The notes under the pieces: generated by a model
What the model saw: the letters and a program-made list of their open reading frames with translations, nothing else
The model's database searches: none
Told to the model about the DNA's origin: nothing
DNA from: Anaerolineaceae bacterium
GTDB taxonomy: Bacteria; Chloroflexota; Anaerolineae; Aggregatilineales; Phototrophicaceae
DNA length: 64,000 bases
Assembly (NCBI GenBank): GCA_002699585.1
Contig: PABP01000009.1
Location: forward strand, 669,750 to 733,749
Direction of reading: 5' to 3'
Shown: in pieces, positions 1-64,000 of the stretch
Layout of the letters: the number at the start of each line of letters is the position of its first letter
Numbering within the stretch: the stretch's first letter is position 1
Translations under genes and position numbers: made by a program

Positions 1-1
1 T

Positions 2-406
2 GTTGAGCAGGAGCAAATCGCTCTTTTGGATGACATCCAGCCTGACTTGATCGTCTTGGCGCGCTATATGCAGATCATCACCGACGACTTCATCCAGCAC
101 TATCCAAGCCAGATTATCAACATTCACCACTCGTTCTTGCCCGCCTTCATTGGAGCGCGGCCCTATCATCAGGCCTTTGCCCGTGGCGTCAAGATTATCG
201 GCGCGACCAGCCACTACGTCACCGCCGATCTGGATGCTGGTCCCATCATTGAGCAGGACGTCGCCCGCGTGACGCACAAAGACAGCGTGCGCAGCATGGT
301 TCGCAAAGGCCAGGACTTAGAGAAAACGGTGCTCTCACGGGCGGTTTACTACCACCTTCAGCATCGCATCCTCGTCTACAACAACAAAACAGTCGTCTTT
401 GACTAA
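2..406 (+). CDS. purU: Formyltetrahydrofolate deformylase, C-terminal part (cut by window edge)
   Basis: The reading frame is open from base 2, so the gene starts outside the window and only the last 134 codons are seen. PurU hydrolyses 10-formyltetrahydrofolate to formate and tetrahydrofolate in the cytoplasm, feeding formate-dependent purine synthesis and balancing the one-carbon pool. The visible part is the formyltransferase-fold catalytic domain: NIHHSFLPAF carries the conserved Asn and His of the active site, followed by GARPYHQA, the IGATSHYVT segment, and LDAGPIIEQDV with the conserved Asp. The N-terminal ACT domain must lie upstream. It is convergent with the WD40-sortase gene, the two stops overlapping by 4 bases. 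The TTG at 26 is internal and not a start. PurK lies 2 kb downstream, so purine genes are loosely grouped. Confidence 0.93.
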   Translation, partial: VEQEQIALLDDIQPDLIVLARYMQIITDDFIQHYPSQIINIHHSFLPAFIGARPYHQAFARGVKIIGATSHYVTADLDAGPIIEQDVARVTHKDSVRSMVRKGQDLEKTVLSRAVYYHLQHRILVYNNKTVVFD

Positions 407-1917
407 TCAAGTTTCTGAGCGACGACCACCAGCCGTTCATAGTAAAGGCCCTGGTCAGCCACATACGAAGGAATATCACAGGTGATGAGCGTCAAGCGCT
501 GGTCACCTGTGGGATACACCACACTGACATCGCGATAATCTACCGAGTGAATATGCGTGACGATGTAGCGCTCGCTCAGGTCGCTATCACGCACGATGAT
601 GGCATCTCCCAGGCCGACATCCACCAGCGCATGGAACGTCCCTGGCGTGCCGTCGGGGTATTCTGAGTGTGCCCCCAGTACGATATTTCCCGCTGTGCCC
701 AACCAACTCGTCCCATAAAAATGCCCAACCCGATGCTCCCAGAGATCGATGTCCCATGTGCGCCCTTCGCCATCCAGCGGAAACGTCGTCACTTCGGACT
801 CAATGCCTACGCTGGAGATCATCACTGATGGCGCGGGTAGGGTGGGTGCTGGCTCTGATGGGGATGCCACATTGCTGCGCTCAACCATCATGTCATTCGG
901 GGTAAGTGAGACTAGCTGTTGCGGAACGTCCAGCAACGTGAGCATACCTTGATGGTCGACCAGCGCGATTTTGTCGCTCGTACTGGCATGTCCCAGCAGT
1001 GGGGAGCCACTCTCGTAACGGTAAACAGGCTGCAAGCTGCTGCCATCCCACTGCCAGATGATGAGCGTCCCGTCCAGGCTTGATGACACCATATGTTGGC
1101 TATCGAGCCAGCTTAGGCCCATGATAGGCGCACGATGGCCTTCGCTGCTGACAACCGCTGTTTCGCTACCAATGTCCCGCATGCTGATCTGCCCACTCAA
1201 GCTGCCTGTGACGATTTGCTGGCTGCCCTCAGCGAAAATGACTTGCGTCACGGGGTTATCATAGACGCTTTGTGAGCGACTCAGCATCCAGTCGCCAACC
1301 GTATAAAGGGCAACCGTGCCATCTTCACTGGCAACCGCTAGATAGCTGCCATCATCGCTGAAAAGCACTTGCCAGATAGGGCCACTCTCGTTTTCCAGGC
1401 GGCTTACTTGTTGGCTAGATGCTGCATCGTACAGGTGGACAATGCCATCATTGTCACTGCTGGCGACCCACTGACCGTCTGGACTGGTATCCAGGCTGGT
1501 GATGGCTGCGTCGTGCTGTCCCAAAATGCTGTCAAGTTCGCCTGTTTGCGTATGCACTCGCCGCACCGTCAGGTCCCGACTGCCCGTATATAGCCATTCT
1601 CCATCGGGGCTAAAGGCCAGCGCTGTCACCCAATCCTCATGGGATCGACTCTGCCAGCTTTGTTCTCCTAACTCCCAATCCCATAGATAGATCGTCTGAT
1701 CGCGGCCAGCCGTGGCTACTGATTGGCCATCCGGCGAGAACGTCACTGCATCAATGGGCTGGTTACTGGCCTTAATCTGCTGGTGAACATAGCCGGATTC
1801 CTGGGCCCGGATAGGTAACATCATCAGCCCTAGCAGCGTCCATATTAAGAGAATGTTGTAAAGATGATGTTTACAATAAGAGATCGTGCGTCGACGAGGC
1901 TTACGGCTGGTAATCAT
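403..1917 (-). CDS. Secreted WD40 beta-propeller fused to a C-terminal sortase domain
   Basis: A 504-residue protein with a basic N-terminus and one hydrophobic segment (about residues 20-36, possible cleavage after RAQ39), so exported or membrane-anchored. Residues about 45-335 contain seven WD40-type blades, recognisable by FSPDGQSVATAGRDQTIYLW-like repeats. A Pro/Ser linker (about 351-364) leads to a sortase-fold domain (about 366-504): His417 in VLGAHSEYPDG, Cys480 in LTLITC and Arg495 in YYERLVVVA give the full His-Cys-Arg set of a transpeptidase. By its short core it resembles class D/E-type sortases, but the class is an inference. No substrate with an obvious sorting signal was found nearby. 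The propeller may recruit the substrate or dock the enzyme at the surface. Start is the ATG at 1917; there is no competing start before the signal. Confidence 0.85.
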   Translation of the reverse strand: MITSRKPRRRTISYCKHHLYNILLIWTLLGLMMLPIRAQESGYVHQQIKASNQPIDAVTFSPDGQSVATAGRDQTIYLWDWELGEQSWQSRSHEDWVTALAFSPDGEWLYTGSRDLTVRRVHTQTGELDSILGQHDAAITSLDTSPDGQWVASSDNDGIVHLYDAASSQQVSRLENESGPIWQVLFSDDGSYLAVASEDGTVALYTVGDWMLSRSQSVYDNPVTQVIFAEGSQQIVTGSLSGQISMRDIGSETAVVSSEGHRAPIMGLSWLDSQHMVSSSLDGTLIIWQWDGSSLQPVYRYESGSPLLGHASTSDKIALVDHQGMLTLLDVPQQLVSLTPNDMMVERSNVASPSEPAPTLPAPSVMISSVGIESEVTTFPLDGEGRTWDIDLWEHRVGHFYGTSWLGTAGNIVLGAHSEYPDGTPGTFHALVDVGLGDAIIVRDSDLSERYIVTHIHSVDYRDVSVVYPTGDQRLTLITCDIPSYVADQGLYYERLVVVAQKLD

Positions 1918-1988
1918 GGGTCAATGACTTACAATCAACCATGTTGGCGATCAACAGATTGTGTGATTGTACACCAGGGACGCCCGCT

Positions 1989-2486
1989 ATGTCATTTGAC
2001 AACCGTATGCACCGCGATCCAGACGTCCGTGCGTTGGAGCTGTATAACAACGCCTACTATGGTGGTCTGTTTCGGCGGATAGTAGCGCGCTTATTGGGGC
2101 GCTCCCGGAGATTGCAAGTCCTCAGCGAAGTCATCAATGGCCGGGCCATTATTACGCGCAAGCAGCTTGGCCTGCGTACCGTGCGCCTGTCCGATGTGCA
2201 GGGGACTGTCATGCGGCCCGACCAGTTTGACATCGAGTTTTATCCGATGACACGTACCACCCGCGACCGCTGGCTGAGCGTTGCATCGGGCATGATCGCA
2301 GACTATAGCGCGTTGCCAGCGCCGGAGTTTGTGCTATTTGAAGATGCCTATTTCGTAGAAGATGGTCATCACCGTGTTTCGGTTGCCCGTCGCCTGGGCT
2401 ATTTATTCCTGGATGCCAACGTCACCGAGTGGATTGCTGATCAGAATGCCTCGGACGAGGCATCCGCTAATGATGAAATGAATTGA
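1989..2486 (+). CDS. ParB/sulfiredoxin-fold-like protein (165 aa)
   Basis: The best start is the ATG at 1989, preceded by AGGGA at 1976-1980 at good spacing; the longer open frame from 1941 lacks such a site. The C-terminal half has the signature FVEDGHHRVSVARRLGY (about residues 121-137), the Gly-His-His-Arg motif of ParB-N/sulfiredoxin-like domains, which bind nucleotides or cleave DNA in some members. It lacks the helix-turn-helix and dimerisation domains of a true chromosome-partition ParB, so a role in partitioning is not supported. The N-terminal part is basic (RIVARLLGRSRR). It is divergent from the sortase fusion (72 bases between starts) and lies just before purK. Function unknown. 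Confidence 0.6.
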   Translation: MSFDNRMHRDPDVRALELYNNAYYGGLFRRIVARLLGRSRRLQVLSEVINGRAIITRKQLGLRTVRLSDVQGTVMRPDQFDIEFYPMTRTTRDRWLSVASGMIADYSALPAPEFVLFEDAYFVEDGHHRVSVARRLGYLFLDANVTEWIADQNASDEASANDEMN

Positions 2487-2493
2487 ATGTAAC

Positions 2494-3627
2494 ATGATGA
2501 AAATAGGAAGTATTGGCGGGGGGCCTGTGGCCCGTTACCTGGGTATGGCCGCCGCCCAACTGGGTTTTTCGTTTATCCTCTACACGCCCGATGCCGATGA
2601 CATCGCTGCTGCCACTGCCGCTGAGGTCATCACCGGGCCGTACAATGAAGATGCTCTAAAACAGGCGCTCTCTGCTTGTGATGCCGTTACCATCACCGAC
2701 CCGCGCCTGCCAGCAACCCTACTCGAAGCGCTTTCAGTGGCAGGGGTCAACATCGTACCCAATATACAGACGATCTCCATGCTGGCAGACCGCTTGACGC
2801 AGCGGCGCCATTGGCAGCAAGCAGGCTATGAAATCGCTCGTTTCAATCGTATTAGCGTTGGCAGCGACGTGTTGGAATCCGCGCAGGAATTTGGTTTCCC
2901 CATCATTCTGAAAAAACGTTACCCTGATCGCGACTTCCGTGATCGCGTTTGGATTCGGCGTGCCGGGGACATTGAACCCGCTTTAGCGCGTTGGCAGGAT
3001 GAACCTCTGCTGGTCGATGCACCAATTAGCGGCGTCCGCGAATTGGCGCTGACGCTTGTGCGTGCCGCTGATGGCAGCATGATGACGTATCCTGTTGCCC
3101 AGGTCACGCGCCAGCACGATCAAGTGTTTTCGGTAGTATGCCCGGCCAACATCGACGAAGCAACTGCTTATCGTGCCGTCGAGTTAGGCCGTGAGGTGGT
3201 TGAACATCTGCAAGGCGTGGGCGCCTTTACTTTGTCGATGATCGAATTGCCCATGAATGAGGTCATGCTCGCTGAGGTTTTCGTTGGGCCACACCCTCTG
3301 GGCGACTACACTTTGGAGGGCGTTATCACCTCCCAGTATGAAAATCACCTGCGGGCGATCCTTGGCCTGCCTCTGGGCGACGTCTACCAGATTTCCCCGG
3401 CTGTGGCGATGGTCATGATCGTGGATGCCCAGGCAGTCGGTACACTAGGTTTGCACCTATCGTCGGGTTTGGCGACAGGTGGCGCGCACATCCATGTCTA
3501 TGGCTATGACCAGAGCTATCCTGGTCGCATATTAGGACATATCACCACCCTGGGCTACGATGCCGATGCCGCCGAAAAAGTCGGACGGTTGGCGCTCAGT
3601 TACCTGCTGCCTGAAGAACCCGCATAG
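2494..3627 (+). CDS. purK: N5-carboxyaminoimidazole ribonucleotide synthase
   Basis: An ATP-grasp enzyme that carboxylates aminoimidazole ribonucleotide using ATP and bicarbonate, a step in cytoplasmic purine biosynthesis. The N-terminus has the pre-ATP-grasp dinucleotide-fold motif [21 protein letters not shown]; the ATP-grasp lysine lies in FPIILKKRY (about residue 140); the C-terminal part has [24 protein letters not shown], the most recognisable PurK stretch. The segment that normally reads NEIAPRxHNSGH is here [15 protein letters not shown], so the protein is divergent around the active site. Length (377) is usual for PurK. Start could be the ATG at 2494 or 2497. It begins 7 bases after the ParB-like gene and ends 8 bases before the pseudouridine synthase, so the three are probably one transcript. 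purE is not in the window. Confidence 0.85.
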
Positions 3628-3635
3628 GCTTTGAT

Positions 3636-4247
3636 ATGGCCGATGCCATTGTGCTGCGCTTCTGGAAGCCCTATCAAGTCCTGACCAAATTCACCGATGA
3701 GGCTGGACGCGCGACGCTGGCCGACTATATCCAAGTGCCCGATGTCTACGCGGCGGGGCGTCTGGATTATGAGAGCGAGGGTTTGCTGTTGCTGACCAAC
3801 GATGGCCAGCTCAATGCGCAGTTGACCCAACCACGCTATGAACATCCCCGCACGTATTGGGCACAGGTGGAGCGCATCCCCGATGAAGCTGCCTTGCAGG
3901 CGCTGTGTGAGGGGGTCGAAATCAAAGGCGGCCTGACACGGCCCGCTCAGGCGCGTCTGATCGAATCCCCTGATTTGCCGGAACGGCCTGTTCCGATACG
4001 CTTCCGCAAAAATGTGCCCGATTGTTGGCTGGAATTGGTACTGACGGAGGGCCGCAATCGTCAGGTACGTCGCATGACCGCTGCGGTCGGTCATCCCACG
4101 CTGCGGTTGGTACGGTCTGCCATTGGCGACATCATGCTAGATGGCTTGCAACCGGGCCAGTTTGATGTGCTGACATCGCAGCAAATCGAGGCCCTCAAAC
4201 GCAGCATCACAACGAATCGTAAGGGGACCAGGCCCCGTAAGCGCTGA
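3636..4247 (+). CDS. rluE: 23S rRNA pseudouridine synthase, RluE type
   Basis: A stand-alone catalytic domain of the RsuA/RluB/RluE/RluF family, which isomerises a uridine of rRNA to pseudouridine. The motif [17 protein letters not shown] supplies the catalytic Asp44; ILLRFWKPY-type N-terminus and [23 protein letters not shown] near the C-terminus are family hallmarks. The N-terminal S4 domain seen in RsuA and RluB is absent, and together with the length of 203 residues this points to the RluE subgroup (U2457 in E. coli numbering); the exact site is inferred. The C-terminus is basic (RKGTRPRKR), suited to RNA binding. It follows purK by 8 bases and overlaps the convergent gene at 4207-4617 by 41 bases. 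Confidence 0.9.
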
Positions 4248-4617
4248 TTTTGCCATGCTTCATGAAGTAGAGAATTTCCGCTACGGCGATGTCTTGCGTG
4301 ACAGTTTCGCTCATGGGGTAGGCCAACGTGCCCTGATCGCCGAAGTTGACGAGCGTTTGTGCATGTTTGTCGGCACGGTCATCCTGTAGGTAAAAGGTCG
4401 GGGCTTCCGCACCCGCAGGCCAGTACTCCACGTTGAGGCGTTTGCCACCCATAACGACGATACGCTCGCTTTCGGGCGGGTCATCACGCTCCCGGAACAG
4501 CGCCAGCCCCAACCGAGTCTCATTATCCAATGCCCGGATCGCGGTTTCGACTGCGTCCGCATTGGGTTCGCTGGTGATGGCCATTGGCGGCCAGGTTGCC
4601 AGTACCCACATCGTCAT
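4207..4617 (-). CDS. Small protein, possibly Imm1-like
   Basis: A 136-residue soluble protein. I prefer the ATG at 4617 because GGAG (4626-4623) sits 5 bases before it; the frame also offers a GTG at 4623. The C-terminal part reads [34 protein letters not shown] and resembles the end of Imm1-type immunity proteins of polymorphic toxin systems, where a 'GDQG..YPM.....Q..AVAEIL.FM..G' pattern is common; this is recognised by eye only and is weak. No toxin gene is adjacent. It overlaps the 3' end of rluE tail-to-tail by 41 bases, unusually much for this region. Function unknown. Confidence 0.5.
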
Positions 4618-4731
4618 ACGCACTCCAACGCAATTGAATACAGTATGTTGCTCGCAGCATGGTCAGTGGCGCTGGCCACTGAGTGCGACTTGTTCGTGCT
4701 CGAATGAGACATGGGCTGGTTGCTTGGGGAA

Positions 4732-5037
4732 TTAATCGTCGGCTCCGTCGTTGGTGTCGTCATCCGGCTTGTCTGTGGCGAAAACACCAGTAATCAAGAG
4801 GTCAAAGGCGCTTTCTTTGCCCGTTGGATGATGCAGCACATCAACAAGTTCATAGCCTTTTTCCGCAAAGGCATTCAGTTCGGCTTCCAGGGCCTGGTTC
4901 GCAATTTCCGTGCGTCGCATCGCACTGACCAATGCGTCAGGTGTGGCATTTTCAGCATGGCGATGGCGCGTCATTTCCGCAGAAGGGCGGTAAAAATTGG
5001 CCAGGTAAATGGTGCGAACGATATAGTGCTTGTTCAT
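4732..5037 (-). CDS. Small hypothetical protein with acidic C-terminus
   Basis: A 101-residue soluble protein I do not recognise. The segment AFAEKGYELVDVLHHPTGKES followed by a hydrophobic strand (FDLLITGVF) resembles small DUF4177-like single-domain proteins in pattern, but this is only a suggestion. The tail is strongly acidic (DKPDDDTNDGADD). Start is the ATG at 5037 with AGGA about ten bases upstream. It is on the same strand as the preceding small gene (4207-4617), with 114 bases between; the two may be co-transcribed. No membrane segment or signal peptide is visible. Confidence 0.5.
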   Translation of the reverse strand: MNKHYIVRTIYLANFYRPSAEMTRHRHAENATPDALVSAMRRTEIANQALEAELNAFAEKGYELVDVLHHPTGKESAFDLLITGVFATDKPDDDTNDGADD

Positions 5038-5169
5038 ATCAGGTCATCCTGTTGGGGTACGCCAGACGGGTACGCACGTATTTTATCCGCACTCAGGCCA
5101 TTCTGACAAACAATTACCTTAGTACGATCTCATTGGATCGGATTCTGCGCACGTCAGGCCGCATATCGA

Positions 5170-5946
5170 TCATGCCTTGGGCTGGATAACCTGGGCTGTA
5201 TAAGTCGATGTCGTCAGGGTGGGGGCGTCGCCTTCGCCATCGAAGTGCTTGTCAATCGCCGCTTTGATCGCGTCTACACCCCGCGCCAGCTCGGCATCGC
5301 TCACATGCCATGTCGATGACCACTGCCGTTTCTCCACGCGCTCCAAAAACTCCGCCGGACTGGTGTGATATTCATATTTCAGTTCGTCACTTCTGACGAC
5401 CTGCCAGCCATTCTCCGGGAAAAAATCATCAATGTTCGACCATTTAACTGGACGTGGCGTCGGCACAGAATTATCGCGCCATGCATTTACAATCGGCAGC
5501 ATCTCTTTGCTGTTGGCATAGCTGCCGAAAGTGTGCAGCAGGAAGCCATCAGGCTTCAGTACCCTCCCGATTTCCGCCAGCACCGCTACCGGGTCTTCTA
5601 CCAGATGAAAGACGTGCGTCACCAGCACGACATCGAAGCTGTTTTCGGCATAGGGCAGGGTATGCGCATCGCCAATCGCCGGGAATACTTCCTCATCGCC
5701 GCGCTTTTCGACTAACCGTTGCAGCATCTTCAGGCTGATGTCTGCGCCATAAATGCTGCTTACAAACGGAGCAAGCGGCAGGGCAATGCGTCCGGTGCCA
5801 ATACCGACTTCCAACACGCTTTCGTCACCACTAAGCTGGGTGGCTTCTGCCAAAAATGGGCCAACACGCTCTGCAACCGAATCTGGAAATGCGCGTGTGG
5901 CGTCGTAAAAGTCCGCCGCACGGTCAAAGTTCACCGAACCAAGCAT
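5170..5946 (-). CDS. Class I SAM-dependent methyltransferase (Methyltransf_11 type)
   Basis: A 258-residue cytoplasmic methyltransferase. Motif I is VLEVGIGTGRIALPLA (SAM-binding Gly loop), the acidic residue of motif II is in YGADIS, and DVVLVTHVFHLVEDP with LAEIGRVLKPDGFLL form the later motifs. Substrate is not readable. The start is set by context: ATG at 5946 has GGGAG at 5960-5956 nine bases upstream and overlaps the stop of the FmdB-type gene by one base (TGATG), so translation is probably coupled; the TTG one codon earlier is unlikely. The pairing with a zinc-ribbon protein may mean the two act together, but that is inference. Confidence 0.85.
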   Translation of the reverse strand: MLGSVNFDRAADFYDATRAFPDSVAERVGPFLAEATQLSGDESVLEVGIGTGRIALPLAPFVSSIYGADISLKMLQRLVEKRGDEEVFPAIGDAHTLPYAENSFDVVLVTHVFHLVEDPVAVLAEIGRVLKPDGFLLHTFGSYANSKEMLPIVNAWRDNSVPTPRPVKWSNIDDFFPENGWQVVRSDELKYEYHTSPAEFLERVEKRQWSSTWHVSDAELARGVDAIKAAIDKHFDGEGDAPTLTTSTYTAQVIQPKA

Positions 5947-6251
5947 CAATCATCACTCCCTAGGTTGAGATTGGGTAGGTCTTTAACGGCATCCTTGCCC
6001 AATTTATCTTCTAATTTTTTCCGTAGCTTGGGGGTTTCTTCCTGCCACTTAGCCTGGAGCTCTTCTTTCGTCGCCTTACGACCATCCCCGGCATGCGTCA
6101 ATATCCCCTGGGCGAAGGTCGGTGCATCTGTGATGCGCTTCTCCACCGCCTCGGATTCGCACTCTGGGCACTCCGGCGGCGCATCGTTGATGGCATGTGT
6201 CGCCTCAAATTCGTATCCGCATTCCTGGCAGCGATATGCATAAGTCGGCAT
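5946..6251 (-). CDS. FmdB-family zinc-ribbon protein
   Basis: A 101-residue protein starting MPTYAYRCQECGYEFE, the hallmark of FmdB-type regulatory zinc ribbons. Two CxxC pairs, Cys8/Cys11 and Cys28/Cys31, should bind one zinc. The rest is a charged helix (about residues 62-90) rich in Lys and Glu and an acidic end. Members are often annotated as formamidase regulators from one studied case, but for most the role is unknown, and no formamidase gene is present here. AGGGAA lies 7 bases upstream of the ATG at 6251. It is the first gene of a two-gene unit with the methyltransferase, overlapping by one base. Confidence 0.88.
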   Translation of the reverse strand: MPTYAYRCQECGYEFEATHAINDAPPECPECESEAVEKRITDAPTFAQGILTHAGDGRKATKEELQAKWQEETPKLRKKLEDKLGKDAVKDLPNLNLGSDD

Positions 6252-6373
6252 GATAGATTCCCTGGGCTATGGATACTTCTATACTACTACATGATGTTTA
6301 TTCAGACGTTTGGAACATATTGTCCCTATTGAGTTTGTGGAAGTCTTTGATTTGCACATTTAGAGTTTTTTGG

Positions 6374-6402
6374 TGTCACCTTTTTTGCCAAAAAAGGTGA
6401 CA
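6374..6402. repeat. Perfect 13-bp inverted repeat (strong hairpin)
   Basis: Arms TGTCACCTTTTTT (6374-6386) and AAAAAAGGTGACA (6390-6402) are perfectly complementary around the loop GCC. It lies between the FmdB-type gene and the 3' end of the enoyl-CoA hydratase gene, both on the minus strand. On neither strand is it followed by a run of T, so a standard terminator is not a full explanation; it may still end the hydratase transcript or be a remnant of a small mobile repeat. Confidence 0.8.
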
Positions 6403-6434
6403 AAACTAAAAAGAACGATAAATTTCAATACTGT

Positions 6435-7223
6435 CTAGTCCACAACCCAGTTGGCAGGGCGCTTCTCAATGAAAGCCCGCATGCCTTCCTGGGCTTCTTC
6501 GGCCTCGCGCAGTTGATTGACCCGGTCCGCTCGGAATTCGACCGTTTCGTCCAGCGGTTTGTTGCGCACCTCAAAGATGATCTCTTTGGTGGCTGCGATG
6601 GCCCCTGGCGCGCATTGTTTCAGATGGTCTAGCCAATGCTCAACGGCAGCATCTAGCTCATTTTCCGGCACGCATTCATGCACCAGACCGTATTTTTCGG
6701 CATCTTGGCCGCCAAAGCGGCGGCCTGTCAGGAACAGCTCACGGGCGCGGGTCAGGCCAATGCGGTCGATGATATACGGCGAGATGAACGCCGGAGCAAT
6801 CCCCAGCCGCACTTCCGGCAGACTGAAGATGGCTGTTTCACTGGCAACGGCGATGTCCGATACGCTTATGAGGCCGAACCCGGCACCAATGGCCGCACCA
6901 TCAACCCGCGTGATGACCACCTGACTGGCTTCGTTGATCGCCCGCAGCATGGCATCGATGTTGCCTGCTGCCATAGACGACGGAATCGGCGTATCGCGCA
7001 TTTGCTTGATGTCACCACCAGCGCAGAACGTGCCGCCAGCCCCACGCAAGATCACCGCCCGTACGTCCCGGTTGCCTTTAAGCTCCGTGAAGATCGTATA
7101 CAGGCGTTCCATCATGGCATAGGTCAATGCATTTTTGGCCTGAGGCCTGTTCAGTGTGACAGTGGCTACAAAGCCGTTCATTTCAAACAGAATGTCTTGA
7201 TCGCGTGTGTTGCTATCCGGCAT
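6435..7223 (-). CDS. Enoyl-CoA hydratase/isomerase family protein
   Basis: A 262-residue crotonase-fold enzyme acting on CoA thioesters in the cytoplasm, most likely in beta-oxidation or amino-acid degradation. FVATVTLNRPQAKNALTYAM is the N-terminal signature, GGTFCAGGDIKQM supplies the first oxyanion-hole strand, and VDGAAIGAGFGLISVSDIAVA the second with the helix that polarises the thioester. In the region of the catalytic glutamates LPEVRLGIAP retains a Glu. The C-terminus is ERP..W-like (EKRPANWVVD), often seen in this family. AGGAC precedes the ATG at 7223. No other fatty-acid gene adjoins it; a thiolase is 21 kb away. Exact substrate unknown. Confidence 0.88.
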   Translation of the reverse strand: MPDSNTRDQDILFEMNGFVATVTLNRPQAKNALTYAMMERLYTIFTELKGNRDVRAVILRGAGGTFCAGGDIKQMRDTPIPSSMAAGNIDAMLRAINEASQVVITRVDGAAIGAGFGLISVSDIAVASETAIFSLPEVRLGIAPAFISPYIIDRIGLTRARELFLTGRRFGGQDAEKYGLVHECVPENELDAAVEHWLDHLKQCAPGAIAATKEIIFEVRNKPLDETVEFRADRVNQLREAEEAQEGMRAFIEKRPANWVVD

Positions 7224-7334
7224 AAGGTGTCCTGGCGGGTTTGTTTACCGCACTCACAATGGGCCAAAAGCCTAACGGCGAAACCCTCGTTATCTACAGG
7301 AGAGGGCAAAGCACTGCCTTGCCCTCCGATTTGG

Positions 7335-9143
7335 CTAATTCTGTACAGGTATCTGCGTCAGATCGAGATTGGCGGGCAGGCTAACGAACGAGCCGCTCAC
7401 CCAGCCGACGATGTCACCGTACTTGACGTACCACCATGCCGACCGTGAATCCCGTGCGACAATTTGGACGATGGCGTTGGCTGGCATCTGCCCCAGGAAA
7501 GCGCCGCGCGTGCTCGGACGGCTGCGCAGGGTAAGCACAGTCGTCGTCCGCAGCGTGTAGATGGTTGGTACGACATCCGGTGCACCGCTTTCACTGGTGA
7601 TCGGCACAATCGATGGATTGGCCACGCGGACGAAGTTGTCATAGACCCAACCGCGCTGCGTCCCATACTGGATTTCCCACCAGGTGCTATCCGTATTGCG
7701 CCCGATGACCGTGTACTCTTCACCGTCGAATACACGCCCAATGACTTCGCTATTGCTGACGCTGGGTGTCGTACGCACATTCAGCCGCGGCGTGGTGATC
7801 GTCAGCGTCGTCGTTTCGCTGGGGACCACAATCGGCTGCTGCTGATAGTCGCCGATGCGCGTCAGGTCGTAATTGATATAAGCCAGCCCACCTGCTTCAT
7901 AAAATTCCAGCACGATACCATGATCGCCAGCTGGCAGCGGGAAATCGACCTGATAGACTTGGCCGCTGGATGCATGCCACTCGTCGATGATGCGCACCCC
8001 GTTGACGTACGCTCGCAGGCCATCATCGCCGGATAGCGTCAGGCGATAGGTGCCACTTTCCAGAGATTGGCGGCTGGTCCAGCGCACACTGAAGTTATTC
8101 GCCGGGATGCTCGCTGATGGTGATTCATTGCCCCAGTTGTTATTCGGATCGCGTACGATGCTGGATGCCACTGGCGACCCGGACAGATTGCGATTGTCAA
8201 AATATTCCACTGCCCAGAAGGTCGTTTCCGGCAGTACTTCTGAAATACGGAAGTTGATATAGGCGTTGTCAGTCAGTTCATAGTATTCGACGGTGAAATT
8301 ATGGCGGCCAGTCGGCAGTGTCACCACCGAGTAATATGTTTCCGGTTGATGCCCATGCCACTCGTCAATTTGTAGCTGATTGTTGACGTATACGCGCACG
8401 CCATCATCGGCCTCGACTTCGATCAAATACGTACCACCTAGATCAATGGTGCTGGTCCAGCGCGCGCTGAACTCATCGCGTCCAATGGTACTGAACGGCG
8501 ATCCGTTGCCCCAATCGTGTGTCGGCGCTGTCTCTGAGAAAATCGCGCTGGGATTGCCACTGAGGTTGGCGTTGTTGTAATACTGGGCGATCCACGTCGC
8601 GGCAATCGGGCTGGAGTTATCCGCCGGGCCTATGTAGGCCCAATCCAGGTTTAGATAAGCCAAACCGCCTAATTCGCGGTGATCGACTTGAATGTTGTGC
8701 AAGCCCTCCAGCATCGTGACCTGGGCTGTCACCGTCTGGCCGGGGATGCCGTCGCCAAAGGTGTCGATGATCAACTCACGGTTGTCGATATACACGCGCA
8801 CTTCGTCGTCCGCATTGGCTGTGAATTCATAGATGCCAGTCGTGAAGAACACGCTCGCTTGCCAGCGTGAGCTGAATAGATCCGGCGCGATCCCCGGGGC
8901 AGGCGCATTATAGCCCCAGTTAAAATGCAGCGCGGATTCAAATGAGCGCACAACCGACGGCGGCTGGAAATCCAGATTGTTGAAGTACTCCACGCGCCAT
9001 GCGCCGCTGCTGTTGCCGGATGTCGTGCCACTGCCGCCACCCGTTGTGACGCCACCCTGCGGTTCAACTTCTGTCTGCGCCTGTATCGCGCTGGCAAATA
9101 TAAGCAGGCTCAATAGGAGAAAAATTGCCGTAATTCGTTTCAT
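7335..9143 (-). CDS. Secreted protein with three PA14-like domains and two SH3b domains
   Basis: A 602-residue protein with a clean signal peptide (FLLLSLLIFASAIQAQ, cleavage near residue 23) and a Gly/Ser/Thr-rich linker. Three repeats of about 125 residues follow, each starting W..EYFNN-like, with 'NWG..SP', 'FS.RWT', a 'Y.F...DDGVRVY..N' core and a closing 'G.H...V.Y.E..G.AYIN': this is the PA14 beta-barrel pattern, a carbohydrate-binding module. Approximate spans are 48-170, 185-300 and 312-433. Two bacterial SH3 domains end the protein (about 446-512 and 532-595; LNVRTTPS, LTLRSRPS, WWEIQYG, GWVYDNFV), typical of cell-wall or peptide binding. No catalytic domain is visible, so it is probably an adhesive or scaffolding surface protein. 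GAGG lies upstream of the ATG at 9143. Confidence 0.85.
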   Translation of the reverse strand: MKRITAIFLLLSLLIFASAIQAQTEVEPQGGVTTGGGSGTTSGNSSGAWRVEYFNNLDFQPPSVVRSFESALHFNWGYNAPAPGIAPDLFSSRWQASVFFTTGIYEFTANADDEVRVYIDNRELIIDTFGDGIPGQTVTAQVTMLEGLHNIQVDHRELGGLAYLNLDWAYIGPADNSSPIAATWIAQYYNNANLSGNPSAIFSETAPTHDWGNGSPFSTIGRDEFSARWTSTIDLGGTYLIEVEADDGVRVYVNNQLQIDEWHGHQPETYYSVVTLPTGRHNFTVEYYELTDNAYINFRISEVLPETTFWAVEYFDNRNLSGSPVASSIVRDPNNNWGNESPSASIPANNFSVRWTSRQSLESGTYRLTLSGDDGLRAYVNGVRIIDEWHASSGQVYQVDFPLPAGDHGIVLEFYEAGGLAYINYDLTRIGDYQQQPIVVPSETTTLTITTPRLNVRTTPSVSNSEVIGRVFDGEEYTVIGRNTDSTWWEIQYGTQRGWVYDNFVRVANPSIVPITSESGAPDVVPTIYTLRTTTVLTLRSRPSTRGAFLGQMPANAIVQIVARDSRSAWWYVKYGDIVGWVSGSFVSLPANLDLTQIPVQN

Positions 9144-9232
9144 TCGGAGTCCTCTGACCGCGCTGGTCCCACATCAAGTCTCTTTAATTGTAATGGCGTT
9201 GGACCCTCAGCGCCTATTAAAACGCCTGGTCT

Positions 9233-10045
9233 CTACAGCTTTTTTACAGCTGCAAAGCTGAACATCATCGCAATATTGGGGATGCCCTCCGGCTGAAGAT
9301 AGCGGCCATCGCCGATGTGACGCATGTTGGGCCAGGGCTGCCAGCCGTTGATATAAGGATATTCTTTGAAGTGGGTGATCGTCAGTCCGCCATCGACCAG
9401 CGCATTATAAATATCGGATAGGGCATAGCTGAACTCATAAGCTGGGTTGGGGTTCACGAATGCGCCTTCATAGTCATTGCCGACGTAATCGCCGACGCCG
9501 CCCGTTTCCTCCGGTTTGCCGCCCATGTAGTCATACGCCACCCGGAAGTCGAGTTCGAGCATATTGCTTGCTGGATGGAACTCCACCATGACGAATTTGC
9601 CACCGGGCTTCAGCACATGCGCGATGCCTTTCCCCCAGCGCTCAACATCGGAAATCCAGTTGATGGCCCCATACGATGTATAGACCACATCGTAGCGTTC
9701 TTCTGTACTGTCAAACCAATCGAAAATATCGCTTCGTACGAATTTTGCGGGTATTTCAGCACTTTCTGACAGATTTTTCGCTACTTCCACAGCATAGTCG
9801 CTGATGTCTACGCCAGTCACATCGGCGCCTAGATGGTTAGCGATGCTCAACGTATCCAGGCCGTTATTGCACTGCAAATGCACCAGCGACCTCCCTTTGA
9901 TGTCGCCTAGCAGTGCCATGTCTTCAGCATAGATATTGTTGTGTCCCTTTTTCATCAACTCGACTAAATCCGGCCTATGTGACTGATGCCTTTCGGTGGC
10001 GGCATTCCAGCTTTTACGGTTGGCTTCATGATACGGATTGGCCAT
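9233..10045 (-). CDS. Class I SAM-dependent methyltransferase
   Basis: A 270-residue cytoplasmic methyltransferase unrelated in detail to the one at 5170-5946. Motif I appears as LVHLQCNNGLDTLSIA, a variant with Cys-Asn in place of the usual Gly-Gly; motif II is VTGVDISDYAVEVAK; YDVVYTSYGAINWISD and HVLKPGGKFVMVEFHP complete the fold. The HLQCNNG type is common in a methyltransferase subfamily of unknown substrate. Start is the ATG at 10045; only a weak AAAAG-type site precedes it. The gene stands alone, divergent from the permease at 10345. Confidence 0.85.
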   Translation of the reverse strand: MANPYHEANRKSWNAATERHQSHRPDLVELMKKGHNNIYAEDMALLGDIKGRSLVHLQCNNGLDTLSIANHLGADVTGVDISDYAVEVAKNLSESAEIPAKFVRSDIFDWFDSTEERYDVVYTSYGAINWISDVERWGKGIAHVLKPGGKFVMVEFHPASNMLELDFRVAYDYMGGKPEETGGVGDYVGNDYEGAFVNPNPAYEFSYALSDIYNALVDGGLTITHFKEYPYINGWQPWPNMRHIGDGRYLQPEGIPNIAMMFSFAAVKKL

Positions 10046-10209
10046 AGTTTTTCTTTTCTAATAGTAGGCTATTTCTAGGGTAAAAATTCTGGATTTTTAG
10101 GATGATACCAGCCTGCAATTCCGCTCGCAAAACACCATGACAAACGCCATGAGGTCTCTGTCTGAAGGACCCAAAAAGTGCGAGACAATCGACTACAAAT
10201 GGATTCTTA

Positions 10210-10238
10210 TTGCCGCCAGAACAAACTCATTGTACTAT
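10210..10238 (+). promoter_or_regulatory. Possible sigma-70-type promoter upstream of first permease
   Basis: TTGCCG (10210-10215), a 17-base spacer and TACTAT (10233-10238) give four of six matches in each box. Transcription from it would begin about where the leader hairpins start. Weak evidence; position and strand fit the permease gene at 10345. Confidence 0.3.
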
Positions 10239-10241
10239 ATG

Positions 10242-10276
10242 AGCCGTTGATGAGCGGCTAAAAGGCCGCGTTTTTT
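10242..10276 (+). terminator. Terminator-like hairpin with competing stem in permease leader
   Basis: GCGGC (10254-10258) pairs with GCCGC (10265-10269) around TAAAAG, followed by G and six T (10271-10276): an intrinsic terminator shape on the plus strand only. No plus-strand gene precedes it, so it can only act in the leader of the permease 70 bases downstream. AGCCG (10242-10246) can instead pair with CGGCT (10255-10259), excluding the terminator stem, as in attenuators. Stems are short (5 bp), so this is tentative. The rest of the 299-base gap (10046-10344) shows nothing I can name. Confidence 0.4.
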
Positions 10277-10344
10277 GATAGTGTCAATCATCATGACGAT
10301 GTTGACTTAATGGCACACCATATCGAACAAGGGTAGTGAACTCC

Positions 10345-12861
10345 ATGTTTAAGAGCTACATCAACCCGGAAGAGCGTCAGTCTGCGGATAGCCAGACTAA
10401 ACGCCTGATGTTCGAAGGTCTCCTGTTGGGTGGGTCCGGTTTGGGCGTCCTGGCGTTGATCTTCGAAATTGCGGCAGATGCCTTTAGCGTCGCCGCCTAC
10501 CAGACGTTGCTCGCGATCCACGGCGCAAACGGCTATCACGAGATTGCCATTGCGGCCTTCATCGTGCTGTCGATCTTCCTGTTCCTGGGGATTGTCCCCG
10601 CTTACAAAGCGGGTGCTTATCTGCGCCCCAACGCGGGCGGCAGTGGCCCACTTGTAGAAGCTATCGGACCGCCCAGAATGCGTTGGCTTTCATGGATTGG
10701 CACCAGCCTGTTCTTCTTGGATGCTGTGCTGACCATTATCATCAGCTCAATTTCCGCTGCTGATGTCACCATGCTTATCCTGCCGGAACTGGCGCAGTAT
10801 CGTATTTTGCTGGCAGAGTTCTACGCTTTCTTCATTATGGTGGTGCTGGTAGCCCTTGGACCCAAACGGGCGGTCCCGATCTTCTTGATAGGCGGTGGTG
10901 CCTTCACCATCTTCACCATCGTCGCTCTGACGCTCGTCAGTGGGGCGGCAGTTAGCTTCCCGGAATGGTCTTTCTTGACGGATGGTATCGTCAACCGCCT
11001 GGAAGCCGCTGGCGTAATCGAGCATGTCGTGCGTGCCCAGCAAGATTTGCAGGCACTTGCGCCAACGGTCGTGTTCCAGTTGTTCTTTCGTAGTATGAGT
11101 AGTGCCATGCTGGGCTTCTCTGGCTATGAGGTCATCCCGGCTAGTGGTAAGCATGCGGCTAAGCCCAAATGGAAAGTTATCAATACAGCGTTGACCCTGG
11201 CTGCCGTCTTCTTAATTGGCACAGGTGTCTTCCAGCTATTTGCGGCACAGCGGTGGAACATTCCCTCGACAGAAGGTTACAGCACGCTGCTTATCGAGTA
11301 TGAAATCATTGCCGCGCAGACCTTTGGCACTGGCATTACGCCTGATGACATCGTGGTCACGCAAGCGGATCGTAATGCGGCTGTCAACCGGGTTGAATCC
11401 ATGTCTGCAGAATCCGCGCAGCAAACCCTGGAGCTAGGAGAAGACCATACCCCCGACGACCTTGAGGGCATGACGGAGGAGCAGCTCATAGAAGAGATTG
11501 CCTATGATATTGCCTTCTCCCGTACGATCTCTGCGGCCAGTGGCCCCACTGGGCGAAGTTTCCTGGCAGTGGCTGGTGTCTTGCTAGCTATTATCCTCTT
11601 GCTGGCCCAGGGCGGTGGCTACGTCGGTGGGGCGGCGGTCGCTGCTAATGCGGCTCGCCTGGGACGATTACCCGGCTTCTTCAGCGATGACCGCATTGGT
11701 ATTGCTGTGATCTGGGGTGTGGCTTTTATCTTCATACCCATCATCCGCGAAGTCGTCATCGTAGAATCCTACTATGCCTTTGGTTTCGTCAGTGCCTTTA
11801 TCATCACCAGCACAACCGTCTTCTTTGTCCGTGAAGATGTCTTGATTGAACGCGGTATTGAACCGGGTTCATCAGAGGCGCGCTCACTCAAGTTTGCTGG
11901 TTTACGCGGTATGGTTGCCAGTTACATCATGGGCGTTGTACTGGTCACACAGAAGACGGATGCCTTGCTGTTTATCGTCCTGGCTGGTGCCGTGCTGACG
12001 CTGCTCCAGTTCTACATCGCCAATGGTGGCTTTCGCCGAGATGCCAAAAAACGTGGGTTGCCGACTGTCCGGCCAGGGGTCTGGCATCATTCTTATGCCA
12101 GTGGCGTCCAGCGTTCCTACGATGAAGCCCGCCAGCGGGGCATTGCCAACATGGTCAGCGAACTCATCGAAAGCGGTTCATTGGTCAAATTCAACGTAGA
12201 GCCGGAGCGAATCATTCGCCTCGTCAGCTATACGCACGGGGTCAAACCGGACCTGTTCCATTTCAATGATCAGGACCATGAGCACGATCATGTCGAGGAA
12301 CCAAGCATTGAGTTAGAAGAAGTCTATCAAGATGCCCATGCGACTCGTAATGAGTTACTCAAACACATCGAGCGTTACTCGCATTATGGTATCTTTACCT
12401 TCATCGATAAGTACCATATGAATTGGCTCAATCCAGAAACAGGCCGCGACGAAAAAGTCGTCCAGCGTGCCATGCTCGATATTCTCTTCCCGCGTACTGA
12501 TCCTGATCTGATCTGGCAGGAGTACCAAACCTATCGCTGGGAGAAGGTACCCGAGGCTGTTTGGCAGTTCTGTCGTGAGCGTTATCGCTGGGCCAAAGAC
12601 CAATGGCCGAACCTCAGCGACCGCATCACCACAGTCTGGGTGTTACAGGATTATGGCCTCGTCCCTGAGGGTGTTGATGTCGATATGCAGATCATCGTCG
12701 ACGACAGCCATCAGGAAGTGAAAACCGTGCATATCCATACTCAGGGCGCCGATGAAGACGGAGTAGATACCCTAAATCAGACCGATTCTTCGGATGCTCA
12801 GCCTGGGGATGGCAGTGACGAAAACCTGGACAAAGACCCGGATCAGCCAGATGAGAACTGA
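10345..12861 (+). CDS. APC-superfamily permease with long cytosolic C-terminal domain
   Basis: An 838-residue integral membrane protein. I place the start at the ATG at 10345 because AAGGG (10329-10333) is correctly spaced for it and too close to the GTG at 10336. About twelve hydrophobic segments span residues 25-575; the early glycine motif LLLGGSGLGVLAL and the unwound-helix pattern resemble amino-acid/polyamine/cation permeases of the APC fold. A charged insertion of about 90 residues (about 330-400, rich in Glu) separates two membrane segments. Residues about 590-838 are soluble, with a His/Asp-rich stretch (DQDHEHDHVEE) and an acidic tail (GDGSDENLDKDPDQPDEN). The transported solute cannot be told; ion or amino-acid transport are both possible. 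A KimA-like permease follows 400 bases downstream, which hints at a link to ion homeostasis. Confidence 0.75.
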   Translation: MFKSYINPEERQSADSQTKRLMFEGLLLGGSGLGVLALIFEIAADAFSVAAYQTLLAIHGANGYHEIAIAAFIVLSIFLFLGIVPAYKAGAYLRPNAGGSGPLVEAIGPPRMRWLSWIGTSLFFLDAVLTIIISSISAADVTMLILPELAQYRILLAEFYAFFIMVVLVALGPKRAVPIFLIGGGAFTIFTIVALTLVSGAAVSFPEWSFLTDGIVNRLEAAGVIEHVVRAQQDLQALAPTVVFQLFFRSMSSAMLGFSGYEVIPASGKHAAKPKWKVINTALTLAAVFLIGTGVFQLFAAQRWNIPSTEGYSTLLIEYEIIAAQTFGTGITPDDIVVTQADRNAAVNRVESMSAESAQQTLELGEDHTPDDLEGMTEEQLIEEIAYDIAFSRTISAASGPTGRSFLAVAGVLLAIILLLAQGGGYVGGAAVAANAARLGRLPGFFSDDRIGIAVIWGVAFIFIPIIREVVIVESYYAFGFVSAFIITSTTVFFVREDVLIERGIEPGSSEARSLKFAGLRGMVASYIMGVVLVTQKTDALLFIVLAGAVLTLLQFYIANGGFRRDAKKRGLPTVRPGVWHHSYASGVQRSYDEARQRGIANMVSELIESGSLVKFNVEPERIIRLVSYTHGVKPDLFHFNDQDHEHDHVEEPSIELEEVYQDAHATRNELLKHIERYSHYGIFTFIDKYHMNWLNPETGRDEKVVQRAMLDILFPRTDPDLIWQEYQTYRWEKVPEAVWQFCRERYRWAKDQWPNLSDRITTVWVLQDYGLVPEGVDVDMQIIVDDSHQEVKTVHIHTQGADEDGVDTLNQTDSSDAQPGDGSDENLDKDPDQPDEN

Positions 12862-12889
12862 TTTAAGTCACTAATAAACTTGTATCAAA

Positions 12890-12920
12890 AGGCCGCAATC
12901 TCTATGGTTGTGGCCTATTT
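12890..12920 (+). terminator. Probable terminator after first permease
   Basis: AGGCCGCAA (12890-12898) pairs with TTGTGGCCT (12908-12916) over nine positions with one G-T pair, loop of nine bases, followed by ATTTATTTAT. The T-rich tail is weak but position, 28 bases after the stop, fits. Confidence 0.55.
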
Positions 12921-12928
12921 ATTTATGA

Positions 12929-12934
12929 TATAAT
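12929..12934 (+). promoter_or_regulatory. Perfect -10 hexamer TATAAT before the short ORF and KimA-like gene
   Basis: TATAAT at 12929-12934 lies just after the terminator of the preceding gene and 35 bases before the short ORF at 12969. No convincing -35 box is seen at normal spacing, so strength is uncertain. It would give the KimA-like gene a leader of about 330 bases. Confidence 0.35.
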
Positions 12935-12968
12935 ACGCCGTGTTGTTGGTGAGGAGTACCAAAATCAA

Positions 12969-13106
12969 ATGACCGAAGAAGTTATCGACGAAGAGTGTTT
13001 GCAGTTAGCAAACATGCGCCACTGCATGGTTAAAACCGTTCATTTTGATGTGACTGCCTTCCGCCGTCTAGACCTCAACCATACCCATTCACCCCCAACC
13101 TCTTAA
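12969..13106 (+). CDS. Short ORF (45 aa), possible small protein or leader peptide
   Basis: ATG at 12969 is preceded by GAGGAG (12951-12956) and, further up, by a TATAAT box, so the ORF sits where a translated leader would be. The peptide starts MTEEVIDEECLQLANMRH, has two Cys and three His, and ends in HTHSPPTS; no membrane segment or known family. It is followed by 162 bases before the KimA-like start. It may be a true small protein, a regulatory uORF, or chance. The intergenic stretch 12862-13268 holds, in order, a terminator, this promoter and ORF, a weak hairpin (CCACAT 13108-13113 with ATGTGG 13135-13140) and a palindrome (13177-13190). Confidence 0.35.
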   Translation: MTEEVIDEECLQLANMRHCMVKTVHFDVTAFRRLDLNHTHSPPTS

Positions 13107-13176
13107 CCCACATTCTCTGGACAAAAACATATACATGTGGCAACCGTTTTCGCGTTGTCCGTCATTCACGTTGGAT

Positions 13177-13190
13177 ACGTCAATTGACGT
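13177..13190. promoter_or_regulatory. Perfect 14-bp palindrome, candidate operator of KimA-like gene
   Basis: ACGTCAATTGACGT reads identically on both strands and lies 79 bases before the permease start. Its centre-symmetric form suits a homodimeric repressor or activator. The regulator is not identified. Confidence 0.45.
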
Positions 13191-13268
13191 TGTCTAGCCG
13201 TGTTGGATTCGTTTGGTATCGGCACGGTACAAACCTGTTTATAGAGTGTGACAATACAGAGGTATTCC

Positions 13269-15245
13269 ATGTACGACTTGAATATTCGCCGGCTGTTGAT
13301 TGGTAAGCCGCTTAAGACGAATGATGCCATTCATCAACGGCTGAACAAGGCAAAAGCCCTGGCCGTGTTCTCGTCTGATGCACTGTCATCTAGTGCTTAT
13401 GCAACAGAAGCTATTTTGCTCGTTCTGATCGCTGCCGGGACCGGGGCACTCAGCATCTCTATGCCGATTGCCTTGTTGATCACATCGTTGCTGCTTGTTG
13501 TGGCCTTTTCCTACTATCAGACGATCCACGCCTATCCCAACGGGGGTGGTGCGTATATCGTTTCAAAAGACAATCTTGGGGCTATACCCGGCCTGACTGC
13601 GGCGGCCTCGCTCCTGATTGACTATATTCTGACGGTTGCCGTCAGCGTTTCTGCAGGTGTCGCGGCCCTGACATCTGCATTCCCTGAGCTGCTGCCTTTG
13701 AGGATTATCCTTGCACTGGCTATTGTCGCGTTCGTCACCGTGATGAACCTGCGCGGTGTCAAAGAAAGTGGCACGTTCTTCGCCATCCCGACCTATGCTT
13801 TTATCATCGGTGTCTTCACCCTGATTGGCATTGGCCTTTTCCGCGTCTTAACGGGTGCTATCCCTGAGATGTCGCCAGAAGCTATTGTCACCGCCGAGCA
13901 AACCACTGAAACCGCCGTCGGTAGTCTCAGTCTGTTCTTGCTACTGCGCGCTTTCGCCGCTGGCTGCACGGCGTTGACGGGTGTAGAAGCCATTTCCAAT
14001 GGTATTCCAGCCTTCCGCCCGCCGGAAAGCCGTAATGCGGGCCAAACGTTGATTATCATGGTCGTGGTGCTGTCATCGTTGTTTGTTGGCATTACCTTCC
14101 TGGCCAATACCTTCCCGATAGTCGTTAGCGAGCATGGCGATGCGACAGTACTTTCTCAACTGGCGAGAGAAGTATTTGGTGGCGAGAACGTCTTGTTCTT
14201 CTACCTGCAATTTGCGACCCTTTTCATTCTATCGCTGGCGGCCAATACCGCTTTTGCCGACTTCCCGCGTCTGGCCTCGCTCATCGCTGCGGATCGCTAC
14301 CTGCCGCGTCAGTTGACCAACATCGGCGACCGTCTGGTGTTCCACAACGGTATTATTTCGTTGGCCGTGGTCTCATCGATTCTCATCATTCTGTTTGATG
14401 CCCGTGAGCACCGTTTGCTGCCGCTGTATGCGGTGGGTGTGTTCATCAGCTTCACGCTGTCACAATCCGGTATGGTGCGCCACTGGTTGAAGGAACGCTC
14501 CAAACCGGATTTCAAGATGACATCAGGTTGGTACTTCAAGCTGGGTATGAATGCGTTCGGCGCCGTGGCGACCTTCGTTGTGGGTATGATCCTGATGATT
14601 ACCAAATTCGCAGAAGGTGCCTGGATCGTCATCGTGACCATCCCGCTCTTGATGTTCTTGTTCACACGCATCCATAAGCACTATGAGACCGTCGCTAAAT
14701 CCCTGACGCTCGATGGCCTGACCCCTGGTCCCCTCAAGCGCGTGACATCCCATGTGGTCAATCAACCCGTCGTCGTGCTGATGAACAGTCTGAACCGGAG
14801 TTCGTTGCAGGCGTTGGAATACGCGCTGACGCTGTCGGATAACGTGCGCGTCTGTACCATTGGCGTCGATGATGAAACTGTTGATCGCCTGCGCGCGCGC
14901 TGGGAAGAATGGGATCTGGGTTATATTCCGCTCGACATTGTCTCGTCACCGTATCGTGAAGTAGGTACACCGCTAATTGAATATTTGCATCAGCTCGATA
15001 AAGACGCACCGCATGTTATGCCAACGATGGTTGTCCTGCCGCAGTTTGTGGTTTTGACATGGTGGGAAAACTTGCTGCACAACCAGACCAGTAACACTAT
15101 CCGTGATTCGCTCTTGCGCGATCAAATCGCAACCGGACGTGGCCGTGCTGTCATTGATGTGCCGTATCATATCGGTGGCAAACTCTTCCAGCCTGTGACG
15201 CTTGTCGAGGATGTGAGTAAGAAGGTCGCGCCTGTCTCAAACTAA
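13269..15245 (+). CDS. KimA-like APC permease, probable potassium importer
   Basis: A 658-residue permease; start at the ATG at 13269, which has AGAGG (13258-13262) 6 bases upstream, rather than the GTG at 13248. The N-terminus RRLLIGKPLKTNDAIHQRLN, the motif KALAVFSSDALSSSAYATEA, and AYPNGGGAYIVSKDNLG match the pattern of the Bacillus KimA (YdaO) K+/H+ symporter. Twelve membrane segments fill residues about 35-470. The C-terminal cytosolic domain (about 500-655) has a universal-stress-protein-like fold, with VVVLMNSLNRSSLQALEYAL and the family stretch WWENLLHNQTSNTI near the end; in KimA this domain binds c-di-AMP and inhibits transport (known of the family). No ydaO-type riboswitch is visible in the leader; instead there is a short ORF and a palindrome. 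A terminator follows. Confidence 0.8.
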   Translation: MYDLNIRRLLIGKPLKTNDAIHQRLNKAKALAVFSSDALSSSAYATEAILLVLIAAGTGALSISMPIALLITSLLLVVAFSYYQTIHAYPNGGGAYIVSKDNLGAIPGLTAAASLLIDYILTVAVSVSAGVAALTSAFPELLPLRIILALAIVAFVTVMNLRGVKESGTFFAIPTYAFIIGVFTLIGIGLFRVLTGAIPEMSPEAIVTAEQTTETAVGSLSLFLLLRAFAAGCTALTGVEAISNGIPAFRPPESRNAGQTLIIMVVVLSSLFVGITFLANTFPIVVSEHGDATVLSQLAREVFGGENVLFFYLQFATLFILSLAANTAFADFPRLASLIAADRYLPRQLTNIGDRLVFHNGIISLAVVSSILIILFDAREHRLLPLYAVGVFISFTLSQSGMVRHWLKERSKPDFKMTSGWYFKLGMNAFGAVATFVVGMILMITKFAEGAWIVIVTIPLLMFLFTRIHKHYETVAKSLTLDGLTPGPLKRVTSHVVNQPVVVLMNSLNRSSLQALEYALTLSDNVRVCTIGVDDETVDRLRARWEEWDLGYIPLDIVSSPYREVGTPLIEYLHQLDKDAPHVMPTMVVLPQFVVLTWWENLLHNQTSNTIRDSLLRDQIATGRGRAVIDVPYHIGGKLFQPVTLVEDVSKKVAPVSN

Positions 15246-15277
15246 CCTGAGCTAAGCCTCTCGTATTGTGAACTCAA

Positions 15278-15321
15278 AACGCTGGCTATCCCTAACTTGG
15301 TAATGGCCAGCGTTCTTTTTG
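15278..15321 (+). terminator. Intrinsic terminator of KimA-like gene
   Basis: AACGCTGGC (15278-15286) pairs perfectly with GCCAGCGTT (15306-15314), followed by CTTTTTG. Strong 9-bp GC-rich stem 33 bases after the stop. Confidence 0.85.
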
Positions 15322-15368
15322 TTCTCGTTGTGGTGATTCACTTTGTAACTGGAGAAGTCGCTTTTGTA

Positions 15369-17462
15369 TCAGCGGGGCAGGGTTACCTTAAATGACGAAC
15401 CTTCTCCCAGGCGGCTGACCAGTGAAATTTCCCCATTGTGTGCTTCCACCAGGGAACGCACAATTGCCAAGCCCAGGCCAGTGCCCTCAATGTTGTCCGT
15501 CTCTGGACGCCGCACCCGGTAGAAACGGTCAAATATCTGTGCCTGATCTTCCGGGCTGATGCCCAAACCGTTGTCCTGCACCACGATTCGTACGTGCTCT
15601 GGCTTGACCTCAGCAAAGATCTTCACCCAGCCATCGTATGGCGTGTACTTAACCGCATTGCTGATCAAATTTGCGAATACCTGCCGGATACGGCTCTCAT
15701 CGGCGCTAATGGTCGGAATATCCGGCAACTCGGACATTATCTTGATGTCCTTTTCGTCTGCGTTAGGCCGGATGGCCACAATCGTCTGCGCTAGCACCTT
15801 ATTTAAATCAACATCTTCGAGCTTCAGTTCGATGCCTGCTTCGATGCGTGCCAGGTCGAGGATGTCATCAATGAGCTGCCGCATATGGTGGAACGCGGTG
15901 AACAACTGGCCGATGTAGCGCTGCGAGCGCTCGTCGAACTTGTTGGTCATTTGCAGCAAATCCAGGTAACCGCGCATGACGCTTAACGGTTGTTTGAGGT
16001 CGTGCGAGACAGTTGCCACCAATTCGTTTTTGAGCTGCTCGGTCTCTTTATAATGTGTCACATCATGCATCACGATGATAATACCGATGCTGCTATGGTC
16101 ACTGACCACAACGTGGTAGGTGCGCCCGTTCGGCAGCTCAATCTCGCGGATGACCTGCTCATCACGGTCAATCGCACTTTGATACAGCCGTAGCAAATCT
16201 GCTTGGTAGATTGTTTCGGTCAGTTTCTGACCGATCAATTCGCTTTCTGAGCGCAAATTAAAGGCATTGATTGCTGACTGGTTCACCAACAAGATGTGAC
16301 CATCGGCATCGACAACAATCACGCTGTCGACAATGCCGCCCAGGATCAAAGACAGCTTCTGGCGCTCCCGGTTGGTTTCCTCAAATAGACGGGCATTATC
16401 CACAGCGACCCCGGCGCGGCGGGTCAGCTTTTCCACGAAATTCACATGGCTGTCATCGAACCCGGCGATTTTGTTGCTTTGCAAAGACATCACCGCGATG
16501 ACCCGTTCCTCACGGAAAATCGGTGTAGAAAGCTGCGTGCGGATGTCATCGGATAGTTGAACGTAATCCGGGTCTTGCTGCACATCACGGATGAGTTCAG
16601 CATGGCCAGAGCGCGCGACACGCAAGGCGATGCCACCACGCTGGTGGGGTATCACTTCACCGACTTTGACATGCGGCTGATGATAACCATATTGCAGCAT
16701 CATGGTTAATGTATCCGTATCCGCTTCATATAACGCCATCGATGCGGCACTCGCGTTGGTAAAACGCAGCGCCCAATCCAGCAGCATCTCGAACACTTTG
16801 TCGAGCGCAATCGTGTCGTTTAGCTCGGCATCGATCTGCTGCAAAATATTCATTTCATGCATGCTGGTGGAGAACATATCGACCGTCTGCGTATGGACCA
16901 GCGTATGCGCCAGGTAAGCCCCGCCAGTGGTGCCCAATATTTTGAGCAGTCCGTCATCCAATGGCAGCCGCTTATCATCGGCTGTGGCAGGGCGTTGCTC
17001 CATAATGAGTAAGCCGATCAGGTTGACATCTGGCCCTGAGCACAACGGTACGAGCACCATATCGCTATCAGGCATCAAATTAGCGATGTCACCCAGGACG
17101 GTGTCTCGTAAAACATGGCTGTGTGCTCTGACCAGTTTTCCCTGGAAGATGGGGCCCAGTAGGTTTTCACCTTCAAGCTTGTTGTTCTCTAGGAATAGGC
17201 TCCGTAGCATGCGCATCTGGCCCGCATCGGTGATAGCTGGCCAACTGATGGCGTGCTCTAGCCCCTGTGCTTCTCTTTGCAGGTGAGCTAATAACGTAAA
17301 TTGATCGCATTGGAAATTCTCGGCGATGAAGGATGCGAATGCTTCAACAAACGTGTCATCCGCTATAATGCTGCCGAGTTCTAAGTTCAGGTCATGAACC
17401 AGTTGGATGACCCGTCCTTCAATATTGGCATTGACCATATCTTTATTCAATCGTCTTAACAC
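15369..17462 (-). CDS. Cytoplasmic GAF-PAS sensor histidine kinase, orphan
   Basis: A 697-residue kinase with no membrane segment. Order: an N-terminal GAF-like region (about 20-200), a second GAF domain (about 210-362; HQRGGIALRVARSG, RREERVIAVMSLQS-type core, GVAVDNARLFEET end), a PAS domain (about 372-465), the HisKA helix with phospho-acceptor His487 in VSHDLKQPLSVMRGYL, and a complete ATPase domain: N box NLISNAVKY, G1 DNGLGIS, F box DRFYR, G2 GTGLGLAIV, ending FKVTLPR. It senses an intracellular or diffusible signal through GAF/PAS. No response regulator is adjacent, so partner unknown. Start is uncertain: GTG at 17462 or ATG at 17438, neither with a clear ribosome site. Divergent from the twin-XRE gene at 17826. 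Confidence 0.9.
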   Translation of the reverse strand: MLRRLNKDMVNANIEGRVIQLVHDLNLELGSIIADDTFVEAFASFIAENFQCDQFTLLAHLQREAQGLEHAISWPAITDAGQMRMLRSLFLENNKLEGENLLGPIFQGKLVRAHSHVLRDTVLGDIANLMPDSDMVLVPLCSGPDVNLIGLLIMEQRPATADDKRLPLDDGLLKILGTTGGAYLAHTLVHTQTVDMFSTSMHEMNILQQIDAELNDTIALDKVFEMLLDWALRFTNASAASMALYEADTDTLTMMLQYGYHQPHVKVGEVIPHQRGGIALRVARSGHAELIRDVQQDPDYVQLSDDIRTQLSTPIFREERVIAVMSLQSNKIAGFDDSHVNFVEKLTRRAGVAVDNARLFEETNRERQKLSLILGGIVDSVIVVDADGHILLVNQSAINAFNLRSESELIGQKLTETIYQADLLRLYQSAIDRDEQVIREIELPNGRTYHVVVSDHSSIGIIIVMHDVTHYKETEQLKNELVATVSHDLKQPLSVMRGYLDLLQMTNKFDERSQRYIGQLFTAFHHMRQLIDDILDLARIEAGIELKLEDVDLNKVLAQTIVAIRPNADEKDIKIMSELPDIPTISADESRIRQVFANLISNAVKYTPYDGWVKIFAEVKPEHVRIVVQDNGLGISPEDQAQIFDRFYRVRRPETDNIEGTGLGLAIVRSLVEAHNGEISLVSRLGEGSSFKVTLPR

Positions 17463-17758
17463 CTTAAATCTGACGGCGTTCTTGTGCCAGTCGCGGGCTG
17501 CCGCTATGTGTGATTTGGCAAATCAGTCTGCAATCTCATTTTGCCATCACAGAACCCAGATGTTTGGAAGATCGCGCCCCCACGCTTAGTACTTCATTAT
17601 ACTGGTAAATAGGCTTCTGAAAAAGCAAACTCGTCGCATTTTGCTTACTAACATAAAGCTGAATTGCATTTTCAACAATCAAGATTGTAATAATTGCTCT
17701 TTAGCTGGTGTAAAGCGTAAATGTCCTTATCGATGCGTGGACATCTTAATACTCTTTG

Positions 17759-17787
17759 TTGTAGATCGTTTGGGCTGCGACTATAAT
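17759..17787 (+). promoter_or_regulatory. Probable promoter of the twin-XRE regulator gene
   Basis: TATAAT (17782-17787) with TTGTAG (17759-17764) at a 17-base spacer, 39 bases before the start codon at 17826. The -10 box is perfect, the -35 weak. The remaining divergent gap 17463-17758 is A+T-rich and shows no other element I can support. Confidence 0.5.
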
Positions 17788-17825
17788 GCTTACAAGCTGT
17801 GTGCACACGCTGGGGAGGCTACCCA

Positions 17826-18569
17826 ATGACCTTTGATGATTTAGCGGCGCGGTTCAAGCAAGTCAATAAAACAGCAGCACCGGAAGAGCATGTTTTCAAT
17901 GCTGAGGAATCTTTCCGGTTGCGCGGAAAAGTGCTGGGCGTTCTTATTCGTGATGCCCGCCTGGATGCCGCTCGCACTGTCGAAGATTGCGCCCGTCTGC
18001 TGAATACATCGCCAGACGTGATTGAATCCTGGGAGTACGGTGACGAAGTGCCATCGCTGCCCCAGCTAGAAGTGCTCGCTTATTATCTTGAAGTGCCGAT
18101 TAGCCACTTTTGGGGCAATAACGCCCTGGAAAATGACCGTGCCCAAACCGTTGCCAAGCAGCCGCACTATATTGAGCTTCGTAATCGTATGATTGGCGCC
18201 GAGCTTGCTCAAGCACGCGAAGAGCGCCAACTCACTATCGAAGCGTTGGCTGAGCAATGCTACCTCGACGTGGCCACTTTACAGGCTTACGAACAGGGCG
18301 ACCTTCCTATACCTCTGACACACTTGCAAGTGATTGCCAATGCCGTCAACCAGAACATGAGCTACTTTTTGGAGAGCGTCGGTTATGTTGGCGAACTGCT
18401 CCAGGCGCGTGAAGATTGGCTGGCTTTCATGGCCCTCGACGAAGACATCCGCCACTTTATCGCCAATCCGAGCAATCTCGCATTTGTCAAAATCGCCATG
18501 ATGTTCCGTGATATGCCCACCGAACAACTGCGCAAAGTCGCGGAAGGCTTGCTGGACATTACCATGTAA
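17826..18569 (+). CDS. Transcriptional regulator with two XRE helix-turn-helix domains
   Basis: A 247-residue DNA-binding protein. The ATG at 17826 is chosen because GGGGAGG (17812-17818) lies 7 bases upstream. The first XRE-type domain spans about residues 38-97 (LGVLIRDARLDAARTVEDCA, then TSPDVIESWEYGDEVPSLPQLEVLA), the second about 125-180 (GAELAQAREERQLTIEALAE, YLDVATLQAYEQGDLPIPLTHL). Each is followed by a short hydrophobic end typical of Cro/C1-type folds. The C-terminal 60 residues (EDWLAFMALDEDIRHFIANP ...) are helical and may form the dimer or ligand interface. Two DNA-binding domains in one chain suggest binding to direct repeats or as a pseudo-dimer. It faces the orphan kinase; possible targets include the repeat-rich region at 18646-18688 just downstream, which is inference. 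Confidence 0.85.
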   Translation: MTFDDLAARFKQVNKTAAPEEHVFNAEESFRLRGKVLGVLIRDARLDAARTVEDCARLLNTSPDVIESWEYGDEVPSLPQLEVLAYYLEVPISHFWGNNALENDRAQTVAKQPHYIELRNRMIGAELAQAREERQLTIEALAEQCYLDVATLQAYEQGDLPIPLTHLQVIANAVNQNMSYFLESVGYVGELLQAREDWLAFMALDEDIRHFIANPSNLAFVKIAMMFRDMPTEQLRKVAEGLLDITM

Positions 18570-18645
18570 GCCCATGCGGAAACTACCATTATTGCTGGTC
18601 AACTATATTTCTCCACCGTTATCCACAATGAAATAAATATTGAGG

Positions 18646-18688
18646 ATCGTTAAGGTTCTTTGTACACTTTTAAGTGTATCGTTAAGGT
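18646..18688 (+). promoter_or_regulatory. Direct repeat pair flanking an inverted repeat upstream of TPR gene
   Basis: The 11-mer ATCGTTAAGGT occurs at 18646-18656 and again at 18678-18688, exactly 32 bases (about three helical turns) apart. Between them TACACTT (18663-18669) and AAGTGTA (18672-18678) form a 7-bp inverted repeat with a 2-base centre. This is a plausible operator for a regulator of the gene at 18731. Confidence 0.45.
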
Positions 18689-18730
18689 ATCGGCTCTTAT
18701 CTGTATAGAAGCGATCTTACCGGGGTAACC

Positions 18731-19267
18731 ATGAGTCAGGCACAGGAACTGCAAGAACAAGGCATCAAATTGTTCCAGCAACGCGAATATGAGGCTGCCG
18801 CTAGAAGCTTCCAGCAGGCCAAACAGGCTTATCTGGAAGCCGACGATGAAATCATGGCAGAGGAAATGAAAGTGAATATTGCGCTCGTTCACCGCGAGCT
18901 GGGCGAAAAGCAGCAAGCCCTGGACCTGATGCAAGAGGCCCTCAAATTCTTCAAAGTGAAAGAAGATCAACTACGGATAGCCCAAGTCCTGGGCAATATG
19001 GGCGGCGTCTATCTGGCCCTACAAGATAAAGAGCAGGCAGCCCTGGCATATCGAGAAGCAGCCGACATCTTCTTGGAACTGGGCGAAAAGCAGCTTTATG
19101 CTGATACCTTACTGGCATTGGGTAATCTCCAGGTAAGAGAAGGTAAGTTGGTCGCTGGGGTTAGCCTCTACCAGGTTGGTTTGGAAGATAAAACTGAACT
19201 CAACATGCGCCAGCGTGTGATGAAGCGCCTCAGCGGTATCGTCTCGGGCTTTACACAAGGCGTCTGA
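18731..19267 (+). CDS. Tetratricopeptide-repeat protein (178 aa)
   Basis: A soluble, all-helical protein with four to five TPR units from residue 3 to about 150, e.g. EQGIKLFQQREYEAAARSFQ, ALVHRELGEKQQALDLMQEA, QVLGNMGGVYLALQDKEQAA and DTLLALGNLQVREGKLVAGV. TPR proteins hold protein partners together; none can be named. No signal peptide or membrane segment. Start is the ATG at 18731 after ACCGGGG. The gene is monocistronic: a repeat-rich control region precedes it and a strong terminator follows 33 bases after the stop. Confidence 0.85.
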   Translation: MSQAQELQEQGIKLFQQREYEAAARSFQQAKQAYLEADDEIMAEEMKVNIALVHRELGEKQQALDLMQEALKFFKVKEDQLRIAQVLGNMGGVYLALQDKEQAALAYREAADIFLELGEKQLYADTLLALGNLQVREGKLVAGVSLYQVGLEDKTELNMRQRVMKRLSGIVSGFTQGV

Positions 19268-19299
19268 ACACAATAATTGTCATCCATCTAGGATCATCG

Positions 19300-19325
19300 G
19301 ACCGGCTCAGCCGGTCTTTTTGTTT
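19300..19325 (+). terminator. Intrinsic terminator of TPR gene
   Basis: GACCGGC (19300-19306) pairs with GCCGGTC (19310-19316) around TCA, followed by TTTTTGTTTATT. A textbook stem-loop with U-tract. Confidence 0.9.
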
Positions 19326-19473
19326 ATTGGCTCCTGCGTTAGGTAAAGACTGCCTATGTATGCTGTAAACGACTTAATATCCATTATTTTTATCTGATGT
19401 TAACAAGAAACCCCGTCCTAACACCTGATTGGCCCTAACTGGTTGCGTATCTTTTTGTACTATAGCTAATGTA

Positions 19474-19479
19474 TATAAT
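19474..19479 (+). promoter_or_regulatory. -10 hexamer upstream of ABC exporter genes
   Basis: TATAAT at 19474-19479 lies 63 bases before the start of the first ABC gene. No -35 box at standard spacing is convincing, although TTGTAC is present 14 bases upstream. Confidence 0.35.
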
Positions 19480-19541
19480 CGGGCGTGGATGCTCTGTGGT
19501 CATCCTGGTAAAACGCATTGCCCGATCCACACGAGGCATAC

Positions 19542-21377
19542 ATGAGTTCAGAATTTGTCGTTAACAAAACATACAATACGAACCGAACTGTGGCTTGGCG
19601 CTTTGTCTTGTCACATATTCGGCATCACTGGTTCTTTGGGTTCACACTGACCCTGGGCGCATTTGGTAATGCCATGTTGGCATCTGCCATTCCCTACTTT
19701 ATTGGGCAGGGTTTCGATGCCATCAGCGAAGAAGGTGAACAGGCTATACAGGCGATTATCGTGATCTGCTTCACCATCATCGGGACGCAAGTGTTGCGCT
19801 CTGGTGTGCAGTTCATGCGCAATTACTCCGCGGAATTATTTGCCCAGCGGATTGAGCGTGACGTCCGTGACGAACTTTATGCCATTTTGCTTGGCAAGAG
19901 CATGAAGTTCCATGACTCCAAGCCTGTTGGTGAGATCATGGCGCGCGTCACCAACGATGTCCGCGAACTCAATTTCATGATGAACCCCGGCGTGAACCTT
20001 ATCATTGGGTCGAGCATGTTCTTGCTCGCGCCGCTCATTGCATCACCGTTGATCTATCCGCCGCTCATCCTTGTACCAGCAATCTTTGTCACGTTGCATG
20101 TCATCGTACAGATTTACTTCGTGCGTTCGGTGCATCCTATTGCTGAAAAAGTACGCGCCAGCTTCGGTGACATGAACGCGCGTCTGGCAGAGTCGCTTGA
20201 TGGTTTACAGGTTGTCAAAGGCACAGCCCAGGAAGATGCCGAAATCGATCGTTTTAACTCGTTGGCTAACACCGTGCGTGATTACTACATCAAGCAGGGC
20301 CGTATCGAAGCACGCTACCTGTCGTTTCTCTTGCTTGGCCTGACCTTTGTGGGTGCTCTTACGCATTCCGCCATCCTCTACAATCAGGGCATTCTTGATG
20401 TGGGCGATATTGTTGCTTACATGGGCCAGATATATCTGTTCGGCTTCCCGGTATTTACGTCGCTGTTCTCGCTCAGTCGTATTGCGTCAGGCCTGGCCAG
20501 TTCGGAGCGTATCCTAGCGATCATCACTGAAGAAACCGATCTCGGCAGCAACCCAACCGGCACAACGCAGCCCGTAGAAGGCGAAATCGAATTCCAGAAC
20601 GTCAGCTTCGGCTATCAAGATGGGGCCGATGTCTTGCACGATATATCTTTCACCGTTGAACCGGGCAAAACGCTGGCCCTGGTGGGGCAGACGGGTTCCG
20701 GCAAGACGACGATCACCAAACTCATCAACCGGACATACGACACGCGCGAAGGTCGTGTCCTGGTCGATGGCGTTGATGTCCGCGATTGGAATTTAGGTGC
20801 GCTGCGCTCCCAGATTAGTATCATTGAGCAAGACATTTTCCTGTTCAGCCGTACCGTTGCTGAAAATATCGCCTTCGGTCAGGATGAATGGACGCAGGAA
20901 GAAATCATAGAGAGTGCCAAGAAAGCCCAGGCACATGACTTTATTCAGGGCTTCGCCAGTGGTTATGAAACCAAAATTGGCCAGCGCGGCGTCACGCTCA
21001 GTGGCGGTCAGCGCCAGCGCTTAGCGATTGCCCGTGCCTTCCAAAGTAACCCGCCTATCTTGATCCTCGACGACAGCACCAGCGCTATCGATAGCGCCAC
21101 TGAGGATCATATTCAGAAGGCCATCTGGTCCGCTGCGGAGGGCCGAACCACGATTTTGATTACACATCGGCTCTCACAAATCCGTTGGGCGGACAAAATC
21201 GTTGTGCTGCGCCAGGGGCGTATCGTCGCCCAGGGCACACACGAAGACCTGCTGCAAAGTTCCAAAGATTACCAGCGGATCTTCGCCCGTTATGATGAAC
21301 CTGAAAATGGGGCCTCAGCCGACGCACAATCAGCCGATAACATCGCTGCCAATGGCGCAGCCACGAACATGGAGTAA
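19542..21377 (+). CDS. ABC exporter half-transporter, degenerate-Walker-B subunit
   Basis: A 611-residue type IV ABC half-transporter: six membrane helices (about 20-320) fused to a nucleotide-binding domain (about 345-585). Walker A is GQTGSGKTT (about 381), Q-loop IEQDIFLF, signature LSGGQ (about 486), Walker B ILILDD with Asp511 where catalytic Glu is expected, H-loop ITHRLS. The Glu-to-Asp change marks the non-hydrolysing half of heterodimeric exporters such as TM287/288. Start at ATG 19542 (GAGG 5 bases upstream) rather than TTG 19518. The C-terminal tail after 595 is Asn/Ala-rich. It is followed after 6 bases by its partner. The substrate may be a lipid, peptide or drug; it is not readable from sequence. 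Confidence 0.9.
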   Translation: MSSEFVVNKTYNTNRTVAWRFVLSHIRHHWFFGFTLTLGAFGNAMLASAIPYFIGQGFDAISEEGEQAIQAIIVICFTIIGTQVLRSGVQFMRNYSAELFAQRIERDVRDELYAILLGKSMKFHDSKPVGEIMARVTNDVRELNFMMNPGVNLIIGSSMFLLAPLIASPLIYPPLILVPAIFVTLHVIVQIYFVRSVHPIAEKVRASFGDMNARLAESLDGLQVVKGTAQEDAEIDRFNSLANTVRDYYIKQGRIEARYLSFLLLGLTFVGALTHSAILYNQGILDVGDIVAYMGQIYLFGFPVFTSLFSLSRIASGLASSERILAIITEETDLGSNPTGTTQPVEGEIEFQNVSFGYQDGADVLHDISFTVEPGKTLALVGQTGSGKTTITKLINRTYDTREGRVLVDGVDVRDWNLGALRSQISIIEQDIFLFSRTVAENIAFGQDEWTQEEIIESAKKAQAHDFIQGFASGYETKIGQRGVTLSGGQRQRLAIARAFQSNPPILILDDSTSAIDSATEDHIQKAIWSAAEGRTTILITHRLSQIRWADKIVVLRQGRIVAQGTHEDLLQSSKDYQRIFARYDEPENGASADAQSADNIAANGAATNME

Positions 21378-21383
21378 AGAAGC

Positions 21384-23204
21384 ATGGGTATTTTCGGCGG
21401 ACTTGATGCCGATCAATATGATCGTCAATACAGCGATGGCTACCTCGCTAAACGAATAACCAATTACATTTTGAACTATCGCCGTGAGATGATCGGTGTG
21501 GTAGTTGGGTTCTTGACTTTAGCCATCGTCGCCGCACTCCGGCCAATCCTTATCGCGGCGGGCGTGGACGCCCTGGCCACTGGCGAGAACACGCTGCAAC
21601 TCATCATTTTGGCATTGTTCATATCAGCCCTCGTTGAATACGCGGCTAACTGGATACGCCGCCGTATGCTCTCCGAGGTTATTGGTAAGCTGGTTGCGCA
21701 GATGCGTAAAGATGCGTTTTCCGCTGCTGTCGACCGTGACCTGGCGTTCTATGACACCAACAAGACGGGCAAGGTCGTCAGCCGTATTACTAGTGATACG
21801 CAGGAATTTGGCGATGTCTTGCTCTTCACCAGTGATGTCATTTCACAGTTGATCTCTGTCTTTGTGTTGCTGTTTGTGCTTTTGAATCAATCGGCCCTTC
21901 TGACGCTCATCATCCTGGCGACAACGCCTGTGTTCTTTGGGGTCACGCTGCTGTTCCGCGGGATTGCGCGCCGCGTGACGCGTCAGGGGTCACGCGCGAT
22001 GGCCGTTGTTAATGACAACATTCAGGAGAGCGTGACGGGTATCAGCGTCGCCAAAAACTTCCGCCGAGAAGCCATGATCTACGATGAATTCGTGGACGTA
22101 AACATGCTCTCGTACCGTACCAACCTCAAGCGCGGTTTCGTCCTGGCGATGATCTTCCCGGCCATGCAGTTGTTGATTGGTTTTGCCATATCCATTTCAC
22201 TCTATGCGGGTGCCCAGACGGTGCTGGCAGGGACCATCACGGCAGGTGTGTGGTACCTGTTTGTCCAGGGTAGCGAGCGCTTCTTCTTCCCGGTGATTAA
22301 CCTGGCAGCCTTCTGGAGCCAGTTCCAACAGGGCCTCAGCGCCTCTGAGCGTGTCTTTGCCCTGATCGATGCCGACAATACGGTCATCCAGACAGACAAC
22401 AAGCCTGCTGACAACGTTCACGGCCATATTGTGTTTGATGATGTGACCTTTGCCTACAATGACGAAGCCGTCATCCTCAAGAATTTCGACATCGACATCA
22501 AGCAGGGCGAGAGCGTCGCGTTCGTGGGGCATACGGGTGCCGGCAAGAGTACCATCGCCAAGCTGGTAGCTCGCTTCTATGAATTCCAGGACGGTCGTAT
22601 TCTGATTGATGGTCAGGACATTCGTGCCTTCGACGTGCAGGATTATCGTGCGCACCTGGGGATTGTTCCGCAGCAGCCGTTCCTGTTCAGTGGCACCATC
22701 ATGGAGAATATTCGCTATGCGCGCCCGGATGCCTCCGATGAAGAGGTCATTGAGATCGCCAACAGCATCGGCGGCGGCGAATGGTTGGAAACGCTGCCGG
22801 ATGGCCTTAACAGCGATGTGGGTGAGCGTGGCGCGCGTCTATCAATGGGCCAGCGCCAATTGGTTAGCCTGCTGCGCGTGATGGTCCAGAAACCGGCTAT
22901 TTTTATTCTGGATGAAGCCACCGCCAGTGTTGATCCCTTCACGGAAGTTCAGATTCAAGAAGCGGTCGATTTGATCCTGTCACAATCCACGTCCATCTTG
23001 ATCGCTCATCGCCTGAGCACCGTCCGCAGTGCCGACCGGATCATCGTGCTCAAAGATGGTGCCATCATCGAAGAAGGCAGTCACGAGCAGCTTATGGCCC
23101 AGGGTGGTCACTATGCTGAACTCTACAATACGTACTTCCGCCACCAATCCTTAAGTTATGTCGAAGGCGCCAAATCGCGCTTGACCCAACAAGCAGGTGA
23201 CTGA
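21384..23204 (+). CDS. ABC exporter half-transporter, catalytic-Glu subunit
   Basis: A 606-residue partner of the preceding gene with the same layout: six membrane helices (about 30-320) and a nucleotide-binding domain. Walker A is GHTGAGKST, Q-loop PQQPFLFSGTIMENIRYA, signature LSMGQ (Leu486 on; the usual second Gly is Met), Walker B FILDEATASVD with the catalytic Glu511, H-loop IAHRLS. Its intact Glu pairs with the LSGGQ of the first subunit to make one good ATP site, while its LSMGQ faces the Asp-containing site of the partner: a consensus/degenerate pair in agreement with a heterodimer. The ATG at 21384 follows the previous stop by 6 bases with GGAG upstream. A strong terminator follows. 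Confidence 0.92.
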   Translation: MGIFGGLDADQYDRQYSDGYLAKRITNYILNYRREMIGVVVGFLTLAIVAALRPILIAAGVDALATGENTLQLIILALFISALVEYAANWIRRRMLSEVIGKLVAQMRKDAFSAAVDRDLAFYDTNKTGKVVSRITSDTQEFGDVLLFTSDVISQLISVFVLLFVLLNQSALLTLIILATTPVFFGVTLLFRGIARRVTRQGSRAMAVVNDNIQESVTGISVAKNFRREAMIYDEFVDVNMLSYRTNLKRGFVLAMIFPAMQLLIGFAISISLYAGAQTVLAGTITAGVWYLFVQGSERFFFPVINLAAFWSQFQQGLSASERVFALIDADNTVIQTDNKPADNVHGHIVFDDVTFAYNDEAVILKNFDIDIKQGESVAFVGHTGAGKSTIAKLVARFYEFQDGRILIDGQDIRAFDVQDYRAHLGIVPQQPFLFSGTIMENIRYARPDASDEEVIEIANSIGGGEWLETLPDGLNSDVGERGARLSMGQRQLVSLLRVMVQKPAIFILDEATASVDPFTEVQIQEAVDLILSQSTSILIAHRLSTVRSADRIIVLKDGAIIEEGSHEQLMAQGGHYAELYNTYFRHQSLSYVEGAKSRLTQQAGD

Positions 23205-23255
23205 GTGATTGGGCCTCTGCCCGAAGTCAAATAACGCGAATTTTGCTACTCAGAG

Positions 23256-23296
23256 GGAGCATGTCCCGTTATACTGATGGGAATGCTCCTTTTTTA
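23256..23296 (+). terminator. Intrinsic terminator of ABC exporter operon
   Basis: GGAGCAT (23256-23262) pairs with ATGCTCC (23283-23289); TCCC/GGGA extends the stem past a one-base bulge. It is followed by TTTTTTATT. Confidence 0.85.
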
Positions 23297-23351
23297 TTGG
23301 ATGGTTTATTCGGGCTTGATGAATGATGATCAGCCTTAAACTAAGCGTAGA

Positions 23352-26141
23352 ATGGGTGCTATGCAGACGCCAAACGATCTTTCGCAACGGGTCATCAATA
23401 CATTTTTAGCAACCACCAACTGGTTGGCACGCTGGCTGAGCAAGCTGGCCTTATGGACATACCAGGGGTGGGTATGGCTTAACAACGTCAACTGGCCCAA
23501 GCTACCACTTTCGCCCTACCAGTGGATTGCCTTCTTTTATGGCATCCTGGCGGTTATCTTCATGCTAGCGACCCCACCTTTAGAAGCGGGGGCGGAGCTG
23601 CGTCATTTTTCCTTGGTAGAGCACATCGCCTCGACTGGGAATTTGCCCGTCCAAAATGCGGAAGAACCTGCCATCTGGCGCGAAGTTGGTAGCAGCGCGC
23701 CCCTGTATTATCTGGGCGCAGGTGCAGTCATTTCCCCGATAGATACCAGCGATTTTGATAGCCTTCTGGTCTTTAATGGCCATCGGCTGGCTTCTCTTGA
23801 AGACCTCGGCAACAAAAACTTGCTCCTGCGCGATAGTCCCTTCATGCCATTGGAAGGCACGGTCCTGGCGATTTATCTGCTGCGCGTCATCAATATTGCG
23901 ATGGGGGCCGGGACAATCTGGCTGATTATGCGTATTGGCCGACAAATCGCGCCCCAGCGTCAGATCGCTGGCTATGTGGCCGCTGCCATCACCGCATTTA
24001 ACCCCATGTTCCTGTTCCTTTCGGCCTCGGTATCCAACTTGCCGCTGGTCATGCTTATCAACGCCGCTGTGATTTATCTCGGATTACAGCTTGTCTATAC
24101 AGGTTTTGAGCGTCGCCGCAGCTTGTTGCTGGCTGCTTTGCTGGCCTTGTCGGCTTTGGCCCATGTCAGTGGGCTGATTCTCGTCGGACTGGTCTTGATA
24201 ACTGCGTTGTGGGCCGCTCGGTATCGCTCGGATTGGCGTGGTTTCGCTGAATGGGCCGTCAGTACGCTGATATTGATCGCTATCGTGGCGGGTTGGTGGT
24301 ACGTGCGCAACCTCAACCTTTATGGTGACCTGACGGGCCTCAATGTGGCGTCGCAACTCGCTGGCTTGCGCCCCGCCGGGACCAATATTGCCCAGCTATT
24401 AGCCGAGTTCCAGCTCTTCCAGATGTCATTCTGGGGCCTCTTCGGCATTCTGAACATCCAGGGTAATTTGCTGTTTTATGCGCTGGTGAACTTCGCTGTT
24501 TTGCTGTCGCTGTTCGGCGTGCTGTTCCTGGTGATGCAGTTGATTTCCATCCGTGATTTCAGCTATGCGCGCCGCGAACTTTACGGTCTGGTGTTTATCC
24601 TGGCCGCTGTGCTCTTTAGCTTGATTGCTTATATTGTCTGGGCCTCGCAGGTAGCGACATATGAAGGTCGCGTGTTGTTCCCCTTCCTGGGCGCAATTAT
24701 GCCCTTCATAGCGGTCGGCTTGGTGGAAGTCGTCTGGTGGATTCTGTTCTTGCTTAGTCCCCCGGAGCGCTCGTTCGTCCGCGCAGGCGAGGCCGTTACC
24801 GAGACGACTTTGCGCGAGGGCATCGTTTGGCCCGTGCGCTTCCTGGGCCTGATGACTTTGCTCATTCCGTTTTATGCCATATTCCCGGCTTACGCGCCGC
24901 CCGCACCTCAGGAAACTATCGACGTGGAGGCGACCCCGGTCTATGCCAATTACGGCACTGTCGAACTGGTCGGCTATGACGTCAGTGACCGGCGCTATGT
25001 GCCCGGTGATTGGGTCGATGTGACGCTTTACTGGAAGCCGCAGGACGTCACCCAGACCGACAACATGCTTTCATTGGGCTTAGTCGGCCCCGATGGGACG
25101 TTGGTCGGCCAGCTAGATACGATCCCCGGCGCGGGTACATTGCGTACAACCGCCTGGGAACCTGGCAAAGTCTATGCGGATGATTACCGCATTCGCGTTC
25201 GGCCCGGCAGCATTGATCAGGGTTTCCCGCTGCGCTTGCACGTCAACTGGTGGGAGCCATCCAGTCAGATGGTCCTTGCACCAGAAGATGGCGAAGGCCA
25301 ACCGCTGCGCTCAGTCATGCTCAATGCAGGTGTACTGATCGATGTGCGTACCCCGGCGACACCTGGCTTCATCACCCTGGCAGATCGCCTATCTGAGCAG
25401 GAACAGCTTGCGCTGGTCACAACACCAGACCCCAACGCGACACCCGAACCCACACCCACAGTGGATGACATCCTGCTGGATTCCATCGACTATGACTTCG
25501 GTGCTGATATTCGCTTTATGTCATTCCGCGTCTATCCTGATCCTGAAGAAACGCTCTCGTATGTGCTGCGTGCCTTGTGGGAATCGCAATCGCCGCCGGA
25601 TGGTGATTACACCGCTTTCGCCCATGTCGTCTCTGAAAACGGCGATTTGGTGGCCCAGGCGGATGTTCAACCCAATGTGCCGACCAATTACTGGACGTAT
25701 CGCGATCAGCACATCGTACGTTACCCGTTGACCCTGCCGGAGAACCTGGCTCCTGGCGAATACGAAGTCCGTGTGGGCTGGTATGCGGTCGATGAAGTAG
25801 AAGAGACGGTAAATCGCCTGCGTATTCTCGACTTGATTCCAGAGCCGACGCCCATCCCAGAGCCGGGTACTGATGGTGAAATCGAAGACGTTCCCGAAGA
25901 GCCGGATGACTATATTCGCATCTTCAACTTCGTAGTCAATGAAGATGGCAGCATCACCACGCCTGAAATTCCGCTGATTGAAGAAGAGGAAGATGAGGGC
26001 GACGCTACCGAAGAAGCCGGAACAGGCACGCCATCTGCGGAGGATGAAGTATCCGATACTGAGGCAACAGCGGAAGCAACATCAGAATCATCTGATAATG
26101 CGGAAGACGAAGTCGCAGTAACCGCTACCTCAGCGGAATAA
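23352..26141 (+). CDS. GT39-like multi-pass membrane protein with acidic secreted tail
   Basis: A 929-residue protein with about ten to twelve membrane helices (residues about 55-515) of the ArnT/PMT (GT-C) type, followed by extracytoplasmic beta-rich domains (about 525-830; TVELVGYDVSDRRYVPGDWVDVTLYW, RIRVRPGSIDQGFPLRLHV) common after GT39-like cores in Chloroflexota. Where related proteins read PDE..H in the first outer loop this one reads EAGAELRHF (about residue 78), so the aspartate is missing and activity is in doubt. The last 60 residues are Glu/Thr/Ser/Ala-rich and probably disordered. Start ATG 23352 or 23361, neither with a good ribosome site. Ends overlap the convergent GT39 gene by 17 bases. 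Sugar and acceptor unknown. Confidence 0.75.
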   Translation: MGAMQTPNDLSQRVINTFLATTNWLARWLSKLALWTYQGWVWLNNVNWPKLPLSPYQWIAFFYGILAVIFMLATPPLEAGAELRHFSLVEHIASTGNLPVQNAEEPAIWREVGSSAPLYYLGAGAVISPIDTSDFDSLLVFNGHRLASLEDLGNKNLLLRDSPFMPLEGTVLAIYLLRVINIAMGAGTIWLIMRIGRQIAPQRQIAGYVAAAITAFNPMFLFLSASVSNLPLVMLINAAVIYLGLQLVYTGFERRRSLLLAALLALSALAHVSGLILVGLVLITALWAARYRSDWRGFAEWAVSTLILIAIVAGWWYVRNLNLYGDLTGLNVASQLAGLRPAGTNIAQLLAEFQLFQMSFWGLFGILNIQGNLLFYALVNFAVLLSLFGVLFLVMQLISIRDFSYARRELYGLVFILAAVLFSLIAYIVWASQVATYEGRVLFPFLGAIMPFIAVGLVEVVWWILFLLSPPERSFVRAGEAVTETTLREGIVWPVRFLGLMTLLIPFYAIFPAYAPPAPQETIDVEATPVYANYGTVELVGYDVSDRRYVPGDWVDVTLYWKPQDVTQTDNMLSLGLVGPDGTLVGQLDTIPGAGTLRTTAWEPGKVYADDYRIRVRPGSIDQGFPLRLHVNWWEPSSQMVLAPEDGEGQPLRSVMLNAGVLIDVRTPATPGFITLADRLSEQEQLALVTTPDPNATPEPTPTVDDILLDSIDYDFGADIRFMSFRVYPDPEETLSYVLRALWESQSPPDGDYTAFAHVVSENGDLVAQADVQPNVPTNYWTYRDQHIVRYPLTLPENLAPGEYEVRVGWYAVDEVEETVNRLRILDLIPEPTPIPEPGTDGEIEDVPEEPDDYIRIFNFVVNEDGSITTPEIPLIEEEEDEGDATEEAGTGTPSAEDEVSDTEATAEATSESSDNAEDEVAVTATSAE

Positions 26142-28101
26142 TGGCATACTGGCCGCTCGGTGCTCCGGCGGCATCGAGTACATTCGCATTCAAAAACTGA
26201 CCCGCTTGTGAGCCTGTGCCGATCTGGTAGAGGCTCACTTGCAATTCGGAGGCAGTTTCGCTGCCGTTGACTGGCCCCCACGTCAGCAGACGGTCGCCTG
26301 CGCACCAGTGTCGCTGTTGCCAGAATACCGTGTCATACTGGCCGACGCGCCCGCCATTGTCATCAAAAAGTTGAGCACTGTACTGGTAGTTGGTATCGTC
26401 ATGGCCATCTGATAGTTGCCACGCCAGATAGACTTGACCCGCATCCAGCGCGTAGCCCGTCAATGTCGCACCTATATCGAACTGTATTGGTTGGAGGCGT
26501 GTTAGTTCAGGACCATCCCACACAGGCGCGGAATCGAAGGTATAGACTTCGTAAGGCGTTTCTCCAGGCCGCGTCGGATAGATCACTGGCGTGCCAGTGG
26601 TATATAGTCCGCGCACGGGGTTATCTGGTGCGTCAGGCGCTTTGAGCACGGCAAACGTCCCATCCGGGAACACGGCGTAGCCATCCGGGACGAGCGTTCG
26701 CACACATTGTGCCTGATCGTGCAGCATGACCGGCCACACCACCGATTCATGATGCAGCGACCACGACATACCGTAGCTCAGCACGACCACATCGTCATAG
26801 CCAGCCAGCCCATCGCGTACATCCGCCAGATAATGCAGCGGCACACTGAACCCCGGCGGCTTAATCGCATTCTGATCGAGATAACGCAGCGCACCACGCC
26901 ACCATAGCCCCTGCGTCACCAGGATGAGGATAAAAGCCGCCAGGAGCATGGCACGGCCTAGCTGTTTTAGTGGAACCTGCCGACTCAGCCATGCGACGCC
27001 GATGCCAGCCAGCAGCATATACGCTGGAATGCTGCCGATGAAATAATGCGGATATACAGGTGTCCAGTTTGGGATCAGGGCCAGTGGCGGTAACAATGCC
27101 CAGGTCAGGATAATCGGTGCTAAGGGCCGCATATGAGGTCGTAAAAGCATCACGCCGATGCCCAGCAGTGCCGCCGCCCCAATCAGCCACCATAGGGCTG
27201 GTGGCGGAACGGCTGCCAGCATATCGTCAGTTTGATTGGGAGCGACCCAGGTTTCCAGACCATAGCCAGTCGTCAGCGCGATGACCGCTTCCAGTGACGT
27301 GTCATCAAAAGCCAAGCCCTCTGCCGCCGATGACCGTTCTGCGGCATCGCTCACCCGCGTTGGGTCGGCTTGAAGGGTTTGGGCCAGTCCCAGGCCGTAG
27401 GGCAGCATGACCAATATGCTCAATATCACGCTGGCGGCTAATGCTCCCCAGCGCACCCGCCGATGGCGCATGACGATCAGCAGCACATACATTGGCACCA
27501 GCGCCCAGGCGGCAAAGTGAATCTGCATGCCGATCAGCATGATGGGCACGCATAGGGCCTGGGCCATAATCTGCCACCCGCTCGCCTGACCATCGCCGCG
27601 CTTCGGCGCTTCCCAGAATCCATATAGACCCAGCAGCAGCGCCAGCAGCAAAAACGGCGTATGGAAATCCTGTGCCCATATTTTTCGGCTGTAGAGAATC
27701 GCCCAGGGACTGACGGCATAAGTCAATCCGGCCACCAGCGCCGTTGTTTTGCCAAAGTAGCGATGCGCAATCAGCCACAGTAACCCCACGCCGATGACGT
27801 TCAGAAGCATGATGAAAATCGTCGCTATTTGTGGGTCACTGCTGAGGGCGTAGGGGAGGGCCATCAGATAGACGTTGATAGGTGGGTTGGGGATACCTGT
27901 AGAGGAGTTGATGCCCGTCAGCGGGAAGCTCGTGCCATCAACCATTTGCTGCGCCATCGACGACAGCATGGCCTCATCATGGAAAAACTCGACGATGCCC
28001 GGTTGCCCCAGGCGCAGCAAACCCGCCACGAATAGAATGATCAGGAGCGTCAATCCATCGCGGCGGGTGATACTATGTGTTCGCACAGACGTATCGGTCA
28101 A
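26125..28101 (-). CDS. GT39 (ArnT/PMT-like) membrane glycosyltransferase
   Basis: A 658-residue GT-C enzyme with about eleven membrane helices to residue 400 and an outer C-terminal domain. The first outer loop has EFFHDEAML, the intact Asp-Glu pair that coordinates the lipid-phosphate sugar donor; AGLTYAVSPWAILYSRKIW is another typical stretch. It should transfer a sugar from a polyprenyl-phosphate donor to a surface acceptor, here unknown. The N-terminus is uncertain: the frame opens with TTG at 28101, and a GTG lies at 28086; neither has a clear ribosome site. It begins 9 bases after the stop of the thiolase gene, so co-transcription is likely although the functions are unrelated. Confidence 0.82.
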   Translation of the reverse strand: MTDTSVRTHSITRRDGLTLLIILFVAGLLRLGQPGIVEFFHDEAMLSSMAQQMVDGTSFPLTGINSSTGIPNPPINVYLMALPYALSSDPQIATIFIMLLNVIGVGLLWLIAHRYFGKTTALVAGLTYAVSPWAILYSRKIWAQDFHTPFLLLALLLGLYGFWEAPKRGDGQASGWQIMAQALCVPIMLIGMQIHFAAWALVPMYVLLIVMRHRRVRWGALAASVILSILVMLPYGLGLAQTLQADPTRVSDAAERSSAAEGLAFDDTSLEAVIALTTGYGLETWVAPNQTDDMLAAVPPPALWWLIGAAALLGIGVMLLRPHMRPLAPIILTWALLPPLALIPNWTPVYPHYFIGSIPAYMLLAGIGVAWLSRQVPLKQLGRAMLLAAFILILVTQGLWWRGALRYLDQNAIKPPGFSVPLHYLADVRDGLAGYDDVVVLSYGMSWSLHHESVVWPVMLHDQAQCVRTLVPDGYAVFPDGTFAVLKAPDAPDNPVRGLYTTGTPVIYPTRPGETPYEVYTFDSAPVWDGPELTRLQPIQFDIGATLTGYALDAGQVYLAWQLSDGHDDTNYQYSAQLFDDNGGRVGQYDTVFWQQRHWCAGDRLLTWGPVNGSETASELQVSLYQIGTGSQAGQFLNANVLDAAGAPSGQYAIIPLR

Positions 28102-28110
28102 AATGTGCGA

Positions 28111-29325
28111 TTAAGATTCGATTTCAACGGCCATAGCGACGGCTTCGCCACCGCCCAGGCACAGCGCCGCCACGCCGCGCTTCAGGCCGCGATCTTGCAG
28201 CGCATGGATCAGTGTAATCAACACGCGACTGCCGCTGCTCCCTAATGGATGCCCCAAAGCAATCGCGCCACCATGCACATTGACCTTTTCCATCGGCACC
28301 GGATAGCCTTCGCGCTCCAGGCCGCGTAGATCAGCCACCGCTTGCGAAGCAAAAGCTTCATTGAGTTCAAACAGGTCGACATCATCGACGGACCAGCCCG
28401 CACGTTCCAGTGCTACCGGGATGGCTTTAACGGGTGCATAGAAAATCCACTTGGGTTCCATGGCTGCCTGACCATAAGCGACAATCCGTGCTACTGGTTG
28501 ATGCCCATGCTTTTCAGCATAATCGCGGCTAGCGACCACAATTGCTGACGCACCATCGTTCAGGCCGGGGGCGTTACCTGCTGTGACGATACCATCTTTT
28601 TCAAAGGCAGGTCGCAGGCTGCTGAGTGCTTCCAGGGTCGTATCCGGGCGGATTGGCTCATCGGTGCTGACGATGACCTCGCCTTTGCGCGTCTTGATGG
28701 TCACCGGAGCGATTTCCGTGCTAAATTTGCCGCCTTCTGTGGCTTGGTGGGCCAGTTGGTGGCTGCGCAGTGAGAATTCATCCAGTTCTTCGCGCGTGAG
28801 TTCCAACTGCTTGCCGATGAATTCAGCGGCGTTGCCCATGGCCCAGTCTTCAAACGTGCACCACAGACCGTCGGTTTGCAGGCTGTCGCGCAGGCTGACC
28901 GCGCCGTATTTGTTGCCCTGGCGCATATGATCATCCAGATAGGGCGCATTGCTCATGCTCTCGACGCCACCCGCCAGGTACAACTCACCATCTTCTGCTT
29001 TGATGGCATTGGACGCTAGCATGACCGCTTTGAGGCCACTGCCACACACTTTGTTGACCGTCATGCCGCCGACCGTTGCCGGGACGCCTGCGCCGATGCT
29101 GATCTGACGTGGTAGCGCTTGGCCCACACCCGCAGCGATCACGTTGCCGACAATCACTTCGCTGACATCTTCCGCGTTGATACCGCTGCGCTCAACAGCC
29201 GCCCTAAATGCAACTTGCCCTAATTCTGCCGCACGGAGTGGGGCCAATGCGCCCAAAAATTTCCCTTGCGGGGTGCGTGCGCTGCCCAAAATGACAGCCT
29301 CGCGCCCGTTCTTATCGGTTGGCAT
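28111..29325 (-). CDS. Acetyl-CoA C-acetyltransferase (thiolase)
   Basis: A 404-residue thiolase of the AtoB/FadA type, catalysing reversible condensation of acetyl-CoA or thiolysis of 3-ketoacyl-CoA in the cytoplasm. Cys94 in VNKVCGSGLKAVMLAS is the acyl-accepting residue; ELNEAFASQ, VNVHGGAIALGHPLGSSG with the catalytic His, and LCLGGGEAVAM with the second Cys complete the set. Start is placed at the ATG at 29325, because GGAAGG (29335-29340) is 9 bases upstream; an ATG at 29334 directly abuts that site. A GT39 gene follows after 9 bases. Whether it serves biosynthesis or degradation cannot be told from context. Confidence 0.92.
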   Translation of the reverse strand: MPTDKNGREAVILGSARTPQGKFLGALAPLRAAELGQVAFRAAVERSGINAEDVSEVIVGNVIAAGVGQALPRQISIGAGVPATVGGMTVNKVCGSGLKAVMLASNAIKAEDGELYLAGGVESMSNAPYLDDHMRQGNKYGAVSLRDSLQTDGLWCTFEDWAMGNAAEFIGKQLELTREELDEFSLRSHQLAHQATEGGKFSTEIAPVTIKTRKGEVIVSTDEPIRPDTTLEALSSLRPAFEKDGIVTAGNAPGLNDGASAIVVASRDYAEKHGHQPVARIVAYGQAAMEPKWIFYAPVKAIPVALERAGWSVDDVDLFELNEAFASQAVADLRGLEREGYPVPMEKVNVHGGAIALGHPLGSSGSRVLITLIHALQDRGLKRGVAALCLGGGEAVAMAVEIES

Positions 29326-29476
29326 CCGGTGCATCCTTCCTGTGTAATCGACTATGAATAACGTCAGTTATATAACGCCAATAATGTAAAAACGCGTGTA
29401 AAGGTTAATTTTACTGTTCCATAGCCTCGATTATAGAGCCTGGGTAATGGCTTCTCAATACATCGTCGCGTCATTT

Positions 29477-29519
29477 CCTGACTTACTTTTGATCGCTTAC
29501 TTTTGATCTATTCGTCAGG
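29477..29519. repeat. 13-bp tandem direct repeat inside a small inverted repeat
   Basis: CTTACTTTTGATC occurs at 29482-29494 and 29496-29508 (period 14), and the pair is enclosed by CCTGAC (29477-29482) and GTCAGG (29514-29519). It lies in the divergent gap between thiolase and the small membrane protein gene, so it may be a control site; a slippage duplication is equally possible. Confidence 0.5.
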
Positions 29520-29554
29520 GATGCCATCGGATTACAATATCCTCTGGTAAGTGG

Positions 29555-29854
29555 ATGAAAGACCCTATGATCGTAACTGCTATCGTCACACTCATCATCG
29601 TGCTGGTAACGGCCTTGCCCGTTATTGCTCAGCAACCCCTCCCTCTTGAAACTCAGGAGGCGCTGCTCGGCCCGACTGCCGACGCCATCCGCACGGAAAT
29701 CGCTGCAACGACTGCGGCCATGCCCCTCAATGAGGTTGCTTTTGATGATACCTTGCTGGTCGGATTCTTGTGCGCCATCGGCTCGATGGTCTTCGTGCTT
29801 GGACTAATTGTTTTCGCTCTATGGTTATCAGCCCGGATGAAGCAAACCCCATGA
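29555..29854 (+). CDS. Small membrane protein coupled to birA (99 aa)
   Basis: Two hydrophobic segments: an N-terminal one (about residues 6-24, VTAIVTLIIVLVTALPVIAQ, which could be a cleaved signal ending in IAQ) and one near the C-terminus (about 67-92, GFLCAIGSMVFVLGLIVFALWL). The linker between them (about 27-62) is soluble and acidic. No family recognised. Its stop overlaps the birA start by four bases (ATGA at 29851-29854), so translation of birA is probably coupled to it. Similar small membrane proteins beside birA could relate to biotin or membrane function, but nothing in the sequence shows that. Confidence 0.6.
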   Translation: MKDPMIVTAIVTLIIVLVTALPVIAQQPLPLETQEALLGPTADAIRTEIAATTAAMPLNEVAFDDTLLVGFLCAIGSMVFVLGLIVFALWLSARMKQTP

Positions 29855-30618
29855 CATTTTCCAAAGAACGCTTGCAAACGCTGCTGCCCGGTCGACCGCT
29901 GCGTTATTATTCCACAGTCGGCAGCAGCAACGATATGGCTATGTTCTGGCTGCGCGAGGGTGCGCCTGCTGGTGCAGTCGTGCTGGCCGATGAACAAACT
30001 GCCGGACGTGGTCGCAAAGGGCGTTTGTGGTATACGCCGCCGGGTGTCGCGTTGGCCGTATCCTACATCTTGCGGCCCCAACCAGAGCAACTCAATCGCA
30101 TCGCCATGATGGGCGCCGTCGCTGTCGTTGAACTTTGCCAGCATTTTGGTGCTGCTGAAGTCGGCATCAAATGGCCCAACGATGTCCAGATCGCAGACAA
30201 GAAAATCTGCGGCATCTTACCGGAAGCGGCCTGGGATGGGCCTGATTTACAGGGCGTGGTGCTCGGCATTGGCGTCAACATTCGCGTGAACCTCCCGGAT
30301 GAGCTGCGCAACATCGCGACCAATCTGGAAGATGCCATCAGCCAGCCCATCGACCGTGCCCAGGCCGCTGCTTACCTCATTCAGCGCCTAGATAACTGGT
30401 CCCAGCAGTTGAGTAGTCTGCAGCTATTTGATCGCTGGCGCCACCATCTGACAACCGTAGGGAAAACGGTGCGTGTTGAAGATGTGGTCGGCGTGGTAGA
30501 GTCAGTAGATGAATCCGGTGCGCTCATTATTCGGACATCAATCGGCTCGACTGAGCGTGTCATCGCCGGCGATGTCATGATCGACCCGACGTCTGATGAT
30601 CGCTCCGATGCATCGTAG
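29851..30618 (+). CDS. birA: Biotin--[acetyl-CoA-carboxylase] ligase
   Basis: A 255-residue group I biotin protein ligase: it makes biotinyl-AMP and transfers biotin to the lysine of carboxylase carrier proteins. TVGSSNDMA is the N-terminal catalytic signature, AGRGRKGRLWYTPPG is the biotinyl-AMP-binding GRGRxG loop, KWPNDVQIADKKICGILPEA carries the catalytic Lys, and GVGINI-like GIGVNIRVNLPD follows. The C-terminal SH3-like domain ends it. There is no N-terminal DNA-binding domain, so it does not repress biotin genes. Start at ATG 29851 by the conserved MTFSKERLQTLL beginning and the ATGA overlap; the frame is open further upstream but that part covers the previous gene. Confidence 0.93.
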   Translation: MTFSKERLQTLLPGRPLRYYSTVGSSNDMAMFWLREGAPAGAVVLADEQTAGRGRKGRLWYTPPGVALAVSYILRPQPEQLNRIAMMGAVAVVELCQHFGAAEVGIKWPNDVQIADKKICGILPEAAWDGPDLQGVVLGIGVNIRVNLPDELRNIATNLEDAISQPIDRAQAAAYLIQRLDNWSQQLSSLQLFDRWRHHLTTVGKTVRVEDVVGVVESVDESGALIIRTSIGSTERVIAGDVMIDPTSDDRSDAS

Positions 30619-30650
30619 TTGGATGTTGGCATCATAGTAAAATAAATCGT

Positions 30651-30815
30651 AGCGATGCAGCCCATCAGGGCATATATCTAACAATCACCGCAGGGCTGCA
30701 GCAATAGGGCATATGTATTTACAATCACCCGCAGGGACGCAGTGCGTTAGGGTATGTAAATTTAACAATCGTACGTAGGGATGCAGCATGCTGCGTCCGA
30801 TATAGTTAGAACAAG
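30651..30815. repeat. Degenerate tandem repeat (about 41-44 bp units) with REP-like palindrome
   Basis: Four imperfect units start at 30651, 30692, 30733 and 30777. Each begins AGGG(A/C)NGCAG, then AGGGYATRT and ends near ACAATC. Unit lengths are 41, 41, 44 and a shorter last copy. The last unit contains the perfect palindrome GCAGCATGCTGC (30783-30794) within ATGCAGCATGCTGCGTCC, REP-like. It fills the space between birA and the next gene. Confidence 0.7.
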
Positions 30816-30830
30816 TTAGAAGGACAGCGC

Positions 30831-32234
30831 ATGGTAAAGCTCGATTGGGAGATCGAATCGGATCGCGTGACCGAGCGAGAACATCAGGAAGACGAAAAAC
30901 AGCGTAAGGGCCACAGTCGCAAGCCGCTGCGCCTGCTGCTAGCTGTGCTGATCTTCTTGGGCTTGGTAGCTGCTAGCATCTTCTTAATCGAGAAGCGCAT
31001 GCAGCAAGTGACGGAGATGGAAGAATCGCTCCTGTCGCAGACGACGGAAGCCGAAGTGGCCGCTTTGCGCATTGGCGACCGTCAGGCCTATATGGCGCTA
31101 CAACGCAGTGCCTCAGAAGAATGGCTGGCCTCCCAGAGTGCCGTATTCGACGCGTACCAGAGCCGCAAAATCAACAGCGACATCCAGCTCACGGGCCGCG
31201 TCGTGGATGTCCAAATTGATGGCTCACGTGGTCGCGTCCAGGTGGAGGAAATCGAAAACGATACGCCTTACGTCAATACCTGGTTTTATTGGTACTATGC
31301 CGAGGAACTCGATGAGCAGGGGCGGCAGATAGCCCCAGCCGGATGGTTCCATGTTCCGGCAGATTACACATTCTGGGGAGCGCCAACGACCATCGAACGC
31401 GGACCGTTTGTGGTGCGTTATCAGGCGCTTGATGCACCCTTCGCCCAGTCCCTTGCCGACAAACTCAGCCAATGGGCCGACTTCGCTTGTGGTGTCCTCC
31501 CTTGTGGCGATTTACCGCTCATCACGGTGGATGTCACGCCCAATCAGCTGCCATCCATGCGCTGGACATCTGGCAGCGCTTGGCAGCTTGTCGTCCCGTC
31601 ACCTTACATCGACCGTGCCCGTTATGACCAACCCTTTGAACTCGAATTGCAGATCGAAGCCGCGACACTGCTCGCGGAGCGTCTGGTCGAGCACGTCAGG
31701 CCCCAAGCCCCGGAATACCCACATGATGCTTACTATATGCATTCCGGCGTGGTGTCATGGTTGGTAGGGCAGTTCGTAGAAGTAAACACCGAATCGCAGC
31801 TTGTGCAGTCGATTGCTGAGAACTACGGTACCGAGTATGTTGGCCGCCTGCTAACGGAATTGCCGCCGACTGCCAATATGGATGCCCTGGCCGGCATATT
31901 AGGCGTGTCCGATCTATCGACAGCCAACCTTGACTGGCGCGACCTGCTCAGTTGGCGCCTGGTGACCGAGGATGAACTCATCTCGCGCGGGGAAGAAGCC
32001 GCCTGGACCGCTTTATACGACTTCACGAACCCGGATGTCATGGCGCAGGCTTACGAGCGTTACAACGCCAATCAGGCCCCTCAGAATTACAAAGTGACCG
32101 ATTTGCAGCCCCAGGCCACCGAAAGTGGCGTGCCGGAAGTGATGGCGATTGTTTATGTTGGCGAAAACAACGTTTTCCAGGAGCAGCGGATTCTTTTCCG
32201 CATGGTCAATAATGTCTGGCTGCGGGCGAGTTAG
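30831..32234 (+). CDS. Hypothetical single-pass membrane protein (467 aa)
   Basis: Charged cytosolic N-terminus (about 1-32, many Glu, Lys and Arg), one membrane helix (about 33-52, LRLLLAVLIFLGLVAASIFLI), then an extracytoplasmic region. Residues about 70-160 (LQRSASEEWLASQSAVFDAY) look like a small alpha/beta module that begins an NTF2-like pattern, and the middle (about 195-330) has an extended stretch ending in APEYPHDAYYMHSGVVSWLVGQ, followed by a repeat of the NTF2-like tone near the end (EEAAWTALYDFTNPDVMAQA). In topology it resembles membrane-bound hypothetical proteins of Chloroflexota with peptidase-MA-like middles, but no HExxH motif is visible. AAGGA precedes the ATG. Function unknown; it follows the REP-like repeats and may be co-transcribed with the next small gene. 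Confidence 0.6.
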   Translation: MVKLDWEIESDRVTEREHQEDEKQRKGHSRKPLRLLLAVLIFLGLVAASIFLIEKRMQQVTEMEESLLSQTTEAEVAALRIGDRQAYMALQRSASEEWLASQSAVFDAYQSRKINSDIQLTGRVVDVQIDGSRGRVQVEEIENDTPYVNTWFYWYYAEELDEQGRQIAPAGWFHVPADYTFWGAPTTIERGPFVVRYQALDAPFAQSLADKLSQWADFACGVLPCGDLPLITVDVTPNQLPSMRWTSGSAWQLVVPSPYIDRARYDQPFELELQIEAATLLAERLVEHVRPQAPEYPHDAYYMHSGVVSWLVGQFVEVNTESQLVQSIAENYGTEYVGRLLTELPPTANMDALAGILGVSDLSTANLDWRDLLSWRLVTEDELISRGEEAAWTALYDFTNPDVMAQAYERYNANQAPQNYKVTDLQPQATESGVPEVMAIVYVGENNVFQEQRILFRMVNNVWLRAS

Positions 32235-32286
32235 CCGAGACGTGCTATAATGCACTCATGTTCAGAGGCACGAGATGGAGGGGATC

Positions 32287-32538
32287 ATGCTTGACGATTT
32301 TCGTAGGGACCTGAACGAAGATGAACCGGAAGAGTTCGACTTCAACGCGGTTGGTATCGACCTGACGGAAGAGCAGGTTGTGGTACGTCGCCGCCGTCGT
32401 TTTTTAGGGATGACTGCTGCCCAGCGCGCTTTCCTCAGCATCATGTTGTTCTTCAACGTGTTGATTATCGGCCTGGGTCTTCTGATTGTGACCAACCGCA
32501 TTGACCTCGGCTTTTTGTCTCAACTGATTCCTCAATAG
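32287..32538 (+). CDS. Small single-pass membrane protein (83 aa)
   Basis: Acidic N-terminal half (MLDDFRRDLNEDEPEEFDFN), a basic patch VVVRRRRRFLG, and a membrane helix (about 52-70, AFLSIMLFFNVLIIGLGLLI). Positive residues before the helix predict an inside N-terminus. Start at ATG 32287 with GGAGGGG 3-4 bases upstream; an ATG at 32275 is possible but lacks such a site. A TATAAT at 32246-32251 could be an own promoter. No family recognised. It ends just before a strong terminator. Confidence 0.6.
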   Translation: MLDDFRRDLNEDEPEEFDFNAVGIDLTEEQVVVRRRRRFLGMTAAQRAFLSIMLFFNVLIIGLGLLIVTNRIDLGFLSQLIPQ

Positions 32539-32580
32539 GAACAGTTCTCAAACTGAGAAATCAGTCAATCTTGGAAATCA

Positions 32581-32609
32581 AAATAGGGAACATGCCGTTC
32601 CCTATTTTT
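32581..32609. terminator. Bidirectional intrinsic terminator
   Basis: AAATAGGGAAC (32581-32591) pairs perfectly with GTTCCCTATTT (32597-32607) around ATGCC, ending in TTTTT on the plus strand; the A-run on the left gives T on the minus strand. It separates converging genes. Confidence 0.92.
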
Positions 32610-32638
32610 GTTTTGGCAGATTAGTTTTGCATAGCAGC

Positions 32639-33079
32639 TTAGCGCTGTCCTTCGACAACCCGCTTAAGGTTGCAAAGCATCATATTCCAGTTCGCTTCGG
32701 CATGCTGACGATCTTCTTCGGACGGGTTGTTATCTTGTGATAGGGTGACCTTCGTTTCTTCACCCTGGTTGTCCAGCTCGATGGTGATCACATGATAATT
32801 CTCTGGCTTATCGTCTTGTCCGATTAGCGGGCTGAAGTGACTGTATTGCAGCGTTTGGCCGGGTACAACCCGCATAATATGGCCCTTATCCTCATAAGTT
32901 TGCCCGTCCCATTCGCCTTTCCAGACAATAGGATTGCCTTCTCGCCAATCAGTCAAAATGGTTGCCCCAAAGTAATACTGCTTGATCTTCTCAGGATCAA
33001 TCAAAGCGTCCCAGACGTCTTCTACAGGCGCATGAATTGTCGTGGATGCCCTTGCAATTCGATCTTTGCTTTCGATCAT
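32639..33079 (-). CDS. SRPBCC / AHSA1-type protein
   Basis: A 146-residue START-like (SRPBCC) protein of the activator-of-Hsp90-ATPase-homologue group. The fold signature is ASTTIHAPVEDVWDALIDPEKIKQYYFG near the N-terminus, then WKGEWDGQTYEDKGHIMRVVPG and the C-terminal helix ANWNMMLCNLKRVVEG. These proteins bind hydrophobic ligands; the ligand is unknown and Hsp90 activation is not implied. Start at the ATG at 33079, with AGGG 7 bases upstream; the GTG at 33100 is unlikely. Soluble, monocistronic, convergent with the small membrane protein gene. Confidence 0.88.
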   Translation of the reverse strand: MIESKDRIARASTTIHAPVEDVWDALIDPEKIKQYYFGATILTDWREGNPIVWKGEWDGQTYEDKGHIMRVVPGQTLQYSHFSPLIGQDDKPENYHVITIELDNQGEETKVTLSQDNNPSEEDRQHAEANWNMMLCNLKRVVEGQR

Positions 33080-33219
33080 CCCGCTACCCTTGATCTGCAC
33101 AGACAGATATGTCCCATTATCTGTAAGCGGGCTAAGTTACAGATCAGCCCTATGTATTTTTCTTGTAAGAGCGCGTTAAAGCTCAGCAATGCGCGCTCTT
33201 ACAAAAATGATGCCAACGG

Positions 33220-35775
33220 TCAGGGTGCCAATGTCAGCGTCTGGACGGCTGCGGCTTCCACCTGTTCTTGTGTCCACAGCATCGGATGATAGTCTATTAT
33301 GCGCCAGGGATCGACCATCTGACCGTATTGGTCGCTAAAAGGATGGCCAGATTGCCCGGTCGTATGCATGACGCGGCTGTTGCTCAGGTCGCTGAAGTCA
33401 AGGATCATGCGCATGGATGGCAGGGCTTGTACGCTGAAGTCACCATCATTCTCTGCTGAAAAAGCAGTCGCGTTGACGGTTGTGCGCATACCACTTGTGG
33501 CGACAGGCCCCAGGTTGACCATGTCCTCCAGCACGCTGATGCCACTCGCCCCCAGCGGATTGCTGACAAAGGTGGCCGTATGCAGAGCGCCCCAGGCCCA
33601 TTCTTCACGGTTGTCGCCCAAAGCATCGACCGTCGCCTGATAAGCATCTGTAAAAGCCAACCGGATGATGTCATCGCGCGTTTCTCTCTCTGGCGTGTTG
33701 ATGTCATCCCACCAGGCATTGTTCGGCTCGGCCATCAGCAAGGTTGTGGCCCACATCTGGCCGTTGTTTGCGCTTGTGACGTCGCCGAGTTGATCGTTAT
33801 ACAGTTTGTCGATCAGAACGGTGAAGAACTCCGCGAATAACGCCGCCTGTGGGCTGTCCATGTGCATCTGATAATCCCAATTCAGCATCCAACGACGCGC
33901 GTCTCTGAGCGTAGCATCGTCAAATTGCACGTCTGCCACGTATTGCGCGATTTCTTCAGCGAAGATCAGCTTATTGTCGCTGTGTATCGCCTGGAACGTA
34001 TCCAGGTCATGGTGGTTGCTATCTTGTAGCAAATCGACAATCCGCTGGCCACGATACCCCTGCGCCCACCGAGTGTCGAAGGCATAGTTTGCATCCGCAC
34101 TGAATTCATCCGCGAGCGTTTCCGCCAATTGATCGTAGTAGGCCGTTGGCACCAATGCCTGGTTGGCTGTGGCGATATAGTTGCGTTCCGGGTTAAGCAC
34201 GCTCGGCAGGTAGTCAAAGGGCAGGTAACCTAACCACTCATACTGATCGGTCGTGCCATCTATCGGCAGCATGCCCGTGTGTCCCGCTGCCCGCACCGGA
34301 ATACGTCCTGGCGTCTGGTAGCCAATATTGCCTTCGATGTCGGCATAGACGAAGTTCTGCGAAGGCGCGTCCCATAGGCGCAGGGCATCACGGAATTCTT
34401 CCCAATTTGACGCTTTGTTCAGTGCTACCAGCGCATCAACCAGCGTGCTCGTTTCATAGGATGTCCAGTGTAGGGCCATCGCATCCTCGTTGTTGAACCC
34501 CAACGGGTTGCCCTCGTCATCCAAGTCATTATCTGTGATGATTGGCCCCAGGTGTGTTTCGCGCACTTGGATCGTGACGGTTTCTTTGCTGTCTCCAAAA
34601 CGGATTTCTTCTTCACGGACCGTCATATCGCGCCACTCGCCATTCCAGCGATATTGGAGCGGGTTATCCGGGTTGATTTCTAGCTTATACAGGTCTTGCG
34701 TATCCCAGCCCGTATTCGTCACGCCCCAGCCGATATTGTCGTTATGGCCCAGTACGATGGTGGGCGCGGCGGGGAACGTCAGCCCGACCACGTTAAAGGG
34801 GCACTCGTCGCTGACAGGCAAACAGTGCAGGCCAATCTCATACCAGATCGACGGCATCTGGATGCCCAGGTGCGGGTCATCAGCCAGTAGCGGCATACCA
34901 CTATCGGACTTTGCGCCACTGACGACCCAGTTGTTGCTGCCGATGTCATCGCCAACGCCGAATATAAAACCGAGATTCGGGTCGATATTGCTGACGAGCT
35001 GCGTACTTAGCCCGCTGATACCATCCTCGTATACAACGCGCTCTGAAAAACTCTCGCCTGTGTCCGGCAAATCTTCCGGCTGGATGATGGTTGGCTTGAG
35101 TCCAAAAGGCCATTCAGGGTCAAAATCTGCGACCATGTCTTCACCTAATAGCCCGATCAGCTCTGATCGCGTCAGTTCACTGCTCCAATTACCGCCTAAA
35201 TCCCAGGCCATGACCTTGGTCCAGACCAGCGTGTCTTCTGGGCGCCAGAGTTCGATTGGAATCTTGACCCCCGTAATGCCGAGCACGTTGTATTCAAACG
35301 CCAGTTGGCTGGCGGCGCGGCTGTTGAGATAGGTATTAACGCCGTCGGCAAAGGCTTGCAGATAGCCTCGTGCCTCGTCGTCCATAGCATCCAGGTCATG
35401 TTGGGCTGCTTGCAGCCAGCCCACTGTGCGGATAAAAACATCCTGGCCCATAACCGAGGTATTGCGACCTGTAAGCTGCTGGATTTCTCCGCGGCCTATG
35501 GCCCGCGAAAATTCCATCTGCCACCAGCGATCCTGCGCCTGGGTGAACCCCTGGGCGAAGAAGAGATCATAGCTATTGCTAGCATAGATATGCGGGACGC
35601 CCCAGTCATCCCGATGAATGGTCACGCTGTCGTTTAATTCACTAACTGTGATTTCGCCATCATGCTGTGGGAGGGGACCATACATCCAGCGTGTGATGAC
35701 GATCCCCAATACGCCGCCCACTAATATAAGCACAACAATCAACGCGCCAATAATCCGACTTAACCAACGCAACAT
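33220..35775 (-). CDS. Penicillin-acylase-family N-terminal nucleophile hydrolase, membrane-anchored
   Basis: An 851-residue Ntn-hydrolase precursor. One N-terminal membrane helix (about 8-28) anchors it outside the cell. VTIHRDDWGVPHIYA (about 50-64) is the alpha-chain signature of the family. The catalytic serine is the first Ser of GSNNWVVSG (about residue 280), which becomes the N-terminus of the beta chain after autocleavage of the intervening linker; PLLADDPHLGIQMPSIWYEIGL and the later GHNDNIGWGVTN support this. Families include penicillin acylases and N-acyl-homoserine-lactone acylases; the substrate here is open. Start is probably ATG 35775; a GTG at 35799 is also possible, and neither has a strong ribosome site. 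Confidence 0.88.
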   Translation of the reverse strand: MLRWLSRIIGALIVVLILVGGVLGIVITRWMYGPLPQHDGEITVSELNDSVTIHRDDWGVPHIYASNSYDLFFAQGFTQAQDRWWQMEFSRAIGRGEIQQLTGRNTSVMGQDVFIRTVGWLQAAQHDLDAMDDEARGYLQAFADGVNTYLNSRAASQLAFEYNVLGITGVKIPIELWRPEDTLVWTKVMAWDLGGNWSSELTRSELIGLLGEDMVADFDPEWPFGLKPTIIQPEDLPDTGESFSERVVYEDGISGLSTQLVSNIDPNLGFIFGVGDDIGSNNWVVSGAKSDSGMPLLADDPHLGIQMPSIWYEIGLHCLPVSDECPFNVVGLTFPAAPTIVLGHNDNIGWGVTNTGWDTQDLYKLEINPDNPLQYRWNGEWRDMTVREEEIRFGDSKETVTIQVRETHLGPIITDNDLDDEGNPLGFNNEDAMALHWTSYETSTLVDALVALNKASNWEEFRDALRLWDAPSQNFVYADIEGNIGYQTPGRIPVRAAGHTGMLPIDGTTDQYEWLGYLPFDYLPSVLNPERNYIATANQALVPTAYYDQLAETLADEFSADANYAFDTRWAQGYRGQRIVDLLQDSNHHDLDTFQAIHSDNKLIFAEEIAQYVADVQFDDATLRDARRWMLNWDYQMHMDSPQAALFAEFFTVLIDKLYNDQLGDVTSANNGQMWATTLLMAEPNNAWWDDINTPERETRDDIIRLAFTDAYQATVDALGDNREEWAWGALHTATFVSNPLGASGISVLEDMVNLGPVATSGMRTTVNATAFSAENDGDFSVQALPSMRMILDFSDLSNSRVMHTTGQSGHPFSDQYGQMVDPWRIIDYHPMLWTQEQVEAAAVQTLTLAP

Positions 35776-35873
35776 AATAAGTCCAAATCGTAAAGTCACT
35801 AAGTTGGCTAACTTTATCGAATTGGCCGGACTGCTGCAACAGGTGCTAGTGAATGGTCTGGTGCTTTTGAGAT

Positions 35874-36416
35874 TTATTGATTAAGCGTATCGAGTTCTGT
35901 CTCTATCTGCGCGATGTATTGCGCAGCGAATTCATGGTAGGGACCATCGGCATTCAGGTCGAGGTAGGTTTCAAAGTCATGCAGGGCGGCTTCACGGTCG
36001 GCCATTGTGTACAACAACACTCCTCGCTGAAAGTACGCTGGACTGTAGTCAGGGGCCAGCTCCAGTGCCTTATCGAAGTCGTCCAGGGCATGGTTCCACT
36101 CGTATAGCAGCAGCGTGAGTTCTCCCCGCAGCGTATAGAGCGCTGCGCTTTGTGGTGCAATGTTGAGTCCCTCGTCCACGAGCGCAATGCCGCCATCATA
36201 GTCAAACATCGTCGCTAAATGGCGGGCGCGCCCCATGAGTAGATTCAGACGCACCTGGCACAGCAGGGCATGCGGACTGCTGATCTGATAGATGTTGGCT
36301 TCCAAAATACCTGCTGGACAAGCCCTTTGGGGATTCCCTTGTGAAAAAGTTGGGATAATCCCGATCCAACAGGCAACCAGCAGCGCGAAAATCCATCTGA
36401 AAGTAGAGCTATACAT
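35874..36416 (-). CDS. Secreted TPR protein (180 aa)
   Basis: An N-terminal signal peptide (FRWIFALLVACWIGIIPTFS, cleavage near residue 26, with no clear lipobox) and three TPR units in the mature part (about 60-170: ARHLATMFDYDGGIALVDEG, SAALYTLRGELTLLLYEWNH and SPAYFQRGVLLYTMADREAA). Two Cys in the mature N-terminus (Cys33, Cys53) could form a disulphide outside. It probably acts as a protein-binding module at the surface. It is divergent from gyrA and shares with it the 367-base intergenic stretch full of TGGGAT motifs, one of which lies inside this gene. Confidence 0.75.
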   Translation of the reverse strand: MYSSTFRWIFALLVACWIGIIPTFSQGNPQRACPAGILEANIYQISSPHALLCQVRLNLLMGRARHLATMFDYDGGIALVDEGLNIAPQSAALYTLRGELTLLLYEWNHALDDFDKALELAPDYSPAYFQRGVLLYTMADREAALHDFETYLDLNADGPYHEFAAQYIAQIETELDTLNQ

Positions 36417-36513
36417 ACAACTTTCCCAAACTGTCCCACTTTATATCCCAAATTTGCGATATATCCCAAAATTATTTGGGATATTGTAGTGAAATGCTTA
36501 TCAAATGTGGGAT
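36351..36513. promoter_or_regulatory. Array of TGGGAT motifs between divergent TPR gene and gyrA
   Basis: The hexamer TGGGAT (or its complement) occurs at 36351, 36445, 36463, 36477 and 36508. The copies at 36463 and 36477 are the arms of a perfect inverted repeat: ATATCCCAAA (36461-36470) and TTTGGGATAT (36475-36484) around ATTA; another ATATCCCAAA stands at 36443-36452. GGGATAATCCC (36352-36362) is a further palindrome. It looks like a binding array for one regulator. The remaining part of the gap 36514-36783 holds the gyrA promoter and leader. Confidence 0.55.
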
Positions 36514-36551
36514 AAATGTTCGACTCGTGGGTCGCAAGAATCCATGAATTT

Positions 36552-36560
36552 TGGTATAAT
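36552..36560 (+). promoter_or_regulatory. Extended -10 promoter, probably of gyrA
   Basis: TGGTATAAT (36552-36560) is an extended -10 element (TGnTATAAT), which can work without a -35 box; no good -35 is visible. It would give gyrA a leader of about 215 bases. Confidence 0.5.
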
Positions 36561-36752
36561 TTTAACAAACATTTGGCATGCTTCACCTGACGATTGGTTG
36601 GCGTTTTCCCTGGTGGAGTATCTACAAAGACTTAGGCAATTTCCATCACGTTTATGTGATGACATTAAGTATAGTCGTCCATCGCAATTGACCTCACGAG
36701 GTATCGGGCAAGTCGGTTTATGCCCAGCTTTTGGTGAGGTCGATGAGCTTTG

Positions 36753-36783
36753 AAAGGAGATCAAGCGGCTTCCGCTTTGAAAG
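36753..36783 (+). promoter_or_regulatory. Hairpin between Shine-Dalgarno site and gyrA start
   Basis: AAAGGAGA (36753-36760) is the only strong ribosome site, but it lies 24 bases before the ATG. A perfect stem AAGCGG (36763-36768) / CCGCTT (36772-36777) with loop CTT lies between; folding removes 15 bases and leaves an effective spacing near 9. The ATG at 36784 is forced because an in-frame TGA (36778-36780) sits two codons upstream. GCTTTGAAAG is repeated at 36747-36756 and 36774-36783. Confidence 0.6.
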
Positions 36784-39366
36784 ATGGATAACGATAATTC
36801 GCTAGAAAATCTGGGCACGATCCGCCCAATAAATATCAATGAAGAAATGCGTGGTAGTTATCTCGACTACGCAATGAGCGTCATCGTCAGCCGTGCGCTG
36901 CCCGATGCTCGCGATGGCCTAAAACCCGTCCATCGGCGTATTTTGTACGCCATGCACGATATGGGCCTCCGTGCGAATACGTCGCACAAAAAGTCGGCTC
37001 GTATCGTCGGTGAAGTTCTGGGTAAGTATCACCCGCATGGTGATACAGCCGTCTATGATGCGATGGCGCGTATGGCCCAGGACTTCAGCCTGCGTTATCC
37101 GCTGGTCGATGGCCAGGGGAACTTCGGTAGCCAGGATGGTGATAGCCCAGCCGCCATGCGTTATACAGAAGCGCGTATGGCCTCCATTGCGGAGGAACTG
37201 CTGGCTGACATCAACATGGATACGGTTGATTTCACCGACAACTACGACAGCAGCCAGCAAGAACCCACCGTGCTGCCGACGCGCATGCCTAACATGCTCC
37301 TCAATGGCGCCAGTGGTATCGCTGTCGGTATGGCGACCAATATCCCGCCGCATAACCTGCGTGAACTGGTTGCTGCAACCAATTATCTGATTGATAACTA
37401 CGAAAATATGGACGACATCACGGTCGATGACCTGATGGAATTCGTCAAAGGCCCGGACTTCCCAACTGGGGCACAAATCATCTGCGGCGATGATCTCAAA
37501 GAAGCCTATGCGACGGGGAAAGGCCGTGTGGCTATTCGCTCGACAGCCGACATCGAAGAAACGCGCACAGGCTCAATGCGCATTGTCTTTACGTCCGTAC
37601 CATATCAGGTTAGCAAAACCAGTATCGTAGAGCGCATCGTATCACTGGTTCGTGAAGGCCGTATCGAGTCCATCCGCGACCTGCGCGACGAAAGCGACCG
37701 CAACGGTTTGCGCCTGGTGGTTGAACTCAAGAAGTACGCGCAACCGCTGACCGTGCTCAACCAGCTTTACAAATACACGCAGTTGCAGACCTTCTACAGC
37801 ATCCAAATGCTGGCACTGGTCAATGACGAGCCGCGTAACCTGAGCCTCAAGCGCTCGCTGCAAATCTTCATCGAGCATCGCTACGATGTGATTGTCCGCC
37901 GCAGCGAATACGAACTGGAGCGCTTGCGTGCCCGTGCCCATATCCTGATGGGCTTGCTCAAAGCGGTTTCCAACATTGACGAAGTTATCCGCACAATTCG
38001 CCAGTCGGATGATGTAGAAAATGCGCGTAATCAATTGATGTCTCGCTTTGAACTGAGCGCCGACCAGGCATCGGCCATTCTCGACATGCAATTGCGTCGT
38101 TTGGCGGCCCTGGAACGTCAGAAGCTGCAAGACGAATACGACGAAGTCATGGCGCGGATTGAATATCTGGAAGATTTGTTGGCCAACCCGTATAAGATCC
38201 TGGCCCTGATTAAAGAAGACATCAACGACGTTGCCGAGAAATACGGTGATGAGCGCAAGACGGAAGTCATCTATGGCAATGCCGACTTCGATGAAGCCGA
38301 TTTGGTCCGCGAAGAACAGGTTGTCATCTCACTGACCAGTCAGGGATATATCAAGCGCGTCCCGTCACGGCTCTACCGCGCCCAGCGACGGGGTGGTAAG
38401 GGCGTCCGTGGCATGACGACCCGCGAAGAAGATGTACTCATCGATATGTTCACGTCCAGCAGCCTGGATACGATTCTGTTCTTCAGTGATGCGGGCAAGG
38501 TCTACTCGGAAAAAGCCTATCGCATCCGAGAAACGGGCCGTGCGGATCGCGGGACGCTCATCCATGCGATTCTGCCGCTGGCCCCCACAGAGAAAATCAC
38601 CGCTGTGTTGCCAGTCAGCACGTTCGACATGGACGAAGCCTACTTCGTGATGGCCACGCGCTATGGTCGTATCAAGCGTGTGCACCTGCATGAATTCGAG
38701 GCCGTGCGCCCCAGTGGTCTGATTGCCATGAGCCTCAACGAGGGCGATACGCTCAGTTGGGTCAAATACACAACCGGCGATCAGGAAATCATCCTGGTTA
38801 CAGAGCAAGGTCAGAGCATTCTCTTCCATGAGGATGATGTGCGCGTGATGGGGCGGCCTGCGGGTGGCGTCAATGGTATCAAGCTGATGGGCGACGATGT
38901 TGTCTGTGGTATGGATGTCATCGACCAGAATGTGCATACTCATATTCTTGTTGTCACTCAGTTGGGTTTTGGCAAGCGTACACCTATCACCGATTACTCG
39001 CGTCAGGCGCGTTACGGCATCGGCGCTCGCACCCTATCGCGCAACGGTCGCACTGGCCCGATTGTCGCCATGCGGGCGATCAATCAAGAAGATGACATCA
39101 TGTTGATCTCGCGCTCTGGTATTGTCCTGCGCACCAGCCTGGAGCAAATCCGCGAAACAGGTCGCAGTACCCAGGGTGTCACTGTCATGAACCTGGGCGA
39201 GGGCGATGAAGTGGTTGCGATGGCGATCATGGTTGATGATGACGAAGAAGCCCTCAATGGGGCAGTCGATGGTGAAGTGGATAGTGACGAAGGCGTTACT
39301 GCCGAGGCCAATGGTGAGGTTGAACGGCCCGATTCAGAAAATGGTGCTCAGCCAGCCTCCGAATAG
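36784..39366 (+). CDS. gyrA: DNA gyrase subunit A
   Basis: An 860-residue type IIA topoisomerase subunit that breaks and rejoins DNA while gyrase introduces negative supercoils. [30 protein letters not shown] is split here only by description; the start resembles GyrA of all bacteria. Catalytic Tyr127 lies in [10 protein letters not shown]. The quinolone-determining region has [10 protein letters not shown], Thr at E. coli position 83 and Asp at 87. The C-terminal beta-pinwheel (about 515-840) contains the canonical GyrA box QRRGGKG (534-540), which separates gyrase from topoisomerase IV. The acidic tail has about 45 Glu/Asp/Asn-rich residues. gyrB is not adjacent. The leader has an unusual ribosome-site hairpin. 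Confidence 0.97.
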
Positions 39367-39400
39367 ACCTTTGAACCAGAGACAATAACATATAGAAAAC

Positions 39401-39430
39401 AAAAAACGCGGCCAACAGGTCGCGTTTTTG
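39401..39430. terminator. Bidirectional terminator between gyrA and rplY
   Basis: AAAAACGCG (39402-39410) pairs with CGCGTTTTT (39421-39429), 35 bases after the gyrA stop and 55 bases after the rplY stop on the other strand; T-runs exist in both directions. Confidence 0.85.
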
Positions 39431-39484
39431 GATTTTGCTACGAGCTTGGTGTTGAAAGGCTTGGCGCTAAGTAGCCCGACGAAA

Positions 39485-40156
39485 TTAGTCTTCGTCTTCG
39501 TACTCTTCGCCTTCTTCGCCTTCTTCACCCTCTTCGCCTTCTTCACCCTCTTCGCCTTCCAAAGCTTCCAGAGCTTCGAGTTCTTCTTCGGCACGGGCAG
39601 CAGACGGCTGAACAATTTTGGCGATCATTTCATCAGGATCGTTGATCACGTTAATCTCATCGCCCAGGTTAAGGTCGGCAACGGTGATCGTATCGCCCAT
39701 TTCTTCCAGACCATCCAGGTTGACTTCAATCTGGTTCATCAGATTGCTAGCCAGCACTTCAATGGTGAGTGTGTTCGGGCCAGTCAACAGGATCGCCTTA
39801 CGAGCAGCAACCAGCGGGCTTTCGCCATTGTAGGTCACCGGGACTTCTGTACGGATCAGGGCGTTCATATCCAATGCCAGGAAATCGACATGCAGGATGT
39901 CGCCCTTGATGATGTCACGTTGGACTTCACGCGCCAGCACCGGCACGGATTTGTCACCAACGATGTCGAGGTCAATGATGTTGGTACCACCCGCATTCAT
40001 CAAGGCCAATTCGAGTTCACGATATTGGAACTGAAGACGGGTCGGTGGATGCTTCGGCCCATAGACCGCGCCGGGTACTTTGCCAACGGTACGAAGTCGG
40101 CTTACCTTTTTGCCAACGACGTCGCGCTTTTCGGCACTTAGCTTAAACTCAGCCAC
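39485..40156 (-). CDS. rplY: 50S ribosomal protein L25 (CTC/TL5 form)
   Basis: A 223-residue long-form L25, which binds 5S rRNA in the large subunit. The N-terminal domain (about 1-95) has the family start FKLSAEKRDVVGKKVSRLR and the loop GKVPGAVYGP; LHVDFLALD closes it. The TL5/CTC beta-domain follows (about 96-190, IEVLASNLMNQIEVNLDGLEEMGD). The C-terminal tail from about residue 198 is (Gly-Glu-Glu)n ending YEDED, an acidic stretch encoded by short repeats. Start is a GTG at 40156 with AGGGAG (40170-40165) 8 bases upstream. Monocistronic, with a shared terminator at its 3' end. Confidence 0.95.
   Translation of the reverse strand: MAEFKLSAEKRDVVGKKVSRLRTVGKVPGAVYGPKHPPTRLQFQYRELELALMNAGGTNIIDLDIVGDKSVPVLAREVQRDIIKGDILHVDFLALDMNALIRTEVPVTYNGESPLVAARKAILLTGPNTLTIEVLASNLMNQIEVNLDGLEEMGDTITVADLNLGDEINVINDPDEMIAKIVQPSAARAEEELEALEALEGEEGEEGEEGEEGEEGEEYEDED
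39508..39560 (-). repeat. In-frame micro-repeat coding for the Gly-Glu-Glu tail of L25
   Basis: The plus strand shows alternating TTCGCCTTC and TTCACCCTC units; an 18-base unit (TTCGCCTTCTTCACCCTC) is present about twice with partial copies. Each 9-base step codes for Gly-Glu-Glu on the minus strand, so slippage can lengthen or shorten the tail without a frameshift. Confidence 0.75.
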
Positions 40157-40235
40157 GTTAATTACTCCCTAAAATAATCGCCGCCCATCAAGAGGGGGTA
40201 TCGTCACGAACATGTTGCTGTATTGGCTGCACAAT

Positions 40236-40259
40236 CAAACTCAGGTCCAAACTCAGGTC
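40236..40259. repeat. Perfect 12-bp tandem duplication upstream of rplY
   Basis: CAAACTCAGGTC occurs twice without a gap (40236-40247 and 40248-40259), 80 bases upstream of the rplY start. On the minus strand TTGACC (40261-40256), a fair -35 box, overlaps the junction, so the duplication could influence rplY transcription. Confidence 0.6.
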
Positions 40260-40360
40260 AAAAGCGAACGTGCAACGGCTTGCGGAAACCTGTGAATTGT
40301 AAAGGGGACGCGCGCCTCAGTCAATAACGGGTTGGGGCGCATCGGGCAGCCAGATAGCAA

Positions 40361-40394
40361 AATTCAAAAGAAAACCCACCGATAGGGTGGGTTT
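40361..40394 (-). terminator. Intrinsic terminator of tRNA-Gly
   Basis: Read on the minus strand, AAACCCACC (40394-40386) pairs with GGTGGGTTT (40380-40372) around CTATC, then TTCTTTTGAATTTTG. It begins two bases after the tRNA 3' end. Confidence 0.85.
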
Positions 40395-40395
40395 G

Positions 40396-40467
40396 AGCGG
40401 GTAAGGGGATTCGAACCCCTGACATCTTGCTTGGGAAGCAAACGTTCTACCACTGAACTATACCCGC
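40396..40467 (-). tRNA. tRNA-Gly, anticodon CCC
   Basis: The minus strand folds as a full cloverleaf: acceptor GCGGGTA/TACCCGC, D arm with AGTTCAGTGGTAGAAC, anticodon loop TTCCCAA (anticodon CCC, reads GGG), and T arm AGGGG-TTCGAATCCCCT. Discriminator is T; the 3' CCA is not encoded. Length 72 bases. No variable-arm insert or intron. A consensus promoter precedes and a terminator directly follows. Confidence 0.96.
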
Positions 40468-40477
40468 ATATACGCTG

Positions 40478-40506
40478 AGTATAAATTTTTGGATTGCCAA
40501 AGTCAA
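40478..40506 (-). promoter_or_regulatory. Sigma-70-type promoter of tRNA-Gly
   Basis: On the minus strand TTGACT (40506-40501), 17-base spacer, TATACT (40483-40478): five of six matches in each box at ideal spacing, 11 bases before the tRNA 5' end. Confidence 0.85.
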
Positions 40507-40609
40507 TACTGGCAGATCAATGGTTTGCTGCAAGCGCGTTGCCAAAGTGTCAGTATAGTAAAGTGAGAATCGCAAAGGGGAGGCGTATCTTTACCGTCAG
40601 AAATACCGC

Positions 40610-40638
40610 CTGACCCCAGCCAAAACATGCTATATAAT
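40610..40638 (+). promoter_or_regulatory. Promoter of the envelope glycan block
   Basis: CTGACC (40610-40615), 17-base spacer, TATAAT (40633-40638). The leader of about 120 bases contains two hairpins, GGGCA/TGCCC (40658-40673) and GTGGCT/AGCCAC (40708-40729). No other gene or element is seen in 40507-40609. This is the only good promoter seen before the co-directional genes at 40766-62298. Confidence 0.55.
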
Positions 40639-40765
40639 ACGGCGCTTGTCCCAGGCCGGGCATTTTGCTGCCCAGCTTATTTAATCGGACAGTAGATAAT
40701 CAAATGGGTGGCTGCCTAAACGGAGCCACAAAATGGAGACTTAGCGTAGCTTAGATAAGGCCATT

Positions 40766-41956
40766 ATGGAAAACCTAGGCGGTTCAGTGGATCGCAATCG
40801 TAAACTCAATATCGTTATTTCTTTACTGTACTATTTCCCACATCGCACAGGCCTGACACTGCACGTTCAGAGCATGGCAGAAGAGATGGTCCGGCGTGGT
40901 CATGACGTCACCGTCATCACCGCCCGCTATAGCAACGACCTGCCGCGTGATGAATCCACCCATAATGGGGTGCGTATTGTGCGTTTGTGGGCACCCATCA
41001 AAATTAGCCGCGGCATGATAATGCCGGCCTTCCCCTGGGCGGCGTATTTTGCCATGCGCAATGCCGATATTGTCAGCATCCATACCCCCATGCTAGAAAC
41101 AGCCCTGGTCAGTGTCATCGCCCAGATGGCAGGTGTCAAAGTGATTGCCACCCATCATGGTGACCTTGTGCTGCCCGATGGTCTGCTCAATCGGTTCATT
41201 CGCGGGACGATGTTTGCTATGTACAAATTCATGGCCAAACGTGCCGCTCGCCTGACGGGTTACAGCCGCGATTACGCTGAATATTCCTATTATCTCAAGC
41301 CGTTCCTGGATAAGGTCACGCCCAACTACCCACCGATAGAAATCCCGGAGCCGGATTTAGAGGCTGCCGCGGAAATGCGCCGTTCCTGGCAAAAAGAAGA
41401 TGGCCCCATCATTGGTTATGCGGGGCGCTTTGTAGAAGAAAAACGCCCCGACCTGGCCATCCGCGCTATGGAAACCGTGCTCAAGAAGTACCCTAATGCG
41501 CGTCTGATCTTCGCTGGCGAGTATGACATTCCTTATGAGGGCACCTGGGACGTGCAGCAGCCTTTGGTCAAACAGTATGGCGATACGTTGGAATTCCTTG
41601 GTTTGCTCAAAGGCCGTGAGGAATTGGCGAACTTTTATGCCGCGTGCGACGTCGTTATCTTACCGAGCGATACTGAATGTTTCGCCCTGGTTCAGGTTGA
41701 GGCCATGCTGTGCGGTACGCCAATGGTAATGAGCAATATACCCGGTGGCCGTGTACCTGTTACAGTGACAGGTATGGGCGAACTGGCCCAGCAGGGCAAT
41801 GCCCAGTCCTTTGGCGAGGCGCTCGTCAAAGTGTTGGATAACCCTGAGAGCTATATCAAGTCTCGCGAAGAAATCGAGTCGATCTTCTCGTTTAAAGAGA
41901 CGATGGATACCTACGAAAACCTATTCTATGAATATGCGAGGTCGCAGCGTGGTTGA
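40766..41956 (+). CDS. GT4-family glycosyltransferase
   Basis: A 396-residue GT-B enzyme that transfers a nucleotide-activated sugar in the cytoplasm, often to a lipid carrier. The N-terminal Rossmann domain starts NIVISLLYYFPHRTGLTLHV and holds VIATHHGDLVLPDG. The C-terminal donor-binding domain has PIIGYAGRFVEEKRPDLAI, and DTECFALVQVEAMLCGTPMV, where the EX7E motif binds the nucleotide sugar. AAGG lies 6 bases before the ATG at 40766. It is the first gene of the long co-directional block and overlaps the next gene by 8 bases. The donor and acceptor cannot be read. Confidence 0.9.
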   Translation: MENLGGSVDRNRKLNIVISLLYYFPHRTGLTLHVQSMAEEMVRRGHDVTVITARYSNDLPRDESTHNGVRIVRLWAPIKISRGMIMPAFPWAAYFAMRNADIVSIHTPMLETALVSVIAQMAGVKVIATHHGDLVLPDGLLNRFIRGTMFAMYKFMAKRAARLTGYSRDYAEYSYYLKPFLDKVTPNYPPIEIPEPDLEAAAEMRRSWQKEDGPIIGYAGRFVEEKRPDLAIRAMETVLKKYPNARLIFAGEYDIPYEGTWDVQQPLVKQYGDTLEFLGLLKGREELANFYAACDVVILPSDTECFALVQVEAMLCGTPMVMSNIPGGRVPVTVTGMGELAQQGNAQSFGEALVKVLDNPESYIKSREEIESIFSFKETMDTYENLFYEYARSQRG

Positions 41957-42803
41957 TCAGGCGACAATTGCCCACATGACGCGCAACGAAGCCGATATGG
42001 CTTTCAAAAAGCGCGTACAAACCATCTTCGATTGGGTTGATCCCCAACCGGATAGTGTGGTGCTCGATATGCCCTGTGGGCGTGGCTTCTATCTCAATAT
42101 GTTCCGCTATGTCAGTGACTGTACCATCGTCGGCGCGGAACTCGATTGGCCGATTATCAAGAAAGCCCAGGCCAATATCGGCCATCTGAATTTACCGCTG
42201 CACAACGCCAACCTCTATCATCTGCCTTATGCCGATAACACCTTCGATGCGGTCATCCTGTCGGAAATCTTGGAACACGTCGATGATGATGTCGCTGGCC
42301 TCAAAGAAGCGCTGCGCGTGCTCAAACCGGGTGGTGTCGTCGCCGTGACGGTCCCCCATGCCAATTATCCGTTCTGGTGGGACCCCATCAACAAATCCCT
42401 GGAAACGCTTTTCAACACCCATATTCAGCACGGACCCTTCGCTGGGATCTGGGCCAACCATGTGCGCCTGTATACGATGGAACAACTACGCGAGGCACTC
42501 TTAGGTGCGGGCTTCCTGATTGAAGAAGAACGCTCTTTTACCCATAGCTCGTTCCCATTCATCCATAATCTGGTGTATGGCTTCGGCAAACCCATATTGG
42601 AAGCGGGCTTGCTACCGGGCGACATGGAAACAGCGGCTAATCGCTTAACCTTTGATGACAATGACGGAAGTCCCTGGAACCCGATTAATATCGGATTGCG
42701 GGTCTTTAATTTCTTCGACCGTAAAAATACAATGAATGAACCTGTAGGACGCTCAACGGTAAATCTGGCCATTAAGGGGCGAAAACCACATGTCGGAGCA
42801 TGA
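41949..42803 (+). CDS. Class I SAM-dependent methyltransferase of the glycan block
   Basis: A 284-residue methyltransferase. Motif I is VVLDMPCGRGFYLNMF, motif II GAELDWPIIKKA, and FDAVILSEILEHVDDDVAGL with VLKPGGVVAVTVPHANYPF form the later motifs; the C-terminal half has MEQLREALLGAGFLIEEERS. The GTG at 41949 is the preferred start, because GAGG (41938-41941) is 7 bases upstream; this gives an 8-base overlap with the GT4 gene. The ATG at 41976 is second choice. Position between two glycosyltransferases suggests methylation of a sugar or of a lipid-linked glycan, but this is inference. Its end overlaps the next gene by 14 bases. Confidence 0.88.
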   Translation: MVDQATIAHMTRNEADMAFKKRVQTIFDWVDPQPDSVVLDMPCGRGFYLNMFRYVSDCTIVGAELDWPIIKKAQANIGHLNLPLHNANLYHLPYADNTFDAVILSEILEHVDDDVAGLKEALRVLKPGGVVAVTVPHANYPFWWDPINKSLETLFNTHIQHGPFAGIWANHVRLYTMEQLREALLGAGFLIEEERSFTHSSFPFIHNLVYGFGKPILEAGLLPGDMETAANRLTFDDNDGSPWNPINIGLRVFNFFDRKNTMNEPVGRSTVNLAIKGRKPHVGA

Positions 42804-45630
42804 AGCCGACAACCCAATTGAATCAGAAGACATGCTTGCTGATGATTCACCTGCTGAATCGGATGACAGCCTGGAATCACGCATCGAATCCGCCGTGGCT
42901 GATGCTCGTGCCAACGACTTGCCCTTCGATGAGTTGACGCTGTCGCAGCTTGTGGCGATGTTCCTGCGCGCACCCCGCCGCACATGGGGCGCTTTCGCGT
43001 CGGTGGTCAGGCCGCGTCGTTCGAACGCATCAGCGCCCGATCAGCCTTTGACCGTGTCGGCTCTCCAGCCGGAAAAAGCCCTTGAGCTACGCGATATAGA
43101 TCAACACGCTGCCGTGTTGTCTGCGCGTCCTCGCAACCTGATCGGCGACCGCCGTCAACTGCAACTGGGCCTCTATATCGCTGCTTTGATGCTCGCCTGG
43201 TGGGCATCAGCCAGTCTGCGCACCGTCGCTACGGAAGGCACGGGCTTCATGGTCAGCATTGGCCTGATGATCCTGGCCTTTTTCCTATGGTTGATCGGCA
43301 TGGCGGCTGGCAATTGGGCCGATTTACAGCAGTGGTGGCAAAATCGCGATGGATGGTTGCTGCCCGAACTCGTCACACGGGCGATTGTTGGTGTGATTGC
43401 GCTGATCGGCCTCTCGTTCCTGTTCGATTCAATGGATGAACCCGTTAGCGAGGTGGACCGCATCCTGAACATGGTCGGGCCAGGGTTGGCGCTGCTGGTT
43501 GGGGCCGGCTTGGTCTGGTTGTTGCTGGATGCTATCTTCGCTCGTCTGCGTTGGAGCGCATCTAAACGCAAACGTGAAGAAGAAAAGCCGGATGCTGCCA
43601 CAGAAGGCCCTGCCACACTACAGTTGCCCTGGTATATGCGCATTCATCCGGCGCGCGTCTTGTTGTTGGTCGGCGGGATTGGCTTTAGCGGCCTTGTCTG
43701 GTTCGATACTGATGGCAACAGCTTCCAGACGTTGACTTTCTATTTGTGGCTGGCCAGCATCATTATGATCGCCTTAGCCATTTCACCCGATATGTGGGGC
43801 GTCTGGCGCTGGCTCAAGCGGTTGATGACTGACATCGGCCATTTTCATTGGCGCAAACATGGCTTGGCCCTGCTTGCATTCGTGGTCATTATGGTCATCG
43901 GTGTGCATATGCGCCTGCAAGACCTGCATGAACTACCTGCCGAAATGACCAGCGACCATGTTGAATTGTTGCTCGATGCGGTCAAAGTGCTGAATGGCGA
44001 ACGTGATATTTTCTTCGCCAACAATGGTGGCCGTGAACCTGTGCAGATGTATCTGATGGCGCTGCTGTCTCTGGCCCCTGGATTGGGCATCAACCACAAC
44101 ACGCTTAAATTGCTGGCCGCTTTTGAGTCCATCCTGACGATTCCCTTGATGATATGGCTGGGCCGAGAATTGGCCGGACCGGACCGCCGCCGATTGGGTT
44201 GGTATATCGGTTTTGTGCTGGCGGTTCTCTTAGCGACCAGCTATTGGCACCTGACCATCACGCGGCAGGCCTTGCGCATCGTCTTGATGCCGCTGCAAAT
44301 GTCCCTTGTTTTGATATTTCTGATACGGGCTGTGCGCTACAACACCCGCGCCGACTACATCCTGACGGGACTCATGCTTGGTTTTGGCTTGTATATGTAC
44401 CAGGCCATGCGTATGGTCCCGGTGCTGATCGTCATGGTCGTTTTGTTGGCGGCGTATTTGCGCGGTCGTACCCTGGGCGATTGGTTCCGTTATGGCGTCA
44501 ATCTGGTTATCCTGGCCTTGGTGTCTCTGGTCGTCTTCTTGCCGATGCTGCATTACTCGGTCGAACAGCCGGAGCAGTTCTGGCGGCGTACCGCTGGCCG
44601 TATCTTGGGTGATGACGTTATCCAAGAGGTCGCTGAAGACGGTTCGATCCAGATGCGTGAGCCATCCATCGCCGAGCGCGTCGATGCCTTCAGCCAGAAT
44701 GTGCCGCAGCTCATGAGCAACACGCGCAACGTCCTGATGATGTTCCATATTCGTGGTGATGGAGCCTGGATTAACGGCGTTCCCGGCACACCCGCACTCT
44801 CGACTCATGCCGCTGCCTTGTTCATCCTGGGGTTGGCTGCTTGTTTGGCTCTGGCGCTCAAAACCCGCGACCCGGCTTATGCCATGCTGCCGATCATCGT
44901 GTTGGTGATGCTGCTGCCATCGTCCCTTTCGATTGCCTTCCCTAATGAAAATCCCAGCAACACCCGTTCCAGCGGGGCCATGCCGGCTGCCTTATTGATC
45001 GCCGCCTTGCCGCTCGGCTTGTTCATTGAGCGTACTTTGCAGTCGCAAGCCAGACGTATTGGCGTGCTGTTGGCGGCTGGTTTTACGCTGCTGGTTGTCG
45101 TCGGCTCCTACCTGGAAACGCACGATGTCTACTTCGGCCTGATGCCGGATTCCTATGAAATCAGCACCTTTAATTACAGTGAAGTCGGCCAGATTATGTA
45201 CGGTCAGGCACTTAGTGGCGATGTGCCTTATGGCAACATGTTCATGATTGCCAGCCCCCACTGGTGGGACCATCGCGCGGTCGGTCTGGATGCCGGAATT
45301 GAGGGAATTTGGCCCAATGGCGTGTATGACTATGATGGGACCGACGATTTGACGCGCTCTGTGGACTATCTGCCGCACTTCATTCGGGATGCTCTTATGC
45401 GTAGTGATCGCTTCGCCTTTGATCCGAACAGCGATATTGAGATTTTCTATAACGCGACGGATGAAGTAACGGCCAATCAACTACAAGCCTGGTTCCCGCA
45501 AGGGCGTGTGACTTATTACGACTCGCCCCATGAGCGCCGCAAATTCTACCGTTTTACGATTCCGGCACTCGGCCTGGATGCCGTCAACGCATTCCTGACC
45601 GAAAACCTGCCGTTTAGTCCAAGCGGTTAG
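42790..45630 (+). CDS. GT39-like multi-pass membrane protein (946 aa)
   Basis: A long acidic cytosolic N-terminus (about 1-115), a first group of about six membrane helices (about 120-345) and then the GT39 core (about 360-800). The first outer loop of the core reads LPAEMTSDHVELLLDAVKVL (about residue 390), a Chloroflexota variant with Asp but His in place of the following Glu; NNGGREPVQMYLMALLSL follows, as in that subgroup. An outer C-terminal domain (about 800-946) ends it. Likely it moves or transfers polyprenyl-linked sugars; the substrate is unknown. ATG at 42790 lies inside the end of the methyltransferase gene, so the two are translationally coupled. Confidence 0.8.
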   Translation: MSEHEADNPIESEDMLADDSPAESDDSLESRIESAVADARANDLPFDELTLSQLVAMFLRAPRRTWGAFASVVRPRRSNASAPDQPLTVSALQPEKALELRDIDQHAAVLSARPRNLIGDRRQLQLGLYIAALMLAWWASASLRTVATEGTGFMVSIGLMILAFFLWLIGMAAGNWADLQQWWQNRDGWLLPELVTRAIVGVIALIGLSFLFDSMDEPVSEVDRILNMVGPGLALLVGAGLVWLLLDAIFARLRWSASKRKREEEKPDAATEGPATLQLPWYMRIHPARVLLLVGGIGFSGLVWFDTDGNSFQTLTFYLWLASIIMIALAISPDMWGVWRWLKRLMTDIGHFHWRKHGLALLAFVVIMVIGVHMRLQDLHELPAEMTSDHVELLLDAVKVLNGERDIFFANNGGREPVQMYLMALLSLAPGLGINHNTLKLLAAFESILTIPLMIWLGRELAGPDRRRLGWYIGFVLAVLLATSYWHLTITRQALRIVLMPLQMSLVLIFLIRAVRYNTRADYILTGLMLGFGLYMYQAMRMVPVLIVMVVLLAAYLRGRTLGDWFRYGVNLVILALVSLVVFLPMLHYSVEQPEQFWRRTAGRILGDDVIQEVAEDGSIQMREPSIAERVDAFSQNVPQLMSNTRNVLMMFHIRGDGAWINGVPGTPALSTHAAALFILGLAACLALALKTRDPAYAMLPIIVLVMLLPSSLSIAFPNENPSNTRSSGAMPAALLIAALPLGLFIERTLQSQARRIGVLLAAGFTLLVVVGSYLETHDVYFGLMPDSYEISTFNYSEVGQIMYGQALSGDVPYGNMFMIASPHWWDHRAVGLDAGIEGIWPNGVYDYDGTDDLTRSVDYLPHFIRDALMRSDRFAFDPNSDIEIFYNATDEVTANQLQAWFPQGRVTYYDSPHERRKFYRFTIPALGLDAVNAFLTENLPFSPSG

Positions 45631-45684
45631 TCGCTGCCAACAGGTCAATTCTTAATCTGCCAATCGTGATGCGAGGCATTCACA

Positions 45685-48600
45685 ATGAGATTAACAGGTA
45701 ACAACGGCGATACAGCGGCGGATGCCATTGGCGTCGTCCAACCCAAACGCAATCGCCAGGCCCTCATTGTCCTCCCGCTGATGCTCCTGGTTGTTTTGCT
45801 AGGTGGCTATTTCAGATTCAATGGCCTCAATTGGGATGATTTCTCAGCCATGCATCCCGACGAGCGCTTCCTGACGATGAATTCGCTGCCGCTTATTGGT
45901 GGTCGCCTGGAACTTACGCCAGATAGCAATGTGCCCCCCCAGAGCGTTATCGCGACCTTTGCCAATGCCAGCTACTACGATGGGGCCAGCTTAAGCTTTG
46001 ATACCACATCACGTATTGGTGTCGTTGAGGACACCTTCGCGGTAGATGCTGTTCGTTGGACCTATGGTCTTGACCGTATGATGACCTATTCGGATGCGAG
46101 TACGGCGGCCAGAGCACTGGCTGATGGCGAAATTGCCGCCTTGGTGATGGACCAAACAGCCGCTTCGGTTTTCTTGATTACCGATGACGCGACCGGGGCC
46201 GTCTTTCTCAATATCGAAGGCACGCCCCAGGTCCAGATTATTGACACCCTATCGTCAGAAGAAATTCAGCAGGCGCACTGCTTGGAGCGCTACCCAGAAA
46301 CAGGCGGTATTGGCGGTTACTTCGATACGCAGTGTTCGCCCTATAATCCGCACAATGCCAGCACGGGTTACTATGCTTATGGAACGCTGCCCGTACTGAT
46401 GGCCCATACGGTCAGTGCGTTTGTGCAGCAGCAGGACATCGCTGGATCGGACATCTTTGACTTTGAAGGTGGTACGCTCATTTGGCGCTTCCTGTCGGCC
46501 TTCTTCGATGTGGGTAGCATCATTGTGATCTATTTCATTGGCGCGCGCACCCATAATCGCTGGGTCGGCCTGTTCTCGGCATTGCTGTATGCTGCCGCAC
46601 CCCTGGCGATTGAAAAAGCCCATTTCGGTACAGTCAACTCGATCACAGCCTTCTTCGTCATTTTGGCGATCTGGGCGGCGGTCGGTGTGCAGCAGCGCGG
46701 TAAGCTGTTTTATTACGCCGCCTTTGGCATCGCACTGGGTGCCGCGGTCGCTGGACGCATCAATACCGCGCCGTTAGCTGGGGTAGTCGTCCTGGCCGCG
46801 ATGGTGCAGATGGTGCCCTTCCTGGATCGTAGCCTGGATTGGGATGAGCGCCAGCGTGTCGCGTCCCAGGCTACCTTCGGCCTGATTCTGGCTGCGGTGC
46901 TGTCGCTGGTGACGTTCCGCATTGCCAACCCTTATGCCTTTACTGGTCCGGGTTTATTGGGCCTCGGCATCAATCCGCGCTGGCTAGCAGACCTCGGTAG
47001 TTCGCAGTTTAACGTCAGTGGCAACATGGATGCTGCTCCCAACTGGCAGTGGGTCGGGCGTCCACCGTATCTCTATCCTCTCAAAGATATGATCCTGTGG
47101 GGCATGGGCATCGGCATGGGCATTATGGCCTGGATCGGCTGGGCCTGGAGCGGCTATCGTCTGTTGAAAGGTCGTACGGGGTCATTAGCTAATTTGCTGC
47201 CCTTCGTCTGGGTGACGGTCTACTTCGCCTGGATCGGTCGTCTATGGGTCATGACCATGCGCTATTATCTGCCATTATACGCGCCCTTGGCGCTCCTCGG
47301 CGGCTGGGCGATCTATGCCGTATGGCGTGCCTCTCGTGAGCGCGATCTGCCACTTGTTCGTGGCATTACGTTGTTTTTCGGCGTTTTTCTGGCTCTGATC
47401 CCTGCTTACTATCTGGTTACGGCAACCGCTTTGACGACCACGGCCATTGCAGCGGCTGTCGTCGCTATTTTGCTAATTATTCTCGCCCTGATACCCGGCG
47501 CACCGCGCGTGCGCGCCTTTGGCCTCGGCACTTTCGTGCTGGCCTTCACGCTGCTGTGGGGCCTGATGCACAACAACATTTACAACCACCAGTTGACGCG
47601 CGTCCAGGGTAGTGTCTGGGTATGGGAGAACATCCCCGGCGATTTCTCGATGCAGGTGGATGGTGCGCCCGAAGGCACGCCCCTGATAAATATCGTGCTG
47701 CCCAATTCCCGCCCGGAGTCGTCCATCACACCGGGCGATATGCTCTCGGCAGCATCCCAGTTGATCCGAGAAATACCGTCTTTCGTGGAGTTTGTCGCGC
47801 CTGCAAGCGGGACCATCAGCAGCGTCTATAGTCCGCATATCGGTGATCCCTTTAACTCGCCGGAAGACGAAGTACTGCAAATCTCGGTAGCATCGACCGA
47901 TGATCTCAATCAGCTCGCCATCGTGACGGTTACCCAGGACTTCCCACGGGATAATCACATTCTGGGTGATGCCTATACCTTCCAGTTTGATCCACCGTTC
48001 CAGGTGGAGGAGGGCAAGCGCTATACCTTCAAAGTGGAAGCCCTGGCTGGCAACATCCTGACCTCTGGTGCAGTCATCGCGACCGAAGCCCCCTGGGATG
48101 ATCGCTTGACGACCATCAAAGCCTGCGAATATCCACAGGGCATCACCCTGGCTGATGATCCCCCGCCAGGATTGGTGGGCTATGACGAATGCAATGGCCG
48201 TCAATCCTGGTATGGGCTGGTACAGTCCTATGACATTGACCTGTCGTATCCGATTGACGAAACCTACAAGCGTGACATGATGCTCAATGCGTTGGAAGTT
48301 TCCGAGTATATCGGTATAACCAGCAACCGCTTCTATGACACCCTGTCGCGCAATCCTATCCGCTGGCCGATGTCCAACCGTTACTATGACGCGCTGTTCA
48401 GTGGTGAATTGGGCTTTGATCTGGTCGAAGTTCGTCATGAGCAGTACGAGTTTGGCCCCTTGAGCGTGTCGGACCAGTATTTGCCGATCTACGACTCGCC
48501 GCAGTGGCTTAACGAACTCGAACCTGACGAAGCTTTCCACGTCTATGATCATCCGACCGTGTTCATTTTCAAGAAGCGTGATGATTACGATCAGGCTCGC

Positions 48601-51600
48601 GTGGCGCAAATCCTGAACGATGTTTCTATTGTGCGCGTCGAAGGGGCCTATGCTCAACCTGGCGAACTGGGGTCAGCCGTCGGTAACGTGGCTTACTGGT
48701 CCTCATTAGAGGCTGACGAAGCGTCAACGGCCCTCATGCAGCGCCCGGAATTCCGCGAAATTAACGAACAGGGTGGCACATGGTCACAGCGCTTCGATAG
48801 TGACAGCATCTTCAACTCCAATCAGATCGTCGGCGTGATCGGCTGGTGGTTGTTGCTGTTCGTGATCGGCTTGGTGACGTGGCCGCTGCTCTATACCGCT
48901 TTCCCGACTCTGGCAGATCGTGGCTATGCTTTTGCCAAGATTGTCGGCTTGCTCATTCTCGCCTGGGCCGCCTGGATGCTGGGCAGTGTCGGCGTATTGG
49001 CCTGGTCGCAGGGGGGATTGTTCCTGCTGCTGCTCATCCTCACGCTGACCAGTGCCTGGTTCGCATGGCGCCAGCGCGCCAGCATGATTGCCTTTATCAA
49101 GGCCCATTGGTCGCGCATCCTGTGGATCGAAGTACTCACGATCATTCTGTTTGTGATATTCATTGGCGTACGCCTGACCAATCCCGACCTGTGGCACTTC
49201 TCCAAAGGTGGGGAAAAGCCGATGGACTTCGGTTATTTCAACGCGGTTTTGCGCTCGACGGTCTTCCCGGCCTATGATCCTTGGTACGCAGGCGGCTATA
49301 TCAATTACTATTACTTCGGCTTTGTTGTCGTCGGCTCCCCGGTGCTGATGCTCAAATTGGTTCCGGCTTTTGCTTACAACCTCATCGTGCCGACCTTGTT
49401 CGCTCTGACAGGCATTGGTGCGTTCTCGGTTGCTTTCAACATCGTCGCCGCCATGCGTGACCGTCGTCGCACCGCCGAGGATGGCGATCCCAATGCCCCC
49501 GCGCCGACCCGCCGAGCCAGTTCCTGGTTAGCCGGGATTGTTGCGCTGCTGTTGTGTGTGGCCGTCGGCAACCTGGATACAATCCGTGTGTTGGGTAACG
49601 GCATCGCCAGTATGGGCGGCTACCAGCAGTATGACAGCATCGAATCCTACTACCGCGATCAATATTTGGATCAGTATGGCGTTCGCCAGGATACCAGCGG
49701 CACGTTGGTGCTGCCCATCGAATACGAAACGGAGCTTGCCAACCGCCTGAGCAGCAACAGCATCGTGGATCGCCTGAGTTACGAGGTCACCCAGGGCGTC
49801 AACTTGCTGACAGGCTTCTCAACGGGTATTAGTAAGCTCGCGGAAGGCCAGCCCTTGCTGATTGGCAGTGATCGCTGGTATTGGGGACCCTCGCGCGTCC
49901 TCAACGAATTCCCGGTAAGCAGTGGCAACGCCATCACGGAAATGCCGTATTTCACCTTCCTATATGGCGATCTTCACGCCCATATGATTAACATGCCCGT
50001 GATGCTCTTCGCGCTGCTGTTCGTCTTCAATGAGGTGTTCCTGGCAGGCAGCCGCGCCCGCCGCAATTTGGATCGTGCCTTAGCAATTGGTCTGGGGGCG
50101 CTGGCCATCGGTCTGATGACGGCCATCAATACCTGGGATTGGCCTTCGTTCATGGTCTTTGCGACGGTCGGCCTGGGCTATGCCTGGTGGCTGCGCTGGC
50201 GCACCATCAGCCGCCATTCGTTGGTGGATATGCTCCTCAGCATAGGTGGCTTCCTGTTCGTCGCTCGTTTCGTGGCCATCGCCCATACGAGCTGGTACGC
50301 GGCTATCTACCAGAGTGCGGAGCTTTACCTGGGGCGCAAGACGCCGCTGTGGGCTTACTTCGATATTCACGGCCTGTTCTTGCTGCTGATCGTTTCCCTG
50401 CTCATCTGGGAAACAGGCCGCTGGTTTCGTTCGGTACACGTTAAGGCGTTGCGCGGCAAGGGCTTCTGGCTGAGCGCTGGCGCGCTTGGTGCAGGCGTCC
50501 TGACCGCCGTTGGTCTCATTCTGGCGATGATGGGTTATCAGGTCGCCATTATCGTCATTCCGCTGGTGATCTGGATTGTCGCTTTGTTCTTCCGGCCAGG
50601 GCAGTCGCGCGTTATGCAATATGTGCTGGTGCTGGCAGGTTTCGCCCTCGCCCTGACGCTGGCCGTGGAAATCATCACCATCACAGGCGATATTGGCCGC
50701 CAGAACACGGTCTTTAAGTTCTATTTGCAAGTTTGGTTGATCTTCAGCGTGGTCGGTGGGGCAGCCTTCTCCTGGCTCTTCACCAGCAGCGACTACTGGC
50801 GTGCGGGCTTACGCTTCCTATGGTATATCCCGTTGATGACCCTTTTCGTGATCGCTGCCATGTTCCCCATTACAGCCACCCGTGCTCGCACTCTGGACCG
50901 CTACAGTCCGTCATCCGGTTTTTATCACTCAGTGCTGCCGGAAGAAACCATCGAAGATCTGGCTGAGTTGTACTTCGTGACGCCGGAATGGCTCCGCGAG
51001 GCCAACAATATGCCTGATGATGCCCAACCCGCTATGGGCGATACCATCACCATCATCCCGCCCAGTGACCTGAACGAGCCAGCAACCACGCTCGATGGCA
51101 TCGCCTACATGCAGTATGCCGCCCACCATCCACTGAACTCAGAAGCGGCGGTGCTCATCAATATGGATCACGATTACAACATCATTCGGTGGTTGCAAGA
51201 AAATGTCGTCGGTACCCCTGTCATCATTGAAGGTCGCAATCCCGCCAGTGAATATACCTGGACAGGGCGTATTGCCATCAATACGGGCTTGCCCAGTGTG
51301 CTCGGCTGGAACTTCCACCAGCGCCAGCAGCGTACCTTCGACCCATTGCCGACCATGGTCCAACTGCGTGAAGGCAACATCAATTACTTCTATGACACCG
51401 CCGATATTGCCGGGGCAGTTCGCATCCTACGTACTTACGATGTCAGGTACATCATCCTAAGCACCTACGAACGCATTTGGTCTACTTCAGCGGGATTAGC
51501 CAAGTTCGATATCATGGTCGACATGGGCCTGCTGAACAAAATCGAGGTAGATAGCAATGCCTTCATCTATGAAGTCAACGAGCAGGCGCTGGCTGATTTC

Positions 51601-51927
51601 GCCCTGGCACAGAACGCTTTTTTCGATGTGCTGCGCCTTGACGATGCGATTTTCAATCCAGGTTTGGATGATCTGACATTTGCACAAACTATCGACTCAA
51701 CGCTATCGGCACTCGGCAAGACGGAATCCGATGTGCTGGCAGAAGCAACCGCGACCCTGGATCGTTTCAATGCGCAATATATCGCGGTACCCAGCGCCCT
51801 GATTGAGCAAACCGAGCCACAGATTGCTTACTTTATCCAGCAATTGGCAGAGCAGGGCGTCTTGGTCCAGCTTGACGAGAACGCGGGTACGGTACGCTAT
51901 CAAGTAGACACATCGGCATTAGGTTAG
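45685..51927 (+). CDS. Giant GT39-DUF2298 (Chlor_Arch_YYY) fusion with LysM-like insert (2080 aa)
   Basis: Residues about 1-660 form a GT39 core (about eleven membrane helices; SAMHPDERFLTMN at about 57 gives the intact Asp-Glu pair; GARTHNRWVGLFSALLYAAA follows) with an outer domain (about 660-1040). A second membrane unit (about 1045-1730) is DUF2298: PTLADRGYAFAK at its start and INYYYFGFVVVG (about residue 1200), the Tyr-rich name motif. Residues about 1745-1793 (HSVLPEETIEDLAELYF... PAMGDTITIIPP) match a LysM repeat, in an outer loop or tail. The remaining 290 residues are soluble. The ATG at 45685 follows GAGG. The following gene is a stand-alone copy of the second unit. Probably links lipid-carried sugars to the envelope; the LysM part suggests peptidoglycan contact. 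Confidence 0.85.
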   Translation: MRLTGNNGDTAADAIGVVQPKRNRQALIVLPLMLLVVLLGGYFRFNGLNWDDFSAMHPDERFLTMNSLPLIGGRLELTPDSNVPPQSVIATFANASYYDGASLSFDTTSRIGVVEDTFAVDAVRWTYGLDRMMTYSDASTAARALADGEIAALVMDQTAASVFLITDDATGAVFLNIEGTPQVQIIDTLSSEEIQQAHCLERYPETGGIGGYFDTQCSPYNPHNASTGYYAYGTLPVLMAHTVSAFVQQQDIAGSDIFDFEGGTLIWRFLSAFFDVGSIIVIYFIGARTHNRWVGLFSALLYAAAPLAIEKAHFGTVNSITAFFVILAIWAAVGVQQRGKLFYYAAFGIALGAAVAGRINTAPLAGVVVLAAMVQMVPFLDRSLDWDERQRVASQATFGLILAAVLSLVTFRIANPYAFTGPGLLGLGINPRWLADLGSSQFNVSGNMDAAPNWQWVGRPPYLYPLKDMILWGMGIGMGIMAWIGWAWSGYRLLKGRTGSLANLLPFVWVTVYFAWIGRLWVMTMRYYLPLYAPLALLGGWAIYAVWRASRERDLPLVRGITLFFGVFLALIPAYYLVTATALTTTAIAAAVVAILLIILALIPGAPRVRAFGLGTFVLAFTLLWGLMHNNIYNHQLTRVQGSVWVWENIPGDFSMQVDGAPEGTPLINIVLPNSRPESSITPGDMLSAASQLIREIPSFVEFVAPASGTISSVYSPHIGDPFNSPEDEVLQISVASTDDLNQLAIVTVTQDFPRDNHILGDAYTFQFDPPFQVEEGKRYTFKVEALAGNILTSGAVIATEAPWDDRLTTIKACEYPQGITLADDPPPGLVGYDECNGRQSWYGLVQSYDIDLSYPIDETYKRDMMLNALEVSEYIGITSNRFYDTLSRNPIRWPMSNRYYDALFSGELGFDLVEVRHEQYEFGPLSVSDQYLPIYDSPQWLNELEPDEAFHVYDHPTVFIFKKRDDYDQARVAQILNDVSIVRVEGAYAQPGELGSAVGNVAYWSSLEADEASTALMQRPEFREINEQGGTWSQRFDSDSIFNSNQIVGVIGWWLLLFVIGLVTWPLLYTAFPTLADRGYAFAKIVGLLILAWAAWMLGSVGVLAWSQGGLFLLLLILTLTSAWFAWRQRASMIAFIKAHWSRILWIEVLTIILFVIFIGVRLTNPDLWHFSKGGEKPMDFGYFNAVLRSTVFPAYDPWYAGGYINYYYFGFVVVGSPVLMLKLVPAFAYNLIVPTLFALTGIGAFSVAFNIVAAMRDRRRTAEDGDPNAPAPTRRASSWLAGIVALLLCVAVGNLDTIRVLGNGIASMGGYQQYDSIESYYRDQYLDQYGVRQDTSGTLVLPIEYETELANRLSSNSIVDRLSYEVTQGVNLLTGFSTGISKLAEGQPLLIGSDRWYWGPSRVLNEFPVSSGNAITEMPYFTFLYGDLHAHMINMPVMLFALLFVFNEVFLAGSRARRNLDRALAIGLGALAIGLMTAINTWDWPSFMVFATVGLGYAWWLRWRTISRHSLVDMLLSIGGFLFVARFVAIAHTSWYAAIYQSAELYLGRKTPLWAYFDIHGLFLLLIVSLLIWETGRWFRSVHVKALRGKGFWLSAGALGAGVLTAVGLILAMMGYQVAIIVIPLVIWIVALFFRPGQSRVMQYVLVLAGFALALTLAVEIITITGDIGRQNTVFKFYLQVWLIFSVVGGAAFSWLFTSSDYWRAGLRFLWYIPLMTLFVIAAMFPITATRARTLDRYSPSSGFYHSVLPEETIEDLAELYFVTPEWLREANNMPDDAQPAMGDTITIIPPSDLNEPATTLDGIAYMQYAAHHPLNSEAAVLINMDHDYNIIRWLQENVVGTPVIIEGRNPASEYTWTGRIAINTGLPSVLGWNFHQRQQRTFDPLPTMVQLREGNINYFYDTADIAGAVRILRTYDVRYIILSTYERIWSTSAGLAKFDIMVDMGLLNKIEVDSNAFIYEVNEQALADFALAQNAFFDVLRLDDAIFNPGLDDLTFAQTIDSTLSALGKTESDVLAEATATLDRFNAQYIAVPSALIEQTEPQIAYFIQQLAEQGVLVQLDENAGTVRYQVDTSALG

Positions 51928-51962
51928 CGGAAAAATGCGCGGGGCTGTGTATGTAAGAGTGC

Positions 51963-51986
51963 ATGGTATCGCTAATGGTATCGCTA
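51963..51986. repeat. Perfect 12-bp tandem duplication before DUF2298 gene
   Basis: ATGGTATCGCTA occurs twice without a gap (51963-51974 and 51975-51986), directly before the ribosome site GAGGAAAG (51987-51994). The ATGs in the repeat are not in frame with the start at 52006. Confidence 0.7.
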
Positions 51987-52005
51987 GAGGAAAGACACGA
52001 CACGC

Positions 52006-54594
52006 ATGGACTTGATTTTTGACTGGATTGCTCGTGAAGGCTATGTCTTTGTCAGTTGGTGGCTGATGATTGCTATTGCAGGCTGGACAGTGATGCCGTT
52101 GGCTTGGCGTTTACTGGGTGGTCTGCCGGACCGGGGTTACACCCTGGCCAAGCCACTCGGCCTGCTGCTGATCGGTTTCGTCTACTGGTTGCTGGTCAGC
52201 CTGGGCTTGCTGGGGAACACAACGGGTGGCATTCTCATCGCCTGGTTGATCGTGTTGGCCGTGTCGCTGCTGGCTCTCAACCGCTTGCGCCCCAATCAAC
52301 TCTCCTGGTCTGCTTACTGGCAGGAAAATCGCACCGTCATCCTCGTGTCGGAAGTGTTGTTTGCGGTCTTGTTCTTCACCTGGCTGCTGTATCGTGCTCA
52401 TAATCCCGATACCTACACCACAGAAAAACCGATGGAGCTGGCTTTCATCAGCAGCATCATGCGCAGTGATACCTTCCCGCCCAATGATCCCTGGTTGGCC
52501 GGGTACGCCATCAGCTACTATTATTTTGGCTATGTTATTACGGCCATGCTCTCGATGCTCAGTGGCGTAACCAGCAGCATCGGCTTTAGCGCCATTATTT
52601 CCGCGCTGTTTGCACTGGCTGGCACGACGGCTTTCGGCGTCGGCTACAACCTGGTCCGTGCTCGCGGCATCATGCAGGCTTCGGTTGCAAGTGTTGTCGA
52701 TAGCGCCAAACGCACACAACCGCGTTTCATCGCGCTGGCCGCTGGTATGTTATCGCTGTTCCTCGTCGTGCTGATGGGTAACTTCCAGACGCCATTGGTC
52801 GAAGTACCGCTCCAGGCCAACATCGCCACCGAAGACTATTTGAACTTCTGGGGACAGCCGCGTTCTTCGTTTGATCGTCTTGATGACCGTCTCTATGCTT
52901 ATAATCCTGATGCTACCCTGACGATAGACCCTTCATCCTGGGAATACTGGTGGTGGTTCGGGGCCTCGCGCGTCCTCGGTGACTACAACCTCGATGGCTC
53001 CGAATCCGGCGAACCGATTTCCGAATTCCCGGCCTTTAGCTTCATCCTGGGAGATACGCACCCGCATGTGTTGTCGCTGCCTTTTGTCATCATAACGATT
53101 GGCCTCATGCTTAATCTGCTGCTGACCTGGCGTGCGCCCAATCGGTATGAAATCGGCCTCTATGGGTTGGTAGTGGGGGGGCTCATCTTCCTGAATGCCT
53201 GGGATGGACCTATTTATTTAGCGGGCCTTGTCGGTGTGGAAGCCCTGCGGCGGGTGATGCGTGGCCAGGGACGCTTGCGTATCGGTGATTGGTGGGCCTT
53301 GCTCATGCTCGGTCTGGCGCTGCTCGCTATCGCGGTGATTGCTTATTTACCGTTCTTCATCGGCTTCCGATCCCAGGCGCAGGGCTTTTTGCCCAATATC
53401 ATCCAGCCGACCTACTTCCCGCGCCTGTTCCTGATGATGGGTCCGCTGCTCTTATTGACCGGGGCGTTCGTCGCTGTCGAAGTTTGGCGCGGACGTCGCC
53501 GCATGAACTGGTCACTGGGTCTGACGATTGGTCTGGGCCTGCTGGCGTTGCTAATCTCCATCATGTTCCTGCTGATTTTCCTGAGCAGCTTCAATGCGGG
53601 GCTGTATGCGCGTGTTCAGGGATTCGTTGATATGAATGGTGGCTGGGCGGCGGTGCTGCCGCAGGTGCTCCAGCGGCGTTTAGCCAATGGCCTGACCAGC
53701 GTCGTCTTGCTTACCATGATGATTATCGTCATCGCGCGTCTTTTCCCGCGTGTGCTGGGCATTATCACCGATGAGGACGAGCAGATCGTCACGTATGCGC
53801 CCTCGACAGGGTTTGCCTTGCTGTTGGTCGGCATTGGCACGACGCTGCTGTTCGTGCCGGATTTCCTCTATCTGGCGGATAACTTCGGCTGGCGTATCAA
53901 TACCATCTTCAAGTTTTACTATCAGGCCTGGGTGGCGCTCAGCATTGCTGGGGCGTATGCGACCTATACCATCCTGGCTGATTTCCGGCTGGCGCGTCCG
54001 GCGTTGCCCCTGCGCACGGCTTTTGGTGCCATGCTGGTAATCATCATTGCGGCAGGCAGCCTCTTCCCCTTGGCAGCGACCTATCACCGCGCCTATGTCG
54101 AACGCGGCACGCCCAGCTCGCTGTCGATTGATGGCGGCAATCTCGCCCTGCCGAATACAATGGTCGATATGGTCCAGTGCGTTAATCGCGTTGTCGGCGA
54201 TACAGAAGATGTCGTCATCGCTGAAGCGGCTCTGCATAGCTATAAATCGAATTATGCTCGTGTCGGGACCATCACCGGCTTGCCGATCTTGCTGGGTTGG
54301 CCCGGTCATGAAGGCCAGTGGCGCGGCAACACCTTCGGCCAGACTGCCGGGTCGCGCCAAGCCGATTTGCAGACGCTTTATACGGCGCCGACCTGGGACA
54401 TCGTCCAGCAGGTGATTGATCGATACGGCATCGACTATATCGTCATTGGCTCCACTGAGCGCCAGACTTACGAGACGTCGTCCAATGGGGTCTACATCCC
54501 GATTGCGGAAGACCTCTTCGCTGCCAATGGCACCCTCGTCTGTGAATATGGCGACGAGCGCGTCTATCGCGTGACATCCACTACGGGCAACTGA
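52006..54594 (+). CDS. DUF2298 (Chlor_Arch_YYY) membrane protein (862 aa)
   Basis: A multi-pass protein with the full Chlor_Arch_YYY layout: GGLPDRGYTLAKPLGLL (about residue 38), AISYYYFGYVITAMLSML (about 168) as the Tyr motif, WDGPIYLAG and YRDINTIFK-like INTIFKFYYQAW (about 625), and an outer C-terminal domain ending in residues that resemble an alpha/beta unit (about 710-862; DIVQQVIDRYGIDYIVIGST). It is paralogous to the second half of the preceding 2080-residue protein, sharing the order of helices and the RWPDRGY-like start, without a LysM. About fifteen membrane helices are predicted by eye. GAGGAAAG lies 11 bases upstream of the ATG. The family is thought to act with GT39-type transferases; the reaction is unknown. 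Confidence 0.85.
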   Translation: MDLIFDWIAREGYVFVSWWLMIAIAGWTVMPLAWRLLGGLPDRGYTLAKPLGLLLIGFVYWLLVSLGLLGNTTGGILIAWLIVLAVSLLALNRLRPNQLSWSAYWQENRTVILVSEVLFAVLFFTWLLYRAHNPDTYTTEKPMELAFISSIMRSDTFPPNDPWLAGYAISYYYFGYVITAMLSMLSGVTSSIGFSAIISALFALAGTTAFGVGYNLVRARGIMQASVASVVDSAKRTQPRFIALAAGMLSLFLVVLMGNFQTPLVEVPLQANIATEDYLNFWGQPRSSFDRLDDRLYAYNPDATLTIDPSSWEYWWWFGASRVLGDYNLDGSESGEPISEFPAFSFILGDTHPHVLSLPFVIITIGLMLNLLLTWRAPNRYEIGLYGLVVGGLIFLNAWDGPIYLAGLVGVEALRRVMRGQGRLRIGDWWALLMLGLALLAIAVIAYLPFFIGFRSQAQGFLPNIIQPTYFPRLFLMMGPLLLLTGAFVAVEVWRGRRRMNWSLGLTIGLGLLALLISIMFLLIFLSSFNAGLYARVQGFVDMNGGWAAVLPQVLQRRLANGLTSVVLLTMMIIVIARLFPRVLGIITDEDEQIVTYAPSTGFALLLVGIGTTLLFVPDFLYLADNFGWRINTIFKFYYQAWVALSIAGAYATYTILADFRLARPALPLRTAFGAMLVIIIAAGSLFPLAATYHRAYVERGTPSSLSIDGGNLALPNTMVDMVQCVNRVVGDTEDVVIAEAALHSYKSNYARVGTITGLPILLGWPGHEGQWRGNTFGQTAGSRQADLQTLYTAPTWDIVQQVIDRYGIDYIVIGSTERQTYETSSNGVYIPIAEDLFAANGTLVCEYGDERVYRVTSTTGN

Positions 54595-54704
54595 GGTCTT
54601 GATCGGCTGACCGTGTATAGTAATGTGTAGAGCTAGCGAACAAGCGCTGCGCACGATGCAGCCGGTCGATTTGTACGGCATTTGACGAGGTGATTAGGAA
54701 CGAT

Positions 54705-56690
54705 ATGCAAGCTGTCAGCACACAACCGAGCGCACCAGCCACCGCCAAACAGCCACCGTTGACCATTTCCCTGGAAGTGGTGGCTTACGCTGTCCTGATC
54801 GTCGCGGCATTGCTGCTGCGTATCGCGGACCTGGATAGTGTCCCAATGGCCCAGTCAGAGGCCCAATCGGCCATGCGTACCCTGCAAATCGTGGCACCGA
54901 ATACGCCTGGGGATGCGCCTGCACCGGATAGCCCCCTGCTGTTTGTGACGCAAAGTCTGGCTTTTTCTTTCATGGGGGCGAGCGAATTCTCTGCGCGTTT
55001 GGGCAGTGTTTTTGCCGGCATGCTCCTGTTGCTGCTGCCGATGCTCTTCCGGCGCTATCTGGGTCGGGAACGCACGTTCCTGCTGACGCTATTGCTTGCG
55101 GTATCACCGACTGTCTTTGTGACCACGCGTCAGGCTGACGCTTTTATCTGGACGGCTGTTTTCGCCATGGCAACCGTCGCGTTTGTCTGGCGCGCCTGGT
55201 CAGACGCCAGTCGTGCTAATGGCCCCTCATCGAATGTGCTGTGGTCGGCGGCCAGTGCTGCTGGGTTGGTCTTCCTGTCAGATTCTGGTGGCTCGTTGCT
55301 GGCGCTGATTCTGGCAGTGGCTGCTTGGTTGGCCCTGTGGTGGAGCGCGATCAAGGCCCCTGACGAAGTCGATGAATCCGGCGAAGTCCTCTTCCAGAAT
55401 GCCCGTAGCTGGCTGCAATCCTTACCCTGGCGCCCCATGCTGCTGACCACAGCAGGCGTCACAATCCTGGCTAGTACGCTCTTTATGGTCTATCCGGCTG
55501 GCCTGGGCCATGTCGGCAATATGCTGGCTAACACGCTGATCGGCTTCATCCGGCCCGCCGTAGAAACAATGCCCGCAGGTCTGGGATTTGCCAGCCTCAT
55601 CGTCTATGAACTGGGTTTTGTGGTCTTAGCGCTGGTTGCTGTTGTGAGCCTGATGCAGCGTGGACGCTTTGGCTATGTGCAGCGCTTCATGCTGATCTGG
55701 ATGCTGCTGGCGATGGCTGCTGGCTTGCTTTACCGCGGGGCAACACCTGCTTTCGCGATCTGGGCTGTTGTGCCGATGGCCTTCCTCATTGCGGATTTTG
55801 CTGTTAGCCTGTTCGCCAATTTGCCCGTCGTGGTCTATTGGACCGAGGGGCTGGTAGAGCAGGATGCAACAGGTCAGCGCTATGCCTGGATGAAGTATGC
55901 TATTAGCCTGCTGATTATCGGCGCGTTTGTGGTCGTGTCTGTTCATTTTCAGGAAATAGGCCGTGGATTGCAGCGCGTTCCAATTGGGGCCAGCCTTGGT
56001 GATGCCTTGGCAACCCTGCGCGAGCCACTCATGGCGGAGTTCCGCTATAGCTTGCTATTCTTCTTTGTGACGTTACTGTTCATCGTCATCAGCCTGATGC
56101 TTGTCGCCAGCATTTGGGGCAATCGCAGTATGTTGCAGGCTCTGGGGATTGGCTTGTTGGCCTACGTCATTGGCACCAGTATCGGCGGTGGCTGGCAAAC
56201 AGCGGTTGTCCATGCTGATAACCCGGCGGAATACTGGTACAGCACCGTCACGGAGCCGGATGCCTATTTACTTCGCGAGACACTTTACGAAGTTTCACAG
56301 CGAGAAACATCCGGTGAACCATTGATTAGCATCGTCGCTGTGCGTGGGACTGCCCTGGAACAAGATGGCCTGGTCGGTTGGCTGCTGCGCGACTATCCCA
56401 ATACCGAATATGTCGGCACTTTTGCGGAAGCCGCCCGTCATCCCATCGTCCTCTTACCGGAAGTCAATTTTGACATGCTCAGCCTGGGTGGCGATTATGT
56501 CGGCCAGCCTTTTGAAATCTTGCAGCCGAGCTTAGCCTACGATGTCAATGTAGTCGATTCAGTCGCCTGGATGGGTCAACGCCGCCTGCGCTCGCTCATT
56601 GGCGAGCAATATAGCGTATCCTTATGGCTACGTCAGGATGTCTACGATGGCTTGCCGCAGGAAGAGCGTCAGCGCCTGGGCATCGATTAA
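54705..56690 (+). CDS. GT39-like membrane protein lacking the acidic pair (661 aa)
   Basis: Start at ATG 54705, with AGGA (54695-54698) 6 bases upstream; the frame opens at a GTG at 54690. About eleven membrane helices (about 25-500) with the GT-C arrangement, e.g. FSARLGSVFAGMLLLLLPMLFRR and PTVFVTTRQADAFIWTAVFA, followed by an outer alpha/beta domain. At the position of the donor-binding Asp-Glu of GT39 enzymes it reads PMAQSEAQSAM (about residue 47): the Glu is kept, the Asp is not. It may be inactive as a transferase or use another residue. Next gene is the ECF sigma factor, 84 bases downstream. Confidence 0.7.
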   Translation: MQAVSTQPSAPATAKQPPLTISLEVVAYAVLIVAALLLRIADLDSVPMAQSEAQSAMRTLQIVAPNTPGDAPAPDSPLLFVTQSLAFSFMGASEFSARLGSVFAGMLLLLLPMLFRRYLGRERTFLLTLLLAVSPTVFVTTRQADAFIWTAVFAMATVAFVWRAWSDASRANGPSSNVLWSAASAAGLVFLSDSGGSLLALILAVAAWLALWWSAIKAPDEVDESGEVLFQNARSWLQSLPWRPMLLTTAGVTILASTLFMVYPAGLGHVGNMLANTLIGFIRPAVETMPAGLGFASLIVYELGFVVLALVAVVSLMQRGRFGYVQRFMLIWMLLAMAAGLLYRGATPAFAIWAVVPMAFLIADFAVSLFANLPVVVYWTEGLVEQDATGQRYAWMKYAISLLIIGAFVVVSVHFQEIGRGLQRVPIGASLGDALATLREPLMAEFRYSLLFFFVTLLFIVISLMLVASIWGNRSMLQALGIGLLAYVIGTSIGGGWQTAVVHADNPAEYWYSTVTEPDAYLLRETLYEVSQRETSGEPLISIVAVRGTALEQDGLVGWLLRDYPNTEYVGTFAEAARHPIVLLPEVNFDMLSLGGDYVGQPFEILQPSLAYDVNVVDSVAWMGQRRLRSLIGEQYSVSLWLRQDVYDGLPQEERQRLGID

Positions 56691-56774
56691 TGTGCTCAAT
56701 GACCAAGCAAATGAGGAATTGTCACATCGACGGTGTACTTAAAGTGAGATCACGATCATCAGCAGGGCCATTTT

Positions 56775-57377
56775 ATGCCAGAACATGATGACCAACAGCA
56801 AATGCCGGACGAAACCATTATCGCGCGATGTCTGGACGGAGATCAGCAAGGCTTCACAGCCTTGTATGAGCGCTATGCCGCCAGTGTCTACCGCCTGTGC
56901 AATACGCTCTTAAACGCGCAGGAAGACGCTGAAGACGTCGTGCAGGAGTCTTTTGTCTATGCTTTTAAGAACATCGACCGTTTTGATAGCAACAAGGCGA
57001 CTTTCAAGACTTGGCTTTTTACCATTGCTGTCAGCCGCTGCCGCAATATGTACCGTCGTAAACAGTTCCCACTAGTGGGGCTGTCAGCAGCCTTGCAGCT
57101 TAAGCTACCATCGACCAGTGGTGACCATCCTGAAACAGCATTGGCCCAGAGCAACGTCCGCGATGCTATTGAAGAAGCTGTCCGGGCCTTACCGCCGCAC
57201 CTGCGCGAGCCGTTGGTCTTGCGTTATGCGCATGGCTTGACGTACCGTGAAATTGCTGAAATCATGGACTGCCCTCAAAAAACGGCTGAGAGCCGCGTCC
57301 GGCTGGCGCACAAAAAGCTGCGCAAAACCATGCAAGGGCAGGGCCGCTCTCTTTTAGAAGAAATCCTGCTGATCTGA
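56775..57377 (+). CDS. ECF-type RNA polymerase sigma factor
   Basis: A 200-residue sigma-70 of the extracytoplasmic-function group. Region 2 (about 20-85) has FTALYERYAASVYRLC, the -10-recognising helix EDAEDVVQESFVYAF, and NKATFKTWLFTIA. Region 4 (about 140-190) has LPPHLREPLVLRYAHGLTYR followed by a helix-turn-helix (EIAEIMDCPQKTAESRVRLA). Region 3 and region 1 are absent, as expected for the group. It directs polymerase to envelope-stress promoters and is held by the anti-sigma factor encoded 81 bases downstream. Lying between glycosyltransferase genes, it may control this block; its promoter motif was not found. Start at ATG 56775. Confidence 0.93.
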   Translation: MPEHDDQQQMPDETIIARCLDGDQQGFTALYERYAASVYRLCNTLLNAQEDAEDVVQESFVYAFKNIDRFDSNKATFKTWLFTIAVSRCRNMYRRKQFPLVGLSAALQLKLPSTSGDHPETALAQSNVRDAIEEAVRALPPHLREPLVLRYAHGLTYREIAEIMDCPQKTAESRVRLAHKKLRKTMQGQGRSLLEEILLI

Positions 57378-57458
57378 TGGATCTTGATTGACAAACAATT
57401 TTTGATGAGATGACCTGTACCCAGTGATCTGTACCAAGTTTGAAGAAATGCTTGACCG

Positions 57459-58052
57459 ATGAAATCTTTCAGATGCCAGTATGTCCAAAGTCGTATCGCC
57501 GCTTTCGTCAATAACGAATGCACCGAGCGTGAGCGTCGCATAGTCGGCCAGCATCTGGACCATTGCCCGACCTGCGAAGCCGCTTATCATCATCAGCGCA
57601 GCTTACAGCGCGAAATGCAGCGTGATTTGCCGCGCATGGGGTCTGCTAATTCTGCCCAATTGGGCGCTATCTGGCAGCGTATCGAGCAAGACCTGGCTGC
57701 ACCCGCGCCCCAGCCTGCCGCGACCACGCTGCGTCTGCCATCTGGCTCCTGGCACTATGGATTAGTGGCTGCGATGGCTTTCGTCCTGCTGACGATGGCC
57801 TGGTTTGCGGATAGCAACTCGGTTTATGCCGCGCTGCCGTCGCAGCCCGCCCCGCGTGATGTCGTTGAACAGCGCGTGGTGACGCCTGACCGCCTGGCCA
57901 ATCAGGACGAGGACAGCGTAGCGATTGCCTTCGCTACCGAGTTCGTCGTCGTTGGCCAGCAGACATCGGCTGCTAATGAGGGCATTTTGCATAATACGCC
58001 CCGGCAAACGCCGGAACCCAACACAACAACGGATGCCAGTCGGAGCCAGTGA
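57459..58052 (+). CDS. Zinc anti-sigma factor (ZAS type), membrane-anchored
   Basis: A 197-residue protein with an N-terminal zinc-binding anti-sigma domain: Cys6, and His32-x3-Cys36-x2-Cys39 in QHLDHCPTC. One membrane helix (about 100-117, HYGLVAAMAFVLLTMAWF) and an outer Pro/Thr-rich tail of 80 residues follow. Its topology lets an outside signal reach the sigma factor bound inside. It is coupled in position with the ECF gene upstream and is followed 76 bases later by the Agl23-NHL gene. The tail has no known sensor domain. Regulated intramembrane proteolysis or zinc/redox release are the usual mechanisms for this type. Confidence 0.87.
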   Translation: MKSFRCQYVQSRIAAFVNNECTERERRIVGQHLDHCPTCEAAYHHQRSLQREMQRDLPRMGSANSAQLGAIWQRIEQDLAAPAPQPAATTLRLPSGSWHYGLVAAMAFVLLTMAWFADSNSVYAALPSQPAPRDVVEQRVVTPDRLANQDEDSVAIAFATEFVVVGQQTSAANEGILHNTPRQTPEPNTTTDASRSQ

Positions 58053-58128
58053 GATACTCGGCACACTTGGTGACTGGCAATTCTGTAAGCGAAATATAGC
58101 GAGTTTGTGAATTAAAAGAGAGAAGAGT

Positions 58129-61100
58129 ATGGTGCAATCCAACACCCCTCAGAGCGAACCCACGCGCAGTAACGGCCTGTCAAACTGGCTGTCCGGGCGT
58201 TTGACGCTCAACTGGGAAGTCGTGATTCTACTGGTGATCCTGGCGCTGGCCATCTTCACCCGCTTCTACATCCTGGGCGAGCGCGTCATGAGCCATGACG
58301 AAAGCCTGCACACGCGCTTTTCCTATACGCTCTATACCGAAGGCAACTTTGAGCATACGCCGCTCATGCATGGGCCGATTCTGTTCCATGCGACGGCGCT
58401 TTCCTATGCGCTCTTTGGCGTCAATGACTTCTCTGCGCGGATTTATGCGGCGGTATTGGGCGTGCTGCTGGTGATGTCGCCCATCTTGTTCCGGCGCTGG
58501 CTGGGACGATGGGGCACCATCATTGCCTCCGGCTTGTTGCTTATCTCGCCTTTGATGATGTACTACAACCGCTATATTCGTCACGATACGCCCTCGATGC
58601 TCTTTGCGGTCATCATGCTCTGGGGCATTATGATGTACCTCAGCGGCCCCGCCAATCAGCGACGACGAGCGCACTGGCTCTATATCATTGCCGCTGCCAT
58701 GATCCTCAACCTGGGTTCAAAGGAAACCGCCTTTATCTATATTGCCATTTTCGGCATCTTCCTGGCGATTTACTGGTTCGTTCGTCTGGCACAGCATTAC
58801 CGCAATATTCCTGGCAAGCCAGTCTTTAACTTCGCCATAGTCGGTATTTTGCTCGGTGGGGTACTTTCCCTGGGGATGTACATCCTGCTAGACATCATCC
58901 AGTTTGACTTGCTGCCAACTGATACCTCGACCACCTTCGCCATGCTCGCGCCCGGTCAGCAGGGCACACTCATCCTGTGGACGCTGGCGATTGTCGCCTC
59001 AGTCGTCATCATGATATTGGGTACGCTGCTCTGGGCCTATCGTGGCGCGATCAAGCGCATTCCCTGGCGCAACGTGCTCGTGCTGATTGGCTTTGCGCTG
59101 ATTGTCTGTTTCTCGCTGGTCGTTTTTGAAGAAATTTCACATACCTCACCCAGCAGTGCCGACCCCGTCGCTCCTGCCGTTCCCGGTGAAGAAGTCGCCG
59201 AAGAAGCGGTCATCTCCACCTTCCGCTGGACGCCGATGATTGGCGTGTGGGTGTTGGCCCTGGGTGTGATCGCCTTTGCGGTCATCAACCGCCGCCGTGG
59301 TGGGGCAGAAGACGAACTGATTGACGAGGAAACGGGCGAGCCAATCAAACAGAAGCGCGGTCGTGGCTTCTTCGAGATGATGGATGCCTTCCCGGAGTTT
59401 GATCTGCTCATTGTCATCGGTACCTTGATTTTGCCCTGGGCGACCGCCATCGTGCCTTACCTCATGCACGGCAACACCACCGATTACATCGCCGTCGCGG
59501 AGTCCCTGCCGACGGTTGTGTACAACATCATCTTTGCCATTTCTGAAATTGGCACGCCCGATCAGGTGGGGCTGTTTATCGTCAACGCGATGGCCTTGAT
59601 CCCGTTGGTGGCGGTTTCTGTGACGCTGGGCCTTTTGTGGAACTGGCGGCGCTGGTTGGTGGCGGCGGCCATCTTCCATGCCATATGGGCCTTTTTCTTC
59701 ACGACCGTCTTCACCAACATTCCCGGCCTGTTCACGGGCATGATCCAAAGCCTCGGTTACTGGCTGGAACAGCAAGGCGAACGTCGTGGCAGCCAGCCGC
59801 AATACTACTACCTGCTGGTCGTGATGCCTTATTACGAGTTCCTGCCCGTCATAGGTGGCGTTCTGGCCATGTTCGCTGGCATGATCGTCTACTGGCGTCG
59901 TCGCCTGGGCCTGGATAATCAGCGCCGCCAGGTCAAGCAGTTGGCCATGCAGGCTCAATCACTGGAACTGGATGAAGAGGCTGATGAACGCCAAGTTCAA
60001 CAGGTACAGCGTCGATTATTCGGCATGCAGCAGCAGCTTGATGATTCCAACCGCCTGACCGAAATGCCATTCTTGCTGTTCTGGTCCTGGCTCGGTGTAT
60101 TGAACCTTGTTGGCTACAGCCTCGCCGGGGAAAAAATGCCCTGGCTTGGTACGCATCTCACGCTGCCGCTGATTATCCTGACAGCCTGGTTCCTGGGACG
60201 CATCATCAGCCGCATCGACTGGCAGGTGTTCCGCCAACGTGGCTGGATCGTCCTGCTCATCCTGCCACTTTTCCTGATTACCTTGCTACAGATCATTGGC
60301 CCGCTGGTCGTAGGCCGTGGACCCTTCCAGGGCCTGACACAGGTTCAACTGTCCCAGACCTATAGCTGGTTGGCTTCGCTGGCGATTGCTGGCGGCGTAT
60401 TCTATGGTGTTTTCCGAGCCGCTCGCCGCGTCAGTTGGGCGCACGTCCGCCAACTGGCGGCAGTGGCTGTGTTTGCGCTGCTGGCCATCGTGACCTTCCG
60501 CTCAGCCTGGATCGCGTCGTTCATCAACTATGACTATGCTAACGAATTCCTGGTCTATGCCCATGCAGCCCCGTCGGTCAAGCGTGTCCTGAACGACATC
60601 ACGGAAATGAGCCATCGCATCACTGATGGCAATGATCTCAAGTTTGCCTACGATAACAGCGTGTCCTGGCCCTATAGCTGGTACTTCCGTGACTTCCCGA
60701 ATGCGGTCTTCGTCGGCGAGAACCCGACCCTGCAAAACCTTGAAAATGCCGCCGTTGTCATCGTCGGTGATGACAAGTTCGGCATCGTTGAACCCATGTT
60801 GGTCGAGCGGTATCAGCGCTTCCGCTACATTCGCATGTGGTGGCCGATGCAAGAATACTTCTATCTGACGCCCGACCGCCTGCTGAACCTGTTCGACTTC
60901 TCAGCCGATAATGTCCAGGCCGCGCAATACCGTGAAGGTATCTTCGACATCTGGTGGCAGCGCGATTACACCACCTATGGCCTGACGATGGGCAAGGACT
61001 TCTCCACAACGAACTGGCCTGTTTCTGATGCCATGTATGTCTACGTCCGCAAGGATTATGCCTCCCAGATTTGGGAATATGGTGTTGGTGATGGGGCCGT

Positions 61101-62298
61101 TGCCAATCCGCTGGATGCCATAGAACAAAATGTTTGCAATGCTAACTGGCAGCCCTTGTTTGCTATGAGCGCCTTCGAGCGACCGGAAGGCATGACGCGG
61201 CCTGTCGGTGTCTCGCTCGACGATGCGGGCAACCTCTATGTCGCTGATGAATATGCGCATCACATCGTCGTTTTCGATAGCGATGGCAACGTGATTGATA
61301 CCATTGGTCAGCCTGTGGGTGGCCTGGAAGCAGATGAACCGTACTTCACCCGGCCCAACATGGTCCGTGTCGGTCCTAATGGCCAACTCTATGTGGCCGA
61401 TACCTGGGATTACGGTGTGGACATCTTGACAGAAGACGGCGACCTCGTCACTGAATGGGGCCAAGCAGGCGAGTTCGGCTTTGCAGCCGAGGTTAACCCG
61501 GTAGACGGCCTTTGGGGTCCGCGTGATGTCGTCGTGTCTGATGATGGGCTGGTCTTTGTCTCCGATACGGGTAACAAGCGTATCCGTGTCTACGAAATCA
61601 TCGATGGGCAGGCCATCTACGTCCGTGACATCGGCAGTGGTGGCAGTGGCTTTGGCCAACTGAACGAGCCTAGTGGTCTGGCGCTGCATCCTGATGGCCG
61701 TGTTTATGTCGCCGATACATGGAACCGCCGCATTGGCGTCTTCATGCAGGATGGCACAGCGGTCGATGACTATCAGGTCCTGGGCTGGTACCAGGAATTG
61801 GGCAACCGTCCATATCTGGCGCTGGATGTCGAACGCGATTTGCTCTATGTCACTGATCCCGATGCGGGGCGCGTGCTGGTCTACAACACAGCAGGTGACT
61901 GCTTGGGTTCCTTCGGTCAGAAGGCTGGTGAATCGGCTAACCTCGGCCAGATTGGTGTCGTTGGTGGCATTACGGTTGGCCCCGATGGTTCGGTCTACGT
62001 GGCGGATTCCTCCTTTGGCCGTGTGCTCAAGTTTGCTAGCTTCGATGCCTACCGCGACCTGAACGGCGTCCCGGAAATAGATGAGAGCCAGCTAGATGAT
62101 AGTGCCTATGGCTCTGGCCTGTCCGATAATGGCATCGACCTGCAACTGAATGATGGCGCGGGTGACAGCAACGTCGAAGATGGCAGCATGGGTGACAGCA
62201 TGGGTGACAGCGATACGAGCGGTGACATGTCCGGCCAATCAGAGGGTGGTGATGCCGCTGCCGATGGCCAGCAGGCGAGTGACCAGACTTCTGAGTAA
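58129..62298 (+). CDS. Agl23-type (TIGR03663) membrane protein fused to an NHL propeller (1389 aa)
   Basis: Residues about 25-820 form a GT-C membrane domain, with VMSHDESLHTRFS (about 53) as the intact Asp-Glu motif and HTPLMHGPILFHA, YYNRYIRHDTPSM and AGEKMPWLGTHLTLP, all typical of the TIGR03663 family related to archaeal Agl23. After an outer linker an NHL-type propeller (about 1020-1310) has five to six blades, each with 'NLYVADEY'-like cores (LYVADTWDYGVDIL, VFVSDTGNKRIRVY, VYVADTWNRRIGVF). The last 45 residues are Gly/Ser/Asp/Met-rich (GSMGDSMGDSDTSGDMSGQS). ATG at 58129 follows AGAGAAGAG. Possibly transfers or flips lipid-linked glycans, with the NHL part binding partner proteins outside. 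It ends the co-directional block. Confidence 0.85.
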   Translation: MVQSNTPQSEPTRSNGLSNWLSGRLTLNWEVVILLVILALAIFTRFYILGERVMSHDESLHTRFSYTLYTEGNFEHTPLMHGPILFHATALSYALFGVNDFSARIYAAVLGVLLVMSPILFRRWLGRWGTIIASGLLLISPLMMYYNRYIRHDTPSMLFAVIMLWGIMMYLSGPANQRRRAHWLYIIAAAMILNLGSKETAFIYIAIFGIFLAIYWFVRLAQHYRNIPGKPVFNFAIVGILLGGVLSLGMYILLDIIQFDLLPTDTSTTFAMLAPGQQGTLILWTLAIVASVVIMILGTLLWAYRGAIKRIPWRNVLVLIGFALIVCFSLVVFEEISHTSPSSADPVAPAVPGEEVAEEAVISTFRWTPMIGVWVLALGVIAFAVINRRRGGAEDELIDEETGEPIKQKRGRGFFEMMDAFPEFDLLIVIGTLILPWATAIVPYLMHGNTTDYIAVAESLPTVVYNIIFAISEIGTPDQVGLFIVNAMALIPLVAVSVTLGLLWNWRRWLVAAAIFHAIWAFFFTTVFTNIPGLFTGMIQSLGYWLEQQGERRGSQPQYYYLLVVMPYYEFLPVIGGVLAMFAGMIVYWRRRLGLDNQRRQVKQLAMQAQSLELDEEADERQVQQVQRRLFGMQQQLDDSNRLTEMPFLLFWSWLGVLNLVGYSLAGEKMPWLGTHLTLPLIILTAWFLGRIISRIDWQVFRQRGWIVLLILPLFLITLLQIIGPLVVGRGPFQGLTQVQLSQTYSWLASLAIAGGVFYGVFRAARRVSWAHVRQLAAVAVFALLAIVTFRSAWIASFINYDYANEFLVYAHAAPSVKRVLNDITEMSHRITDGNDLKFAYDNSVSWPYSWYFRDFPNAVFVGENPTLQNLENAAVVIVGDDKFGIVEPMLVERYQRFRYIRMWWPMQEYFYLTPDRLLNLFDFSADNVQAAQYREGIFDIWWQRDYTTYGLTMGKDFSTTNWPVSDAMYVYVRKDYASQIWEYGVGDGAVANPLDAIEQNVCNANWQPLFAMSAFERPEGMTRPVGVSLDDAGNLYVADEYAHHIVVFDSDGNVIDTIGQPVGGLEADEPYFTRPNMVRVGPNGQLYVADTWDYGVDILTEDGDLVTEWGQAGEFGFAAEVNPVDGLWGPRDVVVSDDGLVFVSDTGNKRIRVYEIIDGQAIYVRDIGSGGSGFGQLNEPSGLALHPDGRVYVADTWNRRIGVFMQDGTAVDDYQVLGWYQELGNRPYLALDVERDLLYVTDPDAGRVLVYNTAGDCLGSFGQKAGESANLGQIGVVGGITVGPDGSVYVADSSFGRVLKFASFDAYRDLNGVPEIDESQLDDSAYGSGLSDNGIDLQLNDGAGDSNVEDGSMGDSMGDSDTSGDMSGQSEGGDAAADGQQASDQTSE

Positions 62299-62375
62299 AA
62301 TCGTGTCGTCTGCCCTAGATATGTGGCGCAAGTAGTCGCTACTACGTTGACTAATGTTCGAGACTGGATGGTTGA

Positions 62376-63080
62376 TTATTGATCGACGGGTTTTGTGTCA
62401 CGCAAAATCCACCACGCGCTTGCCCATACCCAGGGGGCGTATAGGACAAAGCTTATCAACAATGGGATTGTCGCAAGGGTCGGTAGTATGATGAGTAATA
62501 CTGTGGCAATTGTGGCAATTCCCCATTCAACCGTTCCTAGCCATGCTATCCACCTAGGATACGACGGGGTATGAAAACAAGCTGGTAACAACAAGAGGCC
62601 AGCAAACGTGTATATCCCAAACGCAGTGACATTTGTCAGCGCTGTAGACAGACTTTCCTGTGATTGAAATACAGAGACTAGAAAAGTGTCCTGATTAAGC
62701 ACATAGGCATCTGCAAGTCCTGGCAAAACAACCAAGTTCACAATGATACCAAGGATGTCCACAGCAGCGGCGATGATGGCCAAACCTATAGCAAGATGAA
62801 CCCATGTCTGTACCCCGCCGAGGTTGCGACCAAGTGCATAGTAGCTCCACGAAAATGAGAGCGTGACAGCAAACCAGAATAACCAACCTAACTGCCAGAC
62901 AAGACTATTCTCGTTGATCCATAGGATGCGTTCGATGATATCCGGCTGGATAGTCGGTGTCCCCGCTCCCACTACTACACTTGCAACGAACGACGCCAAA
63001 AATGTATTAATAAATCCCGCGAGTATTAAGCCAATCACATCCAGTCGAATGGCCGTACTCGCATGACGAAACCGATACAT
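62376..63080 (-). CDS. Unknown multi-pass membrane protein (234 aa)
   Basis: Six to seven hydrophobic segments (about 16-38, 58-80, 90-115, 145-165, 178-200, 205-228). It resembles DUF4386-like proteins in size and helix spacing, but I cannot confirm that. The start ATG at 63080 overlaps the stop of the upstream gene by one base (TAATG), so the two are translationally coupled. The DNA is visibly poorer in G+C than the glycan block (48% in one counted line, against about 60% in a line of the neighbouring gene), and codon choice is more A/T-ending, which may signal later acquisition. Convergent with the Agl23-NHL gene, 77 bases apart; no terminator stem of note is visible between them. Confidence 0.6.
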   Translation of the reverse strand: MYRFRHASTAIRLDVIGLILAGFINTFLASFVASVVVGAGTPTIQPDIIERILWINENSLVWQLGWLFWFAVTLSFSWSYYALGRNLGGVQTWVHLAIGLAIIAAAVDILGIIVNLVVLPGLADAYVLNQDTFLVSVFQSQESLSTALTNVTAFGIYTFAGLLLLPACFHTPSYPRWIAWLGTVEWGIATIATVLLIILPTLATIPLLISFVLYAPWVWASAWWILRDTKPVDQ

Positions 63081-63928
63081 TAGCTAACGGGTCCAATCAT
63101 CTTTTCTTGTTGACGATACATGAAAATAACAGCTCCGTGCACTAGTATGAACCCCCCGGCAAGTAGTTGAATGGCCAGGAGTCGCCCGTGCATTGCGGGG
63201 TCAATATCTGGTGTGTGGATGATTGTTATGATGATGAGCAGTAAGTTCGTAATCGGTGCTTGCCAAAAGATCGGGCGGACTCGTACCCAATCGCCATCCC
63301 ACAGTGCCCATAGATAAGCTGCGGTGTGCGTGATATACAATACCCCGATTAGGCCACCCACTAATGGCGCGACCTGCCACGGCCAGAATTCGTTGACGGT
63401 TTCAATGCGAAATAGAAAGCCTATCCCCATAATGAGGCTTACAAATGCTGATCCTATTAGCACGATCCGAGCTAGCAGATTTAGCGGCAAGTTTATCGGT
63501 AGCTTGCCACCATAGCGCCTTTCGTGTGTGTAAAAAACATAGGGGGCAGCGAAGAAAAGAATAAGATACATGGTTAGCCAGTAAGCGAGATGAAACCAGG
63601 GATGTGCCAAAAACGGCTTTAGATAGACGAACGTAAGCAAAGTCGCCATGATCGAAAATAACGTAATCACGACCATGATGATGCGGACGTTTGCCCATGT
63701 ACGTTGAAATATCCCGAATGCAACTAATATGATCGCGTTTGAGTACATAACACCTACTAAACGCGCACTTACTGGTGGATTGATGGTCCACACAAAAAGT
63801 GTCTCCGTCAAATGGGGGACAGAGATCAATATAATGAATGCGGGTAGACCATTCGCTAGCAATACTAAGAAGACAAACTTGACCCATTTGGATAGATCAT
63901 TATCCCACCACTCTTGGAGGTAATGCAT
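63080..63928 (-). CDS. Unknown multi-pass membrane protein (282 aa)
   Basis: Eight or so hydrophobic segments with short loops, beginning near residue 16 (FVFLVLLANGLPAFIILISV) and ending at about residue 270. The N-terminus MHYLQEWWDNDLSKWVK is soluble. No family is recognised. Start is the ATG at 63928 with AAGGA (63940-63936) 7 bases upstream. It is the first gene of a two-gene unit with the preceding entry. Like its partner it lies in DNA of lower G+C. The last 72 bases of the window hold only this gene's leader on the minus strand and a weak plus-strand promoter-like pair, TTGACT (63953) and TATGTG (63975). Confidence 0.6.
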   Translation of the reverse strand: MHYLQEWWDNDLSKWVKFVFLVLLANGLPAFIILISVPHLTETLFVWTINPPVSARLVGVMYSNAIILVAFGIFQRTWANVRIIMVVITLFSIMATLLTFVYLKPFLAHPWFHLAYWLTMYLILFFAAPYVFYTHERRYGGKLPINLPLNLLARIVLIGSAFVSLIMGIGFLFRIETVNEFWPWQVAPLVGGLIGVLYITHTAAYLWALWDGDWVRVRPIFWQAPITNLLLIIITIIHTPDIDPAMHGRLLAIQLLAGGFILVHGAVIFMYRQQEKMIGPVS

Positions 63929-64000
63929 AATTTTGTCCTTTTAATAATAATTTTGACTTTTTTGGGATGGGTTCTATGTGATTTTCGCGGCGATATTATG

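Follow-up and report, generated by a model that had tools for sequence, protein, structure and literature searches.

A proposed two-module membrane glycosyltransferase encoded by a fusion of PMT/ArnT-like and DUF2298 modules in Chloroflexota

Whether two membrane modules joined in one very long chain form a working enzyme, and what each of them contributes, is the question raised by an open reading frame (ORF) in the window, the whole stretch of 64,000 nucleotides of an Anaerolineaceae bacterium that was analysed here. The frame is single and unbroken, and it encodes a PMT_2/GT39-type module followed by a full DUF2298 (Chlor_Arch_YYY) module (Table 1). A preliminary description had seen two full membrane modules in one chain, which is borne out by the single ORF, the full-length DUF2298 match and the PMT_2 match in the N-half. 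Its figure of about 25 helices is also a fair one: a Kyte-Doolittle scan gives 23 hydrophobic segments, and the predicted models hold 28 helices of at least 15 residues across both membrane regions (12 between residues 1 and 640, 16 between residues 1036 and 1737).

Table 1. Features of the fusion gene and of its neighbourhood in the window
Feature	Coordinates	Strand	Residues	Basis and remarks
GT4 glycosyltransferase, opens the conserved cluster	40766..41956	+		Pfam, cluster comparison
SAM-dependent methyltransferase ORF	41799..42803	+		ORF list, domain scan
Membrane protein of 946 aa directly upstream of the fusion	42790..45630	+		Weak PMT_2/GtrII (20.9 and 21.4 bits, both below cut-off); cluster counts
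Fusion gene, PMT_2/GT39-type and DUF2298 modules, 2080 aa	45685..51927	+	1-2080	ORF with Pfam/TIGRFAM matches
N-module, PMT/ArnT-like GT-C core with extracytoplasmic domain	45685..48687	+	1-1001	Predicted model, VIA
HPDE motif, first extracytoplasmic loop	45853..45864	+	57-60	Presumed catalytic acidic pair, from sequence
Insert in first loop	45925..46260	+	81-192	Model resembles a single lobe of a periplasmic substrate-binding protein
Extracytoplasmic C-terminal domain of N-module	47632..48654	+	about 650-990	Model secondary structure, charge pattern
DUF2298 C-module: GT-C-like core preceded by three extra N-terminal helices and followed by a C-terminal globular domain	48790..51924	+	1036-2080	Pfam match and model
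GT-C-like part of DUF2298 module	49081..51600	+	1133-1972	VIA Z 18.7
NYYYFG motif	49303..49320	+	1207-1212	Conservation
DLHAH motif, possible metal or catalytic site	49969..49983	+	1429-1433	Conservation
LysM-like insert	50926..51054	+	1748-1790	Profile match
C-terminal globular domain of DUF2298, archaeal-OST-like	51124..51579	+	1814-1965	VIA
Stand-alone DUF2298 protein, 862 aa	52006..54594	+		DUF2298/TIGR03662 scans
Agl23-like protein, 666 aa	54690..56690	+		TIGR03663 74 bits, below the cut-off of 126.25
ECF-type sigma factor	56775..57377	+		Domain scan
zf-HC2 protein, probable anti-sigma factor	57459..58052	+		29.4 bits, cut-off 22.2
Agl23-family protein (TIGR03663), 1389 aa, C-terminal NHL repeats	58129..62298	+		241.8 bits, cut-off 126.25; NHL 108.5 bits

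The distribution of the fusion was surveyed in 71 evenly drawn Chloroflexota genomes. DUF2298 was matched at E 0.001 in 50 of them, and three weak partial cases (G017, G026 and G034) were set aside after the values were known; the 47 retained genomes have a best E-value of 2.2e-81 or lower, and the curated cut-off of DUF2298 would give 49. In 39 of the 47 the strong match lies within a frame of at least 1389 residues (not every such frame was opened), and both modules share one ORF in all 20 long-frame regions that were opened. The earlier statement that each module is normally its own protein is thus wrong for this phylum. Named loci, kept as best matches and hence selected, yielded 81 fused ORFs in 80 of 80 cases from different assemblies, some cut by contig ends; 70 of these ORFs were complete and at least 1500 residues long, and alignment left 56 below 62% identity. 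In a genome of the same genus the fusion appears as one match over residues 12-2062, and identity to the window's protein is no more than 28-36% for 18 fusions found in other families. Against such counts, an artefact of sequencing or assembly, or a fusion confined to the window's genome, is vanishingly improbable. The fusion is neither an artefact nor unique to this genome, the two conditions that the preliminary description had named as refuting it; it is old and widespread in Chloroflexota. This breadth supports the working partnership between GT39 and DUF2298 that had been suggested from the locus itself, and a partnership between the two modules is likely.

The fusion is not obligatory, since no long frame occurs in eight of the 47 genomes with a strong DUF2298 match, six of which were opened. 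Among ten short-frame DUF2298 regions, one holds the fusion, three hold a separate N-half and six have no N-half in the stretch. The distance between the separate N-half and a DUF2298 gene is 0.3 kb at L160, 6.7 kb at L164 and 5.9 kb at L165, and these split loci fall among the fused forms in quick trees; the DUF2298 protein adjacent at L160 belongs to the stand-alone type, with no copy of the fused type seen there. Such arrangements speak for a fusion that couples expression or stoichiometry only, with modules that act independently in one pathway and hand over no substrate. We consider this explanation possible but doubtful, because the long frame has been kept in 39 of 47 genomes despite the low identity of the fusions from other families.

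The N-module was modelled with a pLDDT of 92.1 and a pTM of 0.91, and the model was compared with known structures using VIA, which re-ranks the top 1000 chains of Foldseek. It resembles Pmt4 (Z 27.8), Pmt1-Pmt2 (Z 27.7) and ArnT (Z 27.1), and it also matches chain U of GPI transamidase (PIG-U, Z 15.5). PMT_2 (PF13231) passes its curated cut-off of 26.1 with 36.9 bits when residues 1-1001 are scanned alone and reaches 37.9 bits in the genome search; the same half has no Pfam match at E 0.01 when the whole chain of 2080 residues is scanned. The PMT and PMT_2 families, which comprise protein O-mannosyltransferases and ArnT, correspond to GT39/GT83. The N-half alignment has 54 rows, namely the window's protein and 53 fused ORFs (three very long ones were omitted from the 56), and 52 of these rows match PMT_2 at E 0.01. 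H57, P58, D59 and E60 are invariant in all 54, and the predicted GT-C fold places the acidic pair, presumed to be catalytic, in the first outer loop. The insert in this loop superposes on 5t0w_A over 92 residues (Z 12.4, rmsd 2.3) and has no Pfam match at E 0.1; a long insert occupies the same site in 13 of 33 rows compared. Judged by its model, the N-half appears to be a PMT/ArnT-type GT-C enzyme, with polyprenyl-phosphate-sugar transfer as its putative activity. It shares with PMT/ArnT the fold, the PMT_2 match and the invariant DE pair in the first loop, but it differs in being fused to a second module and in having a large extracytoplasmic domain of its own.

The C-half is a full member of DUF2298/TIGR03662, families catalogued as a subfamily domain or an uncharacterised membrane protein. 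It passes both cut-offs, with 333.7 bits for PF10060 (cut-off 27.8; residues 1091-1687, profile positions 1-488 of 488) and 405.9 bits for TIGR03662 Chlor_Arch_YYY (cut-off 300.25), and carries the YYY motif at residues 1208-1210. The TIGRFAM note on TIGR03662 describes single-copy proteins together with long ones that have an extra N-terminal region and two copies; in the fusion, the extra N-terminal region was identified as the PMT/ArnT-like module. The best VIA row of the AlphaFold model of DUF2298 is the yeast oligosaccharyltransferase (OST) chain 8agc_A (Z 18.7, rmsd 7.5, 479 residues aligned). The first 35 rows listed (Z 18.7-10.9) are all GT-C enzymes, rows 36 and 37 are isolated C-terminal domains of archaeal OSTs, and the next row, the first unrelated one, has Z 5.1. 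The rmsd of the best rows is high, at 7 to 9 Angstrom for OST chains. ALG12 (Z 17.4), Pmt4 (Z 15.8, rmsd 3.9) and ArnT (Z 15.6) score at most about 3 Z units below the best row, so the type of donor cannot be read from the fold. Foldseek gave five matches at E of 0.001 or lower, three to DPY19 C-mannosyltransferase, one to a human OST-translocon chain and one to AglB, with low TM-scores of 0.18-0.28. On these models the DUF2298 half is predicted to have a GT-C fold; Pfam may already place DUF2298 in its GT-C clan, in which case the assignment would not be new. A transporter fold was considered and rejected, as transporter chains appear among the 50 Foldseek rows shown only at E of at least 0.18 and probability of at most 0.16, and in VIA at Z of at most 5.1.

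The C-terminal globular domain of DUF2298 superposes on the archaeal oligosaccharyltransferase 3vu0_A (Z 9.2, rmsd 2.5, 120 residues). Together with the OST catalytic chains that head the VIA rows, and with a lack of STT3 (PF02516) hits at E 0.001 in the window's genome and at E 0.01 among the Pfam matches of the chain, this likeness would suit a dedicated protein glycosyltransferase that, in the manner of PglB, AglB and Stt3, delivers a completed glycan to proteins of the cell surface. Such a role is nevertheless rather improbable: ALG12, Pmt4 and ArnT score nearly as high, and no PDB sequence, Stt3 included, matches the DUF2298 profile at E 1, so that there is no sequence tie to a solved GT-C enzyme. 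DUF2298 also differs from Stt3, AglB and PglB in its three extra front helices and in its own DLHAH and YYY motifs. The LysM-like insert ahead of the globular domain scores 16.6 bits in the whole chain and 25.0 bits (cut-off 20.9) in a 102-residue piece scanned alone, and an insert of this length occurs only in the window's protein and one same-genus row among 33 rows.

Residue conservation was assessed in a C-half alignment of 80 rows, comprising the same 53 fused ORFs, 25 stand-alone DUF2298 proteins from named loci and the window's two, and in a wider set of 52 modules that includes an archaeon and a clostridium. The D, H and H of DLHAH are invariant in all 80 modules and are conserved in 49, 52 and 51 of the 52, and the three tyrosines of NYYYFG are Y in 50, 52 and 50 of the 52. 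In the wider set, H1431, R1672, N1674, R1895 and E1929 are identical throughout (52/52), E1419 and H1433 in 51, K1678 in 50 and D1429 in 49. E1177 opens the first outer loop and may be catalytic; it is invariant in 80 of 80 rows and is E in 50, D in one and a gap in one of the 52. The near-invariance of E, D, H, R and K holds for fused and stand-alone modules alike. Because of the GT-C match and these near-invariant polar residues, DUF2298 is more likely a second transferase than a mere supplier or flipper of the donor.

The genomic context adds a third protein family to the system. The cluster is conserved, in that the fusion is accompanied by stand-alone DUF2298 and Agl23-like proteins, and in 52 of the 58 named fusions that had sufficient sequence, relatives of the window's two Agl23-like proteins are encoded no more than 8 kb downstream; the survey of fusions and neighbourhoods proposed in the preliminary description has shown a widespread fusion in a conserved setting. 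The window's stand-alone DUF2298 protein belongs to a different part of the DUF2298 tree from the fused copies. In the 71-genome draw, strong DUF2298 and TIGR03663 were found in the same 47 genomes, TIGR03663 having been searched at E 1e-20 only, also in the other 24; the agreement is 69 of 71 by the curated cut-off of DUF2298 and 68 of 71 at E 0.001. PMT_2 itself occurs in every one of the 47 genomes that have both families, and in 12 of the other 24, so part of this co-occurrence may stem from an abundance of enzymes of this kind in those genomes. Both families also occur together in two archaeal control genomes; Haloferax volcanii has both.

TIGR03663 was named by NCBI after Agl23, and the link to Haloarcula hispanica Agl23 runs through this family name, not through direct comparison; the family is distinct from DUF2298, and its full member in the fusion's cluster bears NHL repeats. 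H. hispanica Agl23 is reported to be a putative flippase of dolichol-phosphate hexose, and the purified protein reportedly translocated Man5GlcNAc2-PP-dolichol, so proteins of this system may be flippases (PMC11182771). This link to TIGR03663, the use of the GT-C fold without transfer in the GPI transamidase chain and the lack of a match to a solved transferase among PDB sequences at E 1 all favour DUF2298 as a non-catalytic GT-C-fold partner that would flip or present the substrate, or serve in assembly, and so provide the GT39 half with lipid-linked sugar. We judge this unlikely, as near-invariant E, D, H, R and K in fused and stand-alone modules are expected of an active site and not of a scaffold, and the module has an OST-like globular domain. 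For the handling of lipid-linked donors, the Agl23-family neighbours are more plausible candidates than DUF2298. Of the earlier idea that DUF2298 could supply or flip the donor, the partnership stands, but a role as mere supplier or flippase is probably incorrect.

On balance, the fusion is probably a two-module membrane glycosyltransferase, in which two outer-face GT-C modules in tandem carry out two successive transfers. Polyprenyl-phosphate sugars, the presumed donors, would reach the outer leaflet, probably helped by the adjacent Agl23-family proteins; the N-half would act as a PMT/ArnT-type enzyme and the DUF2298 half as a GT-C enzyme with an OST-like C-terminal globular domain, and their successive transfers would build or hand over a cell-surface glycan. 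Loop charges fit an outside N-terminus of the DUF2298 module, the signal being strong only for the loop preceding the core, and the two cores would share an orientation, so both presumed active sites would face outward. When the full-length profiles of the halves are compared, a single stretch of 145 columns matches where the cores end (probability 70, E 4.1e-5), and three profile pairs of trimmed cores or ectodomains give nothing significant (probabilities 0.3, 2.9 and 5.7). The fusion may be the covalently linked counterpart of paired GT-C enzymes like Pmt1-Pmt2 or EmbA-EmbB, both among the structural matches; those pairs, however, consist of two chains from one family each, whereas the fusion joins two unlike families in one chain. 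More tentatively, DUF2298 might be an unrecognised active GT-C family that works only with an Agl23-type protein in Chloroflexota and archaea, the Chloroflexota fusion being an assembly line whose two unlike active sites make extracytoplasmic transfers one after the other on the same glycan, either lipid-linked or surface-bound.

Taken together, its predicted GT-C fold, its near-invariant residues and its joint occurrence with TIGR03663 make it a testable proposal that DUF2298 is an outer-face glycosyltransferase of an Agl23 pathway. If so, Chloroflexota would have a surface-glycan machinery in common with some archaea, and a single chain with two different GT-C modules would offer a useful case for studying hand-over between membrane glycosyltransferases. 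Literature searches on DUF2298, TIGR03662/TIGR03663, tandem GT-C proteins and Chloroflexi PMT fusions, with subscription papers mostly outside their scope, returned no paper on the fusion. The gene table of Chloroflexi bacterium 44-23 places DUF2298 beside PMT2 genes (PMC8756737), and the term DUF2298 occurs in PMC12828279. Plasmid records hold two DUF2298 matches, from Halarchaeum and Pseudobutyrivibrio. The Halarchaeum gene lies at the end of its record; none of the 14 features listed there is a glycosyltransferase, and at a distance of about 9-12 kb are genes for a polysaccharide deacetylase and a hydrolase of the alpha-amylase family. The Pseudobutyrivibrio gene lies within a polysaccharide gene region.

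The fusion is encoded by a single open frame (see the table), which bears out the one-chain GT39-DUF2298 architecture of 2080 residues proposed in the preliminary description. When the whole chain was scanned against Pfam, residues 1091-1687 matched the full length of the DUF2298 profile with 333.7 bits and PMT_2 was not reported; scanned alone, the N-terminal half (N-half) matched PMT_2 with 36.9 bits. In a profile scan, 52 of 54 aligned N-halves matched PMT_2. The DUF2298 half scored 405.9 bits against TIGR03662 (Chlor_Arch_YYY). Each half carries an insert: the first-outer-loop region spans 112-128 residues in 13 of 33 rows, including the window, and at most 24 in the others; an insert as long as the LysM-like one is present, of the 33, only in the window and a single row from the same genus.

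Table. Coordinates of the fusion, its inserts and other features (window positions unless a locus is named)
Feature	Coordinates	Strand	Description
Fusion ORF	45685-51927	+	Single open frame, 2080 aa
First-outer-loop insert, residues 81-192	45925-46260		Resembles in shape a single lobe of a periplasmic amino-acid-binding protein (VIA Z 12.4)
LysM-like insert, residues 1748-1790	50926-51054		Within DUF2298 half; 25.0 bits scanned alone, cut-off 20.9
ECF sigma factor and zf-HC2 protein	56775-58052		Inside the glycan cluster
Agl23-family protein	58129-62298		Joined to NHL repeats
L040 fusion	8100-15593	-	2498 aa; one N-half, two DUF2298 copies
L050 fusion	6890-14932	+	2681 aa; one N-half, two DUF2298 copies

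Predicted models of each half were compared using Foldseek and VIA, which re-ranks Foldseek's list only and whose Z values up to about 13 may, according to the tool's note, be unspecific for helical proteins. The N-half model (pLDDT 92.1, pTM 0.91) matched Pmt4 best (Z 27.8, rmsd 3.5, 396 residues), followed by Pmt1-Pmt2 (27.7) and ArnT (27.1). For the DUF2298-half model (pLDDT 87.2, pTM 0.87), Foldseek returned five matches at E ≤0.001, namely DPY19 (three), a human OST-translocon chain and AglB, with low TM-scores of 0.18-0.28. VIA matches included yeast OST (Z 18.7, rmsd 7.5, 479 residues), ALG12 (17.4), Pmt4 (15.8, rmsd 3.9, 351 residues), ArnT (15.6), AftB (15.5) and DPY19 (15.0), among 35 GT-C rows down to Z 10.9. 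Below these came C-terminal domains of archaeal OSTs on their own (9.2 and 6.6) and unrelated chains at 5.1 and under. Because of this clean gap and the one-class match list, we read the DUF2298 half as adopting a predicted GT-C fold; a sequence search for a solved relative of DUF2298 found none, so the assignment rests on the model.

All 54 aligned N-halves share H57-P-D-E60, R268, R412 and R526, and all 80 aligned DUF2298 modules share E1177, E1419, D1429, H1431, H1433, R1672, N1674 and K1678. Across a wider set of 52 DUF2298 modules that extends to an archaeon and a clostridium, all 52 keep H1431, R1672 and N1674, and 49-51 keep each of the other five, E1177 lying outside the coverage of the archaeal row. 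K+R makes up on average 25.5% of the loop ahead of the DUF2298 core and 5.5% of the following loop. The contrast is smaller for the loops of the three additional pre-core helices, at 10.9% ahead of the first helix and 12.4% and 7.6% following it. Judged by charge and model, these three helices would fit an outer N-terminus continuing the outer domain of the N-half.

The PF10060 profile matched at least 194 of 300 Chloroflexota genomes. Within an even draw of 71, DUF2298 was matched in 50, strongly in 47, and in 39 of these 47 the open frame that carries it is 1389 aa or longer; the other eight (G012, G018, G021, G035, G036, G043, G049 and G051) have shorter frames only. Twenty long-frame regions, picked by frame length and spread across families, all encode the two modules in a single ORF, and in two of them another copy of DUF2298 follows. 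Fused ORFs also occur in all 80 named loci (81 ORFs, some truncated at contig ends), which are the best-matching 80 among 555 confirmed relatives and thus selected for fusion likeness. These counts rule out a fusion unique to this genome and a joining artefact, the two possibilities the preliminary description had raised. Of 41 genomes from the family to which the window belongs, 40 gave matches to the query at E 0.001, some in fragments only. DUF2298-bearing frames of about 2500-2870 aa occur in other genomes among the matches listed. Several frames of about 950-980 aa in G008, G044 and G052, with weak partial DUF2298 matches, are perhaps a distant related family.

Ten regions were fetched around DUF2298 genes listed in short frames only. 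One (L166) actually contains the fusion; three hold a separate N-half, 0.3 kb (L160), 6.7 kb (L164, its N-half truncated by the region edge) and 5.9 kb (L165) from a DUF2298 gene; and no N-half was found within the fetched stretch of L161, L162, L163, L167, L168 and L169. A quick-method tree of 52 DUF2298 modules, unrooted and with several long branches meeting, unites 22 fused modules with two second copies and with two split ones (SH-aLRT 99), the remaining 26 stand-alone copies falling outside. The split N-halves fall among fused ones, L160 with L049 at 100 and L164/L165 more weakly at 88. The simplest reading of these unrooted trees, with SH-aLRT support only, would be a single old fusion with later splits.

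In the window, the cluster begins with genes for a GT4 and a methyltransferase, followed by one for a protein of 946 aa that matches PMT_2/GtrII weakly. After the fusion come a stand-alone DUF2298, an Agl23-like protein of 666 aa under the TIGR03663 cut-off, the ECF sigma factor with the zf-HC2 protein, and a 1389-aa Agl23-family protein with NHL-repeat profile matches. Neighbours of named fusions with enough sequence were assigned from profile matches or from BLAST matches (≥45 bits) to genes of the window. Downstream, a stand-alone DUF2298 follows within 2.5 kb in 52 of 66 loci (median distance 12 bases; L082 is outside this count through a 74-base overlap), and relatives of the two Agl23-like genes lie no more than 8 kb away in 52 of 58. 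Upstream, 48 of 61 have a 946-aa-type gene within 2.5 kb, and 44 of 55 have a GT4 within 8 kb. Sigma-factor relatives account for 18 ORFs across the 80 loci. The L082 record is titled Bacteroidetes bacterium, yet has a Chloroflexota-type cluster, and is probably mislabelled or a mixed MAG. In a published gene table of another Chloroflexi MAG, DUF2298 is listed next to PMT2 genes (PMC8756737).

TIGR03663, searched with an E limit of 1e-20, exceeds its cut-off in exactly the 47 of 71 genomes with a strong DUF2298 match; by group code, both families occur in 23 taxonomic families, neither in nine, and mixed in none. Agreement is 69/71 at the DUF2298 curated cut-off and 68/71 at E 0.001 (two and three more genomes, respectively, then having DUF2298 without TIGR03663), counts that are not independent since the genomes are related. 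Among 14 control genomes, both match only in Haloferax volcanii and Methanosarcina acetivorans; at E 0.001, TIGR03663 matches two further. General GT-C content accounts for this co-occurrence only in part: PMT_2 (E 1e-10) is found in 47 of 47 genomes with both families and in 12 of the 24 others. STT3 exceeds its cut-off in 7 of 71 (maximum 32.3 bits), its profile finding no match in the window's genome.

The preliminary description proposed a working partnership in which one module could supply or flip the donor for the other. The partnership is strengthened; the division into supply and transfer would give way to two GT-C modules in one chain, which we consider fairly probable, with confidence slightly reduced because six of ten short-frame regions show no N-half in the stretch fetched and because the co-occurrence pattern is in part also that of PMT_2. 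Given the ties of DUF2298 to TIGR03663 (gene cluster and co-occurrence) and to GT-C (predicted fold), the two modules may make successive outer-face transfers from polyprenyl-phosphate sugars, donor handling falling more plausibly to Agl23 than to the DUF2298 half. Haloarcula hispanica Agl23, regarded as a putative flippase of glucosyl- or galactosyl-phosphate-dolichol, is reported to suppress a yeast rft1 deletion and, when purified, to translocate Man5GlcNAc2-PP-dolichol across liposomes (PMC11182771). The S-layer proteins of this archaeon bear N- and O-linked glycans (PMC9943897). Profile searches of the window's genome gave one GtrA/DPMS membrane-domain match and 36 PMT_2 matches, compatible with lipid-linked sugar chemistry.

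Beyond Chloroflexota, a Pseudobutyrivibrio plasmid (L154) has a stand-alone DUF2298 gene in a surface-polysaccharide setting, with GT2, glucosyltransferase-domain, O-antigen-ligase and sugar epimerase genes nearby.
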